From NCBI GenBank assembly GCA_902728285.1, contig CACVBU010000567.1, forward strand, positions 124,001 through 188,000: 64,000 nucleotides of DNA, read 5' to 3'. Under the pieces are notes generated by a model. It was not told the origin of the DNA. It saw nothing but the letters and a program-made list of their open reading frames with translations, and did not search any database. Position numbers and translations under genes: made by a program. Position 1 is the first letter of the stretch, and each line of letters starts with the position of its first letter. The DNA comes from Clytia hemisphaerica (taxonomy: Eukaryota; Cnidaria; Hydrozoa; Leptothecata; Clytiidae). Below, piece by piece: positions 1 to 64,000 of this stretch.

Positions 1-1338
1 TTATTATGAAGTTTTAAATCAACAATTTTTTGAAACGATTAATTTTAGATGCTAATAATTCAAACAATATATACCGTTTACCTAATTTGTCCCATTTTCT
101 TATCTAAACTTGTAATGACCAGCCTACGCCGCTTCATTGAGTGGGCTTATAATTTATAATAAGATTGTGATGAAAGTTTTCAGAGAGGGAAATAAATCTA
201 TGCTGGAAGACTTCTTTCATCATTTTTTGAGACTGCCTATAAAAATGGTGATTTGAAAATATTATTTTTAAAAAAGGTGGGAAATAATTTATTTTAAGCC
301 ATGTCACAGATTTTTATTTTATTTTGCTACTTTCGTTTCTTTTCGCGTGCAGAAATTTTCCTGTTTTTCATACGGTAAAATTACGTTACTATCTTGCATT
401 TTCTAGTAAGTCCGTATATTACATTGATTATGCTAACGATGACCCTCGTGCGACCGTGACAATTTATTTTCTTGATTTCACTGAGATGTTCGAAAAGGGG
501 TATCTTGAGAAATCTTAAACTAGTTTTTAAGATCGTAGGTGCTAGGTCAAACCTATCTTCAAGTCTTCCTTGGGCCTTGTATTTAGATTCTAAAATCATC
601 AAATTTGATTAATAGAATCTGATTGGTTGACTACGGTAAAATTGATTTTTAATTGTTCTCGGAACCAAAGAGTTATAAAATGCGGACCCGAACCGTTTTT
701 TCTAAGGGAAGGTTTAGTATAGGCATACTAGACATCACGGCTTTTTTTCTACGTAGGGTTTTCGGGCTCTAAAAATATTCGATTTTTTGACGTCATTTTT
801 AACTTTCGAAGCGATTGTAGTAGGGAAAAAATCGAATTTGCATCAAAACACTTAAAAGGCTTCTTTTTTTTCGTCAAAGTGGAACCAAAATGCGGTGAAA
901 AATGCTGGATTTTCGTGAGGTGCTCGCTAAAGAGAAAGTTTCTCAAAAATAGAGTTGATGGTTTCAGGTTACTCTGTACCAGAGTGTACCTCATGTTTAT
1001 AGTTTCGTACTACGCAATAAGTTAGCAGTAGATATCAGGTCTGTGTGTAGGCTAGTTTCAGGTATGTTTTTGTCTCTTTAAAAAATGACGAAGATTTACT
1101 CCGTTACATATCGAACGGCCATTTATTTATAGCTATTTGACTGATTTTTCGTGCACCTTGTAGATCAGTTTCGTAGAAAGAGGGCATAGATTTCTATTTT
1201 TAAATCTGGTTATCTCAATAAAAAGGGGTCATTTTTTTATACTGTTAAGAGCTATATGGTTCTCCATGAGAATAAATACATATACAATCTATAATTGCGG
1301 ACAGAGCGGTCATTTTATAGGGATTACTACTGAAGGGT
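1..1338. other. No gene recognised
   Basis: AT-rich sequence with only short, compositionally biased open frames on both strands. I see no exon with convincing splice sites and no repeat unit. It may be intron or upstream sequence of the zinc-finger gene that follows, whose first exon I could not find. Confidence 0.4.
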
Positions 1339-1587
1339 TACACGTTTTTTTTATAAGAACATCCTAAATTTTGAAGCCTTCAGATGTTCGTAGCTTTTCT
1401 GGTTTCAGGCCTAAAAATGTTCTTAACATGTTCTAATTTTCACCATTTGTGAGTATTTTTGTCCATTTTCCTAAGAAACCAGGTGTTTGTCCGCAAAACC
1501 TTAAAATGTTCTTAACTTATTCTTAAGACTTTGGTCATCGAAACCTTATGCTCTTATATATTTTGTTCTTATATAAAAAAACGTGTA
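1339..1587. mobile_element. Palindromic MITE, TACACG-type ends
   Basis: About 249 bp bounded by an inverted repeat that starts TACACGTTTTTTTTATAAGA on the left and is mirrored on the right. The interior has repeated 'ttcttaa' motifs. Related elements lie at 13052-13322 and 47819-48080, with partial relatives near 12160-12320 and 60420-60510. No coding capacity. The transposase superfamily is not identifiable from the ends alone. Confidence 0.6.
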
Positions 1588-1613
1588 CTTACTCTAACCA
1601 GTTGACTTTTCAG

Positions 1614-4600
1614 CCGATTGACTCAGATAACGTGAATAATGTACTTTCCAAGGAATTTTTCAAAGGTAATGTACAAGGAGAACTAAGGGATAAAATTTTC
1701 GAAGAATATTAAATCTGCTAATGATTGCCCAAATTAACTAATCAAGCCTTTTTGATTTGAGCCCCCCCCCCCCTTTGAATCTTTGTGTAATTTGAACTAG
1801 TGTGATAGCCTTATCTTGAAAGGTCTTACAAAAAGAATCTTCGAAATTTAAATCTTAAAATTAAGTCCTTTGTAATGATTGGGTTGAAAAGGGGTCAACT
1901 GCAATATTAATTAATTGCTATAGCTTTTTTTTAAATGTCTTTTAATAGTTTTGTACTCATTTTACTGCTTGGATTCCTAGCAATTAATTTTCCCGCTATT
2001 AAATTGTTTCATTAAGTTTTCTGGCTACAGTACTTTAAAATGACTTTCGCAATGTGCTTTTCTTTACCTTGGATTGCGAAGGTTTCTTTTTTGGTTTTAT
2101 CTCTACAGCACTTTATGGTGTGTGTTTCAGGGCCCACGCCACACTTTTTTACAAAGTAAAAATTTTTGGTTGCGCCTCCTTAGACTCTATATTCATTGGC
2201 CCCCCAATTTCAATTTCATGGCGTGGGCCCTGTGTTTGGCAATTTTACTAAATTTGTCTAATCGATACGAGAAATTTGCTAGATTTCTAGAAATATAAAA
2301 ATCTCTAGATTTCATACTTGAAAATCCGTAAAACTTAAAAGTTATTTCCGCAATTTTTAAGAGGACTGAAATTATCAGCACTAGGACCATTATTAGCAGT
2401 GAATTTTTTAAAGGTGTATTATAATATGATAAATCGTCATCATGAATTTGAATTAACTATTTTATAACTATGTATTTTAAGTCCCATACTAGTACAGCAT
2501 CAAATTTCAAAAATATAGCCGCTGATACTAAGAACATGTGCTAAATCAACACAAATTTTTTGACATTAAAAAAATCTCAAATCAAAACACTTTGAATATG
2601 TTTGCTTTTTGTGAGGAATTTTGGCATTGCTGCATGTAAAAAACCGTTTGAAGATTGTCCAATCAAAATAACAAAATAAAAACATGAGTTGACAAATGAA
2701 TTATATCTAGTAATGCCAAAACAAACAAAAGAAAACCCTAAAGAGATGCTAGTTCTAAAAGTCGTCTAAAACAAGTCTTATATATGAGTGATTGCTTAAA
2801 GCAAATAAATTCGCGCCTCCAAAAATTTATTTCAGCCAGTACCAGTTATTATCTTTTCCAACGGAACATACTATATAAATATGGATTTGTTCAATGCTGG
2901 CTATCTGATTGTGTTTTTTATTTATTTATTTATCTTAGGACAAGTGTATTCTTTAAGTATTGTGAGATAACCCCCAAAGATTTCTTAATGTCAAGCATTG
3001 TTGGTCTCCCTCAACGTCTGTTGACAAAGAATGGTTTTGTTTTTGTATTTGAAGTGATTTATGAGGTCCTTGAAAGGGATTATTTTTAGTGCTCTCTCAC
3101 CACTCATTGATGGCACCCTCTTTAAACTAAAGATAAGTGGTATCTCCAATTTTGCTTACAGTGTAATGAAGAGACCAAAGTTCTACTTCTATTTCTACCT
3201 AGGTACCCTGGCTTCAAATAAGGAACTGCGCACTATTATTTTTTGACTTTTCCAAATATATTGTTTGAAATCTTAGTCTAATGGAGTTCTAACAAGTTAA
3301 GCTTCAAATTTCATGAAATATGTGATAAACTGAGATACAGTTTTTTATTCAAAAATATCAAAAGGCTTTAAATCCTTTGACCTACATGAAAATTCACTTA
3401 ACTTCTTTTTTTTTATCCCTTAAAGAACAAGAAATTCTACACCTCTCTGACCCAGTACTAAGTTTTTATAACCTAATCTTTCGAATAAGATCTTGCAATG
3501 ATGCTGTTACTTCCTTCGTTGCAAACGTTAGACGCATCTGACGGTATTTTTAGATTCTTGCATCATCGTTGTATTGTATTGGAGACTTTCGAACGCCTTT
3601 AAAACATTTCAACATACCCTGCCATTTTGCGGTATTTTTACTTTCCAGTACTTTCCAAAATCTCTCTTTCTAAAGGGCGTTTCTGATGCGTGTTTCTTTA
3701 AACTTTGTAGTTTCCCTTTCTTTATACGCACTCAGAATGAAAGAGGTCCGGGTCATAGACCAATCATTAAAAGAAATTTGTATTTTACGCCAAGTTGTCA
3801 ATCAAACTTAACTATAGTAAATACTTCAAAAAAATTGTTCCCTTGAACAATAGGGCTCTTTTTAGTCTCGCTTCAGTTTTGTTTGATGCGCTTGTTCAAT
3901 TTTTGGGCGTTTTAAGGATAATTTCAAAGTAGAGGTATTGTATTTTAAGAGGGGAACACAATTTTAGTGGAATTTCTTCTGTTAAAGATTGTTGCGTCGT
4001 GTGATGTTTGCAAAATGATGCAAATTTTGAAGACTGCGCAATCGGCTTACCAATTGAAAAGAATGATTTTGGTAACTTGGTTTTTTTGTTTATTTGATGA
4101 TCTTTTGTGTTTTTATTGTAAATAGAAGAGCAAGTTTCTTTAAGTGTTAAAATCCTAAACTTTCCTCGAATGATGTGATTGGGATTTTTATAATAGATTT
4201 CTATTGTATTTTTCTTTCGGTAATGAAACGTTCTCTCAGGTTTAATGCATTTATAATGCATATAACCAAGGCACTTCAATTTACCGTGCCATGGTGTATA
4301 ATACACCAATAACAACGATCTTGGAGGAATTCTTTTAGTGAGTTCGAATAAGACAATTTGTTTAACCCTTCATCAATCGAACAAATGCACTTTCTCTATT
4401 GCCAGAATATTTTCTAAATGTTTTAAACCCGTTTTCTTCGTATATGGTTTAACACCTGATATATTTTTTAATCATTTTCTTTACATATTTTTCGTCATGT
4501 TCAGGCATATAATGACCAAAATGATGGACGTTATACATCACCATCATCAAACCAAGATAACAGCACCAATGCATCCTGGAGAATGTCCGGTCTGATCAAC

Positions 4601-7600
4601 GAGGTACATATTCTATCCTTCTGTCCACTATGTCTCTCAGTTTGAACCATAAGTGATTTTTATGGTTTAAGTATGCTGGCTAAATCGATCTAGCCAGCCA
4701 GGGTGCAGTACACAGTGCTGATGAGTCCCAATAAGGACGAAATGCATACACCTTTTCTGCCACCCAAATCTCCAGAGTGAATTATAGTTGGACAAAAATT
4801 TTAATTTCTTCACATACATACTTTGGATTTAAACTCTCTCTTGATTTTCCGTTTTTTCGGTTTTTTTATTTCTGGCTTAAGTCCACGGATATTCAAACAC
4901 GAAGGATAGATAGAGTTTCAGTCCTAACGATAACAGCGATACCAGAGAAGGTTCCATGGTTTATCCCAGAGAGTTTATCACGGGTTTGATTTCAAATAAA
5001 CGCATGTGTAATAAACTTCTTGATATGATTAGTATATCTTTATAACTGGAATCTCTGCTCGAACCTCTCCTTGATTCAACACCGAAACACTTGTTTCTTC
5101 AGCTCTAACAAGCAGATCTCATCTGCTTCTCAAACTAGTCATTCTTAAGAAAATACTCTTGTTATACACTCTTTGTCAAGGAAAGTCAACCTGTCAGACC
5201 TTCTGATTTTAAGTTCGATTAATCAGACTTTTTCTATGGGTTAGCAGTCTACGCATTGAAGAAGATTGTAAATAATGGTGCTTTTGATCGATTTGACTTT
5301 TAGATTTACGTTAATAGTTTTAATAATCATCCATCACTTCCTGAAGGTCATTATACTCCGGAAGTTAAGGTGTATGCACAAAATGAACTTTCTAAGGCCA
5401 GTTAACTGATTGAATTGGAATTGCATCACAACACTGTGCGTGAATTTTAATGCAATGGAGTCTTCTTTACAGTTAACTCTCTCTCTAATACGAACCTCTG
5501 ATATTCCAATCTTTCTATAATTCGAACCAAAATATCCCCCCCCCCCGAGAGTTGAATTTAAAATACTCTCTGTAATTGGTATCTTTCTCTAATATGAAGA
5601 TAATCTTGGTCCCTTGAAAATCGAATTAGAGAGATTGAACTGTAACTACAACAAGATTTCTGGCTCCCTAAGTTCTCCAATCAACCAGTGTTCTATAACA
5701 TGATTGCACCGAACCCTTGAGAAAGTTGTGTTTACCATGTCTTATGTTTGATCAGGGGGTTGATTTTGTCAAAACGTTATGTGAACTTTCAAGCCCAATT
5801 CCAGGTGCTTATGACGCTTTTTTCTTTGGATGTCCATTATTTTAAAGATTTCTTTGTACGGAAAATATTCTTAACAAGTCTTTTTGTCAATAATTTATCC
5901 ACAAATGTTAGGTGGTTCTCAAATTTTGTTCTTTACACTCAAAGTACCACCTGATCTGAAGTGATGTATTTACTGCTGACGTAAGCAGTATTAAAGGGAG
6001 TCTCTATGAAAGAAATGATGCTCAAAACCTTCCATTGTTCAGTCGACCCAGTATTTAGACCCTATTTTCTACCTGACTCATAAGACTCAAATGGACGAAA
6101 ATAGAAATACCTTTCATAATACCATCCATATATCACCAGATGGCCCTGTTTACCAATCTCTCCCCCTTTCAGAAAAATGTAACAACAATGACTTGTCTAT
6201 CTACCTACGACCCTAAAGCTGATATTTTCGTGCAAAAACACTGCAAGCCTTTGTTTTCTGGCTTTCACAACTCTTCTTAAGACCCACGCAATCTTTTCAA
6301 GTCTTTACTGAAAGCCTCTAGCCTCTGACCCATGTTTCCCCTTTTTTATTAACTGGCTTGCATAACGGTTAGCCCCAATCCCACGTAACCTTTTAGCCTC
6401 AAATAACATTTAGTGCTCTAGCAACTAAAATTAGTCTGTGATCCACCCACCCTTATATTAGCCTGCCTGCAAATGATGACGTTATGTTATTTATAAAGGT
6501 GTATTGTATTGTACAGTTTGAAATTAGCATCATTTGTATCTTTTGTCTGCTTATGGAAAGGTTGATATTGTTATAAGGTTTATAACCAGTAGCGTTCAGA
6601 GGCGAAAGTCTTTTGGTTTGAGAACATTGTTGGGGTATGGATTTTGTCTTTCTTGAAGATTGGATGGTTAGTTGTTTTTTTTTCTTGTGTTAATTTGCCC
6701 TTTTTGTATTCAGAAGGGGTAAATCAGAATTGACCTAATTTTTGACGATCTTTGTACGATTTATTGTGAGATATAGCAAAGAGGGGAAAATTGTTCTTTG
6801 CAAAGTAACCCGGAAACATTTTCAGAGTAACATGAATCAATGTGTGGCGTTTAACAATTTACAATACTATGATATAGCCCTGTCAACCTTAACAAAATAA
6901 AATTGTTGAGTTCTAGTTCACAAGGGTTGAGCATCAACTATCATGTATGTGAGCTTATCAGCGTATCAATACAATAAATTCAGCCTTATTTAGTCTGACC
7001 CAGAGCTAGATTTGAAACCTTATCTCTTTTCATGTGATCTTTTGTTTACGTGAAATAACTTCAACTCAGATTTTAAGGTTTTTCACTAATTTGAATTGCA
7101 TAGAGATTTTTATACTCTACAAATCTAAAAACATATACATTGATTTATTTGACAGCTGGGAATGTATTATAACTTTTTTCTAAATGAAGGATACTAATAG
7201 TGCGCCCTATCAGCGGTAATACCGAAATTTTTTCATACCATTGACGTCATTTTATGAGAGTAGTCAGGGTTTAATTTGAAAGTCATTATTGCTACCATTA
7301 AACTTAAATGCATTTTTTTTTCCATAAAAAATAATTTGAAACAGGATCAATACCTTCTTGAAAATTATTTTACGTAACTTACTTGCCTGACTATTAGGGG
7401 TCAAACTTGCACTTGTATATGAGTAAATATTTTACGAGGCCTGGAAAACCCGAGTTAAAAAAATCGAGTTATGACGACATAACTCGGTTTTTTAAGGTAC
7501 ACCTTAATTTTTCGAGTTACATAGCTCGGTCATTTTAGGTACACCTTAAATTTTCATAAGTTACATAACTAATTTTGACATAATTTTCCTTAACTTACAT

Positions 7601-10600
7601 AACTAAAGTTTTTTAAGGTATATAACTCGAGTTTTTATAACTCGGGTTTTTCTAATTGGTAGCTTCAGCAAGCTCTTTTGATCTTTTATTTGAAAGTTTG
7701 GAAACCAAAAAGTTTTTCCAATCAAGCTATTATTAAAAAAAGTTTAAAATGTCAAAATTCGATCTTTTCATAGTTCATCACACTGTGCCAATTTCCTGTC
7801 TATCGAAACTGTTAGATCCACACAATCTCTTTCGCCACAATTTTAGCAGGTTTTTCCAACTTTTGCAAGAGAATAACCCACACCGCACCACACCAATTTC
7901 CACCCACGCTGTTATCAACATAAATAGCTTGATTTTCTTACCAATCACAATTAAATCAGAACTGTTATCAAAGTATTCATTCAGGTTTAATAGGACATGG
8001 CTCCAGATTTCTTTACCTTCAGTTAAAAACGCCTGCATTTCTCATTTTTAAACACCAAAATCTTCGGCCTTACTGAAACTGAACAAAATGATGGATTGGA
8101 AGCTTCGATGAGATAGCTGACGAAGTCGTACATTTACATAAAGCTGCATTCCTAACTTTGAAATATCCTTCCAGAACACGGTTGGTAATTTTGGTAACTC
8201 TTCGATCCAACTTTGGAAAATAAAGAACAGAATCGTCTTAAAATGTCAAATCTTGAACAGTTTTATGTTGTTTCTATTTTTCAGCTTGAAGGCCGCTGTA
8301 AAAGTTTAGAAGAAGACAACAAACGACTTGGAGAAATGGTCCACAAATATAAAACTGAATTTGAAGTCGTAAGTTATTACATCTTTCAATCCTTGGCCCT
8401 GTTTGGGGGGTTTCTAGGGTCTGAGCATGTCGGATATGTGAGGGTATATATACATGAGATGAGAGATTTTTTAGAGAAATTCGAAAGGTCAAAAAACCGA
8501 CTCTTACCATTCGCACCATACTCAGTACCACTTTTTTTCCTAAATAACCTGGACAAGTAGTCCGCATTTCGTCTGGAAAGTGGTTTAAATTATTCTCTGT
8601 AATTTGAATCGTTCTTTAATTCGAATAAGTATATTGGTCTGTTGAAGATTGAGTTAGAGAGAGTCAATTGTATCTTTCCTTTTCTTTCAGGAAACAAGTT
8701 ATCTAAAAAAGCAAGTTTCAAATGAACACGAAAAACAACTCAAATGGAAAAACCTCTACTACAACGCCCGCTCAGAAATTACAGAACTCAAACATCAATT
8801 ACACCAAATGCGCCCTCAAAAGTTACCTTCGAAACCGCCCCCGCCATCAAGCTCAAACGCCCCAATCAGTTGTTCTGGAGCGCCTAGCAGTAGCGCAAGT
8901 TTAATTATAACGACTGCGAGCAATGAGTTGAGTGATTTAAATAATAATACGCCCATTGTTATTCCACCGCCCCACATACGAAGAATGCCGCCACACACTT
9001 CGCTGGTAAGTCTTACTCAACTATGGGTCGGTCCAATAAGTTAGAGCCGAAGTTTGGAGGTGAAAACTCTATGTAGGATTTGAAGACACTTATTCCTATA
9101 TAAGTTGCGGGTCCCTTCCTCGTTATTGTAGAAACACTGAATCTGCCGCCAGAATTTGAAAAAATGTAAACCTGAAAGTAAAGAAATTGGTGCATATGTT
9201 GGTGGTAAAAATTCACCTCTAGGCATTCTCGCCTTTCGCGTAGTTTTAAGGCTCCCAGTTCGGCTATCATTAAACTGTAAGGAAGAGGCTTGAGTCCAAA
9301 CCAGGAATTCAATTGTGCTATGACTTTGATATTAGACCAAGGGCTGGCCGTCATTTCTTGATAATAAATATTGAACAGGTCATCGACTCAATAATTACCA
9401 TTTTCATCAAAATGATGTGGGTTTTTACGACAGGCGTCACAACCAGAGTTTCTCACAGTACTGTCAAATTTGACATTATTTAGCAATTATTTTTTTGATG
9501 TTTGCATATTTCGGTTTATTTGACACAAGGCATAAGGACTGGGCTGAAATTTAGATTAAAAGATACCGACGAAATAGCTCCTCGAAATTTGCCGTAAGCC
9601 CGCTAAAAATTTTAACCACATCTAATGGAATTTCTGCGTCATTAATTTTTATGGTTTTTGTGCCCTAATTGCTCAAAGACGGTATTATGCCTTTGAAAGC
9701 CTAATCATATAGCACTTAGCAATAAATGATTACTTAGGGTCTTTCTTTATATGAACTATATTCTAGATCAATTTAATTTGTCACGTGGAGTGTCATTAAA
9801 ATTTCTTTGGCAGCGCTTTTTTACTCATACCATTCACGCGCCTGTCAAAAGAAATATTCTATATGTTACCATTTCTATATGTGGTACAATTGCTTTTATA
9901 ACCACAGATATCTTGTATAAAATACTAGATGGAGCTTCCATGGCCCTAACTGAAGCAAAAAATTATATCGACGTCACAATTTTGCTTGCGGTGTCAAAAT
10001 ACTTTAGACAAAGATGGTGCACTATTTCGCTTTACCTATCCACAGCATTAGGGAACATCTAAATGCGATTAGAATAGGGATACGATTTAGTTTAGTCTGT
10101 CACAATATCCCAGCTGAGTTCTTCATTAACTCCAAACAAACATACGCTTTCCAAGGCACTATTTATCTCTAATGATATAGAAATTACCAGAAAGCCTCGA
10201 TAAGGTATATTATTCATGATACGCACCTATGCAATTTCTTCTGACATTGCATCACGGACCCAACAGCTGATTGGTTGAAAGCGACGTATTGACTGATTTT
10301 AAGTCACTTACAACCAATCAGCTGTTGGGTCTGTGATATAACGTCAGAAGTCATTGCAATGGTGGATATTATGAATAGATTGAAATTTATGTCTTCTGTT
10401 AGTATTAAACTGGAGCTTTTAACGGAAAAATATCCGTATCATCTATCGATTAAAGATGAATCGTTGTCCGCAAACATGTCAAAGAGAATGTGTTGATAAT
10501 AGGATGACTTTATACTTTAATTTCTTTACAGGACAGTGGATGCAAAGAGTGCGAAAATGAAAGAAAGCGAACTTCTTCTGAAAGTGGTATGTATCAATAA

Positions 10601-13600
10601 ATTCATCATTTCACCTTTCTTAGGTCTGTCCCCCCCCCCGCATTACTTATAATTTGTCAAAAGTCCTGGACATTTGAAATATTTGATTATCGAAATTTTA
10701 AGGTATATACCTTGATTCAGAATTTTAGAATATACTTTTACTGGGAATTAAGATTTTTTGATTATTTGAAAGGTCAAATTAAAGCTAAAAAATTCCATTG
10801 AATACATACAGTAAATTACACCTTTTTTAATGCTTTTATTAATGATCACTCATTATAATTATCATGAAGTTTCACGTATCGTTTGGTTATCTCATTTGAT
10901 TTTGATTTTCCCCTCTCTTATCATTTTCATCGCACGTGTATCTCAGTGGTTAAATTACTCTCTGTAATTCGAATCTTTCTCTAATTTAAAGAAAATTTAT
11001 AACCCTGGAAGATCGAATTAGAGAGTGTACTGTACTATCATTCCATTCTTCCTTGACATCCACCATTCAATCCTTTGAGTTTCCCGTCATTCGGAGTTAA
11101 CATTATGGATTCTCTATAGATGAGTCACCAGCAAGAATATTTTGATCGTGGGGTTTTGTATTTGAGACGTTTAATATCATCGTATCTACAATCAGCACCC
11201 TTTCTTACATAAGGACTATGTTTAAGGACTTCCAAACTATTTCCCTAAATTCTTCCTTAACGATTCAAACCATTTGTATGCAATCTTCCCCTTTCTTTCT
11301 CTCTCTCTCTCTCTGTCTACCAACATTTTTGCGTTTACTAATCTTATGCACACCTTTCTGTCGTGATATTCTTCATTCGTTCCAGTCCTTTTTCTTGTAA
11401 TTCGTCCATTTTTAAACAGGGGTGGGGCTAAGGAAGATCTCAAAATATATATTGTATAACCTCCATTCTTTGTCTGGACTGATGTAAAAAATTCTTCCCA
11501 TTGAAGTTAAGCATCCTTAAGACATCATTTGCTATCGGTGTTCTTTGTTTTCCCGTGGGAGGATGCACTCGATTAATGTGACCGTATGTGCGGCCCAAAA
11601 TTAGGCCTTTAAAATAGGGCCCTTAACTCCTTGACGTTCTCAAAAACTTTTTTCAATGCTTAAACTTTTGAATCGAATTATCTCGATTTTGGTGATAGCT
11701 AAACCCTTAATGTTTGGTACCGTTCGAAAGCTCTTTCAAAGCTCTATCTTTTCAGCGTGCCAGATTTTTGAATTAGGTCCTCAATCAAAACTACTGGCAG
11801 CCGAAAATATTGTTTCTGAGAGGACAAAATTTTGCCGGTGGGACGTCAAGGAGTTAAAGTTCAGAAAAAGCCAAATTCCTTTTATCGTTTCAAATCTTCA
11901 AAAAATACAATGCGGCCAGTATTCTCAGTACAGTTTTGACTCATCTTAAAAAGAAAGTTCTAATGAACCCATAATTACAGTGGAATTTTATCTTTTCGTC
12001 TTTTAATCATAATGAGATTCGATGATCATATTTTTCGATGATTTTTTTAAGCACTTAATAAGAGCTTAATCGATGAGTCCTCATGCTATGCTTAAGGTTA
12101 CGTAATTAGATAACAATTGAAACCCACCAATTACAAGGATTCAGAGCAGATTATACTTTTTTTATTTAAGAACAAACTACATAAGAACATAAGGCTTTGA
12201 TGGCCAAAATGTTGAGAACAAGTTGATAACATTTTAAGGCTTCGCGGACTCTAAAACACCTAATTTCTTAGGAAAATGGACAAAAGTACTCAAAAAATGG
12301 CGAAAAATATGGTTGGCTGGAAAATGGTTAAAATTGGTTAAAATTACTCTCTGTAACTCGAATCTTTCTCTAATTTGAAGAACATATTTGGCCCCATGAT
12401 CGATCGAATAAAAGAGAGAAACAAATATTTTTCATCAATATTGTCTGTAAGGGCTGTCTACGCTATATTTGGTAAATACCTAATTAACGTCATTAAGAAA
12501 GTTAAAAATAATATTTTCTCCCCCAGAGATAAATACCACCAGAAGGTACGTTGCATTATTTAAGAGTTAGTCATGTTGCTATTTTATGAATAACAACTAT
12601 ACGGGACGAGATGGAGTTTTTACAAGCTGTTATTTGATTTGGTTGGTCGTTAATCAGTAATAAAACAATTTTGTTACTTTTTCCAAAGAACGCGTCATTT
12701 TTATTGCTTCAAATGACCAATTATTAAAGTATCTTATAAAAACTCAATCTCATCTGAACTATACAGAGCGCTTTAAAGCAATCTTATTGTAAGGCAACCT
12801 TGTACCCATGTATCAATTTACGTTATTAAGTAATTAACGCCAGAGAGTATTTTTCGACACTATAAATTCGGGATGAGCTGGAGTTTTTACAAGATACTTC
12901 ACTAATTGGTCATTTAAAGTGATAGAGATGACGCGTTCTTTAGAAAAAGTAATGAGATTCTTTTATTACATCTTAACGACCAACCAAATCAAATAAGAGC
13001 TTGTAAAAACTCCAGCTTGTCCCATAAATTCAAACATTGAAAAAAGCCGGATACACGCTTTTTTTTATAAGAATACACTTTATAAGACTGCCCATGATGG
13101 AAATGGCCAAAAGATTGAGAATAATGCTAAGAATATCACCATCATGGAATTTTGCTACTCAAGCTAAGAATGCCATTTTTAGACCATTTTAAATTATAAA
13201 TTGTCAATTAGGATCCTAACCTGAGAATGCTGTAAGAATATTTTAGGATGATTTTCCCAAAAAGATTAAGAATATCCATGATGAAATGGATTTGCACCAT
13301 TCTAATAAAAAAAAAGCGTGTAATACGCAGGGATTAAGTTTATTGCATAGTACTTTGGAATATAGTTGAGAAATCATTAATTGCTCCCGTCTACCGTACA
13401 TACCTTACAAAATGATAATCACTGATGTACGTCAAGTTTATATGTAAGTTGCATTTGATAGTAAGGCACAGAACTTTCTCTATCTTGAATAAAGAAAAAT
13501 CGACACAGGCAAAATCGTGAAATCCGCTGAAGCACAAAGCGTTCTGTTGATTCGTAGTCCTTGATTTATTACCCTTTAATTCTATGTACACGCTAATTAC

Positions 13601-16318
13601 GACATGATGTTTTTAGTTAATAATTGATCTTCAAAATGTATGATAAATGATTTCCTGTGTCAAGGGTTGACATCTTCTAAACTCCTCCTATCTCAGGATG
13701 TATCGCAAAGCTTCCGTAATAAATTTTTTGCATGGAATTCTTTAGTTTCCGTAAATATTTGTGTGACTTCCTTTTATTTGTTTAGAAAGGATTTTTCCAA
13801 ATAAAATGATTCTTTCAATCAATATTTTACTGTAGAAAACTATGGGTTTAAACCGGGCTCAGAAAGCGGTTAGGGGAAATTACTGTCTCGCTTTCTGGGG
13901 AGGGGAGATCTTGCCATGGCCATTTCTATTCATAAAGAAATATTCTAAAATACTGCATATTTTAGCTTATGAGTTACGACTTTTTCGATGACTTTCCTGA
14001 AAAGTTTAACACCATTTCTTTTGTGTGTCAAAAATGACAACGTGTCCATTCTATTTCCATCCATTCACGCTGGTGATGACTTTTTAAGTTTTATGATATC
14101 ATTTATCTTTCACTAATGACTTCCTCAAAGATCATTTTCTTCTGTCTGGTTACCGTATTAGAAGAATAACCCCATCGTTATTGTTTGAGCAACGTATCTA
14201 AGACTGGTAACTAATCATTAAGACTGTGAGGTTCACGTGTCAAACAGGTCGAAAGAACTCTGTCCTTGTAAAATGAAGTTTCCGTATCTCGAACACGCAC
14301 GGGAACACATATTTGTTCGAGTTAAGGAAATCTCGAGTTATGGAGTAAGGTTTATAAAGACATTGTTAATTGAATGGACAATAAAACCTGTTCGAGTTAA
14401 GGAAATATTCGAGTTATAGAGGTTCGAGCTAAAGAAACTCCACTGTACTAGTGTTTACCTTTAAATTTCAAATTTTCTAGGTTCCTTATATAACCAAGAC
14501 CAACGCAAGAGAACAACCTTTCTCTATATTGCTATTGTATACAGGCTGTGCTTGAACCCACTCTCTTTTCGATCAGAAGATCCCTTTTCTCAAACCCTTT
14601 TCATTAGTCTAAGGGTAAGACCAACGAAGAAAATCAGGATCTATTAGAAAATCTTTGTTTTGGAACCTTAAAGATAAATTTCAAAAGTCACGAGTGTGTA
14701 CATTATATTATGAATTGTACTTAATTCCGATTTTTTTGAGTGCCCGAAAATCCTTAGCAATGTGAAGCATAAGTAACGCATTTTAATTATTCTCTTTTTC
14801 TCAGAACCAACTACAATGGCACCTCTACACAGCCGATACGCCATGTTATCACCAACGGCAATCGGGTCGAGTTCCCTCCACCCGTCACCTAAAGATCATC
14901 ACCATGGGAGCGAGCATCATTTACCCATGTTTCCTTCTCCCCAGACCCCTTCTTACACGCAACCCATTGTTGGGAAACCGCCACACCCGTTGACCTCACC
15001 GACCGGAAGTAATCTATACTACGAATGCCGTATCTGCTACCGTAGATATGATACCGAACAAAAGCTGCATTTCCATCAGCAGGTACACGCTCGGGCCCGA
15101 CCACCCTCTATTGGCGACTACCCACCGGAAGTAGGGCCGCCGCCCAGCTCTTTGGGTGCTCCAAACGTCGAATATTGTACTGAATGCCCGGAGAGTTTCG
15201 TAAATGACGAAGAATACCGGAAACACTTATTGGTCCACATGTTTAAATGCCGTTACTGTAACATAGTACTCGAAAGCGAGACGGAGTACGTTGTCCACAT
15301 GAAAACACATAGCGATACCATCCCGTTATATGTGTGTTACATATGTGATAAACAATTGGGTTCCGTTCAACAGCTTACCCGGCATATTTTGTCGCATCCG
15401 GACGAACTGAACTTCCATTGTAAAGAGTGCAATAAGAGTTTCACGCATCGCACGCAGTTGAATCATCACATGGCCGTTCATAGCTCGCGTCCTTACACCT
15501 GTAAAGAATGTGGTAAGAAGTTTGCACACAAGACTCATTTGAGGCGCCACGAGGTCGTCCACTCGGGTCTCCGGCCCCACAAATGTCGCGTCTGTAATCA
15601 ATCGTTCAGTCGCAAATCAAGCTTGTCTCGTCATTATTTCATTCATACGACTGAAAAACCATTCGTGTGTCCTATCTGCGAGAAAGGATTTAACAGGAAA
15701 GGGCGCCTCAAGAACCATTTAAATATTCATATCCGTGAAGGTTACTCGCAGTTGAAAGACTATGTGATTGAACGGCGCCCCATTACAAGAGAATTCATCG
15801 AACAAATGAATCAAGTCAAAAGTGACGATCCGGTTCATGATGACATGCCCGGTTACACCACCATGACGGACTTGCATCAACGGGCGCCCTCTTTTGTTGT
15901 GAAATCGGAACCTCACGAGTATGAAATGAAGGAACATTCTGCAAATTACACTAAAGGCGACGAAAGCGAAGAATCATCGTGCAGTGATACAGATGAAGGT
16001 GAAATCGACGAAAACGAGGCTGACATGAGCGAGGAAATCACTTTTGATCACCAGGCTCCTTCCGACGCCCGCCAACCGCCACGTTCGGCCACCCTTCCGC
16101 CTCATGCCGCAGAAGCTGAAGACTTAGATCGTGAAAGAATGGAATCAGCACACCGTCCTAGAAAAAGGACATATTCGGACCACACTATTCATGAGGGTGT
16201 GCGGGCGTTTGATCACGCCCATCCGCGCCCGCACTCAAGAGAAAGTTTGCCAACTATGGAAAGGGGTGCGGCTCAAGAATCCAGTAGATCTCGGGATTTA
16301 AGAAGCCCGAATGCTTGA
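1614..16318 (+). CDS. Coiled-coil plus eight-finger C2H2 zinc-finger protein (5' end incomplete)
   Basis: Likely nuclear DNA-binding regulator; orthologue not recognised. Exons: 1614-1665, 3426-3454, 4505-4603, 8285-8368, 8691-9005, 10532-10586 and 14805-16318. All junction phases agree and give about 715 residues to the TGA. Exons 4-5 encode a charged heptad-like stretch (LEGRCKSLEEDNKRL..., then SEITELKHQL) typical of a coiled coil, then a Pro/Ser-rich segment. The last exon holds eight C-x2-C-x12-H-x3-H fingers (finger 3 has x4). Counted from the internal Met at 14816, they lie at about 71-91, 121-141, 144-165, 174-194, 202-222, 229-249, 257-277 and 285-305; the last four are joined by short linkers. 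A SUMO-type VKSE site and an acidic Ser/Glu stretch follow. The two smallest exons (52 and 29 nt) are the least certain, and the upstream start is missing. Without them the gene is still supported from 4505. Met14816 could be an alternative start. AATAAA at 16857. Confidence 0.8.
2128..2236. repeat. Short inverted repeat (hairpin)
   Basis: GGGCCCACGCCACAC near 2131 is mirrored by GGCGTGGGCCCTGTG near 2220, giving a hairpin of about 100 bp. It lies in the inferred first intron of the zinc-finger gene. No other copy noticed. Confidence 0.5.
5470..5642. mobile_element. Pogo/mariner-like MITE, TA flanked
   Basis: Begins CAGTTAACTCTCTCTCTAAT and ends with the mirrored GAATTAGAGAGATTGAACTG, flanked by TA on both sides, about 173 bp. 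CAGT...ACTG ends with 'aattcgaa'-type inverted repeats and a TA target site are characteristic of pogo-like Tc1/mariner MITEs. Related sequence lies at 8577-8675, 10944-11034, 12340-12420, 14250-14452, 31337-31440 and 50550-50630. Confidence 0.6.
7444..7652. repeat. Inverted-repeat element (AACTCG type)
   Basis: 'gaaaacccgagtt' on the left is mirrored by 'aactcgggtttttc' on the right. Several internal 'ataactcg' and 'aggtacacctta' repeats lie between. Palindromic, non-coding, about 209 bp, in the intron before the coiled-coil exon. Confidence 0.5.
10211..10377. mobile_element. Near-perfect palindromic MITE
   Basis: 'tattcatgata' at the left is mirrored by 'atattatgaata' at the right. The arms continue through 'ttctgac' and 'cccaacagctgattggttg', so the whole 167 bp can fold into a long hairpin. 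It ends about 155 bp before the 10532 exon. Confidence 0.6.
10944..11034. mobile_element. Pogo-like MITE, short copy
   Basis: Starts CAGTGGTTAAATTACTCTCT and ends 'gaattagagagtgtactg' next to TA. Same family as 5470-5642 but shortened to about 90 bp. Further partial copies lie at 8577-8675 and 12340-12420 in the same gene. Confidence 0.45.
11623..11857. mobile_element. MITE with TTAACTCCTTGACGT ends
   Basis: TTAACTCCTTGACGT at the left and its mirror ACGTCAAGGAGTTAA at the right enclose about 205 bp without coding potential. Clean terminal inverted repeats. No second copy noticed here. Confidence 0.55.
12603..12756 (+). mobile_element. 154-bp MITE family, copy 1
   Basis: Ends read GGGACGAGATGGAGTTTTTA and the mirrored 'aaaaactcaatctcatctg'. 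Same 154-bp length as copies at 12870-13023 (opposite orientation) and 45491-45644. Internal motifs 'ttggttggtcgtta' and 'aatgaccaatta' are shared by all three. Confidence 0.7.
12870..13023 (-). mobile_element. 154-bp MITE family, copy 2 (inverted)
   Basis: GGGATGAGCTGGAGTTTTTA at the left is mirrored by 'taaaaactccagcttgtccc' at the right. Inverted relative to the copy 114 bp upstream, so the pair can form a larger fold-back. Confidence 0.7.
13052..13322. mobile_element. Palindromic MITE, TACACG family
   Basis: TACACGCTTTTTTTTATAAG at the left is mirrored by 'ttctaataaaaaaaaagcgt' plus 'gta' at the right, 271 bp. Interior rich in 'taagaat' motifs as in the copy at 1339-1587. Confidence 0.65.
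14250..14452. mobile_element. Pogo-like element remnant
   Basis: Repeated 'tcgagttaaggaaat' and 'cgagttatagaggttcgag' motifs, ending 'gaaactccactgta'. Ends of this kind are typical of pogo-like elements. The left end is degraded. It lies about 350 bp before the zinc-finger exon. Confidence 0.4.
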
Positions 16319-16862
16319 AAATAAGCTATAATTATTTTTTGTTCGTTTATTATTATTGATGTTTAAAATATTGTTTTAAAATTTGTAATTAAAAAAAGCA
16401 AAAGTTTTAATTAAAAACCCACTTAATTAAATTTAGATGTAAAGTAGATATTAATTTTTTTTCATATTGGGCGCTAACAGAATTTTTTCATAATTTTTTT
16501 GCATCATTTTATTATTATTTTTTTTATCCTTGTAGGTTGGTCATCTAAAATATTTCTGATTGATGTAAGAATTAAAACGACAAATTTGGGTCTTTGCAAA
16601 ATTCTTATCATTTTTGCAAGTTCTTGCTGAATTTCTCGCCGAACTTGGGTTTTGAGTTTTGGTCGAAGTCAGAAAATTTGACGTTTCTGATGGTAAACGT
16701 TTTTGTTTTTTTTTCAAAAATATTTCAGATGTACCAACCTATTCTTGCTGTTGGTTTTGTTAATTAATTTTATTGTTTAAAACATTAAAAACGTTGTACA
16801 AAGGAAAAAAGTATTTGTTAATAATATTGGAGAAGTTAAAAGAAAAAGTTGAGTAAAATAAA
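16319..16862 (+). other. 3' untranslated region and poly(A) signal of the zinc-finger gene
   Basis: T-rich sequence after the stop codon, ending in an AATAAA hexamer at 16857-16862. No other hexamer nearer the stop is as well placed. Confidence 0.55.
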
Positions 16863-19463
16863 CTACAAAAAATCTCAAAGATATTGTTTCGATTTTATTT
16901 TTTCTCTTTTTCGGGTGGGGGTCATTTTCGAACCAGTTAAATTTTACACTCTTTTAACCCGTGTGTTTTCAACCCCTTCATGTAGGGACAGATCGACTTA
17001 GTGACAGGTCTTAAGTGGACGGGTAGCATAGAATGAAATTATACAAGAACTTGTATAAAATCGTGTGATTGAAGATTTTGATTGGCCGATTTTGATTGGC
17101 CGATTTTTTTAAACAAACAATACAAAACCTTCAAATCATTATTGTCGCAGCGTACTAATTTTTTACTCGGTTTAACTTAGTGAAAAATTAGCGGAGAAGT
17201 TATAATTGGTGAAAATTCCCAGATTTTTGAGCTTCTGATTCGATTATGCTAGTTCTCGATTTTGAGCTTTTGTTTAGGCGGACGGTAAGACAGTTTGCCA
17301 AGCTCTACAGGGTGTAGTTGTTTTTGATTTTGGTTTCCCTTTCTTAAATATATATTTTCAACTCCAAGTAATTTTTTTGTTGTTATCGTAGTTTTGTGTT
17401 TTTCTTTCAAAACGGCGACCTCGTCAAGTGTTCCTAGTCTACTTCACTGGACTCAGCGTCTTCAAAAAAATTATTAAAAAGAAAAGTTTAGCCAGAAGTA
17501 GACTTGAGTCTAAATGGGACCTAAATTGTTGAGATCATGCTATTTGTTTGAGGGCACCTTAAAAGCTGAACCGATACACCTTAAATATTTGAAAAGCCTT
17601 TCCCTACCCTATTGAAAGCTTGACAATAAGGTTCAGAAGATATAAGGATCAGGGTCAATAGTCTGGATATCCAGGCTGTAAACTATTTCACGGTCTAGTT
17701 TTTGATATTTTATGTTCTGGTTTACAGCCTGGTCTCCCTAGAGCGTTTTACATTCTCAAATCAAAATGCAGGCTATGAAAGTTTTGGAAACATGGAAATT
17801 TAGTTTTTTCTAAAATTTTGAGCTTGGATTCCAGGCTAGGAGTAATGAACTTTCATTTGATAGAGAGTGGGAGTATTTCTGCATGAAAATGACTCATCAA
17901 TCACAAGGAAACGAAAATTAAAGAAAAAGGAGGTTTCTAAGAGAGAACAAAATTGATGACAAATTGAATAGAAAAAAATACGCCAAATAATTTATTCTGC
18001 CCAATTAATTAGTATCAATATTAATTTCTCACGAAAAAAAAATTTCGTTTTTTTCTATATTGCTTAATCACCTAGCGAAACACTTGTTCTAACAAACCAT
18101 TCTATTGTCCCCTATACAAAACTGTCTCATTAACGATAATTGGTTGCTTGCGTTATATAGTTGGGTTGCGCGGTCGTAAACCAATCATTACCTTAAGCTT
18201 CAACATACATCACCTCATTAACTCTCTTAAATTTCTAATTAAATGTCCTTTAATTGCGACCACTAATAATTACCTTTTGAAAACATTTGAACGGCTTTCA
18301 TTCCCATCAAGTTCACATAATGCCCCTCAAAAGATGTGCGCTAATTTCGGTATGGAAAAATATTTGGTCAATTCCTTTTTGACCGTTTGTTTATCGCTTA
18401 GTTCCCATAGTAACCTCATTTCTTGGCACCCAAAATGCCTCGTTTTAAGATTCCTGTGGTACGCAGCTTTGATGATGGAATCGAGTGTAATTTTTGCTAA
18501 ATGAGCTCAAAACTATATTTTGATCGACCGGTCAATCAACTATATATCATAATTTTCATAAAAAAGGAATGAAGGATTTTGAGGTTCTTTTGTACCCAGA
18601 AAATTATTTTAATTTACAGTAAATGGTATTCTGATCTTTCTACTGTTTTTTCCTAGTTCCTTTCCCGGAAGGTGGGGGGGGGGGTAATGAATTCATACCA
18701 AAAATGTAAGAAATCCCAATACTTTTGGTCAGTATTGTAGTATATAAAAGCCACTAACATACTTAAATGATTAGGTTTAGTCTCCCTGGTAAAATCTGGG
18801 ACGAACTCAACTTCTACTTCGCGGAAACGCAATCACCAAGGCTTTTGCCCGACCAATTTTTTACAAAGCAAAACGAAAATTTATTAATTAAGTAAGTATT
18901 TTAAAACTTAGAAACAAACCTTATAGAACCTAGAAGGAGTGGAAATCAAAATATTTTCACTGTTTTGTGGTCAGTCTTTTAAGTCGTGGTATCTATGTTT
19001 GATTTTAATCCAAATGATCTTAATTTAGTTCCAGTAGGAAAATACCCTGTCGATGAAAAGTATCTGGGTAAACTTTAGGGAAGACCTGTTCAATTTTCCT
19101 GACCATCATTGTCATTTACCCCAACTTCCCCTTCCCTCGATGTTAGTTTAAAATCAAAGTTTAAAAAACTTAAAGATTATAATAGGTTGATATATGGATA
19201 ACACAAGTATGATGGGTTAAAAGCTTTATAATATTTGATTTTTCAAATAGAGAGTTAGAAAAACTGGAAAAAACAGTTTGAAAAAATTTGCAAAGCGTAC
19301 GTACATTTTCTTGATTGACCCCCTCCCCCACGTACGCTTTCGTACGATTTTCGAAGGACCTCCCGCCCCCCTCAGAGCGTACGTACGTTTTAAATGGCCC
19401 CTTGCCTTAAATGCTACCTTTCACTAAACATAATTAACATTGAATTTAAATATTTACTTTCAG
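16863..19463. other. Intergenic region between zinc-finger gene and NRDE2
   Basis: No convincing exon. Contains a small inverted repeat near 17670-17735 ('ccaggctgtaaac' mirrored), a poly-G run near 18675 and a GTACGTACG-rich remnant at about 19295-19395 related to the element at 29833. It must include the NRDE2 promoter. The 'tttactttcag' just before 19464 suggests the start codon lies in a second exon with an untranslated first exon upstream. Confidence 0.4.
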
Positions 19464-19501
19464 TCAGTATAATAAGCAAATAAAAGAACAGACAAAACTC
19501 G

Positions 19502-22500
19502 ATGGAGCGGAAAATGTTATTCCCTTCAGCAGCAGCCATGCTAGATGATTATAGCAGCGGGACCATACCCTCTAAAACTGGGCAACAGTCTTCCTCTATC
19601 TTGTTCCCTTCTGCAGTATCCATGATGGGCGAGGGAAGCGACAGAACCACACCCGGATTGGTAAAGCAGCAGACTACATCTATGTTGTCATCTTCTGATT
19701 GCTCTAAGATGGAAAACGAATGTAGAGAAAATTCGAGGATAAATTCGGTGGAAAGAAGCATAAATCAAGGTATGGATAAACTCGTTTGTTTTTGTTTTTG
19801 AAAATGTAAAAATGTTTTGCGGTGATTGAATTTCACCGGTACGAGCGGGATTAAGGAATCTTCTTAACATGTTGTAATTAAAACCCTAATGTTGTGACTG
19901 AGAGTCCTAAAAGGGAAGTATTGTTAACCAACAAATTATCAATTTTCATATTTTGAAAGATCAAATTCCCCGTCAAATCATGTCGCTGTTAGAGTGATTT
20001 TATTTAAACTTTCATTGGAGGCCGGCTCTTTCCGTGTTGTTAGCTTATTTTAGATCTTCCCTCTACTTGCAAAGGGGTTAAAATTGTACTGTTACACTAT
20101 TTACCGTTTACGGGTATATCCGACATGTGAATTCCGACTCTTTTCGCCGATGTCGGGTGTTGCCGACATAAAGTTACACAAGGTACAATGGTGACCCGAA
20201 CAATAAAAGGCACTATTGATATAAACGAATTCGGCACGTATAATATCGACATATATAGAAATTACAACAGGGGCTCTCTATCTTTCACCGCAAAAACCGT
20301 TACAAATTATGAAATTCTTTTGGCTTCTTATTTAATCGATGTAATCATTTGTGAGCCGGAATATTGGAACCACTATAGACGAGAGCTTTGCTATTTATCT
20401 TAAAGTCCCAGCCCCTACCATCAACAATTTCAAGTAATTTTAACACGAGGTGCTAATTATTTTTTGGTAAAGTTTTGATGATTTTACGGTTTACCGGGAT
20501 TTAAAGATTACGCAAGAAATGGAGTCATTTTGGATTTTTTATATTACTGATAATCTAATTTTAATAGTCACTGTTTCCAGTACTCAATGGTTTTTTGAAA
20601 GTCTCCTCTAATTAATGTGGTTTTATTGATAAAAGGGATTGTGGGATACCGTAAAGAGATTGTTTCATCAGCTTTACTTTGTTCAATTGCAACCGTCCCT
20701 TAAATTTTCCTTACTGCCTTTACTCATGAGTCTGTGAATTTCTTAACATGTATTAAAGTTGGTCATCCAGATTGCAAACATTTGATCTTGGACTTAGAAA
20801 AAGAAAAAAAAACTCCAAAATTTTAATCGCTTTTTCTAAGCGAGAAACGAATTTTGTGAAAGTCCGAGTATTAGCCTCCTTGTATTTTCGGGCGTATTAC
20901 TAAAGGCTAATTGGCTTACTCAGCCAATCTGAACAGAGGACCACTGGGTCAAAATTCTTCAGGTCGCATATCGAGGAGGCTGGGATCGTGTTTACTTAGG
21001 TCGAATTTTCTGAATTATTTACATTTTATGTATGGTTATAAATAACTGTTTTTCCCGATACCTAAAACACGGGTGATTTCGAATCAAGCTTCTATAAAAA
21101 GGCATTACTGAGGTTAAGCATACCAGGATAATCACGACGACGGACGAAAAATGTAATATGCTAGTGAAAATACGAAATTTGATTGGTTGAAACTCACTAG
21201 TCTGTTAAATTTTCGTTCGTCGTCGTGATTTTACCGATTTACTTAACCTCACTATTGAGGGTACAAAGGTTTAAGCCCCCCCCCCATGTCAAAAATCTTA
21301 ACCCCCCCCCTATTTTTCTTAACCCCCTTCTCAAATAGGAAAATCTTCCTTTTCAGCCAATGAAAACAGCTGAAACAAAATTGCCATCTTTTGATAGGTT
21401 TCTCTGTGTTTGAGAGGGAAAACTGAAAAGCAAATGTTCTCGACCCCCTATATAAAATTCTGCACCTTATTTTTCTTCAACCCACCCCTTAGATTTCTAT
21501 CTCTCTCAACCTCCCTCTTCAACAAAAATTTTGCCCCAAAAGTCAACCCCTCTTTTTAAATAGTTCAATTTTTGGACCTACCTCCGGGTACCCCGGTGGA
21601 GGTCCTTTAAATTAACCCATGTCCGTTCGTCCGTTCGTCCGTTCGTCTGTTGCCAGCTTTTCTCGGGATTGGCTCATTAGTTTTTTCTGATTTTTTGCAC
21701 AATGATGCAAAATGGCAATGCCGAAAATGTGACGGAGCCCGATTTTCGGAAAAAAAATTTTCCGGCCGAAAATGTCGGAAATATCCCGGAAAAACTGTTT
21801 TTTTTGGCACTTTTTCGAGATTTTATCATTAGTTTTTTCTGATTTTTGGCACAAAGATGTGTATTAACAATGCCCAAAACATGGCCGAGTCCGATTTTTG
21901 AGTAAAAATTTTTTCCGGCCGAAAATGCCGGAAATATGCCGGAAATTGCCGTTTTTCTGGATTTTCATTGGACTTTTTCCTTATAATTGGTTGTTTTTAC
22001 ATTCAAAAACATTATTAATAACAATGCCCACCATCAAGCATGTTTCAATTTTCAATAAAATTGATTTTTGAAGCCGGAACTATTCAAAAATCGCCGGAAC
22101 AACCTATTTTCGCCGGAAAGACAGTATTTCTTGAATTTCTCGAGCTGTACTTTATATTTTTTTATGAAATTTCGCACACTGATGCAAAATGGCAATACCT
22201 AAAATGTGACTGAGCCAGATTTTCGAAAAACATTTTTTTCCGGCCGAAAATGCCGGAAATATGCCGGAAAAACCGGTTTTTTGACATTTTCTCGAATTTT
22301 CTCTGATTTTTTGCAGAACGATGCGTATTCGCAATGCTCAAAACATGACCGAGTTTGATTTTTGAGAAAATGTTTTTCCGGCCAAAAAAGCCGGAAATTT
22401 CCGTTTTTGCAGATTTTCATTGGATTTTTTCGTTTCATATCTTTGTTTTTTTCAAACAAAAACATCATTTATAAGAATGTCCACGATTAAGCATGGTTCA

Positions 22501-25500
22501 ATTTTCAATGAAACTGATTTTGGTACAGGAACTTTCTAAAAATCGCCAGAACAGCCGAGAATCGCCGGATTCCATGAATTTCTCGAGTTGTTCTCGTCTT
22601 ATTCTGCATTTTCATACTATTGTTCTTATTTTTCAATTGTCTTATTACATCAATCTTCAGGTAGGTCCATTCAGCATGTAGCTTGTTTAGTTTGGTATAA
22701 TAATAAAATAGTAATAATAATTCTTTAATTTTTAGGCCTTATCACCAAGCAGAGAAATGTGTTTGGTTCGGAAAGATTTTCCAGTTTCCCTGTTCAAAAG
22801 TTTCATCAACAACAAGACAAATCACCAGAATCATCTCATTCAAATCTATCTTCATCAGAAAGTGATGGAAGCTATGAAGAAGTCATTATCGACACAAAAG
22901 AACAAAAAAAGAAAAAGAAGAAGAAGAGTAACAAAAAACGCAAAAAGAAACGAAAAAGGAAATATGATTCCGAACACTCCTCCGAAAATTCCGATTCAGA
23001 AACAGATTCAGACGATCGGGATTATTGGGAAAAGAAGAAAAGAAAATCGTCTAAGAAAAAAAGGAAAAAGAAGACAAAAAAGACGGAGACAAAGCCAGCA
23101 GAAGCGAAGGTAATGAATTATTTTAAGCGTTGTCCAATGATAAATTTTCAAATTTTCAACAATTTCTGGACACTCAAAGTACCTTTAAAAAATCACATTG
23201 GGTATAATCCTGCTTTAGTTATTGGGAGACGGGGAAAGGCTCACAAGGAGTGCAACCTCGTTCCCTGTGCATTATTGCCTTTTTATGCTTACTGATATAA
23301 AAAACTGGCATTTGTCTGCTTTTCGAATGCGAAAGATAAGGACTTCGCGTCATCGAGCACCAGGGTATTTTCTGGTGTCTATCAGTAATGTAATTAAAGC
23401 CTGAGATGGACGGGGACGAGGTTAGTCAGGGTACCTTTTTAAGTTTCCAAACCGTGGGTGGACTACTATAGATTATTTTAGGCTGCTATTTTGCAAATCG
23501 AAGAAGAACATTTCCAGAAGATTTCAAATTTTATATCCCTCAGGTCACTATTTTTTGTTATTTTGTAAAAAAAAGTTTCATAGTTTAACTTTGATTCTCA
23601 AGACACACCTTTTTCAGTTAGCCTGGTAGCTGTTAGCGTGTAGCAACAAATTTCACTCGCTTTTGGATTTTAAGAAGAGTAAAAATTCTAAATCTCTTCT
23701 GTTTGTTTCCAGATTCCCAAACCAAACACCATTTGGTTGGAAGACACAAAATTAAACATCGAAGACGCTTACCGGAAAGACCGGAGACCGGACAAAGAAA
23801 ACTTAGAATATGGATCTCTCTATAAAAAAGACATTGCTTGGTTTTACCCAAGTAAATCTCAATGTCTTGGAATTGCAACCGATTCAAACAGCAGTAGAAG
23901 GAAGAAGAAAACCAAAAAAGATAAGAACACATCTTTGAATTCGAAAGGACGTTATTTTTCTAAACTCAAGGGTGGAGTTATGGACAAAAAGGAAGATGTT
24001 GAGCTTAACGAGAAAGTTTCAGAGGATACAGAATTTATAAACGAAGTTGAAAGCTCTGTCTTTATTCCGATTCGCGGCAAACTCGACCCAGATTATGCAT
24101 CGAGATCCAGTAAAAACGAAACTTTGGAACGCCAGAAAGAATTTTCACAACAACTTTTAGAAGATCCTTCGTGTGTCAAAACATGGATTGAATTCATAGA
24201 CGCCCAAGACGAGTTGAGTCCATGGTTACACGACCTAAAAGACCAAGAAACTTGGCTTTCTTCACGTTCTTTAATAGATAAAAAGATTAGCATCACTGAG
24301 AAAGCATTGCTTAAAAATCCCGCATCTACTGAACTGATATTGAAATATATGCATCTAGTGAAACAAGTTTGGACTCATGAACAAATGAAAGAGAGATGGA
24401 AAAAGTTTGTTTTTCAATTTCCTAACCGTTCTATCTTGTGGATGGAATACCTTCAACATCTGCAGACTGAATTGGTTAGGATGACAGTATCTCAGGTAAG
24501 TACTTTGTTTTAAAACGATGAAATATTTTACATGGAAATCCGTCTAGTGGTTAAAATTTATGATAAAAATTTCCGTCCCCAATAACAAGCTTGGTTAGAA
24601 GAAAACCGTTAAATTGAGCTTCTGTCCAAATACGCCAAACCGGTTGCTATGTTAACCGAGGTTTTATTACAAGCCTTAAAATGGTAAATTAGAATGTCTG
24701 CAAAAAAAAAACAATTTACAATGCGAATTTTGTATGTTTTTTTTTATCTTATCTTTTTGTAGCCGGAAAAGAGTTTGGTGCTGGCTTTGTATGATTTCTA
24801 CTCTTTACTTTTTGGACCTACCTCGGAAGTCCTTTAAATTAACCCATGTCCGTTCGTTCGTTCGGATTTTCTAATTTGGGGAAATTATCATTTCTCGCGA
24901 TTGCCTCGTTATTTTTTTATTATTTTTTGCAGAACGATTTTCTAAAAAAAATAATTTGGGCAAATTTGGGCCGAAAAACTGCCTAAAAATAGGGTTTCTT
25001 GGACTTTTTGCAAAATTGCTTCATTATTTTTTTGCAGGTTTTAGGCAAAAAGATAGAGTGATAGATTTTTTAGTTTGCATTCTTTTGCGATCGTCGCCAT
25101 TTTTTTCTATTTTCTTATTACATTAGCCTCCCGGTAGGTCCATTCAGTATGTAGCTTGTTTACGTTTACTCCTCTGCAGGTGTGGGATCGACAACATGAA
25201 ATCATTACAAGTATTGTCTCATTTTTCCCCATTGAGGAAATTTATTCATACATTTTCACTCTTTACTCATACTTTTTAACGTTTACTCCCTCTGTAGGTG
25301 ATCGATGTTTACCGCAAAGCATTTCGGATGTTGCTAGGGATACATAATGGCGACATCAAATCACACAAGAGGGAGAAGAACTCCATTGATGGAATCACCA
25401 TGCTGTTGAACCAAATGATCATTTTCATTTGGCAAGCAGGTATAATCTCCTATCTAACATTTTTCACATCTGCAAACTACTACGCCATTTCCGGTTTTTA

Positions 25501-28500
25501 TTATTCTCAGTTTCTGTCAAACTTGAACCCAGTTCCCCTTTGTTCGCTTTTCACATTTCTTATAGCACTATAGCACTCACGATTGTATCATGTGTTGCAA
25601 TATGCTCTGGGTACGGAGTTGAGTGTCTGCGTTAAACGCAGGTATAATCTCCTATAATCTCCTATGTAACATTTTCCACTTCTAAGATAGATTCGCTATT
25701 TTCTTCTCTTCTCGTCCATTATTGTATGTCAAACTCGAACTCAGTTCCTTTGTTCGTTTATGATTCTGATAGCGCTCACGATCATATCACAGGTACACTC
25801 TGGGTACGAAATTGAGCCTCTGTGTGTAAAAAATTAAATTGACAGCCGAATACGTTGCTCAAATTCGACTTTGTCTATTTTTTAGATGTAAAAAAGTAAA
25901 TGCGAATCTTTTTCTTCATATAGGTTGGTCAGAAAAAGCAACCAGTACAGTACACTCTTTTATCGAATATAATCTCACAAAACCTTCTGCAGCGCTTATT
26001 AATGACAACAAGAAAAGAGATGAATTTCAAAGATACTTTGATGACACTGGTGTCAGGTAATTTTTTTAACTAAATTTGGGCGAAAAATCGATTCTTACGG
26101 TGCATTTTCTTGAAAATTTTTGTCCATTTCAAGTGAAAAAATGGTCAGATTTTCCAAAATTTTACCCGAAAAGCGTCGTTTTTCTAACTTTTGACTCCCT
26201 TAAGGCCGGTGACCACTTTCGTGCGAAGCGCCCGAAAGATTTTTTCTTAGCCGTTTTTGCCTGAAGAAAAGATTACGTCATAAAAAAGTTTCGCGCGAAC
26301 AAAAAAAAAGTTGAAGGAAGTTAAACTTTTTTCAACCGTTACGTCAATTTTGACCAATGGAATTGCTTCTTTTTTTAATCAACCAATGACGTTACAAATA
26401 ACGTGAAAAGTTTCGCGCGCTTCGCGCGAAAGTGGACACCGGCCTTTACAGTGAACTCCCTACACATTTTTGCTCATTTCGTTCCGTACAGTGCGCTTTG
26501 GAAACCCTTGGGGCCACACCTACACCAGGTCGGTACTTTCAGCAATCTTCTCCGGGTGCTCGTCCGAAAATTTCATCCCAACAAATGTTTTTGTGGTGAA
26601 TTTAACTAAAGGGAAGTCCCTCGTTGGTTTAAATTTGTATTTAATTATTTTACTCATTCCGTTAGGCTTGGGGAAGAGGGCTATGTTTCGTGGGAGAATT
26701 ACATGAAGCAACAAGGTGTTCATTTCCCGGACAAAGATGTAGAAATCACGATATCCGGTATCGGACATCAACCTAAGACCAAGAATGTTTCTTTTAAAGA
26801 AATCTTAAAACAAGTCAAACAGGGACTATCTAATGAGGGAGAAGACAACAAACCTCAAAAGAATGAGTACTGGACCCGACTTGAGCTGACGCGCATGCGT
26901 GAGGAATGTTTCAGTTACCATGGTGATATAGAAGAATGTGAAGATACGGAGCGGGTTGTGTTGTTCGATGATTTATCGCTCGTTTGTTTTTCACTTGAAA
27001 GTGAGGCTGTTGTTTTCCAAATCGTTTTAACGTATTTGTTATTGTTTGGTGTATCCATACCAAAGTCTCGATATCACAAGAACCTTTTTAAACATTCTTG
27101 CAAGTTTTTAAAGATAATCGAGTCTGGATCGAAATGCTTTTGCCATTCAAGTGATTTTTGTGATTTCGTGAATATCGAGGGAACTGATTTTAAGGACCAT
27201 TTGTACTTCTTGAGGACGTTTATTACTCATTTGTTAAAATTGTTCAAAGACTTGACAATTTTGCAAACTCTTTCCACCGTATGGTTTCACATGGAAAGCA
27301 TATTATTTCGGGAATCTTTCGAAGACGTTTCTACTGAACTTGATAAACGCTATTGGAAGGAAATGCGAAAATTCTTGAAAAGTTTGTTAAAGTTACCGTT
27401 CAATCGAAGCTTTGTACCAATTTGGACTATGTATGCGATGTACGAATGGCAGATTGGAAATAGTGAAGACGCTGAAAAGATCTACACCACGGCGATTCAA
27501 CTTTCACGGCTGAATGATAGCGAAGCTGACACATCAAATGCATTGATATTAAGGTAGATTGTCTTTGTTGTTTTATTTTTTATTTTCTTATTTTTTTTCA
27601 ATTTGCTTTCTTTCTTGGCACTTATGACATAATCCTTTATACATAAACACCTGAACAACATCAGATGTAACTTCGGGTGTTTCCATAAAAGAAGAAGACT
27701 ATCAAAAATCATTAGACAACAGACTGATAACATTAGGCCCTTAGGCTCTCAGCCTTGTTCCAATCAAACTACTTGAAAATATTTATAAAAAACTTAACTG
27801 TTCTCAATTGATAATGTTAAGCTTGAATTTTCTTTAGATCATTGATCAATCTATTCATCTCGTCCCATCACAAAAACGTATCTACCGAACGATCAAGAAT
27901 ACTCAACCTCTTTTGTCTATTTTACGGACCAACCTTAAAAGAACAATTGCATTTAAACGAACAATCACCAACTATAAATTCACTGACCATGTTCAAAATC
28001 TCACGTCATTTAAGTGAACATTTCGAAAACCTACTCGCAACTGATTTTACGGTATGGAAGGCTTTCGAAAATGATTTTCTATCCATTTACGTCACATTTG
28101 TTTACTTTTACGCCGATTTTGGTGTATTTACGGATACACTTGATCAGATTCTTAACAAATACGAGAAATCCAATTCTGGTTTTGATTACCCTGATCCTTT
28201 GGTATACGGTATGCTCTTAATGAGAGAATATAACGAGTTAAATGTCGGACAGTTTCGGACATACTCCACCTACCTCGAACGCTGCTTCAAAATGTTCCCA
28301 GGGAATGGTGTCATCTTCAAATTTTTTATGGATGCTAATAAAGTTGGTGTCAATACACTGAACGTTCGAAAGATGTTTGATCAATGTACCAAAGATCGTC
28401 AAGACATAACACCATGGTTGAATTATATTGGATATGAACAGCAAAGATTATTGATCACTAGCACTGTAGGAGCGGATCATCAGGTTTGTAAATTAATTCG

Positions 28501-31500
28501 TCTGTCTGGGTGTTTGCCCCTCCTCGCAATGGTCTTTTCCAGAAAAAAAATTTTACCCCCACTGTTGAGGATATTGATTTTTCGAAGTATTGAACCCCCT
28601 GGATATCCCACTTTGCTAGTAAAGACCCCCTGAATATCCACTCTTAAAAATATGCTCAACCCCCTGGATATCCTCTCTTATGAAGATTCTTACCCCTGGA
28701 TTTCGTATTTTTTACTTGAAAAGACACTTAACCCCTGGATATCCGCTCCCTTGTAGATATTTAACCCCCTGGATATTCACTTTGAACAAAAATCGTTAAC
28801 CGATATCCGATACCCTTAACAGGGGGGGCACGGACTATTTCTGGAAAAGCCCAATACACGGGTTTCGAATTAAATCTGGCGCGAGAGAAAAAATCAAGTA
28901 AACTAGTCATAGCTTTCACTAAATGCCCCCACAGAAAGGTCATGTAATGCAGTTATAAAGCTTTTAATGCTTTAAAAATTAAAGCATAAAGAAAAATCAG
29001 GAATAATTGATTGATTTAATTAATTATTGATTGATTGAAAAAAAATCCTTGAAGAATTCATGCAGCTTGACAATTTAATAAAATTCAAGGAAAAGCTGGA
29101 AAAGCTTCTCAAAAACATATTTCAAAAATCATGGTATCATTATCTTACTGACTTTCACATCTCCTTGTTTGTTTGTTTTTTCTTACAAAAATATATGTCA
29201 TGATCATTCACTAAATTGACCTTTTCCGATAATGCTGCAGACATCTTAGATTGTAGGCAAAATATATAGCGGTGCGGTGAATAAATCAACAAGGTAACCA
29301 ATCAGAAATAGCTTGTTTATTTTTCATTGGCTGCTATATATTTCAACAACTTTCTATTGCTACTTTGCCTAATAAACAATAGTAAGATGATAAGATGATA
29401 CTGCGTACAAAATTTATCAAAAAGTTCTGCGCCATCTGAAATAGACCAATCCTAGTTAAGGCCCGGGTTCCACTTGTGTACGCTGTGATTGCAGTCAAAA
29501 GAAAAATTGTCATTGTGGTCCATTCAGGCGTACAGTCGAAAAGTTGAAATGTGCCTAATTTTTTTTCAAGTGCATAGTACTTTTTCATGATGCAATCTTT
29601 TCTCCAAGCTAAAAGGATTGAAGCCATTAAGATATGATTGCAGCGCAGACAATGAAGAGACGGGCCTTCAGGAAACTAGACTTTTTGAGTTTTTAGCTAT
29701 ATACTCTCACTTTATGGTGTTCCTGTATGACTGTCTGTGTGCCTACTCTAACCACCGTTAAATGCCTTAACTTGGAAAGCTAGAATTGGAGCTATTTCAA
29801 CAAACCCCTAGAGCGTAAGTTATTTAGGCTATGGGGCCATCCATACACATACAGTACGTACGCAATGAAGGGGGAGAGGGGGTTTAGAAAAAGCGTACAT
29901 CTATTGTTTAAATGCCATCATTTCTATTGTTCTCTGCGTACAAGGGGGGAGGGGGTATCAAATTTTTGGAAAATCTTTGCGTACGTACTATATGGACTAT
30001 ATGGACTATCACAACTGCATGAAAAAGTGGAACGTGCGCATGCAAAGTTAAACGAATGTAAACAAACTTTTTTCAGGCTTTTGAAATAGATTTACCACAC
30101 AAACAGTGAAAACACTCTTAAGTGAGGTAAATCTATTTTGAAGACCAAAAAAAAAATATTGATTGACATTCAAACACATTCAACCACTTTTGGATTCAAC
30201 TTTACTCATGTGCACATTCAACTTTTTTTGTACTTTGCCGGTATCTTGTTTTACCAAGTTAAGAAGAACTTTCTCGAGTTACGACCATATGATGGTCTTT
30301 AAAGCTCAAGAAGCTCTATAAACAATAAAGCTAGTTATTAATATAATAACAGACATAAAGATAAATTACAGTTTGAACAAAAATATCAAATGTACATTTG
30401 AAAACTTTGGCAAACTTCTTTAAAGATTCCAGAAAAAGCATTGAAATCATTGCTGAAATGAACTTCTGACTAAATTACAGTATTTAGTATTCAGTTTGAA
30501 AGACAAGAAACAAAATTTAACATACAAAACACTTTTTCCAGTTAATGAATCAGCTCATCATCATAACCAGTCTGCCATTTTGTTTGTTTTGATTTGCACA
30601 AGTAATTCGTGTTATGGTGTAATCACTATACTTTTTCTATATTTGCATTTATAACACTCGCTTCAGCTTTTCAATGCTAAATCGAAACTAATAAAATGTA
30701 ATACGCAATAATGGTAATAGCATATAACGTAATATGAAAATATGTATAACATCTACCGATGTATAATTTACCGCCATATTTTCGCGGAACACTTAATTGG
30801 CCGGAAAGCCGATTACGACGCAAACACAAAAACAAAAACAATTCGCAAAAAATCGAGATTCCAGTCCAATATATTGCGTGAAGCTATGAGTGCCTCCTCA
30901 GTCGCTGCGCTCCTTGCGGGGGCAATAAAAGGAGCGATAAGGGGAAATGCCTTATAAAAGGTTGATAGATTTCCTTTCTTCTCTTTTGAAAGCCAGGTGT
31001 TCATTCAAAAGATGTTTTTCTATTTTAAATTCAATAAAAGAAATATGATTAAACGATTGACTTTTTATTTTAATGTTTTTTGTTTTCATAATGACCCATA
31101 AAGTCTGTCAAAATGGAAAAATGAGCTAAAATTGCTTGATACACGGCCAATTTTCGTTCTGTTTACTTGATATTTTTCGTGCAAATTTACATGGGATCAA
31201 AGCTAAAGCTAAGCAAAAATTTAATTCGAAACCCGTGTATTCTCTCTCCCTTTAATGAATCATTTCTCTTATATAGATAATTTTCACCGTTTGATCGGAG
31301 TACCATGGTTGGGTTAGTTTTATAGGAATTTCAATACAGTCAACCTTTTCTCTCTAATTCGAACCTCTATTATTCAAAATTTCGATCAACCTTGGTCCCC
31401 CTCAGCTGGAAGGTAGTGTATGTAAAATGCTCTCTGAAATTTCTCTAATTGTGCTATTTCAGAAAAAGTTTGTACCCCCTCAGTTGTTGAGGAGATCTTT

Positions 31501-34374
31501 TTTTGGGAAAAGTACTCCCTGGATTTCTTCTTCAATTTTTCAAAACATCCTTGGATTCTTTTCTCATTTTTGGACCACCCTGTATTTTATTGACCAATCT
31601 GGTTTTTCAACCTCATTTTACTGACCCCCCTGGATTTTCCATCTAATTTTACACTCGAAAAACCAGACCTCCTCCCGCCTTGAATTTTTATTTTCCAGAC
31701 CCCCTTTGAAGTCACACCTCCTCAACATAGTAGATACAGACTATTTCTGGAATAACCCATTTGAAGAAAAGTCTTTTTAGTCCCCTTGAATATCCAATAA
31801 TGTAAAAATATTTAATTTGGTGTAATTGTTAATTTTGCAATGTGGTCTTTAGAATGCAGATTGACATACAGTACTCAGTATCTACAAGTCTTTTGAATTG
31901 TGCTTTTATCAATCATTTTGTTCAGGTCAACTTTGAGATTTTGGAATCGAGGACAAGTTCACACCATCGAATCTGTTCAATCTACCAACGCCTACTAAAG
32001 ACAAACAACTTTTCAAGTTGCTCTCAACTCTGGCAAGACTATATGTCCTTCTATCTGATGAATAAGAATCTGAAAAAAGCAAAAGATGTTATGTATACGT
32101 CTCTTAGAAATTGCCCTGCTAGTAAGGTAGGTACTTCAGATGTATAGTTGCTTTTTCAACTCGACTCCTCGCTTAGCGAGTAATGGACTTTTTGGACCTA
32201 CCCCGGTGGGGTGGAGCTCCTATAAATTAACCCATGTTCGTTAGTTAGTTAGTTCGTTCGTTCGTTAGTTACCAGCTTTTCTCGAGATTGGCTCATTAGT
32301 TTTTTCTGATTTTTGGCACAAAGGTGCATGACCGTAAACCCTCGAATGTGACGGAGCCCGATTTTCGAAAAAAAAATTTTTCCGGCCGGTAGAACCGGAA
32401 ATGTCCCGAAAAAAGCGGTTTTTTGAGATTTTCTCGAGATTTTATCACTAGTTTTTTGCGAGTTTTTGCACATAGATGCACATTAGTACTGCCGAAAAGG
32501 TGTCGGAAACCGTTTGCCGAAAAAAAATTTTTTCCGGTCTGTAGAACCGGAAATGTGCCGGAAATCGTCGTTTTTTCACATTTCCGTCACATTTTTTCAA
32601 CTTATTTAATTGTTTCTTTACAGAAAAATGTTCTTTATGATGATGCCCAAAACTTAGCATCGTTTTATTTCCAAAAAAATCATCCTTTGAATCCGGAAGT
32701 CCTTAAAAATCGCCGGAACAGCCGAAAACCGGCGTAAAACGGTTTTCCTTCATTTTTTCAACTTATACACGACAGATTTTCATGATTTTTTGCACAATGA
32801 TGTAAAATGGCAATGCCCAAAATGTGACAGAGCCCAATTTTTGAAAAAAATATTTTTCCGGCCGGTAGAACCGGAAATGTCCCGAAAAAAGCGGTTTTTT
32901 GAGATTTTCTCAAGATTTTATCATTAGTTTTTTGCGATTTTTTGCACATAGATGCACATTAGTACTGCCGAAAAGGTGTCGAAAACCGTTTGCCGAAAAA
33001 ATTTTTTCCGGTCTGTAGAACCGGAAATGTGCCGGAAATCGTCGTTTTTTCACATTTCCGTCACATTTTTTCAACTTATTTAATTGTTTCTTTACAAAAA
33101 AATGTTCTTTATGATGATGCCCAAAACTTAGCATCGTTTGATTACCAAAAAAAATCATCCTTTGAATCCGGAACTCCTTAAAAATCGCCGGAACAGCCGA
33201 AAACCGGCGTAAAACGGTTTTCCTTCAATTTTTCAACTTATACTCGACAGATTTTCATGATTTTTTGCACAATGATGTAAAATGGCAATGCCCAAAATGT
33301 GACAGAGCCCAATTTTCGAAAAAGAAATTTTTCCGGCCGCTAGAACCGGAAATGCCCCGAAAAAAGCGGTTTTTTGAGATTTCTCATTAGTTTTTTGCGA
33401 TTTTTTGCACATAGATGTGCCGGAAATCGTCGTTTTTTTCACATTTCCGTCACATTTTTTCAACTTATTTAATTGTTTCTTTACAGAAAAATGTTCTTCA
33501 TGATGATGCCCAAAACTTAGCATTGTTTGATTTCCAAAAAAATCATCCTTTGAATCCGGAACTCCTTAAAAATTATTTCTTATTCAAAAGTAGTTTTCAA
33601 TTGTGTTGATAGTTTCTCCCAATAGATATGCTTTCATTTTTCTTAATTTTTTTGTATTTTGACCAGTTATGTCTTATGTGGTTCATTGTTTCAATGTTCT
33701 TTGATTAGTTTTGATAACCAGGTAGGTCCATAAAAGTATCACTTGTTCTCCTCAAGATAATGTTCAGCCTTCGCCTTGGTGGAGTATTATACCTTATTGG
33801 CCAAAACTCAGTCGGCCCTAAGTGACTAAATTTTGGCCTTGTGACTTGACTTAGGGCCGACTAAAATTTGGGCCTACTAAAATTAAGGCCGGCTAAGTTT
33901 TTGGCTGATAAGGTATATTAGAGCTCCCGAACCTACCCTAGGATGTATCATATTTTTCATACGCGCATTTGTACAAATGGAAGACCCGAAAACTGGTTAT
34001 GAAAAACCACAAGTCGGAGGCCCATTTTAAAGGGAATTTGGGAACGTGGATAGACAGTTTGATCCTAGTTAGAATTAATTTCTCACCGTTCTCTTAGCGA
34101 ATAATGGGTTTTTTCCAGAAAAAGTACGTGCCCCTCATTCCATGTTTAGGATATCGGATATCCAAAGGATTCAATACTCTTTGGATATCCAGTCTTTAGG
34201 ACCTTACATATACTGAGTGAAAAAAGAAACACTTGGCTTTCTTTTTTGTAGGATTTGTACTTGTTTGGGATGAAAGAGTTGAAGAATTTCCAAGAACTGT
34301 ATGATTTGATGATGGAAAAAGAACTTCGTGTCAAAGTGATCACTGAAGAACTTGAAGTCTTGTTGGAAGAGTAG
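19502..34374 (+). CDS. NRDE2: NRDE2, nuclear exosome regulator
   Basis: Orthologue of NRDE2, a HAT-repeat protein of nuclear speckles that binds the helicase MTR4 and restrains exosome recruitment; related fungal proteins act in nuclear RNA silencing and mRNA surveillance. Exons: 19502-19769, 22736-23109, 23713-24495, 25298-25439, 25924-26056, 26666-27553, 27838-28483, 31926-32126 and 34252-34374. All phases match, giving about 1185 residues. Seen: an in-frame stop upstream of the ATG; an N-terminal LFPS motif; a Lys/Arg-rich block at about 145-210; then NTIWLEDTKL...YGSLYKKDIA, matching the conserved NRDE2 entry motif. HAT-like helical repeats with spaced Trp residues fill the rest, including ERVVLFDDL in exon 6. 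The C-terminal MEKELRV...EELEVLLEE closely follows vertebrate NRDE2. Only the introns are invaded by transposons. AATAAA at 34379 overlaps the stop region almost immediately; another lies at 34944. Confidence 0.95.
21110..21250. mobile_element. Palindromic MITE in NRDE2 intron 1
   Basis: 'tgaggttaagcata' and 'atcacgacgacggacgaaaa' on the left are mirrored by 'ttttcgttcgtcgtcgtgat' and 'acttaacctca' on the right. About 140 bp, non-coding. Confidence 0.6.
21574..22690. mobile_element. GGACCTACC-ended element, copy 1
   Basis: Begins GGACCTACCTCCGGGTACCC, a near-perfect hairpin with the following 'cggtggaggtcc'; then a (CCGTTCGT)n microsatellite. It ends 'aggtaggtccattcagcatg' plus 'tagcttgttta'. 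The interior holds about two diverged units with repeated 'ccggccgaaaatgccggaaa'. The same architecture occurs at 24814-25164 and 32194-33729, so three copies sit in this one gene. Its right end is 45 nt from the start of NRDE2 exon 2. Superfamily unknown; no transposase seen. Confidence 0.65.
23252..23424. mobile_element. Palindromic MITE in NRDE2 intron 2
   Basis: 'aacctcgttccctgtgc' is mirrored imperfectly by 'gatggacggggacgaggtt', and an inner 'gcttactgat' by 'atcagtaat'. About 170 bp. A similar 'aacctcgtccccgtgtatt' end is visible near 46741. Confidence 0.45.
24814..25164. mobile_element. GGACCTACC-ended element, short copy 2
   Basis: Same left end, TTCG microsatellite and right end (GGTAGGTCCATTCAGTATGT) as the copy at 21574, but internally reduced to about 350 bp. 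It sits in NRDE2 intron 3, about 130 bp before exon 4. Confidence 0.6.
25436..25835 (+). repeat. Two-copy tandem duplication carrying a splice donor
   Basis: A unit of about 200 bp starting at the exon 4 donor (GCAG|gtataatctcc) is repeated at 25638 with the donor sequence intact. Both copies share 'tgtcaaac', 'ttcctttgttcg' and 'ctctgggtacg' motifs. The second donor lies 202 nt downstream of the first. Confidence 0.65.
26201..26448. mobile_element. Palindromic MITE with TAAGGCCGGTG ends
   Basis: TAAGGCCGGTGACCACTTTC at the left, followed by 'gcgaagcgc', is mirrored by 'gcgcgaaagtggacaccggc' plus 'cttta' at the right. About 248 bp in NRDE2 intron 5, with no coding potential. Confidence 0.65.
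28530..28853. mobile_element. 'Pyrimidine/GGATAT' MITE with tandem interior
   Basis: 'tttccagaaaaaaaatttta' at the left is mirrored by 'cggactatttctggaaaa' at the right. The interior is about six decayed copies of a unit containing 'aaccccctggatatcc'. Related copies at 31453-31759, about 34110-34200 and 60650-60990. Confidence 0.5.
29833..30008. mobile_element. GTACGTACGC-type inverted-repeat element
   Basis: 'ggccatccatacacatacag' then 'tacgtacgcaa...ggggga' on the left and '...gggggag...gcgtacgtac' on the right form imperfect inverted ends. A remnant of the same kind lies at 19295-19395. It sits in NRDE2 intron 7. Confidence 0.4.
30742..30957 (+). CDS. Small unrecognised ORF in NRDE2 intron 7
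   Basis: A 71-codon frame whose C-terminal half (REAMSASSVAALLAGAIKGA...) reads like an Ala-rich amphipathic helix after a Lys/Arg-rich stretch. Its base composition is less AT-rich than the surrounding intron, and AATAAA follows at about 31031. No signal peptide and no family recognised. It could be a nested small gene, a remnant of a mobile element, or chance. Confidence 0.2.
   Translation: MYNIYRCIIYRHIFAEHLIGRKADYDANTKTKTIRKKSRFQSNILREAMSASSVAALLAGAIKGAIRGNAL
31453..31759. mobile_element. 'Pyrimidine/GGAT' MITE, copy 2
   Basis: 'gctatttcagaaaaagtttg' at the left is mirrored by 'cagactatttctggaataac' at the right, with an inner 'ctcagttgttgagga' mirrored by 'tcctcaacatag'. It appears to sit inside a pogo-like remnant (31337 onward, 'ctctctaattcgaacctct'), so it is probably a nested insertion. 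Confidence 0.5.
32194..33729. mobile_element. GGACCTACC-ended element, copy 3, internally amplified
   Basis: Same ends as the copy at 21574. The interior contains three tandem units; the unit starting 'ttttttgcacaatgatgtaa' recurs about 472 bp apart (about 32790 and 33262), and the third is truncated. Dense 'ccggccggtagaaccggaaa' palindromic motifs. It lies between NRDE2 exons 8 and 9. Confidence 0.65.
33789..33918. mobile_element. Palindromic MITE in NRDE2 intron 8
   Basis: 'ataccttattggccaaaact' is mirrored by 'tttggctgataaggtat', with inner 'cagtcggccctaagt' mirrored by 'cttagggccgact'. About 130 bp. Confidence 0.5.
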
Positions 34375-34386
34375 GATAAATAAACC

Positions 34387-34518
34387 AGGCTCGGCGGTAG
34401 CAGGGAGACTTTTGAGCAATGAGATTTTTTTCTCAAATTCCTAGGGAATTTTATCTCATTTTCAGCCTGCTCATTTTCAGCCTCCCCACTTTTACGGTTG
34501 TTCCGCCGGGCCTGAAAA
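34387..34518. mobile_element. Inverted-repeat element just after NRDE2
   Basis: 'ccaggctcggcggtagcagg' is mirrored imperfectly by 'cggttgttccgccgggcctg'. It starts 13 nt after the NRDE2 stop codon, so it lies in or just beyond the 3' UTR. Confidence 0.45.
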
Positions 34519-35264
34519 CATAAATTGCAAGAAATGAAATTGGACTTGACTGAAAGTAGACAAGTTAATATTGAGTTGGATTGGAATCAGGCTTTTTACA
34601 TCCAGAATTATATTACACCAAGTCACACAGATGGAATTAAAAAGTAACAGAGATTTAAATTAATTTTGAATTATTATCACTGAACAACTGGTTTACTAAA
34701 TACAAGTTCCAAATCATGAATGTGTCTCTATATGTTACACATCCTCTAGGTGTTTTTTTTTGGTGTACCTTTGTCACATTTCATTGTTTTTGTTTTGGAT
34801 TACTACTTAAAAACTTACCCTTTAATAAGGTTGGAAAAATTGTTAATTTCAATTTCCAGATTTCTCTCCAAATGTTTGTGGGAAAAGTATAGAAACAATC
34901 AAATTATTCACCTCTCGGATGATAAAGTATTGAGTTTTAAATCAATAAAAAGTGAACGTAAGTAATAAACTTCACCTTAACCTGAGATCAGATCGCCATC
35001 GTTTCCTGTACACCGCGCTGAAGGGATATGTGCAAACAAACGATCTGAGCAATATGCTATCTCGACTTTGTAAGGATCACGCTTGTTCTAAAAAGACTCG
35101 GAACAAAGTTGCGCGTGATTGTGTTTAAAAATAGGGCACCGTATTAGAAAAAAGATAAATTTTTGACAGCGCCGCACGTAACAAGATTCTTGTTATAGGC
35201 CATTTCACCCAAGATGCACCGCGACTGTGAAATGGCCTATAGATTGACTATTTTCCTTAGATAA

Positions 35265-35600
35265 TTTTCATTAGCCTTCAGAGGTTTACCGTGCAAGCAA
35301 GCAAATTATGGCCATTTTTTATCAGGTTACTTCACTTCAAAGGCGCGGTAGTGTAGTGGTCATCGTTCTTGACTTCCGTGCTGGAGGTCAGGGTTTGATT
35401 CCCACTCGGTGCTGCGATTCACTTGGCAAGTGAATGTACCTTGGCCCGGGTCGACCCATACCATGTGAGGGGAATAGGGTACCATCACTCTGATACAAGA
35501 GTATGGGGAGATATGCTGGACATTGAATTTGGTGTGGTGATGGTACTCATATGTTCAGTACCTGCGAGAACGCAAGGTTCTCCCGTACTGTGCGAGTATC
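35265..35600 (+). mobile_element. tRNA-derived SINE
   Basis: The segment at 35341-35411 has a pol III box A (TAGTGTAGTGG) and box B (GGTTTGATTCC) at tRNA spacing, but no proper acceptor-stem pairing, so it is a SINE head and not a functional tRNA. A non-tRNA body with 'ttggcccgggtcgaccc' follows. A 50-bp stretch just upstream (35280-35329, '...ttaccgtgcaagcaagcaaa') recurs near 43255-43305. Confidence 0.55.
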
Positions 35601-35617
35601 ATCATCGATACAGCACG

Positions 35618-35951
35618 CCCGGGGGGGGGGGGGTACTTAGGCAAATGGAGGGTACGGTATGTGCCGCCCTTAAGGGTACCTTTTTTGGACTTCAAAAGTC
35701 CGCTAAGGGTCGGAAAAATCAGAAAATCAAATTTCAGTCCCAGTAAGGGTCGGAAAAATAGGAAAATTTCAACTTTTTACCCCCTGAAAGATCGAAATTT
35801 GGTCAAAATTGGTCAAATTAGTCCCGCTAAGGGTCGTAAAATTCCCAAAATTGTCCTTTGTTTTCTCCTTTTTAGTCCCGGTAAGGGTCCAAAGTACGAA
35901 AGTCGGGCGGCACCCCCCCCATCAGCTCGCAACCCTAGTACCCCCCCCCCC
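35618..35951. mobile_element. Poly-G-ended MITE with tandem interior
   Basis: Left end is a G run followed by 'tacttagg' and 'gtatgtgccgccc'. The right end mirrors it with 'gggcggcac...ctagtacccccc'. The interior has four to five diverged units containing 'taagggtcggaaaa'. I recall similar elements in anthozoan genomes, which is the main hint about the host. Confidence 0.55.
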
Positions 35952-36597
35952 ACTTTGCTGTGTGCTATTGTATGATTAAAGATGTTTACAATAATGCAAT
36001 ATGATCTCTAGACAAGAAAATTAATTTAAAAAAACACAAGGAATTCCTTGGTAGAATTTTTTCTCTACATATACCGTGAGTTGTTGTTGAAGGGTTGATT
36101 AAAAATGAAAGTAGTATTGGAGACATGTAAGTTTTAAACACTGGATTTGATCACTATTTTCAACATTTTGTGTATCAATAAGTGATAGATGACCATTCCA
36201 TCAAAGAGTGCTCGATGATCAGGATCAGATCTTCATACAGTGTACGAGAAGAAAACAAAAGTGACGATTTGATAAAGAAGAAACTTAAAGTACTATCATA
36301 ATTCAACACTTTGTGTAGATAAGATGCATTATAAGGGCAACAATTCTGAAAAAAATAATAAAGATTACTATCAGAAAGTGCGGACATGTGTGGCTATTCC
36401 TTCGACTGGAGGACTAATTTTTACGGCGATACCCCCTACTTGGGTTGGAGAGTGTTCGCTATGTAACTTAGAGAGAATGAAAAAGTGCCCTTTAGAAAAC
36501 CAACTTTATAATTTTTTTCCCAGCACCAAATCGACAATAATGGATCTTCTGTTTTTCACTTTAGTTATAGTGTAAAATAACAACAAACAAAAAAAAA

Positions 36598-39500
36598 ATG
36601 GCAGAATCGTGTAATACATATTGTACTGCGGACGAACGCCCTCCAGTTGAAAAATCTGAAAATGTTTCAGCAATAATTCCTCATCCCCAAGATATTGGTT
36701 ACGATGTTGAATTTGTAGAAGAAAACATCAAATTGGAGGGTATCACGTGTGTCATTTGCTCTTTGGTTATGAGGAGCCCGATTCAAGCACACAAATGTGG
36801 ACACCGCTTTTGTGCAAAATGTATTGAAAAGTACCACGAAACAAGGTATCGCCTTATTAATCGTCACCCTCTTTGTCTCACTAACTCCCCCTCTCTTCTC
36901 TCTCAACCCTTCCATTGTTTCCCTTTCCTCACCTTTACCCTCTCAATCACTACATCCTTCTTCTCCTTCCCCCTCTTCTCCACCTCTCTCTTCTCTCTCT
37001 CCTTCTCCTCCACCTCCCTCTTCTCCAACTCCCTTTTCTCCAACTCCCTCTTCTCCACCTTCCTCTTCTCCACCTCCCTCTTCTCAAACTCCCTCTTCTC
37101 CACCTCCCTCTTCTCCTTCTCCCTCTTCTCCACCTCCCTTTTCTCCACCTCCCTCTTCTCCACCTCCCTCTTCTCAAACTCCCTCTTCTCCACCTCCCTC
37201 TTCTCCACCTCCCTCTTCTCAAACTCCCTCTTCTCCACCTCCCTCTTCTCAAACTCCCTCTTCTCCACCTCCCTCTTCTCCAACTCCCTTTTCTCCAACT
37301 CCCTCTTCTCCACCTTCCTCTTCTCCACCTCCCTCTCTCAAACTCCCTCTCCACTCCCTCTCTTCTCCTCCCCTCTTCTCCACCTCCCTTTTCTCCACCT
37401 CCCTCTTCTCCACCTCCCTCTTCTCAAACTCCCTCTTCTCCACCTCCCTCTTCTCCACCTCCCTCTTCTCAAACTCCCTCTTCTCCACCTCCCTCTTCTC
37501 CACCTCTCTCTTCTCAAACTGCCTTTTCTCTACCTCCCTCTTAACTCCACCTCCCTCTTCTCCACCTCCCTCTTCTCAAACTGCCTTTTCTCTACCTCCC
37601 TCGTCTCCACCTCCCTCTTCTCAAACTCCCTCTTCTCAAACTCCCTTTTCTCCACCTCTCTCTTCTCCTTCTCCCTCTTCTCCACCTCCCTCTTCTCCAC
37701 CTCCCTCTTCTCCACCTCCCTCTTCTCCACCTCTCTCTTCTCCACCTCTCTCTTCTCCACCTCCCTCTTCTTCACCTCCCTCTTCTCCAACTCCCTCTTA
37801 TCCACCTCCCTCTTCTCCTTCTCCCTCTCCTCAAACTCCTCCATCTCTCTCTTCTCCACCTCCCTCTTCTCAAACTCCCTCTTCTCCACCTTCCTCTTCT
37901 CAAACTCCCTCTTCTCCACCTCCCTCTTTTCCACCTCCCTCTTTTCCACCTCCCTCTTTTCAAACTCCCTCTTCTCCACCTCCCTCTTCTCCTTCTCCCT
38001 CTTCTCCACCTCCCTCTTCTCCACCTCCCTCTTCTCCACCTCTCTCTTCTCCACCTCTCTCTTCTTCACCTCCCTCTTCTTCACCTCCCTCTTCTCCACC
38101 TCCCTCTTTTCCACCTCCCTCTTTTCAAACTCCCTCTTCTCCACCTCCCTCTTCTCCTTCTCCCTCTTCTCCACCTCCCTCTTCTCCACCTCTCTCTTCT
38201 CCACCTCTCTCTTCTCCACCTCCCTCTTCTCCACCTCCCTCTTCTCCACCTCCCTCTTTTCCACCTCCCTCTTTTCAAACTCCCTCTTCTCCACCTCCCT
38301 CTTCTCCTTCTCCCTCTTCTCCTTCCCCTCTTCTCCACCTCCCTCTTCTCCACCTCCCTCTTCTCCACCTCTCTCTTCTCCACCGCTCTCTTCTCTTCTT
38401 CACCTCCTCTTCTCACCTCCCCTCTTCTCCACCTCCCTCTTTTCCACCTCCCTCTTTTCCACCCCCTTTTCCACCTCCCTCTTTTCAAACTCCCTCTTCT
38501 CCTTCTCCCTCTTCTCCTTCTCCCTCTTCTCCACTTCCCTCTTCTCCACCACCCTCTTCTCCAACTCTCTCTTCTCCACCTCCCTCTTCTCCACCACCCT
38601 CTTCTCCAACTCTCTCTTCTCCACCTCCCTCTTCTCCGCCACCCTCTTCTCCTTCTCCCTCTTTTCAAACTCCCTCTTCTCCTTTTCTCTCTTCTCCACC
38701 TCCCTCTTCTCCACCTCTCTCTTCTCAAACTCTCTCTTCTCCACCTCTCCTTTCTCCACAGCCTTCTTCTCCACAGCCTTTTTCTCCACCTCCCTCTTCT
38801 CGAACTTCCTCTTCTCCTTCTCCCTCTTCTCCTTCTCCCTCTTCTCCAATTCCATCTTCTTAAACTTCCTCATCTCCACCACCCTTTTCTCCTTCTCCCT
38901 CTTCTCCACATCCCTCTTCTTCACCTCTCTCTTCTCTACCTCCCTCTTCTCCACTTTCGCTCTTCCCCAATTCCTTCTTCTCCACCTCCCTCTTCCTTGC
39001 TCACCTTTCTATATCTATAACCACTTGCAAACAAATTTTCATCCCTTTCTATAATGGTGCTGTAGGTGTGATGCCTTCTAAAATTTTAGAATGTTGATAG
39101 CTCTGACAGTCACTTTTTTTCTTCTCATTTCAGTGATGGTATTGTCTGTCCCTTCGACCGTCAACCGATTGAGGTAAAGATTCTATATTTTGTTTGTTTT
39201 TGAATTAAAAAACGGATCAATTGACCTTCTTTACTTAAAATCCAATAAATTTCCTTCGCTCCGGACTTAATTTAATAACAAAATATTTCTAGATTTTCAA
39301 AGATATCGGAAGGGAACGTGAAATTCTTGAAATGAAGGTCTACTGTAAAAATCGTCCACAATGCAGTTGGCAATCAGAACTCCGATATTTCGAGGTACCA
39401 CTATCATTTGTAACTTTTTTCTTCTGATTGATGGTAAATTTCACAGAAGTCACCAGTAGCCTTCTAAGGATATTGTAGAAGGAATTAAAACCTCCTTAGG

Positions 39501-41712
39501 GGGTTCAGAATTTGTTGTTTTTAGTGGTTCTTTGATGATTTTGAAGGGGTATTTATTAGTACGTCGCTCACAATTTCTTACAGGATCATATGAAGGAGTG
39601 TCTGTTCGAAACGATCGATTGTGATATGAATTGTGGTATCAAAGTTCTACGGTCAGATGTAAGGTTTTATTGTATTGATCCTGAAATCATGTACGTGTTC
39701 TGTCTTTGGTATAGGTTTGTAGATTTCAGAGAATCATTGACCATTCCCATAGTTCGGACCCCCCCCCCTTCCCTAAGGGGGGGATGACACCTTCCAAAAA
39801 AAGTGAAGAAAGGGGGGGTCAGAGATTTTCACTAAAAAGGGGGGGGGGGGTAGCAAGGAGGGGGGTCGTTAAAGAAGGGGGGCTTACATATATTGTAGAT
39901 TATTTTCCAGCACTGTTATGAAATTTGGTCTACATGAAAGGAAGTTCTTTATTTTCTCTAAAATTTGGTATTATATTTGCCAGACTTAATTTTTCTTTAC
40001 TGTTTCCCTTCCCTTTTTACCATAAAAAATTTAGCCCGAAACCCTTGGGGGATAGGCATTTTTAAAGGTTGAGGGGGATGCCAAGAAGGGGGGATCATTT
40101 AAGAAGGGGGGGGATAAATTTTGTTTTGATAGAAAAAGGGAGGTACAATTTTGGGTTATTGTATGGATTTCCTCAAGACAATAAAGCGTGGCTTTGATCT
40201 TTTAGTTTAGGATCATTTCCTTTTTAGATGAGAAATCATTTGGAAAATGATTGCCTGGTGGAATTTCCTTGTCAATATCAATCGATCGGATGTCTATTCA
40301 CTGTAAGTTTTCTCTAGGTTTAGAGGTCTAATTCGAGACGAAAATGGTTCCCAAACACTATTGTGTGGACACCAATAATTTGAAACGTCACCAAGCAAGA
40401 AGTTACAAATCAAAGCAGATCAAAACCGTTTTTATACACCCCTGTCGCACAGCCCCGGTGGAACTTTTTTCCTCAGTGAGGATAAAAATTCTTATCAAAA
40501 TCATAAATGGGGATGGAAATTCTATTGTTCCAAGGTTAAAAAACCCAATGGGGATGTTTTTGGAGTGCAATTTTTAAACATGGAATTTCGAGTTGGGATG
40601 AAATCAAGGTCGATTTCCCAGTGGGGCTGAAATTCAAGGGTATTTTCCAACCGGGGAGGAAATTTTGCTTAATTTTCCGGTGGGGCTGGTGTTCCAGCGG
40701 GTCTGTGCGACACAGGGGTGTTTTTATTGGAATGGAATTGCTGCGTTCTATTGATCCGAAACGTTTAAAAAACCAGTATGAACACTTTCTATCCGTAACA
40801 AAAACCATACCGAAGCTATGCTAACCGTAACGTCTGAACATGTTCTTAAATTGTGTGGAAAGATATTCACATCATGTTTATTTTTTTCAGGGCTCAAAAA
40901 GATCTTTAACGGAGCACATGGTCCTATCAACCAATCAACATCTCTTGTTCCAAATGCAGCATGAAGTGAGAAAGGTCAAGCAAGATTTCGATGAAAAATT
41001 GAAGGCTAAAGATTTGCAATTAAGGATTCTTGGTGAACGCTTGAAGACAGTTGAAGGTGAAATTGTCGTATTGAGAAATGAAAAGAAGAAGATGTCAGCT
41101 GAAATCAAAACCAAAAACGACAAGATGAATCAATTGGACGCAAAGTTAATAGAATTGGAGGATCTGGTTGAGGATAACCAACTCAAAAATTATAACAAAC
41201 TTGGGGATATGGCGAAAGCAATAGACGGTTTGAAAGTTGAAAATCAAAAAGCTGTAGCGAAAATAGATACCTTTTCACATCCATTCATTTTGAAAATTGA
41301 TAATTTTGACGAACAATTTAAACAAGCGAAAACCCAAAATAATATAATCAGATCACGACCATTCCTTTGTTTGGGCCAATACAAGGGGCAATTGAAGCTA
41401 TATTTAAATGGCAATAGTAATGGGATAGGCACTCATATATCAATATTTTTTTGTCTTATTGAAGGGCCTCTTGATGACATGATTGAATGGCCAATGAAAT
41501 GGAAGAAATGCACAATTGAACTGATCATAAATGACACAGTCATAGGGTCACATATATTGAGGGGCGTAAACGAGAATTTCAAGAACTTTAAACGTCCGAC
41601 TTTTGCTGAAAATGAAACCGGAAAACGAGGACCATCGAAATTTGTTGACCATAAAGATATACCCCATATCATTCGAGATGATATAGTAACGATCAAATTT
41701 GAAATTCATTAG
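36598..41712 (+). CDS. TRAF-family RING/MATH protein
   Basis: TNF-receptor-associated-factor type adaptor and probable E3 ligase, acting in the cytoplasm at receptor tails. Exons: 36598-36845, 39134-39173, 39293-39394, 39584-39658, 40228-40302 and 40891-41712. All phases match; 453 residues, a usual TRAF length. Seen: a RING with C51-x2-C54, C67-x-H69-x2-C72-x2-C75 and CPFD at 88-91, split by intron 1; TRAF-type zinc fingers over about 100-190 (YCKN..QCSW, CDMNCG, CQYQSIGC); a charged heptad-rich coiled coil at about 200-300; a C-terminal MATH domain from about 315 (HPFILKIDNF ... FVDHKDI ... DDIVTIKFEI). The start ATG is preceded by an A-rich leader. AATAAA lies at 41884. Which vertebrate TRAF it matches best is not decidable by eye, so no symbol is given. 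Intron 1 is a large minisatellite. Confidence 0.93.
36885..39000 (+). repeat. 2.1-kb polypyrimidine 15-bp minisatellite
   Basis: More than 100 copies of a 15-bp unit, consensus TTCTCCACCTCCCTC, with recurrent variants (caac, tcaaac, ttct substitutions). It fills most of TRAF intron 1. The plus strand is almost purely C/T. The unit length is a multiple of three, so long frames are open on both strands; these are artefacts of the repeat, not genes. Confidence 0.95.
40330..40853. mobile_element. Outer MITE interrupted by a nested element
   Basis: The flanks (40330-40436 and 40721-40853) together resemble the palindromic element at 59798-60025: shared 'actattgtg', 'gaaacgtcac', 'agttacaaatcaaagcagat' on the left and 'aaccgtaacgtctgaacatg' on the right. 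The outer left terminus is degraded. Located in TRAF intron 5. Confidence 0.55.
40437..40720. mobile_element. hAT-like MITE nested in another MITE
   Basis: 284 bp with ends CACCCCTGTCGCACAG and the mirrored CTGTGCGACACAGGGGTG, flanked by TTTTTATA and TTTTTATT, a near-perfect 8-bp target duplication as expected for hAT elements. The interior has several 'ggtggggctgg' and 'ttttccagtgggg'-like units. Confidence 0.7.
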
Positions 41713-43349
41713 ATGGACTGTGAACTTGGGATATTTTTCGAGTCCCAATTATTATTGATAGAAAGTTGCTGAATTTTCTAGATTGAATTATTCTAAACGA
41801 TAGGCTTATTTCTATTGACCCGTAAAAGTCTGTTTCAAGAAAATTAGCGGTCCATACAGTTTTAAACAGTACTCTCGATGGAAAATAAAATATAATAATT
41901 TAAACTCTGTCTATTACCGTGATATGGGTGCTATATGATAATTCGAAATTGCTACGGGGTAATATCAGTTTGTATAAACTAAAATTTATCCTACTTTTGC
42001 TAATTTTCTGTCTGAATGAGTCGTTGGGCATATTAGACTAAGTATAATTTAAAATAACCTTCCTTCATTTCCATTTTTTTGGAAAATTCTTGAAATAGAT
42101 CAATCCGATAAAAATGGTTTTTCCGACGAGGTATTACTGTTAATTATATCTTTCTCAATGTTTAAATACCAGCACGTGCTTACTGCTTTTTTTTCTTTAT
42201 AATTTTTTGTGTTTACTGTCATTATCTAATTCGATTTCTAGGTCTTAGATATATTTCTTTGACTTTTTATGTGCTTTTATTTAGTATTTCAATAATTGAG
42301 TCCTCAGAGTAATGTGAATATTGAAGATTTCCGAAGAATTAAGCTTCAGCAGAACAATTGATGTATGTGTTTTGATTACATGCTCTGAAGTGAAGTAAAA
42401 GTCTCTACTTATGCTTCTCTTTCCCAGCTCTAAAATTTGATATTTACCTCGATTCAACCTGATATCACAACGTTTTCTGCCCATACCATGTTGAAGTTCT
42501 TATTTCACAGCATCAGCTGTAGTTTTCAGGTTCTTTTCTTTCTGGCCTTTTCAGTTTTTTCTATGTTTTGTCTTTTTTGGTTATTTTTTCATTCTGCTCA
42601 TTGTTTTATTCTTTGTTTTTGCATTTTTAGGATTTTCAGTGTTGTTGAACATTTTCAGTTAATTTATATTAATTCATGTCGATTTATTCAATAAATTTCA
42701 AATAGTATATGTCAGCTTTGCTTTATCCTGTATTTTTCATTTGAAAATTTTTGGTCTGTATTTTATACACAAGTTGATAAAGAGCAGTGTCATTCTCAGT
42801 TCTGCATTCATTCCAAAAGGAGCACTTGAAGGTCGAACATCAATTTTTCAAATATCAATTTTCGACATGACTTAGTCATTCAATTCAAGACTTAGTCAAT
42901 TCATCAAACAGTTTTCATACCCAGGCTAACTGGTAAATTTGATTTGGCATTTCAGTGTTTGCTTTTCTTATCTGCCATCTTGCTTAGGTTTCGCCATTTT
43001 GCTTAGTCATTCATGCACTTCTTAGGACTTTTCAACCTACATTTTTCAACTTTAAACTGTTTACATAGACACTTAAATTATAATTTTAAACTCAATTCAT
43101 TATATCAAATTAGATATTTTTGTAAGACTTTGTTAATTTTTTCATTTTAGCTTGAACATATGTACCAAGTGTTACGAACACAGCCAAAGTCTTCGCCTTC
43201 ATTTGCCCCTGACCCAACATTCTAAAGATAATAACGAAAATTGCTAAGCGCCTTTGGAGGATTACCGTGCACGTAAGAAAATTATGACCATCTGTTATCA
43301 GGCTACCGCGTGTTTATCCGCAAATAAGGAAGCCTTTCTACTTCACTGT
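41713..43349. other. 3' end of TRAF transcript and gene-free spacer
   Basis: The first 177 nt are 3' UTR up to AATAAA at 41884-41889. The rest is T-rich with no exon, no clear inverted repeat and only low-complexity open frames. A 50-bp stretch at about 43255-43305 matches one at 35280-35329 upstream of the SINE head. Confidence 0.4.
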
Positions 43350-43565
43350 TCGATCAATGTCAATTGAAGAAATACATGGTCAGGAAATCGGGTTTGCGCG
43401 AGGCCCGAGGTCGAGATTTTTTTGGTCACGTGATCGAAACGCATGGGTAGAAGTCGGCGGAGAAGGAGGAGGAAATTTGAACACTATAGTATAACATCAT
43501 GTAACTAACAAGAACAAATCTAACCCATAATCATAGAAAAAAAAAGAACATTAACAAAAATATCT

Positions 43566-44778
43566 TTAACAAGCCAATACATTTTCAACAGCTTTTTTAT
43601 CGCTATTTTTCTTTAAGTTGTTTCGTAGACTCCCCTTTGATTTTTTGGCTTTCTCTTTTATTTTGTACTTTTGAATGATATCTTTAGCAAATGAAAATGA
43701 GCGCACTCTAACATACAACTCTATCAAACATTTGAGTAATTCTATCAAAATCTCTTCAGGGACATTGTCAAAACTTATGATATTCTGATAATGGCCAACA
43801 ACAGTATCATTTTTAGACAGAACACTTACAATGAAGGGTATATCGATCAATCTTATATTAGCCTTAGAGGTCTCTTTTCTGAATATTTTTTCTGTTTCAA
43901 TGAAAATGGCTTGAAAATCTTCATTTACACAACATAAACCACCCCTGTTTTGAGCTTCAATCAATGTCTGTCCTTCATCGCTAACGATACCATTTTCTAA
44001 TATACTTATAATGGCCTGGTTACGTCTTTTTGTTTCTCGCCTTTTTTACTAATTTACGCACAACATATCCTGACAAGTATTGCAGGGCATCTCTCTCAGT
44101 CTTAGAAATGGGCTTGACTTGGTTTTTTTCTTCATCAGGCTCAGCTTGAGGTGATTTATAAAAATGAACAATCTTCTCACCTAACCTTGTTATCAAAAGA
44201 GTAGCAGCAGGAAATGATAAGGACGGAAAGTAACTGCAAGAATCAAGGGCAAACGCATCAAAAAAGTTGTCGAGAAATTTACCAACATTTCCAGATTTTT
44301 CAAGGATTTTGAAAATTTCTTTGGCTTCTTTAATGAGCGTTTCACAGACTTGGTTGTTATAGCACTTGAAATTATCTCGAACTTCTTTTGGATAGCAGAG
44401 GTCTTTTTCAAGCTCTGCTATGGCTTTCTTGATCAAGTCATGCAACGAGCCACCATCTAACTTAGATTGATAGTAATTTACATAGTTGTACTCTACATGC
44501 ATGCAAGACATGTGCCTCGTTAACCCCCCTTTTGATTTTGTTATTTTACTACAATATTTACAAACAAACTGAGGTTTTGATGATTCCCCCTTCTCTTCTG
44601 AAGAAGCTTCACTAGTGGAGACTTCTTCGACCATGCCCACAACAACCTCACCCAATTCGAGATCCTCATCTAAAACCTCAAAGAATGCAGAAATATCCTC
44701 ATTGGGGTCCAGTAAGTCAAATTCTGTATCAGATTCAACCATTTCTTCAAAGATTTCAGTTTCAAGGTGCTCAGCCAT
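43566..44778 (-). pseudogene. Transposon-encoded C2H2 zinc-finger protein, frameshifted
   Basis: Frame starts at ATG 44778 (MAEHLETEIF...), is acidic for about 70 residues, then has a C2H2 finger (FVCKYCSK...TRHMSCMH). A helical middle region and the motif ALQYLSGYVVRKL follow. The frame is lost at a short A run near 44030; the +1 frame continues through GIVSDEG and NRGGLCC to a stop at 43566. A single extra A explains the break, so it is either a genuine mutation or a homopolymer error. The 'GYVVRKL' and 'NRGGL' motifs resemble the C-terminal part of P-element/THAP9-like transposases; this is a weak, by-eye resemblance. No complete catalytic domain was recognised. Confidence 0.6.
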
Positions 44779-44780
44779 CT

Positions 44781-45219
44781 CAGTTCGGCAAATTGCACAG
44801 ATCCGCAACGCTGCGAAATTCTGCATTTTTAGCGTTGTGATATTCCGCAACATAATTTCGCAGCTCTGGCCTTTGGACCAAAATCGGCATTGCAGGGCCT
44901 GGACCAGGGTCCCAAAATAATGTGCATTTTGAAGAACAACCTAAAAGGAAACTTTTCACCCTAGCATTTTAATTTCCTACCTAGCGATTATTCACAATCA
45001 TTCTTGGAAGAAATGCTACTTCGTTCAAAAAAGCGCTACTTTGTTCAAGACAGCAAGTTTTTGCCTGATTTTGCATGTGTTTAGAAGAAAATTGGTAGGC
45101 GCTCATAATTTTTAAAATCACAAGCTTCAATTGGAAGCGTTACGTAAAATAGCAGCCCAACCCTGGGGAAACGCTGCGAAAAACCGCAACGTTGCGGATC
45201 TATGCAATTTGCCGAACTG
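44781..45219. mobile_element. 439-bp MITE inserted at the transposon start codon
   Basis: Ends CAGTTCGGCAAATTGCACAG and the mirrored 'tatgcaatttgccgaactg', then 'atccgcaacg' mirrored by 'cgttgcggat'. Flanked by ATCT at 44777-44780 and 45220-45223, a 4-bp target duplication. Non-coding. Confidence 0.75.
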
Positions 45220-45490
45220 ATCTTGTTTCCATGAAAAACAAAAGGTAATGTTTACTTTTTTGTACAGTCCTAAGGTAGCAGACTCGCCTCCGCCGAAAAT
45301 CTACCCATGCGTTTCGATCACGTGACCAAAACAAAATGAACTTCAACCTTTTAGCCGGGACTTCCTGACCAGGTAGAGAATTCAATTGACATTGGTTCGA
45401 TTTACGCTCCTGTATATAGTACGTCATTACGTCATTTAATCCCTGGTGAAAAAAAAAACTCGGAGTCAATTTTTACCTACTTTTAATTTT

Positions 45491-45644
45491 GAGACAAGCT
45501 GGAGTTTTTACAAGCTCTTATTTGATTTGGTTGGTCGTTAAGATGTAATAAAAGAATCTTATTACTTTTTCTAAAGAACGCATCATCTCTATCACTTTAA
45601 ATGACCAATTAGTGAAGTATCTTGTAAAAACTCCAAGGCATCTC
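45491..45644 (+). mobile_element. 154-bp MITE family, copy 3
   Basis: Starts GAGACAAGCTGGAGTTTTTA and ends 'taaaaactccaaggcatctc'. Same length and interior as the copies at 12603 and 12870. It lies about 90 bp outside the transposon's right end. Confidence 0.7.
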
Positions 45645-47038
45645 TTAATTTTTCATCCCTGGAGTCGCTCCAAGTCTACCGTGAAAAGCACAGGTCGAAA
45701 TCATATATCGACGCTGTGCCGACCAATCGAGATTCTATTCAGCGCGCAATCAACAAGACAAACGTAACCACGACGACCATCCAAGATCTTGGATGAAGTT
45801 CAAAGTTGATTTTTTTTATTCCCGTCGTTGAAAACACAACTAAAAAAAGTCATCAATGCTTTTTAAAAAGAGTCAGTGATAGAGAATCGTAACATAAAGT
45901 CTGTCTATTATTTCGATTCAATTAAAGTGACATTTCCATAATTAATAGTTTAGTAATTACTGTTATACATTTGGGGATCATGTAAAAGATTTCTTTCGAG
46001 AGAAACTCACTTAAATTACACTTGGAGGTTTCTGGGGAATTCGTGAATAGTAAACTGCATACTGATACAGTCTGCTAGACATTAATAAGGTAATATTTGC
46101 TCTTCATCATTGATTCTTTCTACAGTGATTAGATTGACACATGCGCGATAAAATTTCTATTATTGGTCTTCAGAGGTTAATATATTCTTTGAAAACTTAA
46201 CCTCTGATACTCAGGGTACTCCAAGTCATCAAAAAATTTGCCGAAGTCTTCTTTCGTAAGTGAAGTCGATAAAAGCTACTTCGCAAATGTTGTCAGGGTT
46301 CAAATGAAGGAAGGATAGCCTCTATTATACTATTATACTTCACTGGGCATATTTTGTATATTTGCAATTTTATGTAAAATTCAAATATAGAATCTATCTA
46401 TCTATATATTTAATTAAACTCAGGCCCGAAGGTCCATTCTCGCTACATATAAAAATACAATGATAGTCATATAAAAACCTTTATTTATTACATGTTGAAC
46501 TATAAAGGGGGTATAAAAACAAATAAAAGAAAGCCTGAGAGGAAACTGAGAATTTAAGGCCGTAATATGTAAAAGTTTGGTATTCTGACGAAAATTGTGG
46601 TTTTTAATTTAGACTGAAAATCTTGGATTGAGATTTTTGAGAGTGAGATTGAGAAATTTCTATTCTATGTTACAAGTTCGTAAAACCGCCGTATGAAGAC
46701 TGATACTTCGGACATTCTGGTACAGAGTAAGCTACATACCCAACCTCGTCCCCGTGTATTCAAGGTTCTATTTCAGTAAGCATCAAAAGACTGATACGCA
46801 GGGAACGCACGACGCGTACGTACAACAGGGAGTGATCTTTCCCGAAGTTCGCTCAAAGGCTCAACATACAAATCTTTTTCTGAGCAATGATTGATTAATT
46901 TAGCCAATTACGTCGTAATTTCGAGTTTGACAAGAAATTGATTTGAATGTTGGGAGCGAAATTTTGGAGAGTTAGCCGCAAGTACGGTAATACGCACGTA
47001 GGTAATCGACCGCCGAAGGCGGTTAATTCTCCGAGCTG
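45645..47038. other. Gene-free spacer
   Basis: No exon with coherent splice sites and no long frame. A fragment near 46741 carries an 'aacctcgtccccgtg' end like the element at 23252. Otherwise I see nothing. Confidence 0.4.
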
Positions 47039-47390
47039 TATAGGGGGGGGGGTTTCATGGTTGGCGGAGGAGCGGAATCGGCCCTTTTTTCGGACGGAGT
47101 GGCGGAATTTGGCGAAAATTAAGACGGAATTACGGAGTTTGGGTTCTCTGACGGAGACGGAAAATTAGACAATTTTAGTGCGGAAAAACGGAATTTAGCA
47201 AAACAAATTGCGGAAAAACGGAATTTAGCAAAAAAATTTGCGGAATTTCGGAATTTTCGACAAAAATATTGAATTTCAAAGGAAATGACGGTGACGGAAA
47301 TTTGGTTCAATTTAAGACGGTTTGACGGAAATTGGGGAAAAAATTGACGGAATTGCGGAATCGGGTACCCCCTGAAACCCCCCCTGTATA
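47039..47390. mobile_element. Poly-G-ended inverted-repeat element
   Basis: 'tatagggggggggg' plus 'tttca' on the left is mirrored by 'tgaaaccccccctgtata' on the right. The interior has tandem 'tgcggaaaaacggaatttag' units and many 'gacgga/gcgga' words. Non-coding. Confidence 0.6.
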
Positions 47391-47472
47391 CGGGTAAAAA
47401 AGTTGGATTCAAAATTTATCACAACTGTGCTATCCTTTTGAATATTTTAAAATTTGACTCGCCCATTCATGC

Positions 47473-47817
47473 CTATTCTGCACGTTTTGCAGAATTTTGT
47501 CGGTTAAAGGTTTGAGCAGCTGAGACAAATTTGAGATATTTGTAGAATCGCTGGTTTTCTGAAATGTGTGGCGTTTTACTACGGAGATAAAAAAGCATTT
47601 TTTCGGAGATAACGACGTTAATTATGAATAGATGAAAAACATGCTGTGGCGCCCTGCTAGGGAGATAAATGTTAAGTAAATAAAAAAACTTAAAGTATTT
47701 ATCAGCTTCTGATTCAAACCACAAGTGATTAAACAACTCAAAATATACTAGCTCATCAAAATCACTAACCTCGTCAAGCAACTTAGCAAAACTGCCACAG
47801 TGGTTTAGCTTATACAT
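47473..47817 (-). CDS. Unrecognised 114-codon ORF
   Basis: Frame starting MYKLNHCGSF with an acidic and aromatic central part (DFDELVYFELFNHLWFES). Its amino-acid mix looks less random than neighbouring chance frames, but there is no known domain, no supporting splice sites, and it abuts a MITE. It may be a remnant of a mobile element. Confidence 0.2.
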   Translation of the reverse strand: MYKLNHCGSFAKLLDEVSDFDELVYFELFNHLWFESEADKYFKFFYLLNIYLPSRAPQHVFHLFIINVVISEKMLFYLRSKTPHISENQRFYKYLKFVSAAQTFNRQNSAKRAE

Positions 47818-47818
47818 G

Positions 47819-48080
47819 TATTTTTTTTATAAGCATACAAAAATCCGAAAACAGGCTCAGAGATGCTTAGGTTCAAAGCTTTATAAGGCTGAAAAATGCT
47901 TCAGGGGATGCTTAAATCTAAAACATAAATTTAGGGAAATACTGAAAGTACGCAAAATTCCTGCCAAAATCAGGAAAAAAACATTTTTCGTAGGCTCAAG
48001 TGATGTTTGCCATATGCCTAATTTTTCCCCATATCTGAGCCTAGATATGCTTATAAGTGCAATGCTTATAAAAAATATCC
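47819..48080. mobile_element. Palindromic MITE, TTTTTTATAAG family
   Basis: 'gtattttttttataagcata' on the left is mirrored by 'tgcttataaaaaatat' on the right. Inner 'gatgcttagg' and 'cctagatatgctta' words also pair. Related to 1339-1587 and 13052-13322. Confidence 0.5.
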
Positions 48081-48149
48081 ATATTTTCAAGTTAAATCAC
48101 GCAAACGAGAGTGTCGAAGTGTATGAAATTAGATACCTTACAAAATTCG

Positions 48150-48760
48150 ACCTTTCAATTAGATGGTTCAATTTGACAAATCGACCCTTCAATTTGTCAA
48201 ATCGAACCTTCAATTTGTCAATTCGACCCTTCAATTTGACAAATCCAACATTCAATTTGTCAATTCGACCCTTCAATTTGACAAATCGACCCTTCAATTT
48301 GACAAATCGACCCTTCAATTTGACAAATCGACCCTTCAATTTGACAAATCGACCCTTCAATTTGTCAATTCGACCCTTCAATTTGACAAATCGACCCTAT
48401 TTGACAAATTGATCCTTTAATTTGATGGTCGGCTTGTCAATTTGACAAATCGACCCTATTTGACAAATTGATCCTTTAATTTGATGGTCGGCTTGTCAAT
48501 TTGACAAATCGACCCTTCAATTTGTCAATTTGACCCTTCAATTTGACAGTTGGCTTGTCAATTTGACAAATCGACCCTTCAATTTGATGGTCGGCTTGTC
48601 AATTTGACAAATCGACCCTTCAATTTGTCAATTTGACCCTTCAATTTGACAGTTGGCTTGTCAATTTGACAAATCGACCCTTCAATTTGATGGTCGGCTT
48701 GTCAATTTGACAAATCGACCCTTCAATTTGACAAATCGACTCTTCAATTTGACGCTAGTC
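48150..48760 (+). repeat. 21-bp satellite, left arm
   Basis: Tandem units of about 21 bp, consensus TTTGACAAATCGACCCTTCAA, with variants containing 'gatggtcggcttgtc' that form a longer higher-order unit near 48420-48720. The same satellite occurs inverted at 54608-54970. Confidence 0.9.
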
Positions 48761-48879
48761 CCAGTCCCTCTTTCAAAGAGATTTAGTCTGTAAAATGGGC
48801 TAGTTCTCCATGTATCTTGCCTATTAGATTAAGGAGATAATGCTTTTTATGTATTTTTCTTATTCCCCATAGTCCCTCT

Positions 48880-50300
48880 TTCCCCATATTCCCTCTCTCC
48901 CCATATTCCCTCTTTCCCCATGTTCCCTCTCTCCCCATATTCCCTTTCTCCCCATATTCCCGTATTCCCATATTCCCTTTCTCCCCATATTCCCATATTC
49001 CCGTATTCCCTTTCTTCCCATATTCCCTCTCTTCCCATATTCCCTTTCTCCCCATATTCCCTCTTTCCCCATGTTCCCTCTCTCCTCATATTCCTGTATT
49101 CCCATATTCCCTTTCTCCCCATATTCCCTCTCTTCCCATATTCCCTCTATCCCCATATTCCCTTTATTCCCATATTCCCTCTCTCCTCATGTTCCCGTAT
49201 TCCCATATTCCCTCTCACCCCATATTCCCTTTCTTCCCATGTTCCTTCTCTCCACATATTCCTGTATTCCCTTTCTACCCATATTCCCATATTCCCATAT
49301 TCCCGTATTCCCTTTCTCCCGATATTCCTTCTCTTCCCATATTCCCTCTATCCCCATACTCCCTTTATTCCCATATTCCCTCTCTGCCCATATTCCAATA
49401 CTCCCATATTCCCCATATTCCCATACTCCCATATTCCGAATATTCCCTCTCTCCCCATATTCCCATATTTCTTTTCTCCCCATATTCCCATATTCCCGTA
49501 TTCCCTGTTTCCCCATATTCCCTGTCTCCCCATATTCCCATATTCCCTGTTTCCCCATATTCCCGTATTCCCGTATTCCCTTTCTCTCCATATTCCCATA
49601 TTCCCTGTCTCCCCATATTCCCGTATTCCCATATTCCCATATTCCCTCCTTTCCCCATATTCCCTTTCTCCTTATATTCCCATATTCCCGTATTCCCTTT
49701 CTCCCCATATTCCCATATTCCCTTTCTCCCCATATTCCCATATTCCCGTATTCCTTTTCTCCTAATATTCCCTTTCTCCCTATATTCCCATATTCCCGTA
49801 TTCCCTTTCTCCTCATATTCCCATATTCACTTTCTTCCCATATTCCTTCTCTCCCAATATTCCCATATTCCCATATTCCCTCTCTCCCAATATTCTCGTA
49901 TTCCCATATTCCCTGTCTCCCCATATCCCCATATTCCCATATTCCCTTTCTCCCGATATTCCCATATTCCCGTATTCCCTTTCTCCCCATATTCCCATAT
50001 TCCCTTTCTCCCCATATTCCCATATTCCCGTATTCCTTTTCTCCTAATATTCCCTTTCTCCCTATATTCCCATATTCCCGTATTCCCTTTCTCCTCATAT
50101 TCCCATATTCACTTTCTTCCCATATTCCTTCTCTCCCAATATTCCCATATTCCCATATTCCCTCTCTCCCAATATTCTCGTATTCCCATATTCCCTGTCT
50201 CCCCATATCCCCATATTCCCATATTCCCTTTCTCCCGATATTCCCATATTCCCGTATTCCCTTTCTCCCCATATTCTCCTCATATTCCCATTTTCCCTTT
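48880..50300 (+). repeat. ATTCCC minisatellite, left arm
   Basis: 1.4 kb of short units such as CCCATATTCCC, CCCGTATTCCC and TTTCTCCCCATATTCCC. A higher-order duplication is visible: about 49741-50022 is repeated nearly identically from 50023 (offset about 282 bp). It produces long repetitive open frames on both strands that are not genes. Confidence 0.9.
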
Positions 50301-53300
50301 AATCCCTTATTAAGGGATTCTATCTCTTTGGGGAATAGACAATATTACCAGCTGATATTACTTGTGTTATGCATAAGTGTTAAAATTGCTTTCAAAAAAT
50401 ACAGTCTAACACCCCATCTCCCTCGAATCAGAGCTCAAATCAGCCTTGTTTCGAATAAACGCCCCCTTCGATGGGGCATTTATTGAATTTTTTTTTCAAA
50501 AAGGGGCGCGTTTATTCGAGGGGGCGTTTAACAGAAGGGGCGAAGACAGTAGATTCTCCATAACTCGAACACCCAATCCAAGAGGAATCGAAAATCGTTA
50601 TATAGTTATGGAGAGTTCGAGTTTGGTAGAGGATTTTGAAATTTTCGCAATTTTTTTTTCTCTAATTCATGGAATGAGTTGATGGAAATGAAATATTTGA
50701 TAAAATATCTACTTTTTGTACGATAAGAAGAAGGTCAAAAACATATATTTTATCATCAACAATTTATTAACTGAGGAAAAAATCATCAATTACTGTTTGT
50801 TCACTATTAATATCAATTTTTTGTTTAATGTTATTATTTAATTCCTTCAAGGAACCAGCATTGCTTCCCCGAATCGGGAGAATAGGATTAAAATTTTAAT
50901 CACAATATCAGAAAAATCGAGTTCTAGAGGAAATACTCCAAGAAGGGACCAAGAAAATCATTCGAGTTACGGAAGTTCGAGTACGAGTAAGCAAGCCTTA
51001 ACGTACAAGATGAAAAACTACAACTAAAGATCGCGATAGGAAAAATCAAATAATTTCGCGAGATAAACTTTCGCGAAACAATGATTTTAGATTTTTCGCG
51101 AGACAAACTTTTCCGAAAGGGTAAAATTCGCGAAATTCGCAAAGGTTTATCTTGCGAAAGTTAACCCGAATAAAGTACTCTTAAAATCAGAAAGACATTT
51201 GCAAACCTTTAATTTTTTTTTTTTTTACAAAAAATTCAAAATAAGCCTTGAAAATTACTTAACCCAAGCCTTAAAAAGTACAATATGTAGAGCGAGTTGT
51301 ACTTTTGTAGACAAAAGAGTTCATAATTTCAACTTAGGTTTTCAGTTATTTGGTATTTAATTGTTACATTGAAACAAAAATATTATTAAAATTACTTTTT
51401 CAAAGTAGTTTTATGCTCATTTTATTTCTAACGAAAATGGAACCTTTTATCGATTTTTAAGCACTGTCGTGACATTGTTCGTAAGAAAAACCATCTTGGA
51501 AAATGCTCGCAGTATCACTTTTTAATGGATTCAACTTACTTCGAAGATAGTTGTTTCATTGAAAGCCTAAAATGAGCCATAATATGTTTTTGTTACCAGG
51601 CTTTATCAAGCATTAAAAATTACAATGCAATCGTGTCAAGATAAGGCTAAATACAAAAGCTAGAAAAGACTCCATGGTAAAAATAACTACATTGTAGCCA
51701 AAACACAAGGTCTAATCTCTATCAAAATGCATCGATTGAGAATTTAATTTCAGATTTAGGGGGTTCTAATATGGAAAAAATATTCAATTTTGACTGCATT
51801 TAAGTGTCATCATTTATGACATAGTTGTCAATAATGGCATAGATANNNNNNNNNNNNNNNNNNNNNNNNNNNNNNNNNNNNNNNNNNNNNNNNNNNNNNN
51901 NNNNNNNNNNNNNNNNNNNNNNNNNNNNNNNNNNNNNNNNNNNNNNNNNNNNNNNNNNNNNNNNNNNNNNNNNNNNNNNNNNNNNNNNNNNNNNNNNNNN
52001 NNNNNNNNNNNNNNNNNNNNNNNNNNNNNNNNNNNNNNNNNNNNNNNNNNNNNNNNNNNNNNNNNNNNNNNNNNNNNNNNNNNNNNNNNNNNNNNNNNNN
52101 NNNNNNNNNNNNNNNNNNNNNNNNNNNNNNNNNNNNNNNNNNNNNNNNNNNNNNNNNNNNNNNNNNNNNNNNNNNNNNNNNNNNNNNNNNNNNNNNNNNN
52201 NNNNNNNNNNNNNNNNNNNNNNNNNNNNNNNNNNNNNNNNNNNNNNNNNNNNNNNNNNNNNNNNNNNNNNNNNNNNNNNNNNNNNNNNNNNNNNNNNNAA
52301 AACTACAACTAAGATCGCGAAAAAAGTCCCAATTTTACTGGATAAACTTTCGTGAATAGGAAAAATCAAATAATTTCGCGAGATAAACTTTCGCGAATGA
52401 ATGATTTTAGATTTTTCGCGAGACAAACTTTCCCGAAAGGGTAAAATTCGCGAAATTCGCAAAGGTTTATCTTGCGAAAGTTAACCCGAATAAAGTACTC
52501 TTAAAATCAGAAAGACATTTGCAAACCTTTAATTTTTTTTTTTTTTACAAAAAATTCAAAATAAGCCTTAAAAATTACTTAACCCAAGCCTTAAAAAGTA
52601 CAATATGTAGAGCGAGTTGTACTTTTGTAGACAAAAGAGTTCATAATTTCAACTTTGGTTTTCAGTTATTTGGTATTTAATTGTTACATTGAAACAAAAA
52701 TATTATTAAAATTACTTTTTCAAAGTAGTTTTATGCTCATTTTATTTCTAACTTGCAAAAATGGATGAAAAATTGAACGAAAATGGAACCTTTTATCGAT
52801 TTTTAAGCACTGTCGTGACATTGTTCGTAAGAAAAACCATCTTGGAAAATGCTCGCAGTATCACTTTTTAATGGATTCAACTTACTTCGAAGATAGTTGT
52901 TTCATTGAAAGCCTAAAATGAGCCATAATATGATTTTGTTAGCAGGCTTTATCAAGCATTAAAAATTACAATGCAATCGTGTCAAGATAAGGCTAAATAC
53001 AAAAGCTAGAAAAGACTCCATGGTAAAATAACTAGGTCTAATCTCTATTAAAATGTATCGATTGAGAATTTAATTTCAGATTTAGGGGGTTCTAATATGG
53101 AAAAAATATTCAATTTTGACTGCATTTAAGTGTCATCATTTATGACATAATTGTCAATAATGGCATAGATATGAAAAAAAGTTGGAATATTTTAACTTTA
53201 TTCTGGTCGACAATCTCTTAGCTCTGTATTAAAATCATTTTTCGGCACTTAAGAAACTTTTTGTGACCACAGAAAAGGCATTAATGCGTACAATGGTACT

Positions 53301-53890
53301 TTTTAAGGCTTGTTTTGATATACCTTATTGGTACTATTTTGCGCGTACTAATTTTGCGCAGAGGCCAAAAATGCGCGAAATTTAATACCGAAATTATGCA
53401 CAGTCAGGAAGTGCGAGAAAATTAATACCACATTTTAAAAGAAAGTGGCATTTATCTTTAAAAAGTTCTTTATTTTTGTTTATATGCATAGAAAAGAGAG
53501 GCCTTTGTGCGCGAAAATTAATACCAATAATCTGAAGACAATTAGACTAGTAACTAGCCGTTGTATTTCACTGCAGTCCCGCTTGCAACACGCACACTAC
53601 GTTCGCTGAATACAGAAACCTCTCATTCCCGTGGCGTTTTTCTTTAAAGCGCGCGCATCACTTTATAAGCACATTTCCGCGTTTTGTGTCTCAGGAAAAA
53701 CCAGACGCTTGCTAGTCTATAAGACAATTGGCTGCTGCACGAAAATCTTTTTAGTCTATTAAGGTAGAGTTATTTAGGAAATTTTCACCAAGCCAACACA
53801 TTTGCTCGTATTAAGGAGAGGTTTGAGTAAAGTTTTCATTCACGAGCGGAAAAATTCTAAAAATAGAATCTCTCGGGACACTGTTTGATC
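50301..53890. other. Core of the fold-back element, no gene seen
   Basis: Contains an inverted 'aacgcccccttcgatggggc' type hairpin at about 50458-50530, a pogo-like remnant at 50550-50630, and a direct duplication of about 0.85 kb (about 51010-51845 and 52300-53170) flanking a run of N. It also has TTCGCGA-rich stretches. No coding exon recognised. Confidence 0.5.
51846..52298. other. Assembly gap (453 N)
   Basis: Unresolved bases. Both gap edges lie in copies of the same ~0.85-kb sequence: the left edge follows 'ataatggcatagata', which recurs at about 53170, and the right edge begins within 'actacaactaagatcgcga', also present near 51020. Confidence 0.99.
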
Positions 53891-53894
53891 ATAT

Positions 53895-54500
53895 ATGGGG
53901 AATCGGGAATCTGGACAGGGAGGGAATAGGGACAGGGGAATATGGAATATGGGATGGGGAGAAAGGGAATACAGGGAATACTGGGAATATGGGAGAAAGG
54001 GAAAATGGGATATGGAGGGGGCCTGGAAGGGAATATGGGATATGGAATATGGGAATATGGGGAAATATATGGAATAGAATAGGGAATAGGGAATAGGGGA
54101 AAGGGAATTGGGAATGGGACTGGGGGAGAAGGGCCTATGGGAATACGGGAATGGGATAGCGGGAATATGGGAAATATAGGAATGGGAAAGAGGGCGGGGA
54201 AAGGGAAAGGGAATGGGAATAGGAATATGGGAAAGGAGAGAAGGGAATATGGGACGGGATTTAGGAATATGGGGAAAGGGACTGGGGAAGGGACTATGGG
54301 AAGATGGGAATATGGGGAGAAAAGGGCATATGGGTTAGAGAGGGATAGGGAATAAAGGGAATGGGATAGAATATGGGGAGAAAGGGAATATGGGAATACG
54401 GGAATATGGGGAGAGAGGGAATATGGGGAGAAAGGGAATATGGGGAGAGAGGGAACATGGGGAAAGAGGGATTATTGGGAGAGAGGGAATATGGGGAATA
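53895..54500 (-). repeat. GGGAAT minisatellite, right arm
   Basis: Inverted counterpart of 48880-50300, shorter (about 0.6 kb) and more diverged at its inner end. Units such as GGGAATATGGGGAGAAAGGG become regular from 54390. Confidence 0.85.
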
Positions 54501-54607
54501 AGAAAAACACATAAAAAGCATTATCTCCTTAATCTAAATGGCAAGATACATGGAGAACTAGCCCATTTTACAGACTAAATCTCTTTGAAAGAGGGACTGG
54601 GACTAGC

Positions 54608-54970
54608 GTCAAATTGAAGAGTCGATTTGTCAAATTGAAGGGTCGATTTGTCAAATTGACAAGCCGACCATCAAATTGAAGGGTCGATTTGTCAAATTGA
54701 CAAGCCGACTGTCAAATTGAAGGGTCAAATTGACAAATTGAAGGGTCGATTTGTCAAATTGACAAGCCGACCATCAAATCGAAGGATCAATTTGTCAAAT
54801 AAGGTTCGATTTGTCAAATTGAAGGGTCGAATTGACAAATTGAAGGGTCGAATTGACAAATTGAAGGTTCGATTTGACAAATTGAAGGGTCGATTTGTCA
54901 AATTGAAAGGTCGATTTATCAAATTGAAGGGTCGATTTGTCAAATTGAAGGGTCGATTTGTCAAATTGAA
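54608..54970 (-). repeat. 21-bp satellite, right arm
   Basis: Inverted counterpart of 48150-48760: units of GGTCGATTTGTCAAATTGAA, with the same 'gacaagccgaccatcaaatt' higher-order variants. Confidence 0.9.
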
Positions 54971-55078
54971 CCATCCAATTGAAAGGTCGAATTTTGTAAG
55001 GTATCTAACTTCATAGGTTCTGATGTCAGACCACGCGTTACTTAAATACAATATTTCGAGGATTTTTCTTCTTTATCA

Positions 55079-55223
55079 AATTCATGCTATTCTACGGAAA
55101 GATCCTGGTTTTTGCCAGTAGTGGCAAATTTTATACAACTTTTGTCTAGTTTAAATTTGCGCCACTACTGGCTAAAACCGGGGTATTTCCGTAGAAAACA
55201 TTACGTCATGAATAGCATGAATT
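55079..55223. mobile_element. Palindromic MITE
   Basis: 'aattcatgctattc' is mirrored by 'gaatagcatgaatt', with inner 'tacggaaagatcctggtttt' and 'gccagtagtggc' mirrored by 'gccactactggc' and 'ccggggtatttccgta'. About 145 bp, directly beyond the fold-back element. Confidence 0.6.
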
Positions 55224-55402
55224 CCATTTCCTTTTTTCATTGACAGACACCATATGTAAGTAACTAAAAAGCTATTTAGGATAATTTTGGTACATTATTA
55301 TATTAAGATCATACAGAGATGATATTTTTCCAAAATTAGGAAAATCAGTTCTTCTAGTTATGCTTTCGCTTGGTTCATCCATATAAAAAAGTCTATAGAT
55401 TA

Positions 55403-58400
55403 TTAGCTTCCAGGCTTCCAAGAATCTGGTTCGTACTTAGTCTCTTCAGTTTGGGCGGCACTTCCACCGCCCGGTGACCATGAATCAGGTTGATAGTTCG
55501 AATCTGTCCCTGGGGGCGGTGACGATGATTTCGAGGCTATTGTAAAAGAAAAATCATGATCATAAAAAAGAGATTGGGTTAGCCTATGCTATAATCTAAG
55601 ACGAATTCGAATACAAAATAATAACCTCAAACACGCAAATTAGCAGTCGGGCGGAAATTTTGTACACACAGGTGAAAAATAGTCGGAGGGGTTCAATGTC
55701 TTAAACTATATCAGCTCGGTAAACACAGACTCTATTTTCCGGCGCGCAATATATTACGTTTTATAATATACAACTATGATATATCATAATATCATAATAA
55801 TATATTACACGAACGATAGCATCGTCTACAATCCGTGCCATAACATATTGGCAATTTTGGCGATTTTACCATTTTTTCGAAAATTGAAGTTCGATCGAGA
55901 ATGTCAATTTCGGGCCTTTAACTTGATTTCGATATGGGAGGGATTTACTGGCTTCTAGGCTATATTTCAAGCCCTACCGGACCATTTTTGAACTTTTGGA
56001 TCCTCAAATCCTAAGGTCCTAAGTCTAGCGTTAAAACTCAGAGTTAAAACTCTACTTTTCCAACTTATTTGGAGCACTTCAAAATTGTTTGTGGTTATAA
56101 AATTTAGTAGGAAATTTCCCTTTTGTGCCAAGTATTTTGGAACTGATTGTAGCATTGGGTATGAACCTGATTAAAAGCCTATTTAACCTTGACTGAGTAT
56201 CGAGCTCGCAACTCTTCTTAAAAGGCAACTGACTTTGTCTTACCCCATGGGCCCATCCAATATTTTTTTGAAAATATTTTTAGTCGTGAAAGGATGAGTT
56301 CCTTTTTCTCTAAAAAAACTCTTCATCTTAATTTTGCTTTATCTTATATTATTAGCGGTCTCGCTAGTTCGATCGTGGAATAAAAAGAATTATTTCATGA
56401 CATGTAAAATATCTGCAATCTGATTGGTTACATTACAGTGCATAAACGTCATATTAAGCAGTTATTGGACAAAGTCGAATCCAATATGCAAAAATATTGG
56501 GCGTGCGAGAAAAGATATTGGACGAGGCTTCGCCGAGTCCAATATCTTTTCTCGTAGCCCAATATTTTTCATATTGGATGAGACTGCGTCCAAATAAATG
56601 GTTTATTATCCGTTCATCGCTAAAATATTTCTCGTTTTCAAACATAATTCCAATTTATATGCTCGTAAATCTGGTTTCTTGGTAGTTTTTTATTCAAAAG
56701 TCTTATTTTTAATTTGTGACGTAACGTCAAAAAGAAGATACTCAATTGTCATTGAACTCGTTGTGTGACGTCAATTTTTGAAATATGTAGCCTCCGTGGA
56801 AGCTATATATTCGAAAATATTGGACAGCAAAGAAGCCAATCAAATGTCGCTATTTACGCGCGTCGGATAATAATTTCATTTATTGCACTGTTCGTTTTAT
56901 TTGCCTTATCGAATCAACTACAATAGTTTTTTTTCACACTTCTCACAATCTTGTTTCTATGCCTAGTCCTCAGCCTATATAACATTATAATATATTAACG
57001 AGATATTTATTATTTATCTAAGAATAGTTTATTTATTTCTTACTGTCTGCCATAATTTATCTAGGACGACTATCTTGCGAACAAGCCGTTATCCAGTCTA
57101 ATTATTACTAATCGAACAAACTTCCAAACGTCATATCTCAGTATTCTGATTCCGAGCATTACTTAGTTTTCCTTATTCCTTTCAATGAGCCCTTCTTCCC
57201 GTATCTGTTCGAGTTGTTAGTTATTTATCTATTTTATACACATAGCATATACATTATATAACACTTTTCTTGTAAGAAAAACCAATATTTTTGGAGATCA
57301 AGGAAATAATAATGTTAAAAAAAAAAAATTTGCACTGTTGCGCTTCATTTATTGCACTGATCAATGCAACAGCTTCATTTTTTTGACGTCAATTTCTTTG
57401 AGAAATAAAAAAAGAAAGTAGATTTTTCAAGTCTTTCGATAAACCAATTATAACATAATACCTCGTGCAATAGGGGTTTATTTTTCTCGTTCTTTTATTT
57501 TTGCTGTTATTATCACTCGTGTAAAAATAAAAGAACTCGAAAAATAAATCCCATATTGCACTCTGCACTATGCGATAACTAATACTTACAAAGTGCTTAA
57601 GAAAATTCGGAAAATTCGATAGCGAAATATCTACAAATAAAGAATCAACTTCTACTTCATACAAGGTGTTTCAAGCTGGCGCAATCGCAAAGACCTGAAG
57701 ATTGCTGATTTCGCCAGCATGAAAACACCGTGTACAATTGCAAGCTAGTTCTTTATCTCTCGATATAATTCAATCATATTTTTAGTTTCCGACAAGGGAG
57801 AACCATGGTAAAATAATTAAACTATAATTCGAATCTCTTTGTAATTAGGACAAATTTGACTCCCCTTTCGTGTTCAAATAGACTAATAATTTAAAATTCC
57901 AGGTCAATAATCAGCTTCACCTAATTATCAAACACTAAAAGGTGAACGGTACTGCAAAAGAGAAGTGCGCTCGTCAAAAAAGGGAAAATTTATTCAAAAC
58001 ACTCTCTCACGCGACTTTTTTATGGCAGACATACTCCTATTTTTTACTTTGTGGGAGAATTGCCTCTATTTTGCGTCATAAGAATAACGGTCTGGGAATC
58101 GAGGCTAAGTTCAAATTAGCGAGAGTTCACTGCAGTCCCAGCTGGCACACAACGTTGTTTCAACGTTCATCTAACGTTATATGGACGTTGGGAACATTAG
58201 ATAAACGGTGCAACAACGTTGTGCCAGTTGGGGTGCTTAGAATATAGCAAATTTGGATCGATCATCAATCAGAACCAATCACATTGAAGTACAGTTATCT
58301 CTCTTTAATTCGATATATTCGATTTATAGAGATTGACTAGGCATTATTGACTGAATTAACAAAGTCACACCCTTCTCACAAACCCACCAGAATTGACCAA

Positions 58401-59728
58401 AATATTTTCCCCAGGAAACTTAAACTTAACTGAGCGTCGAGCTCGCAACTCTTCTTAAATGGTAACTGACTTTGTCTTACTCCATGGGCCCATCCAATGT
58501 TTTTTTGAAAATATTTTTAGTCGTGAAAGGATGAGTCCCTTTTTTCTCTAAAAAACTCTTCATCTTAATTTTGCTTTATCTTATATTATTAGCCGTCTCG
58601 CTAGTTCGATCGTGAAATAAATAGAATCACAAAGTGCTTAAGAAAATCAACAAAATTTGAGCGAAATATCTACAAATAAAGAATCAACTTCTACTTCCAA
58701 CAAGGTGTTTCAAGCTAGCGCAATCGCAAAGACCTGAAGATTGCTGATTTCGCCAGCATGAAAACACCGTGTACAATTGCAAGCTAGTTCTTTATCTCTC
58801 GATATAATTCAATCATATTTTTAGTTTCCGACAAGGGAGAACCATGGTAAAATAATTTCTATAATTCGAATCTCTTTGTAATAAGGACAAATTTGACTCT
58901 TTCGTGTTCAACTAGACTAATAATTTAAAATTCCAGGTCAATAATCAGCTTCACCTAATTATCAAACACTAAAAGGTGAATAGTACTGCAAAAGAGAAGT
59001 GCGCTCGTCAAAAACAGGGAAAATTTATTCAAAACGCTATCTCGCGCGGTTTTTTTATGGCAGACATACTCTAATTGCCCCTATTTTGTGTAATAAGAAT
59101 AATGGTCTGGGAATCGAGACTAAGTTCAAATTAGCGAGAGTTCACTGCAGTCGCAGCTGGCACACAACGTTGTTTCAACGTTCATCTAACGTTATATGGA
59201 CGTTGGGAACATTAGATAAACGTTGAAACAACGTTGTGCCAGTTGGGGTGCTTAGAATATAGCAAATTTGGATCGATCATCAATCAGAGCCAATCACATT
59301 GAAGTACAGTTGTCTCTCTTTAATTCGATATATTCGATTTATAGAGATTGACTAGGCATTATTGACTGTATTAACAAAGTCACACCCTTCTCACAAACCC
59401 ACCAGAATTGACCAAAATATCGTCCCCAGGAAAATTATCCTCCAATTTTTGTCCCGGCAGAAAATAACCAAATAAACAAATCTTCACTGCAAAATATTGT
59501 GCTATTTTTTTCCATCCTCGCTGAGTTTTCTGACTTCAAGACAAAAGAATTCAAAGCCAGCCATAAAAAAATATGAGGATATCAACCCGCCCATCGAGTT
59601 TTGGTCCGTTATTTTTACCCCCATTGGCTAACAAATTCCAAACAGGCCTATGAGAAGGAGTTGTAACAATACTGACGACATACCTGTGCTTTTACCGGTA
59701 GATGGTGGTTCTCGTTGAATCAAACCCT
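55403..59728 (-). CDS. Unrecognised Pro/Ser-rich protein, last two exons
   Basis: Two minus-strand exons too short to appear as long open frames. The upstream exon, 59684-59728, follows 'ctttttttcag' and ends at a gtatgt donor; it encodes GLIQREPPSTGKST. The terminal exon, 55403-55536, follows 'ttcttttacaatag' and ends in TAA. The junction phase matches (one base plus two). The terminal 43 residues contain SKSSSPPPG and an imperfect repeat, YQPDSWSPG then YEPDSWKPG. This is a low-complexity, probably disordered C-terminus; no family recognised. The alternative AG two bases later would make the upstream exon start at 59726. Further 5' exons were not found; they may lie between 59.7 and 61.4 kb or upstream of the DUF389 gene. 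A link to that gene's transcript cannot be excluded. The connecting intron carries the tandem duplication at 56182-59431. Confidence 0.6.
58138..58233. mobile_element. AACGTTG palindromic MITE, copy in unit 1
   Basis: 'cagctggcacacaacgttgt' then 'ttcaacgttcatctaac' is mirrored by 'ttagataaacggtgcaacaa' then 'cgttgtgccagttg'. About 96 bp hairpin. The partner copy at 59154-59248 was duplicated together with its surroundings. Confidence 0.65.
59154..59248. mobile_element. AACGTTG palindromic MITE, copy in unit 2
   Basis: Same hairpin as 58138-58233. Here the right arm reads 'aaacgttgaaacaacgttgt', pairing better with the left arm than in unit 1. Confidence 0.65.
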
Positions 59729-59797
59729 CTGAAAAAAAGTAAATATCACATAATAAAATCAAAATTTCACCGTATCTTTAGATATATGATATTATAA

Positions 59798-60025
59798 GAC
59801 CATGTTCAGACGTTACGGTTCCGTTTCGTTCCAAAACGAAACAATTCCGAAACTATTGTGAACGTCAAAATTCGAAACGTCAAAAAAGAAGACGTTACAA
59901 ATTAAAACAGATCGAAACGGTTTCGCTCCACTTTTTTCATCGGAACAGAACTGCTCCGTTTTTTACTCGATCAGTAACGAAAATCATACCGGAACGAAAC
60001 GGAACAGTAACGTGTGAACATGGTC
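59798..60025. mobile_element. Palindromic MITE, GACCATGTTCAGACGTTACG ends
   Basis: GACCATGTTCAGACGTTACG and 'gttccgtttcgttcc' on the left are mirrored by 'ggaacgaaacggaacagtaa' and 'cgtgtgaacatggtc' on the right, 228 bp. It is the intact relative of the interrupted element in TRAF intron 5. Confidence 0.7.
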
Positions 60026-60649
60026 TAAGTTGCACGATACGCGTGGTTTTAACACGAAAACTAAATTGAAAGTGACATTTACTCAATCTAGGGGAACCGA
60101 TTTTACTGCTCTGAAAATCATCAAAGTGTCAATCATAAATGAGTTTCACATGTGGAAAACTGACAACTTCACCGCCGGTTTAAAACGAATAAGAAGTCAT
60201 TCATATTCTTATTCGGTGAAATATTCTTAACGTATTCTTACTTTTTAAGACTTGACTCTTATACAAACATGAGTAATGATCTATTTGAGAGTTTGGGACT
60301 TTAGAGTTCACATTTGGAGCTAAAATTATATTCTGCCTAAAAGTTCAGTTTAAGTCCAACAAAAGAAGCATTTTATTCTGCTAACCAAATACAAAATGAC
60401 TGTATACTTATCAAATTTTGTGAAACTCACCCTAGAGCTTATTCTTAGGGTATTCTTACGATTTGGCCAATTTTCAACATGATATTCTTATAAAAAAATG
60501 TGTATTATTTGATTTCTAATATGTTATATAAGATAATGAATTTGTAATGAAATGAAAAAAAATATAGAATGCTATTAATGACATTTTTCCATTGAAAACT
60601 CCTGCTAATGGGTTCTTCAATTTAATATACTTACATACAGGAGGAGAGG

Positions 60650-60990
60650 TAGACGAACTTTTTCAAGCCCAAAAAAATCTAATAATTGTGCAAATATCCC
60701 TTGAAAAAATGGAAAATTTGAAAACCTTTTCGAAAATCGCCTGGAAAAAAGGATTGTATTGACTTTGAAAAAAATTCTTCTTTAATTAAATTAAGTCCTT
60801 GGATATTCTAAAAAAAATCCAGCTTATCATTTCACTCGTGAAAACAAGAAAATATAGTTACGTCATGTTTGGTCATTCAATCACACCCTTGGCAAGAGAA
60901 AAAAAGTAAAATCAAACGCCCTGGGAAATATAAAAATCTCCTTAGACCCCTTTGAATTTCTTGTTTGGGAACCACATGGAAATGTTCGTC
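60650..60990. mobile_element. Degraded 'GGAT' MITE, copy 4
   Basis: Contains decayed units with 'ccttggatattct', 'cacccttggcaag', 'cgccctgggaaat' and 'cccctttgaatttct', like the interiors at 28530 and 31453. Ends poorly preserved. Confidence 0.35.
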
Positions 60991-60999
60991 CATCCCTAT

Positions 61000-61417
61000 A
61001 AATGGTCCAATGTCATTGAAGAAAGTTTAATTGACCATTTTAGTCATTTTAAATCAACTGTGTTGAAGTCAATTTTCCAATAAAGCTCTATTTACATTAG
61101 CATTGTAGGACCACTTTGGCTTTCTTTAAACGTTGGTCTTATATATAATATATCTCATAATGTCAATTGAATTTTCAAATTTGAAATGAATGTCCTTTAT
61201 TCTTAACTATTGACTATGGTCTTATGGCTCATCGAATAGAGTTTGATTGAAATGATTGTCTGGTAAAAAATAAGTTTTATTGACTCTTTCAGTCAGTTTC
61301 TGTATTTAAGCCTCTATTTACACCAGCATTACCACTCGTGGGTTCCATGGCTTCAATGTCATCGAATAGAATTCCATTGAAATAATTGTCTCGTATAAAT
61401 CAAATGTCAAATAAGCC
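61000..61417 (-). repeat. Decayed tandem copies of the DUF389 C-terminal coding end
   Basis: 'atttacaccagcatt' and 'tcgaatagaattccattgaa' words matching the last ~25 codons of the DUF389 ORF recur at about 61309-61410 and, more diverged, at 61085-61290. On the minus strand the nearest copy still reads NGILFDDIEAM, compared with NGTLFNDIRAM in the gene. Confidence 0.6.
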
Positions 61418-61422
61418 TTTAT

Positions 61423-63168
61423 TTACACCAGCATTAAAGGGTCACTTTGGCTTCTTTTGTTCATAGCTCTGATGTCATTAAATAGAGTTCCATTAATTCT
61501 TTGAGTCGAGGGAGAATCGATCGTATTATATTTTGATTCCCCATTACAATGCGATTGACACATACATCGAATACTTTCTACTTGTCGTTTGGATAAATCG
61601 ACTTCTTGATACCTTGTGGTTTGGAATCTACTGATGTAACCAACTTCCCTGGGTACGACTTCCACGCTGCTCACTTTCTTGACTTTGAATCTGGATGGAG
61701 CCCCGCCGGCGCTTGATGCATCAATAATCTTTCTCATTTGATTAAGACGACTACCAGGTTTCATAGCTAGCCTGTTAGAGACAGCTTCAAATTCATGGTC
61801 TTGCTCAACACCTTCAACTATAGCCTGCAGTTCACGTAACATTCGCTGTCCTTGTCGTCCTTTAATGGTCCGCTTATTAGTGAGGTCAAAGTTGTTCAGC
61901 CTACTCCACTCCATAATTATACTTTCTTCAAAAGGATTCTTTTGACCGTGATGGTTATGTAGCATTTCTCGTGTCTCCTTTAAATCTTTCTTCCAAAAAT
62001 CTTTGGTTACCGCTATGGCTGTATGCGGCGCTATTTCTTTCAACTTCATCACCAGAACACCCATTATGAAAATAATGATTATGTTGATGATGGGGAGCAG
62101 TAGACTAACCCACACCAACTGCGAATGTTCACCACCTTTGACAGCAGTATAGCCGCACAGCATACCAGCGTTGACGGCAGGGATAAGTAAAGGTGCCGAT
62201 AGCGCCACCCCGATTAATGATTTTAAATTTCCATTCAAGATAGATAGTGCTGCAGCAGAACCTGTGATAAAAGCCACCATTACACCAAGAATGAGACTCC
62301 GTATGGCACCCTTGGATATCATCTCATCCGTTAGATCATCAACAATGCCTGTAGTATAAACGACTAATCCACTAACAAAGCCGATAAGGAGACAAATACC
62401 TAAGCTGACAACTTCGTTCTTGAGTGCAGGTTTCCATAACGTTTTATCTTGAATAACAATGCCAAAAGTGACGCCTAGTATAGGTCCCATTAAAGGTGAA
62501 AGTAACATCCCGGATATGAGGAGTACAGAGTTTGTACTATCGACTAAACCGATGACTGACATGAAGCTGGCTAATGTCAATAAAGCGATATAATCGAACG
62601 TGAGACGGGAGCCATCTTTTAATGAAGTTGCCACTTGAGTAACGCTCATCCTCGATTTAACCGTTTGTCGAAAATGATCTAATTCTTTGGTCTCATCCTT
62701 TTCTACGGCAGCCGGATAATGAATATTGATAGGAATGACACTAATAGATGAATAATCATTATTCCCGATACCGGCAGTCATAAAATCGTTTAATAAACAA
62801 TCAATTTTATCTCCACCAATCTCAAACATGACTTTCCATGTCGTTCGATCTTGATTCTGAAACCACACACATTGTCCCTGTAGTTGACGTCTTTTCATAA
62901 TCTCTTCAAAGCGACATTTCAATTGATATCCTTCACTACTTAAGATTTGTTTACGTCGATTAATAAGCTTCAGATTGAAGCTTTCTGATTGGTCAGTCCC
63001 CGCTTCGGAAGGTCGTTTTTCACCCATTTCTACAAAACAGTCTTCTTCTTCGTCATGATCTTCTATATCCTCATTTTCAGCTTCTGCACCGATGAATTCG
63101 TCTTCTTCTTCGACTGGTAAAGCTACGATGAATAATACTGGTTTTGCCATTGTTGCCTTGGTTGTCAC
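61423..63168 (-). CDS. DUF389 (PF04087-type) multi-pass membrane protein
   Basis: Uncharacterised membrane protein family widespread in bacteria and patchy in invertebrates; biochemical function unknown. One 581-residue frame without introns. Seen: a hydrophobic strand VLFIVALPV at 11-19; an acidic stretch at about 20-50; a soluble region with a conserved-looking N-terminal fold at 60-185; then six hydrophobic segments at about 193-210, 213-240, 251-275, 288-311, 317-343 and 350-376. The family signature ISGMLLSPLMGPILG lies at 218-232 and a second loop LSAPLLIPAVNAG at 323-335. A basic, Ser-rich tail follows. The start is Met1 or Met7; the frame upstream has no better Met, and a 'tttagtttcaag' acceptor-like site may mark an untranslated first exon. 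TAAATAAA places the AATAAA hexamer over the stop codon. Confidence 0.93.
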   Translation of the reverse strand: MTTKATMAKPVLFIVALPVEEEDEFIGAEAENEDIEDHDEEEDCFVEMGEKRPSEAGTDQSESFNLKLINRRKQILSSEGYQLKCRFEEIMKRRQLQGQCVWFQNQDRTTWKVMFEIGGDKIDCLLNDFMTAGIGNNDYSSISVIPINIHYPAAVEKDETKELDHFRQTVKSRMSVTQVATSLKDGSRLTFDYIALLTLASFMSVIGLVDSTNSVLLISGMLLSPLMGPILGVTFGIVIQDKTLWKPALKNEVVSLGICLLIGFVSGLVVYTTGIVDDLTDEMISKGAIRSLILGVMVAFITGSAAALSILNGNLKSLIGVALSAPLLIPAVNAGMLCGYTAVKGGEHSQLVWVSLLLPIINIIIIFIMGVLVMKLKEIAPHTAIAVTKDFWKKDLKETREMLHNHHGQKNPFEESIIMEWSRLNNFDLTNKRTIKGRQGQRMLRELQAIVEGVEQDHEFEAVSNRLAMKPGSRLNQMRKIIDASSAGGAPSRFKVKKVSSVEVVPREVGYISRFQTTRYQEVDLSKRQVESIRCMCQSHCNGESKYNTIDSPSTQRINGTLFNDIRAMNKRSQSDPLMLV

Positions 63169-63364
63169 AGTTCCTTGGTCATTGTTTTCTGTCCAATCTT
63201 GAAACTAAAGCTTAACAATAGTGACCGTTCCCTCTTTTTCGACTTGTTGGTTGATGAAATTCTGGTAAATAAGGTGTACATGCAATACCTTGAGGATTCG
63301 AATCCAGCGAGGATAACATTGATAGTTGAGGTTCGAAAGTTCACGATATCAATTGCAAGCCTCA

Positions 63365-63825
63365 CTTTAAATCTCTGTTGTCCTCAATTTAGAATGAGCT
63401 TCGATTGCCAGAGAAGACTAGCACTGCTTGGAGAAATTCTTGATTTGTCAAGTGAACTTTAAATCTCTGTTGTCCTCAATTTAGAATGAGCTTCGATTGC
63501 CAGAGAAGACTAGCACTGCTTGGAGAAATTCTTGATTTGTCAAGTGAACTTTAAATCTCTGTTGTCCTCAATTTAGAATGAGCTTCGATTGCCAGAGAAG
63601 ACTAGCACTGCTTGGAGAAATTCTTGAGTTTGTCAAGTGAACTTTAAATCTCTGTTGTCCTCAATTTAGAATGAGCTTCGATTGCCAGAGAAGACTAGCA
63701 CTGCTTGGAGAAATTCTTGAGTTGTCAAGTGAACTTTAAATCTCTGTTGTCCTCAATTTAGAATGAGCTTCGATTGCCAGAGAAGACTAGCACTGCTTGG
63801 AGAAATTCTTGAGTTGTCAAGTGAA
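63365..63825 (-). repeat. 92-bp tandem repeat, five copies
   Basis: A 92-bp unit beginning 'ctttaaatctctgttgtcct' repeats five times (starts 63365, 63457, 63549, 63642, 63734) with almost no divergence; one copy is 93 bp. It lies about 200 bp upstream of the DUF389 start on the coding strand, in the likely promoter or first intron. The last ~170 bases of the window show nothing further. Confidence 0.9.
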
Positions 63826-64000
63826 CTTGTTCTCTATAAATACTCAGTCTTGGCAATCGAAAACAGTTTTCCATTTATTCCATTACTTTTTATTCCCTTT
63901 CTCCAGTCAAGCAATAGAAAGAGAGCTGACTGGCCATTTATTGAAAATACCCCCTGACTGTGTTTTGAGACTTTTTATTTAACAAAAGGAACAAAGAAAA

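Follow-up and report, generated by a model that had tools for sequence, protein, structure and literature searches.

A low-copy family of foldback elements with two-satellite arms and IS3EU-type ends in the jellyfish Clytia hemisphaerica

INTRODUCTION

Complete IS3EU families are described as always having TA..TA ends and usually having target site duplications (TSDs) of 6 bp (IS481EU paper, PMC10045372), and fungal IS3EU families are reported with 6-bp TSDs, terminal inverted repeats (TIRs) "longer than 30 bps" and TAYGG..CCRTA ends (PMC12730594). Members of the fungal IS3EU/GingerRoot group that carry passenger genes have also been reported (PMC10045372, PMC12730594). Foldback arms have previously been described, in the portions of the literature available, on Mutator- and P-type transposons. 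In Galileo, transposase-binding sites were found within the arm repeats (PMC3688188), and chimeric copies have been reported in which two kinds of arm are combined and the duplications do not match (PMC3573991). Among the matches listed in a search of the open-licence literature, no description of a foldback IS3EU element was found.

Here, we describe a family of elements from Clytia hemisphaerica in which foldback arms occur together with ends of the IS3EU type and a partner transposase of the integrase type. One copy lies in the window, the stretch of 64,000 nucleotides that was analyzed (C394:124001-188000), to which the positions below refer unless another contig is named. Relatives were sought across the genome (417 Mb, 951 contigs). 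A zinc-finger protein encoded in the window is 100% identical, over 98% of the query, to a protein of C. hemisphaerica; for the DUF389 protein of the window, the best hit was a Clytia match at 43%, probably to a paralogue.

RESULTS

The window copy is bounded by two arms that carry the same modules in mirrored orientation, running inwards from a terminal tip through a 21-bp array and a spacer to an ATTCCC array. Both TRF and an inverted alignment bore out this order and orientation, which had been proposed in the initial annotation. A mirrored element is also present at 48121 to 55012, where it had been placed, but the homology between the arms has a sharp limit at TATGAA, reached at 48122 on the left and at 55015 on the right, giving a slightly wider extent. 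The left arm (plus strand) consists of a tip (48122 to 48166; TATGAAATTAGATACCTTACAAAATTCGACC..., with TA at its extreme end), satellite 1 (48167 to 48753), for which TRF and the unit list gave a 21-bp unit, TTCAATTTGACAAATCGACCC, with 20-bp variants inward, a spacer of ~107 bp (48754 to 48860), and satellite 2 (48861 to 50300), an ATTCCC-type array delimited by TRF and by its 8/17/25/33-bp spacing. On the right (minus strand), satellite 2 (about 53891 to 54497; TRF) is followed outwards by a 110-bp spacer that mirrors the left one (54498 to 54607), satellite 1 (54608 to 54970; TRF and unit list), and a tip identified by an exact match (54971 to 55015). The core (plus strand) is divided by an assembly gap of 453 N (51846 to 52298) into a left part (50301 to 51845), which matches the cores of the copies L009, L010, and L015, and a right part (52299 to 53890); the segments beside the gap are referred to as W1 (51014 to 51845) and W2 (52299 to 53171).

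Between the two arms, 64 of 66 positions in the tip stretches and 136 of 139 in the spacer regions (97.8%) agree, and since the longest ungapped inverted block between the arms measures 432 nt at 96% identity, the inversion is not due to chance. According to TRF, the 21-bp arrays are 587 bp long on the left and 363 bp on the right, and their unit order is colinear, with plain 21-bp units outside, the 20-bp variants GATGGTCGGCTT and GACAGTYGGCTT inside, and two identical units closing the array. A diverged 21-bp unit could also be recognized within the 45-bp tip; none of 1,000 control 45-mers drawn from the window matched the unit as well. No relation was found between satellite 1 and satellite 2. 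Derivation of satellite 2 from the spacer was considered and dropped as not convincing, the only match being one of 12 bp, which 21 of 500 shuffles also reached. Nearly all G4-type motifs of the window (42/43) sit in the ATTCCC arrays, 29 in the left (minus strand) and 13 in the right (plus strand), compared with at most 6 and 3, respectively, when the letters of the arrays were shuffled. In the window, no Rfam match reached the gathering score. Ten of the longer core open reading frames (ORFs) were picked from 41 listed, several of which were satellite or N, and none of the ten had a Pfam match; as had been noted earlier, no transposase was recognized in the core.

A search of the whole genome with the 31-bp tip, allowing up to three mismatches, returned 11 sites, all of them exact and one of them the left tip of the window copy, against none for the control. 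Tips with more than three mismatches, or lost as at C635, fall outside this count. These tips form inverted pairs at five loci, C250, C394 (the window copy), C508, C617, and C722, plus a lone tip on C443; a first arm search had found relatives on at least six other contigs (at least 24 matches, 12 first-look candidates). In the copies on C250, C508, and C722, which measure 5,453, 4,413, and 5,152 bp between tips, both arms are complete in architecture and the cores are homologous, that of C722 being reversed relative to those of C250, C508, and the window; on C443, a single arm and the beginning of a core are present. Counting the window, nine arms at five loci have their modules in the order tip, 21-bp satellite, spacer, ATTCCC satellite. 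The initial annotation had called for a search for other loci joining the spacer to both satellites; counted in the regions fetched around family loci, the spacer is so joined in seven arms at four other loci, at 89 to 100% identity, and is not unique.

The distance from the tip to the end of satellite 1 was 145 to 629 bp in nine of nine arms. Satellite 2 was about 570 to 1,480 bp long in the eight of nine arms that could be measured by script, a range that omits the right arm of the window copy, where one substitution defeated the script. Short-copy arms are ~0.9 to 2.2 kb long, and inverted arms of this length, in which tandem repeats of variable number predominate, are of the foldback structural type; we propose that both arrays change length freely. 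The family is low-copy, with only five two-ended copies, and its activity may therefore be past. Exact patterns of the element had no match in viral or prokaryotic contig collections, and a translated search with the tip and 21-bp array gave 1,184 word-sharing candidates, none of them at an E value of ≤0.1.

Perfect 6-bp TSDs were identified outside the tips in three of the five two-ended copies, namely, C722 (AGTATG), C250 (CGGCTG), and C617 (AATATT), so that TSDs accompany dispersed copies of both sizes, two of four among the two-ended short ones and also the 21-kb copy described below. That of C617 is the weakest of the three, as it is AT-rich. Exact 6-mer matches between random window positions arise at 0.00055 per pair, which for at least three of five gives ~1.7e−9. 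Matching flanks are absent from C508 (CACAAC and GATCAG) and from the window copy, where the hexamer at the expected TSD position is GAAGTG on the left (48116 to 48121, plus strand) and GGTTCT on the right (55016 to 55021, plus strand), and no adjacent duplication of 7 to 10 bp was found at the window copy. All 11 tips of the exact-tip list (≤3 mismatches) begin with TATGAA, and the TA belongs to the element; a first reading from the window only, in which TA was taken for the TSD, was dropped, as the 6-bp TSDs lie outside the TA in other copies. Two other palindromes in the window (10211 to 10377 and 12600 to 13026) likewise begin with TA. Among the other short inverted pairs of the window, in a listing that omits these two palindromes, none of seven does.

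The tips on C617 enclose an element of 20,968 bp (C617:145049-166016, including 1,053 N) with the 21-bp array at both ends. These tips are mutually identical over 66 bp and share the states GTCAAATCGATCC, which none of the other nine tips shows at this position. An open frame spanning 388 codons from stop to stop, with no interruption and with the first Met at codon 39, lies ~1.5 kb inside the right tip and matched the integrase core rva_4 (Pfam PF24764; E value, 5.5e−79); against rve, it scored below the cut-off of that model (4.6e−6). Acidic residues in the integrase pattern are present at D155, D212, and E249, and among solved structures only HTLV-2 integrase chains were matched, weakly (E values, 0.63 and 0.66). 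Across the eight ORFs scanned from the middle and right parts of the element (L013, L014), the integrase was the only Pfam match, with no DNA polymerase B, ATPase, or capsid among them, and the left part contained no N-free ORF of 110 amino acids. No MULE match was obtained among 18 ORFs scanned from the window core and C617. The C617 element also contains HECT ubiquitin ligase-like fragments (Pfam, 0.043, below the cut-off; E6AP HECT by phmmer, 0.002).

A second copy of the transposase, 97% identical to the first, was identified on C635 beside a 21-bp array. The surrounding stretch is collinear with C617 from satellite 1 inward (main blocks, 97.7 to 99.5% identity) and its tip is missing; transposase and 21-bp array are therefore linked at both loci. 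Across the genome there were 2,096 candidate places for a transposase of the C617 type, of which 106 were scored. IS3EU-type transposases are thus numerous in this genome, and another transposase source could therefore act. A related family on C281 and C652 has a transposase 42% identical to this one and begins with TATGG. At both of these loci a tandem array, judged by eye, directly follows the end; the right end and TSD of this family were not found, homology stopping where no end is apparent.

The left arm of the C617 element contains the same closing 21-bp units and the first 53 bp of the spacer (98% identity) as the foldback arms and then diverges. A left-end signature, GACGCTAGT, is present in this arm and in nine of nine foldback arms and is absent from the C617 right arm. 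Satellite 2 and most of the spacer are lacking from the C617 arms, and the short-copy core shares no match longer than 26 bp with the fetched C617 pieces; short copies are therefore not plain internal deletions of the 21-kb element. As the left-end signature occurs in both arms of the short copies, two inverted copies of the left end are the simplest reading, and the direction of copying that this reading favors would be from the large element to the short ones. The foldback arms would thus have arisen when this end (tip, 21-bp array, and first 53 bp of the spacer) of the large element was copied in inverted orientation, and the ATTCCC array and core, which are seen only in short copies, would have been acquired in the short lineage and may be passengers.

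In the window copy, the 453-N gap is flanked by an 836-bp near-repeat (51036 to 51845 and 52356 to 53171), and this segment is present as a single copy in each of the other full short elements (three of three), so that the size of 6.9 kb given at the outset describes the span as assembled but is unreliable. W1 has a ~36-bp deletion, a 26-bp deletion, and five single-base states in common with C250 alone (the two deletions being those also noted for L010) and is separated from C250 by 9 substitutions and 2 indel events; compared with C508 (L015), it shows 9 substitutions and 4 indel events, and C508 has neither deletion. W2 has the fewest substitutions relative to C508 (4, with 6 indel events), against 13 relative to C250 and 19 relative to C722. 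The two core halves thus fit different sublineages and the flanks do not match, on which grounds we regard the window copy as a probable chimera, composed of two copies that were joined by scaffolding or by real recombination. An allelic overlap at the gap was considered and is disfavored, as each segment has states in common with a different locus. The copy could alternatively be one genuine insertion whose TSD was lost by mutation or flank deletion, the repeat at the gap being a tandem duplication or an uncollapsed allele, and several observations lean this way: indels aside, the segments flanking the gap are 98.8% identical, the N-free C508 copy likewise has no matching TSD, so such losses occur, a partner half with the flank GGTTCT or GAAGTG exists at no other tip among the 11 in the assembly, W1 is equally distant in substitutions from L015 and L010 (9 each), and W2 is 6 indel events away from L015. 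Against it stand the deletions and single-base states that W1 has in common with C250 alone, the affinity of W2 to C508, and the single occurrence of the segment in all three other full short copies, and we consider a decayed single insertion unlikely, although a modest chance should be granted to it. The possibility that one of the arms is an artefact of assembly had been raised; both arms exist and are mirrored, but the two halves probably come from different copies.

DISCUSSION

The short elements very likely constitute a low-copy, non-autonomous foldback DNA transposon of the IS3EU/GingerRoot type, with transposase probably supplied in trans from the ~21-kb relative and with a probable chimera as the window copy. 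Shared tips, arm order, 6-bp TSDs, TA..TA ends, and an integrase-type DDE transposase together lead to the classification of the short copies as IS3EU-type non-autonomous foldback transposons. The IS3EU/GingerRoot features found were TA..TA ends at 11 of 11 tips, 6-bp TSDs in three of five two-ended copies, and an integrase-like DDE transposase, which is encoded by C617 and was not seen in the window copy. The fungal TAYGG..CCRTA ends were not found, the tips of this family reading TATGA and differing at the fifth base. We would thus file the family under IS3EU on the basis of its ends, its TSD length, and the Pfam domain of the C617 transposase.

Judging from these sequence comparisons, the short copies were probably moved by a candidate transposase of the C617 type. 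A DDE (integrase-like) enzyme supplied in trans by the same-tip relative of ~21 kb would cut each tip at its terminal TA and make a 6-bp staggered cut at the insertion site. The earlier suggestion of mobilization in trans has thereby gained a concrete candidate (C617, C635) and is plausible, although for the short copies themselves movement is something we infer. The 21-bp array beside the tip is most likely a row of extra transposase-binding sites, a putative role for which the sites in the arm repeats of Galileo are a precedent.

Other classifications were weighed against this one. By itself, the window copy, which has neither a TSD nor a recognized transposase gene, could be taken for a non-mobile palindrome, that is, a composite satellite locus that was segmentally duplicated in inverted orientation, with an unrelated core in between. 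The initial annotation had offered this alternative; it is refuted for the family by five inverted pairs with identical ends at different loci, three of them with 6-bp TSDs, and is very improbable. A foldback element of the Tc1/mariner type with TA duplications would fit the TA in which arm homology ends on both sides of the window copy, but at all 11 tips this TA is inside the element and at three copies the 6-bp TSDs lie outside it, which refutes such an assignment and leaves it almost no probability. Kinship with Foldback/TU elements had also been suggested. The foldback structure stands, and in the parts of the reports available, the modular repetitive arms resemble those of Tm1 and Tetris; the kinship does not, as the TSDs are of 6 bp, against 8 to 11 bp for the Mutator/Phantom type in those sources (a comparison made with Mutator-type elements), and the same-tip element encodes an integrase-type rather than a MULE transposase. 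Membership in the Foldback/Phantom/Mutator type or the TU type is accordingly rated as highly unlikely. Somewhat less remote, though still improbable, is that the short copies derive from a Polinton/Maverick, represented by the large relative. Polintons usually start with AG, but the C617 tips start with TA, and TA..TA fits IS3EU. Among the eight C617 ORFs scanned from the middle and right parts, moreover, Pfam recognized an integrase only. The 6-bp TSDs, the size of ~21 kb, and the integrase-type enzyme fit a Polinton as well, the TSD of these elements being given as 6 bp in the text available (PMC10045372).

If the IS3EU-type foldback transposon is the correct reading, as we favor, IS3EU-type foldback elements with two-satellite arms are probably a new form of a known transposon type, and their existence lends support to the view that repetitive arms evolve convergently and aid transposition. 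The family also offers a clean system: the tip and one satellite are common to a large copy that bears the transposase and to a few short copies, whereas the second satellite was seen only in the short ones, so that the repeat required by the transposase could be tested for directly. The family is also a case of satellite arrays being moved about in a jellyfish genome, and foldback copies of this kind can produce chimeric scaffolds in draft assemblies. A bolder version, to which we give only a minor chance, is that the IS3EU lineage independently evolved foldback arms by inverted end copying, that the end-derived 21-bp array has been selected as a landing strip offering several sites to an integrase-type transposase, and that the window copy is a real recombination product; if true, this copy would mark a chromosomal rearrangement in Clytia.

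Among foldback elements, and as far as the available portions of the reports extend, Tetris of Drosophila virilis is like the present family in having outer flanking, tandem-repeat, and inner domains, repeats that have sequence in common with its outer domain, a lack of coding capacity, and a proposed mobilization by another element, but it differs in its TSDs of 8 to 10 bp, its single repeat type of ~220 bp, and its proposed placement in the Mutator superfamily (PMC4079207). Tm1 of root-knot nematodes similarly combines an end motif, short tandem repeats in variable number, and a purine-rich block, but is described with 9-bp TSDs, a Phantom/MULE transposase, 14-bp repeats, and a purine block of only 12 bp (PMC3169594). 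The long repetitive arms of Galileo in Drosophila are comparable, whereas its 7-bp TSDs and its membership in the P-element superfamily are not (PMC3573991, PMC3688188). Styx of Zymoseptoria shares the 6-bp TSDs and the occurrence of partnerless single TIRs, and it has coding sequence in common with IS3EU members; unlike the elements described here, it is fungal and has a 36-bp TIR, and the sections of its report that were available mention no satellite arms (PMC10853768). IS3EU/GingerRoot elements, as described in the accessible text, agree with the Clytia family in their TA..TA ends, 6-bp TSDs, and integrase-like DDE transposase (PMC10045372, PMC12730594), and where the fungal members are reported with TAYGG ends and TIRs of >30 bp (PMC12730594), the short copies of Clytia carry two-satellite arms of kilobase scale.

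Satellite 2 and the surroundings of the foldback copy

The G-rich strand of satellite 2, the ATTCCC repeat of the foldback copy (48122-55015), points 5′ to 3′ toward the element end in both arms (48861-50300 and 53891-54497). G4-type motifs were identified in both arrays, 29 in the first and 13 in the second. Just beyond the right tip (54971-55015), a small palindromic element (GCCAGTAGTGGC ... GCCACTACTGGC) was recognized by eye at 55085-55225. A tandem duplication of ∼1 kb occupies 57588-59437, its copies sharing 95.6% identity, indels aside, and the segment separating them (58420-58627) was found again at 56183-56390.

Other repeats of the window

Inverted repeats of 46 to 47 bp (TTTTGGTCACGTGATCGAAACGCATGGGTAGA...), spaced 1.9 kb apart, bound a candidate DNA transposon at 43417-45335; the ORFs between them include a weak C2H2/BED-like finger (44020-44940). 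A 2-kb array (36955-38995) comprising 137 copies of the 15-bp pyrimidine-rich unit TCCCTCTTCTCCACC sits between a RING-like stretch identified by eye (∼36571-36850) and a MATH-domain exon (40831-41712), the whole perhaps being one TRAF-like gene. At 63364-63828, beside the DUF389 ORF, a 92-bp unit is repeated in five copies with 99% similarity among them. A dispersed repeat with internal tandem periods of 152 bp and 475 bp was present at two places (21569-22569 and 32189-33573), which flank an NRDE-2-like exon.

Related elements elsewhere in the genome

The 21-kb transposase-bearing element with the same tips, on contig C617, carried HECT ubiquitin-ligase-like fragments (positions 5092-8229 of L013, a piece of that contig), which could possibly represent a passenger gene. 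A second copy, at C635, was collinear with part of the stretch bearing these fragments. On contig C443 (L011:4316-4930), the one-armed foldback copy stops within the core, and a 23-bp satellite (TCACTTAAGCGACACCTACTAGT) comes next; a search of 171100-200800 of that contig yielded no other tip. A separate IS3EU-like family, identified at two loci (L046:618-1130 and L047:610-1120), starts with TATGGAACGCC, directly followed by a tandem array (GCTCTTTTCATTCGCTCATTC...). This family thus provides a second case of an end-adjacent array within the IS3EU-like transposon class.
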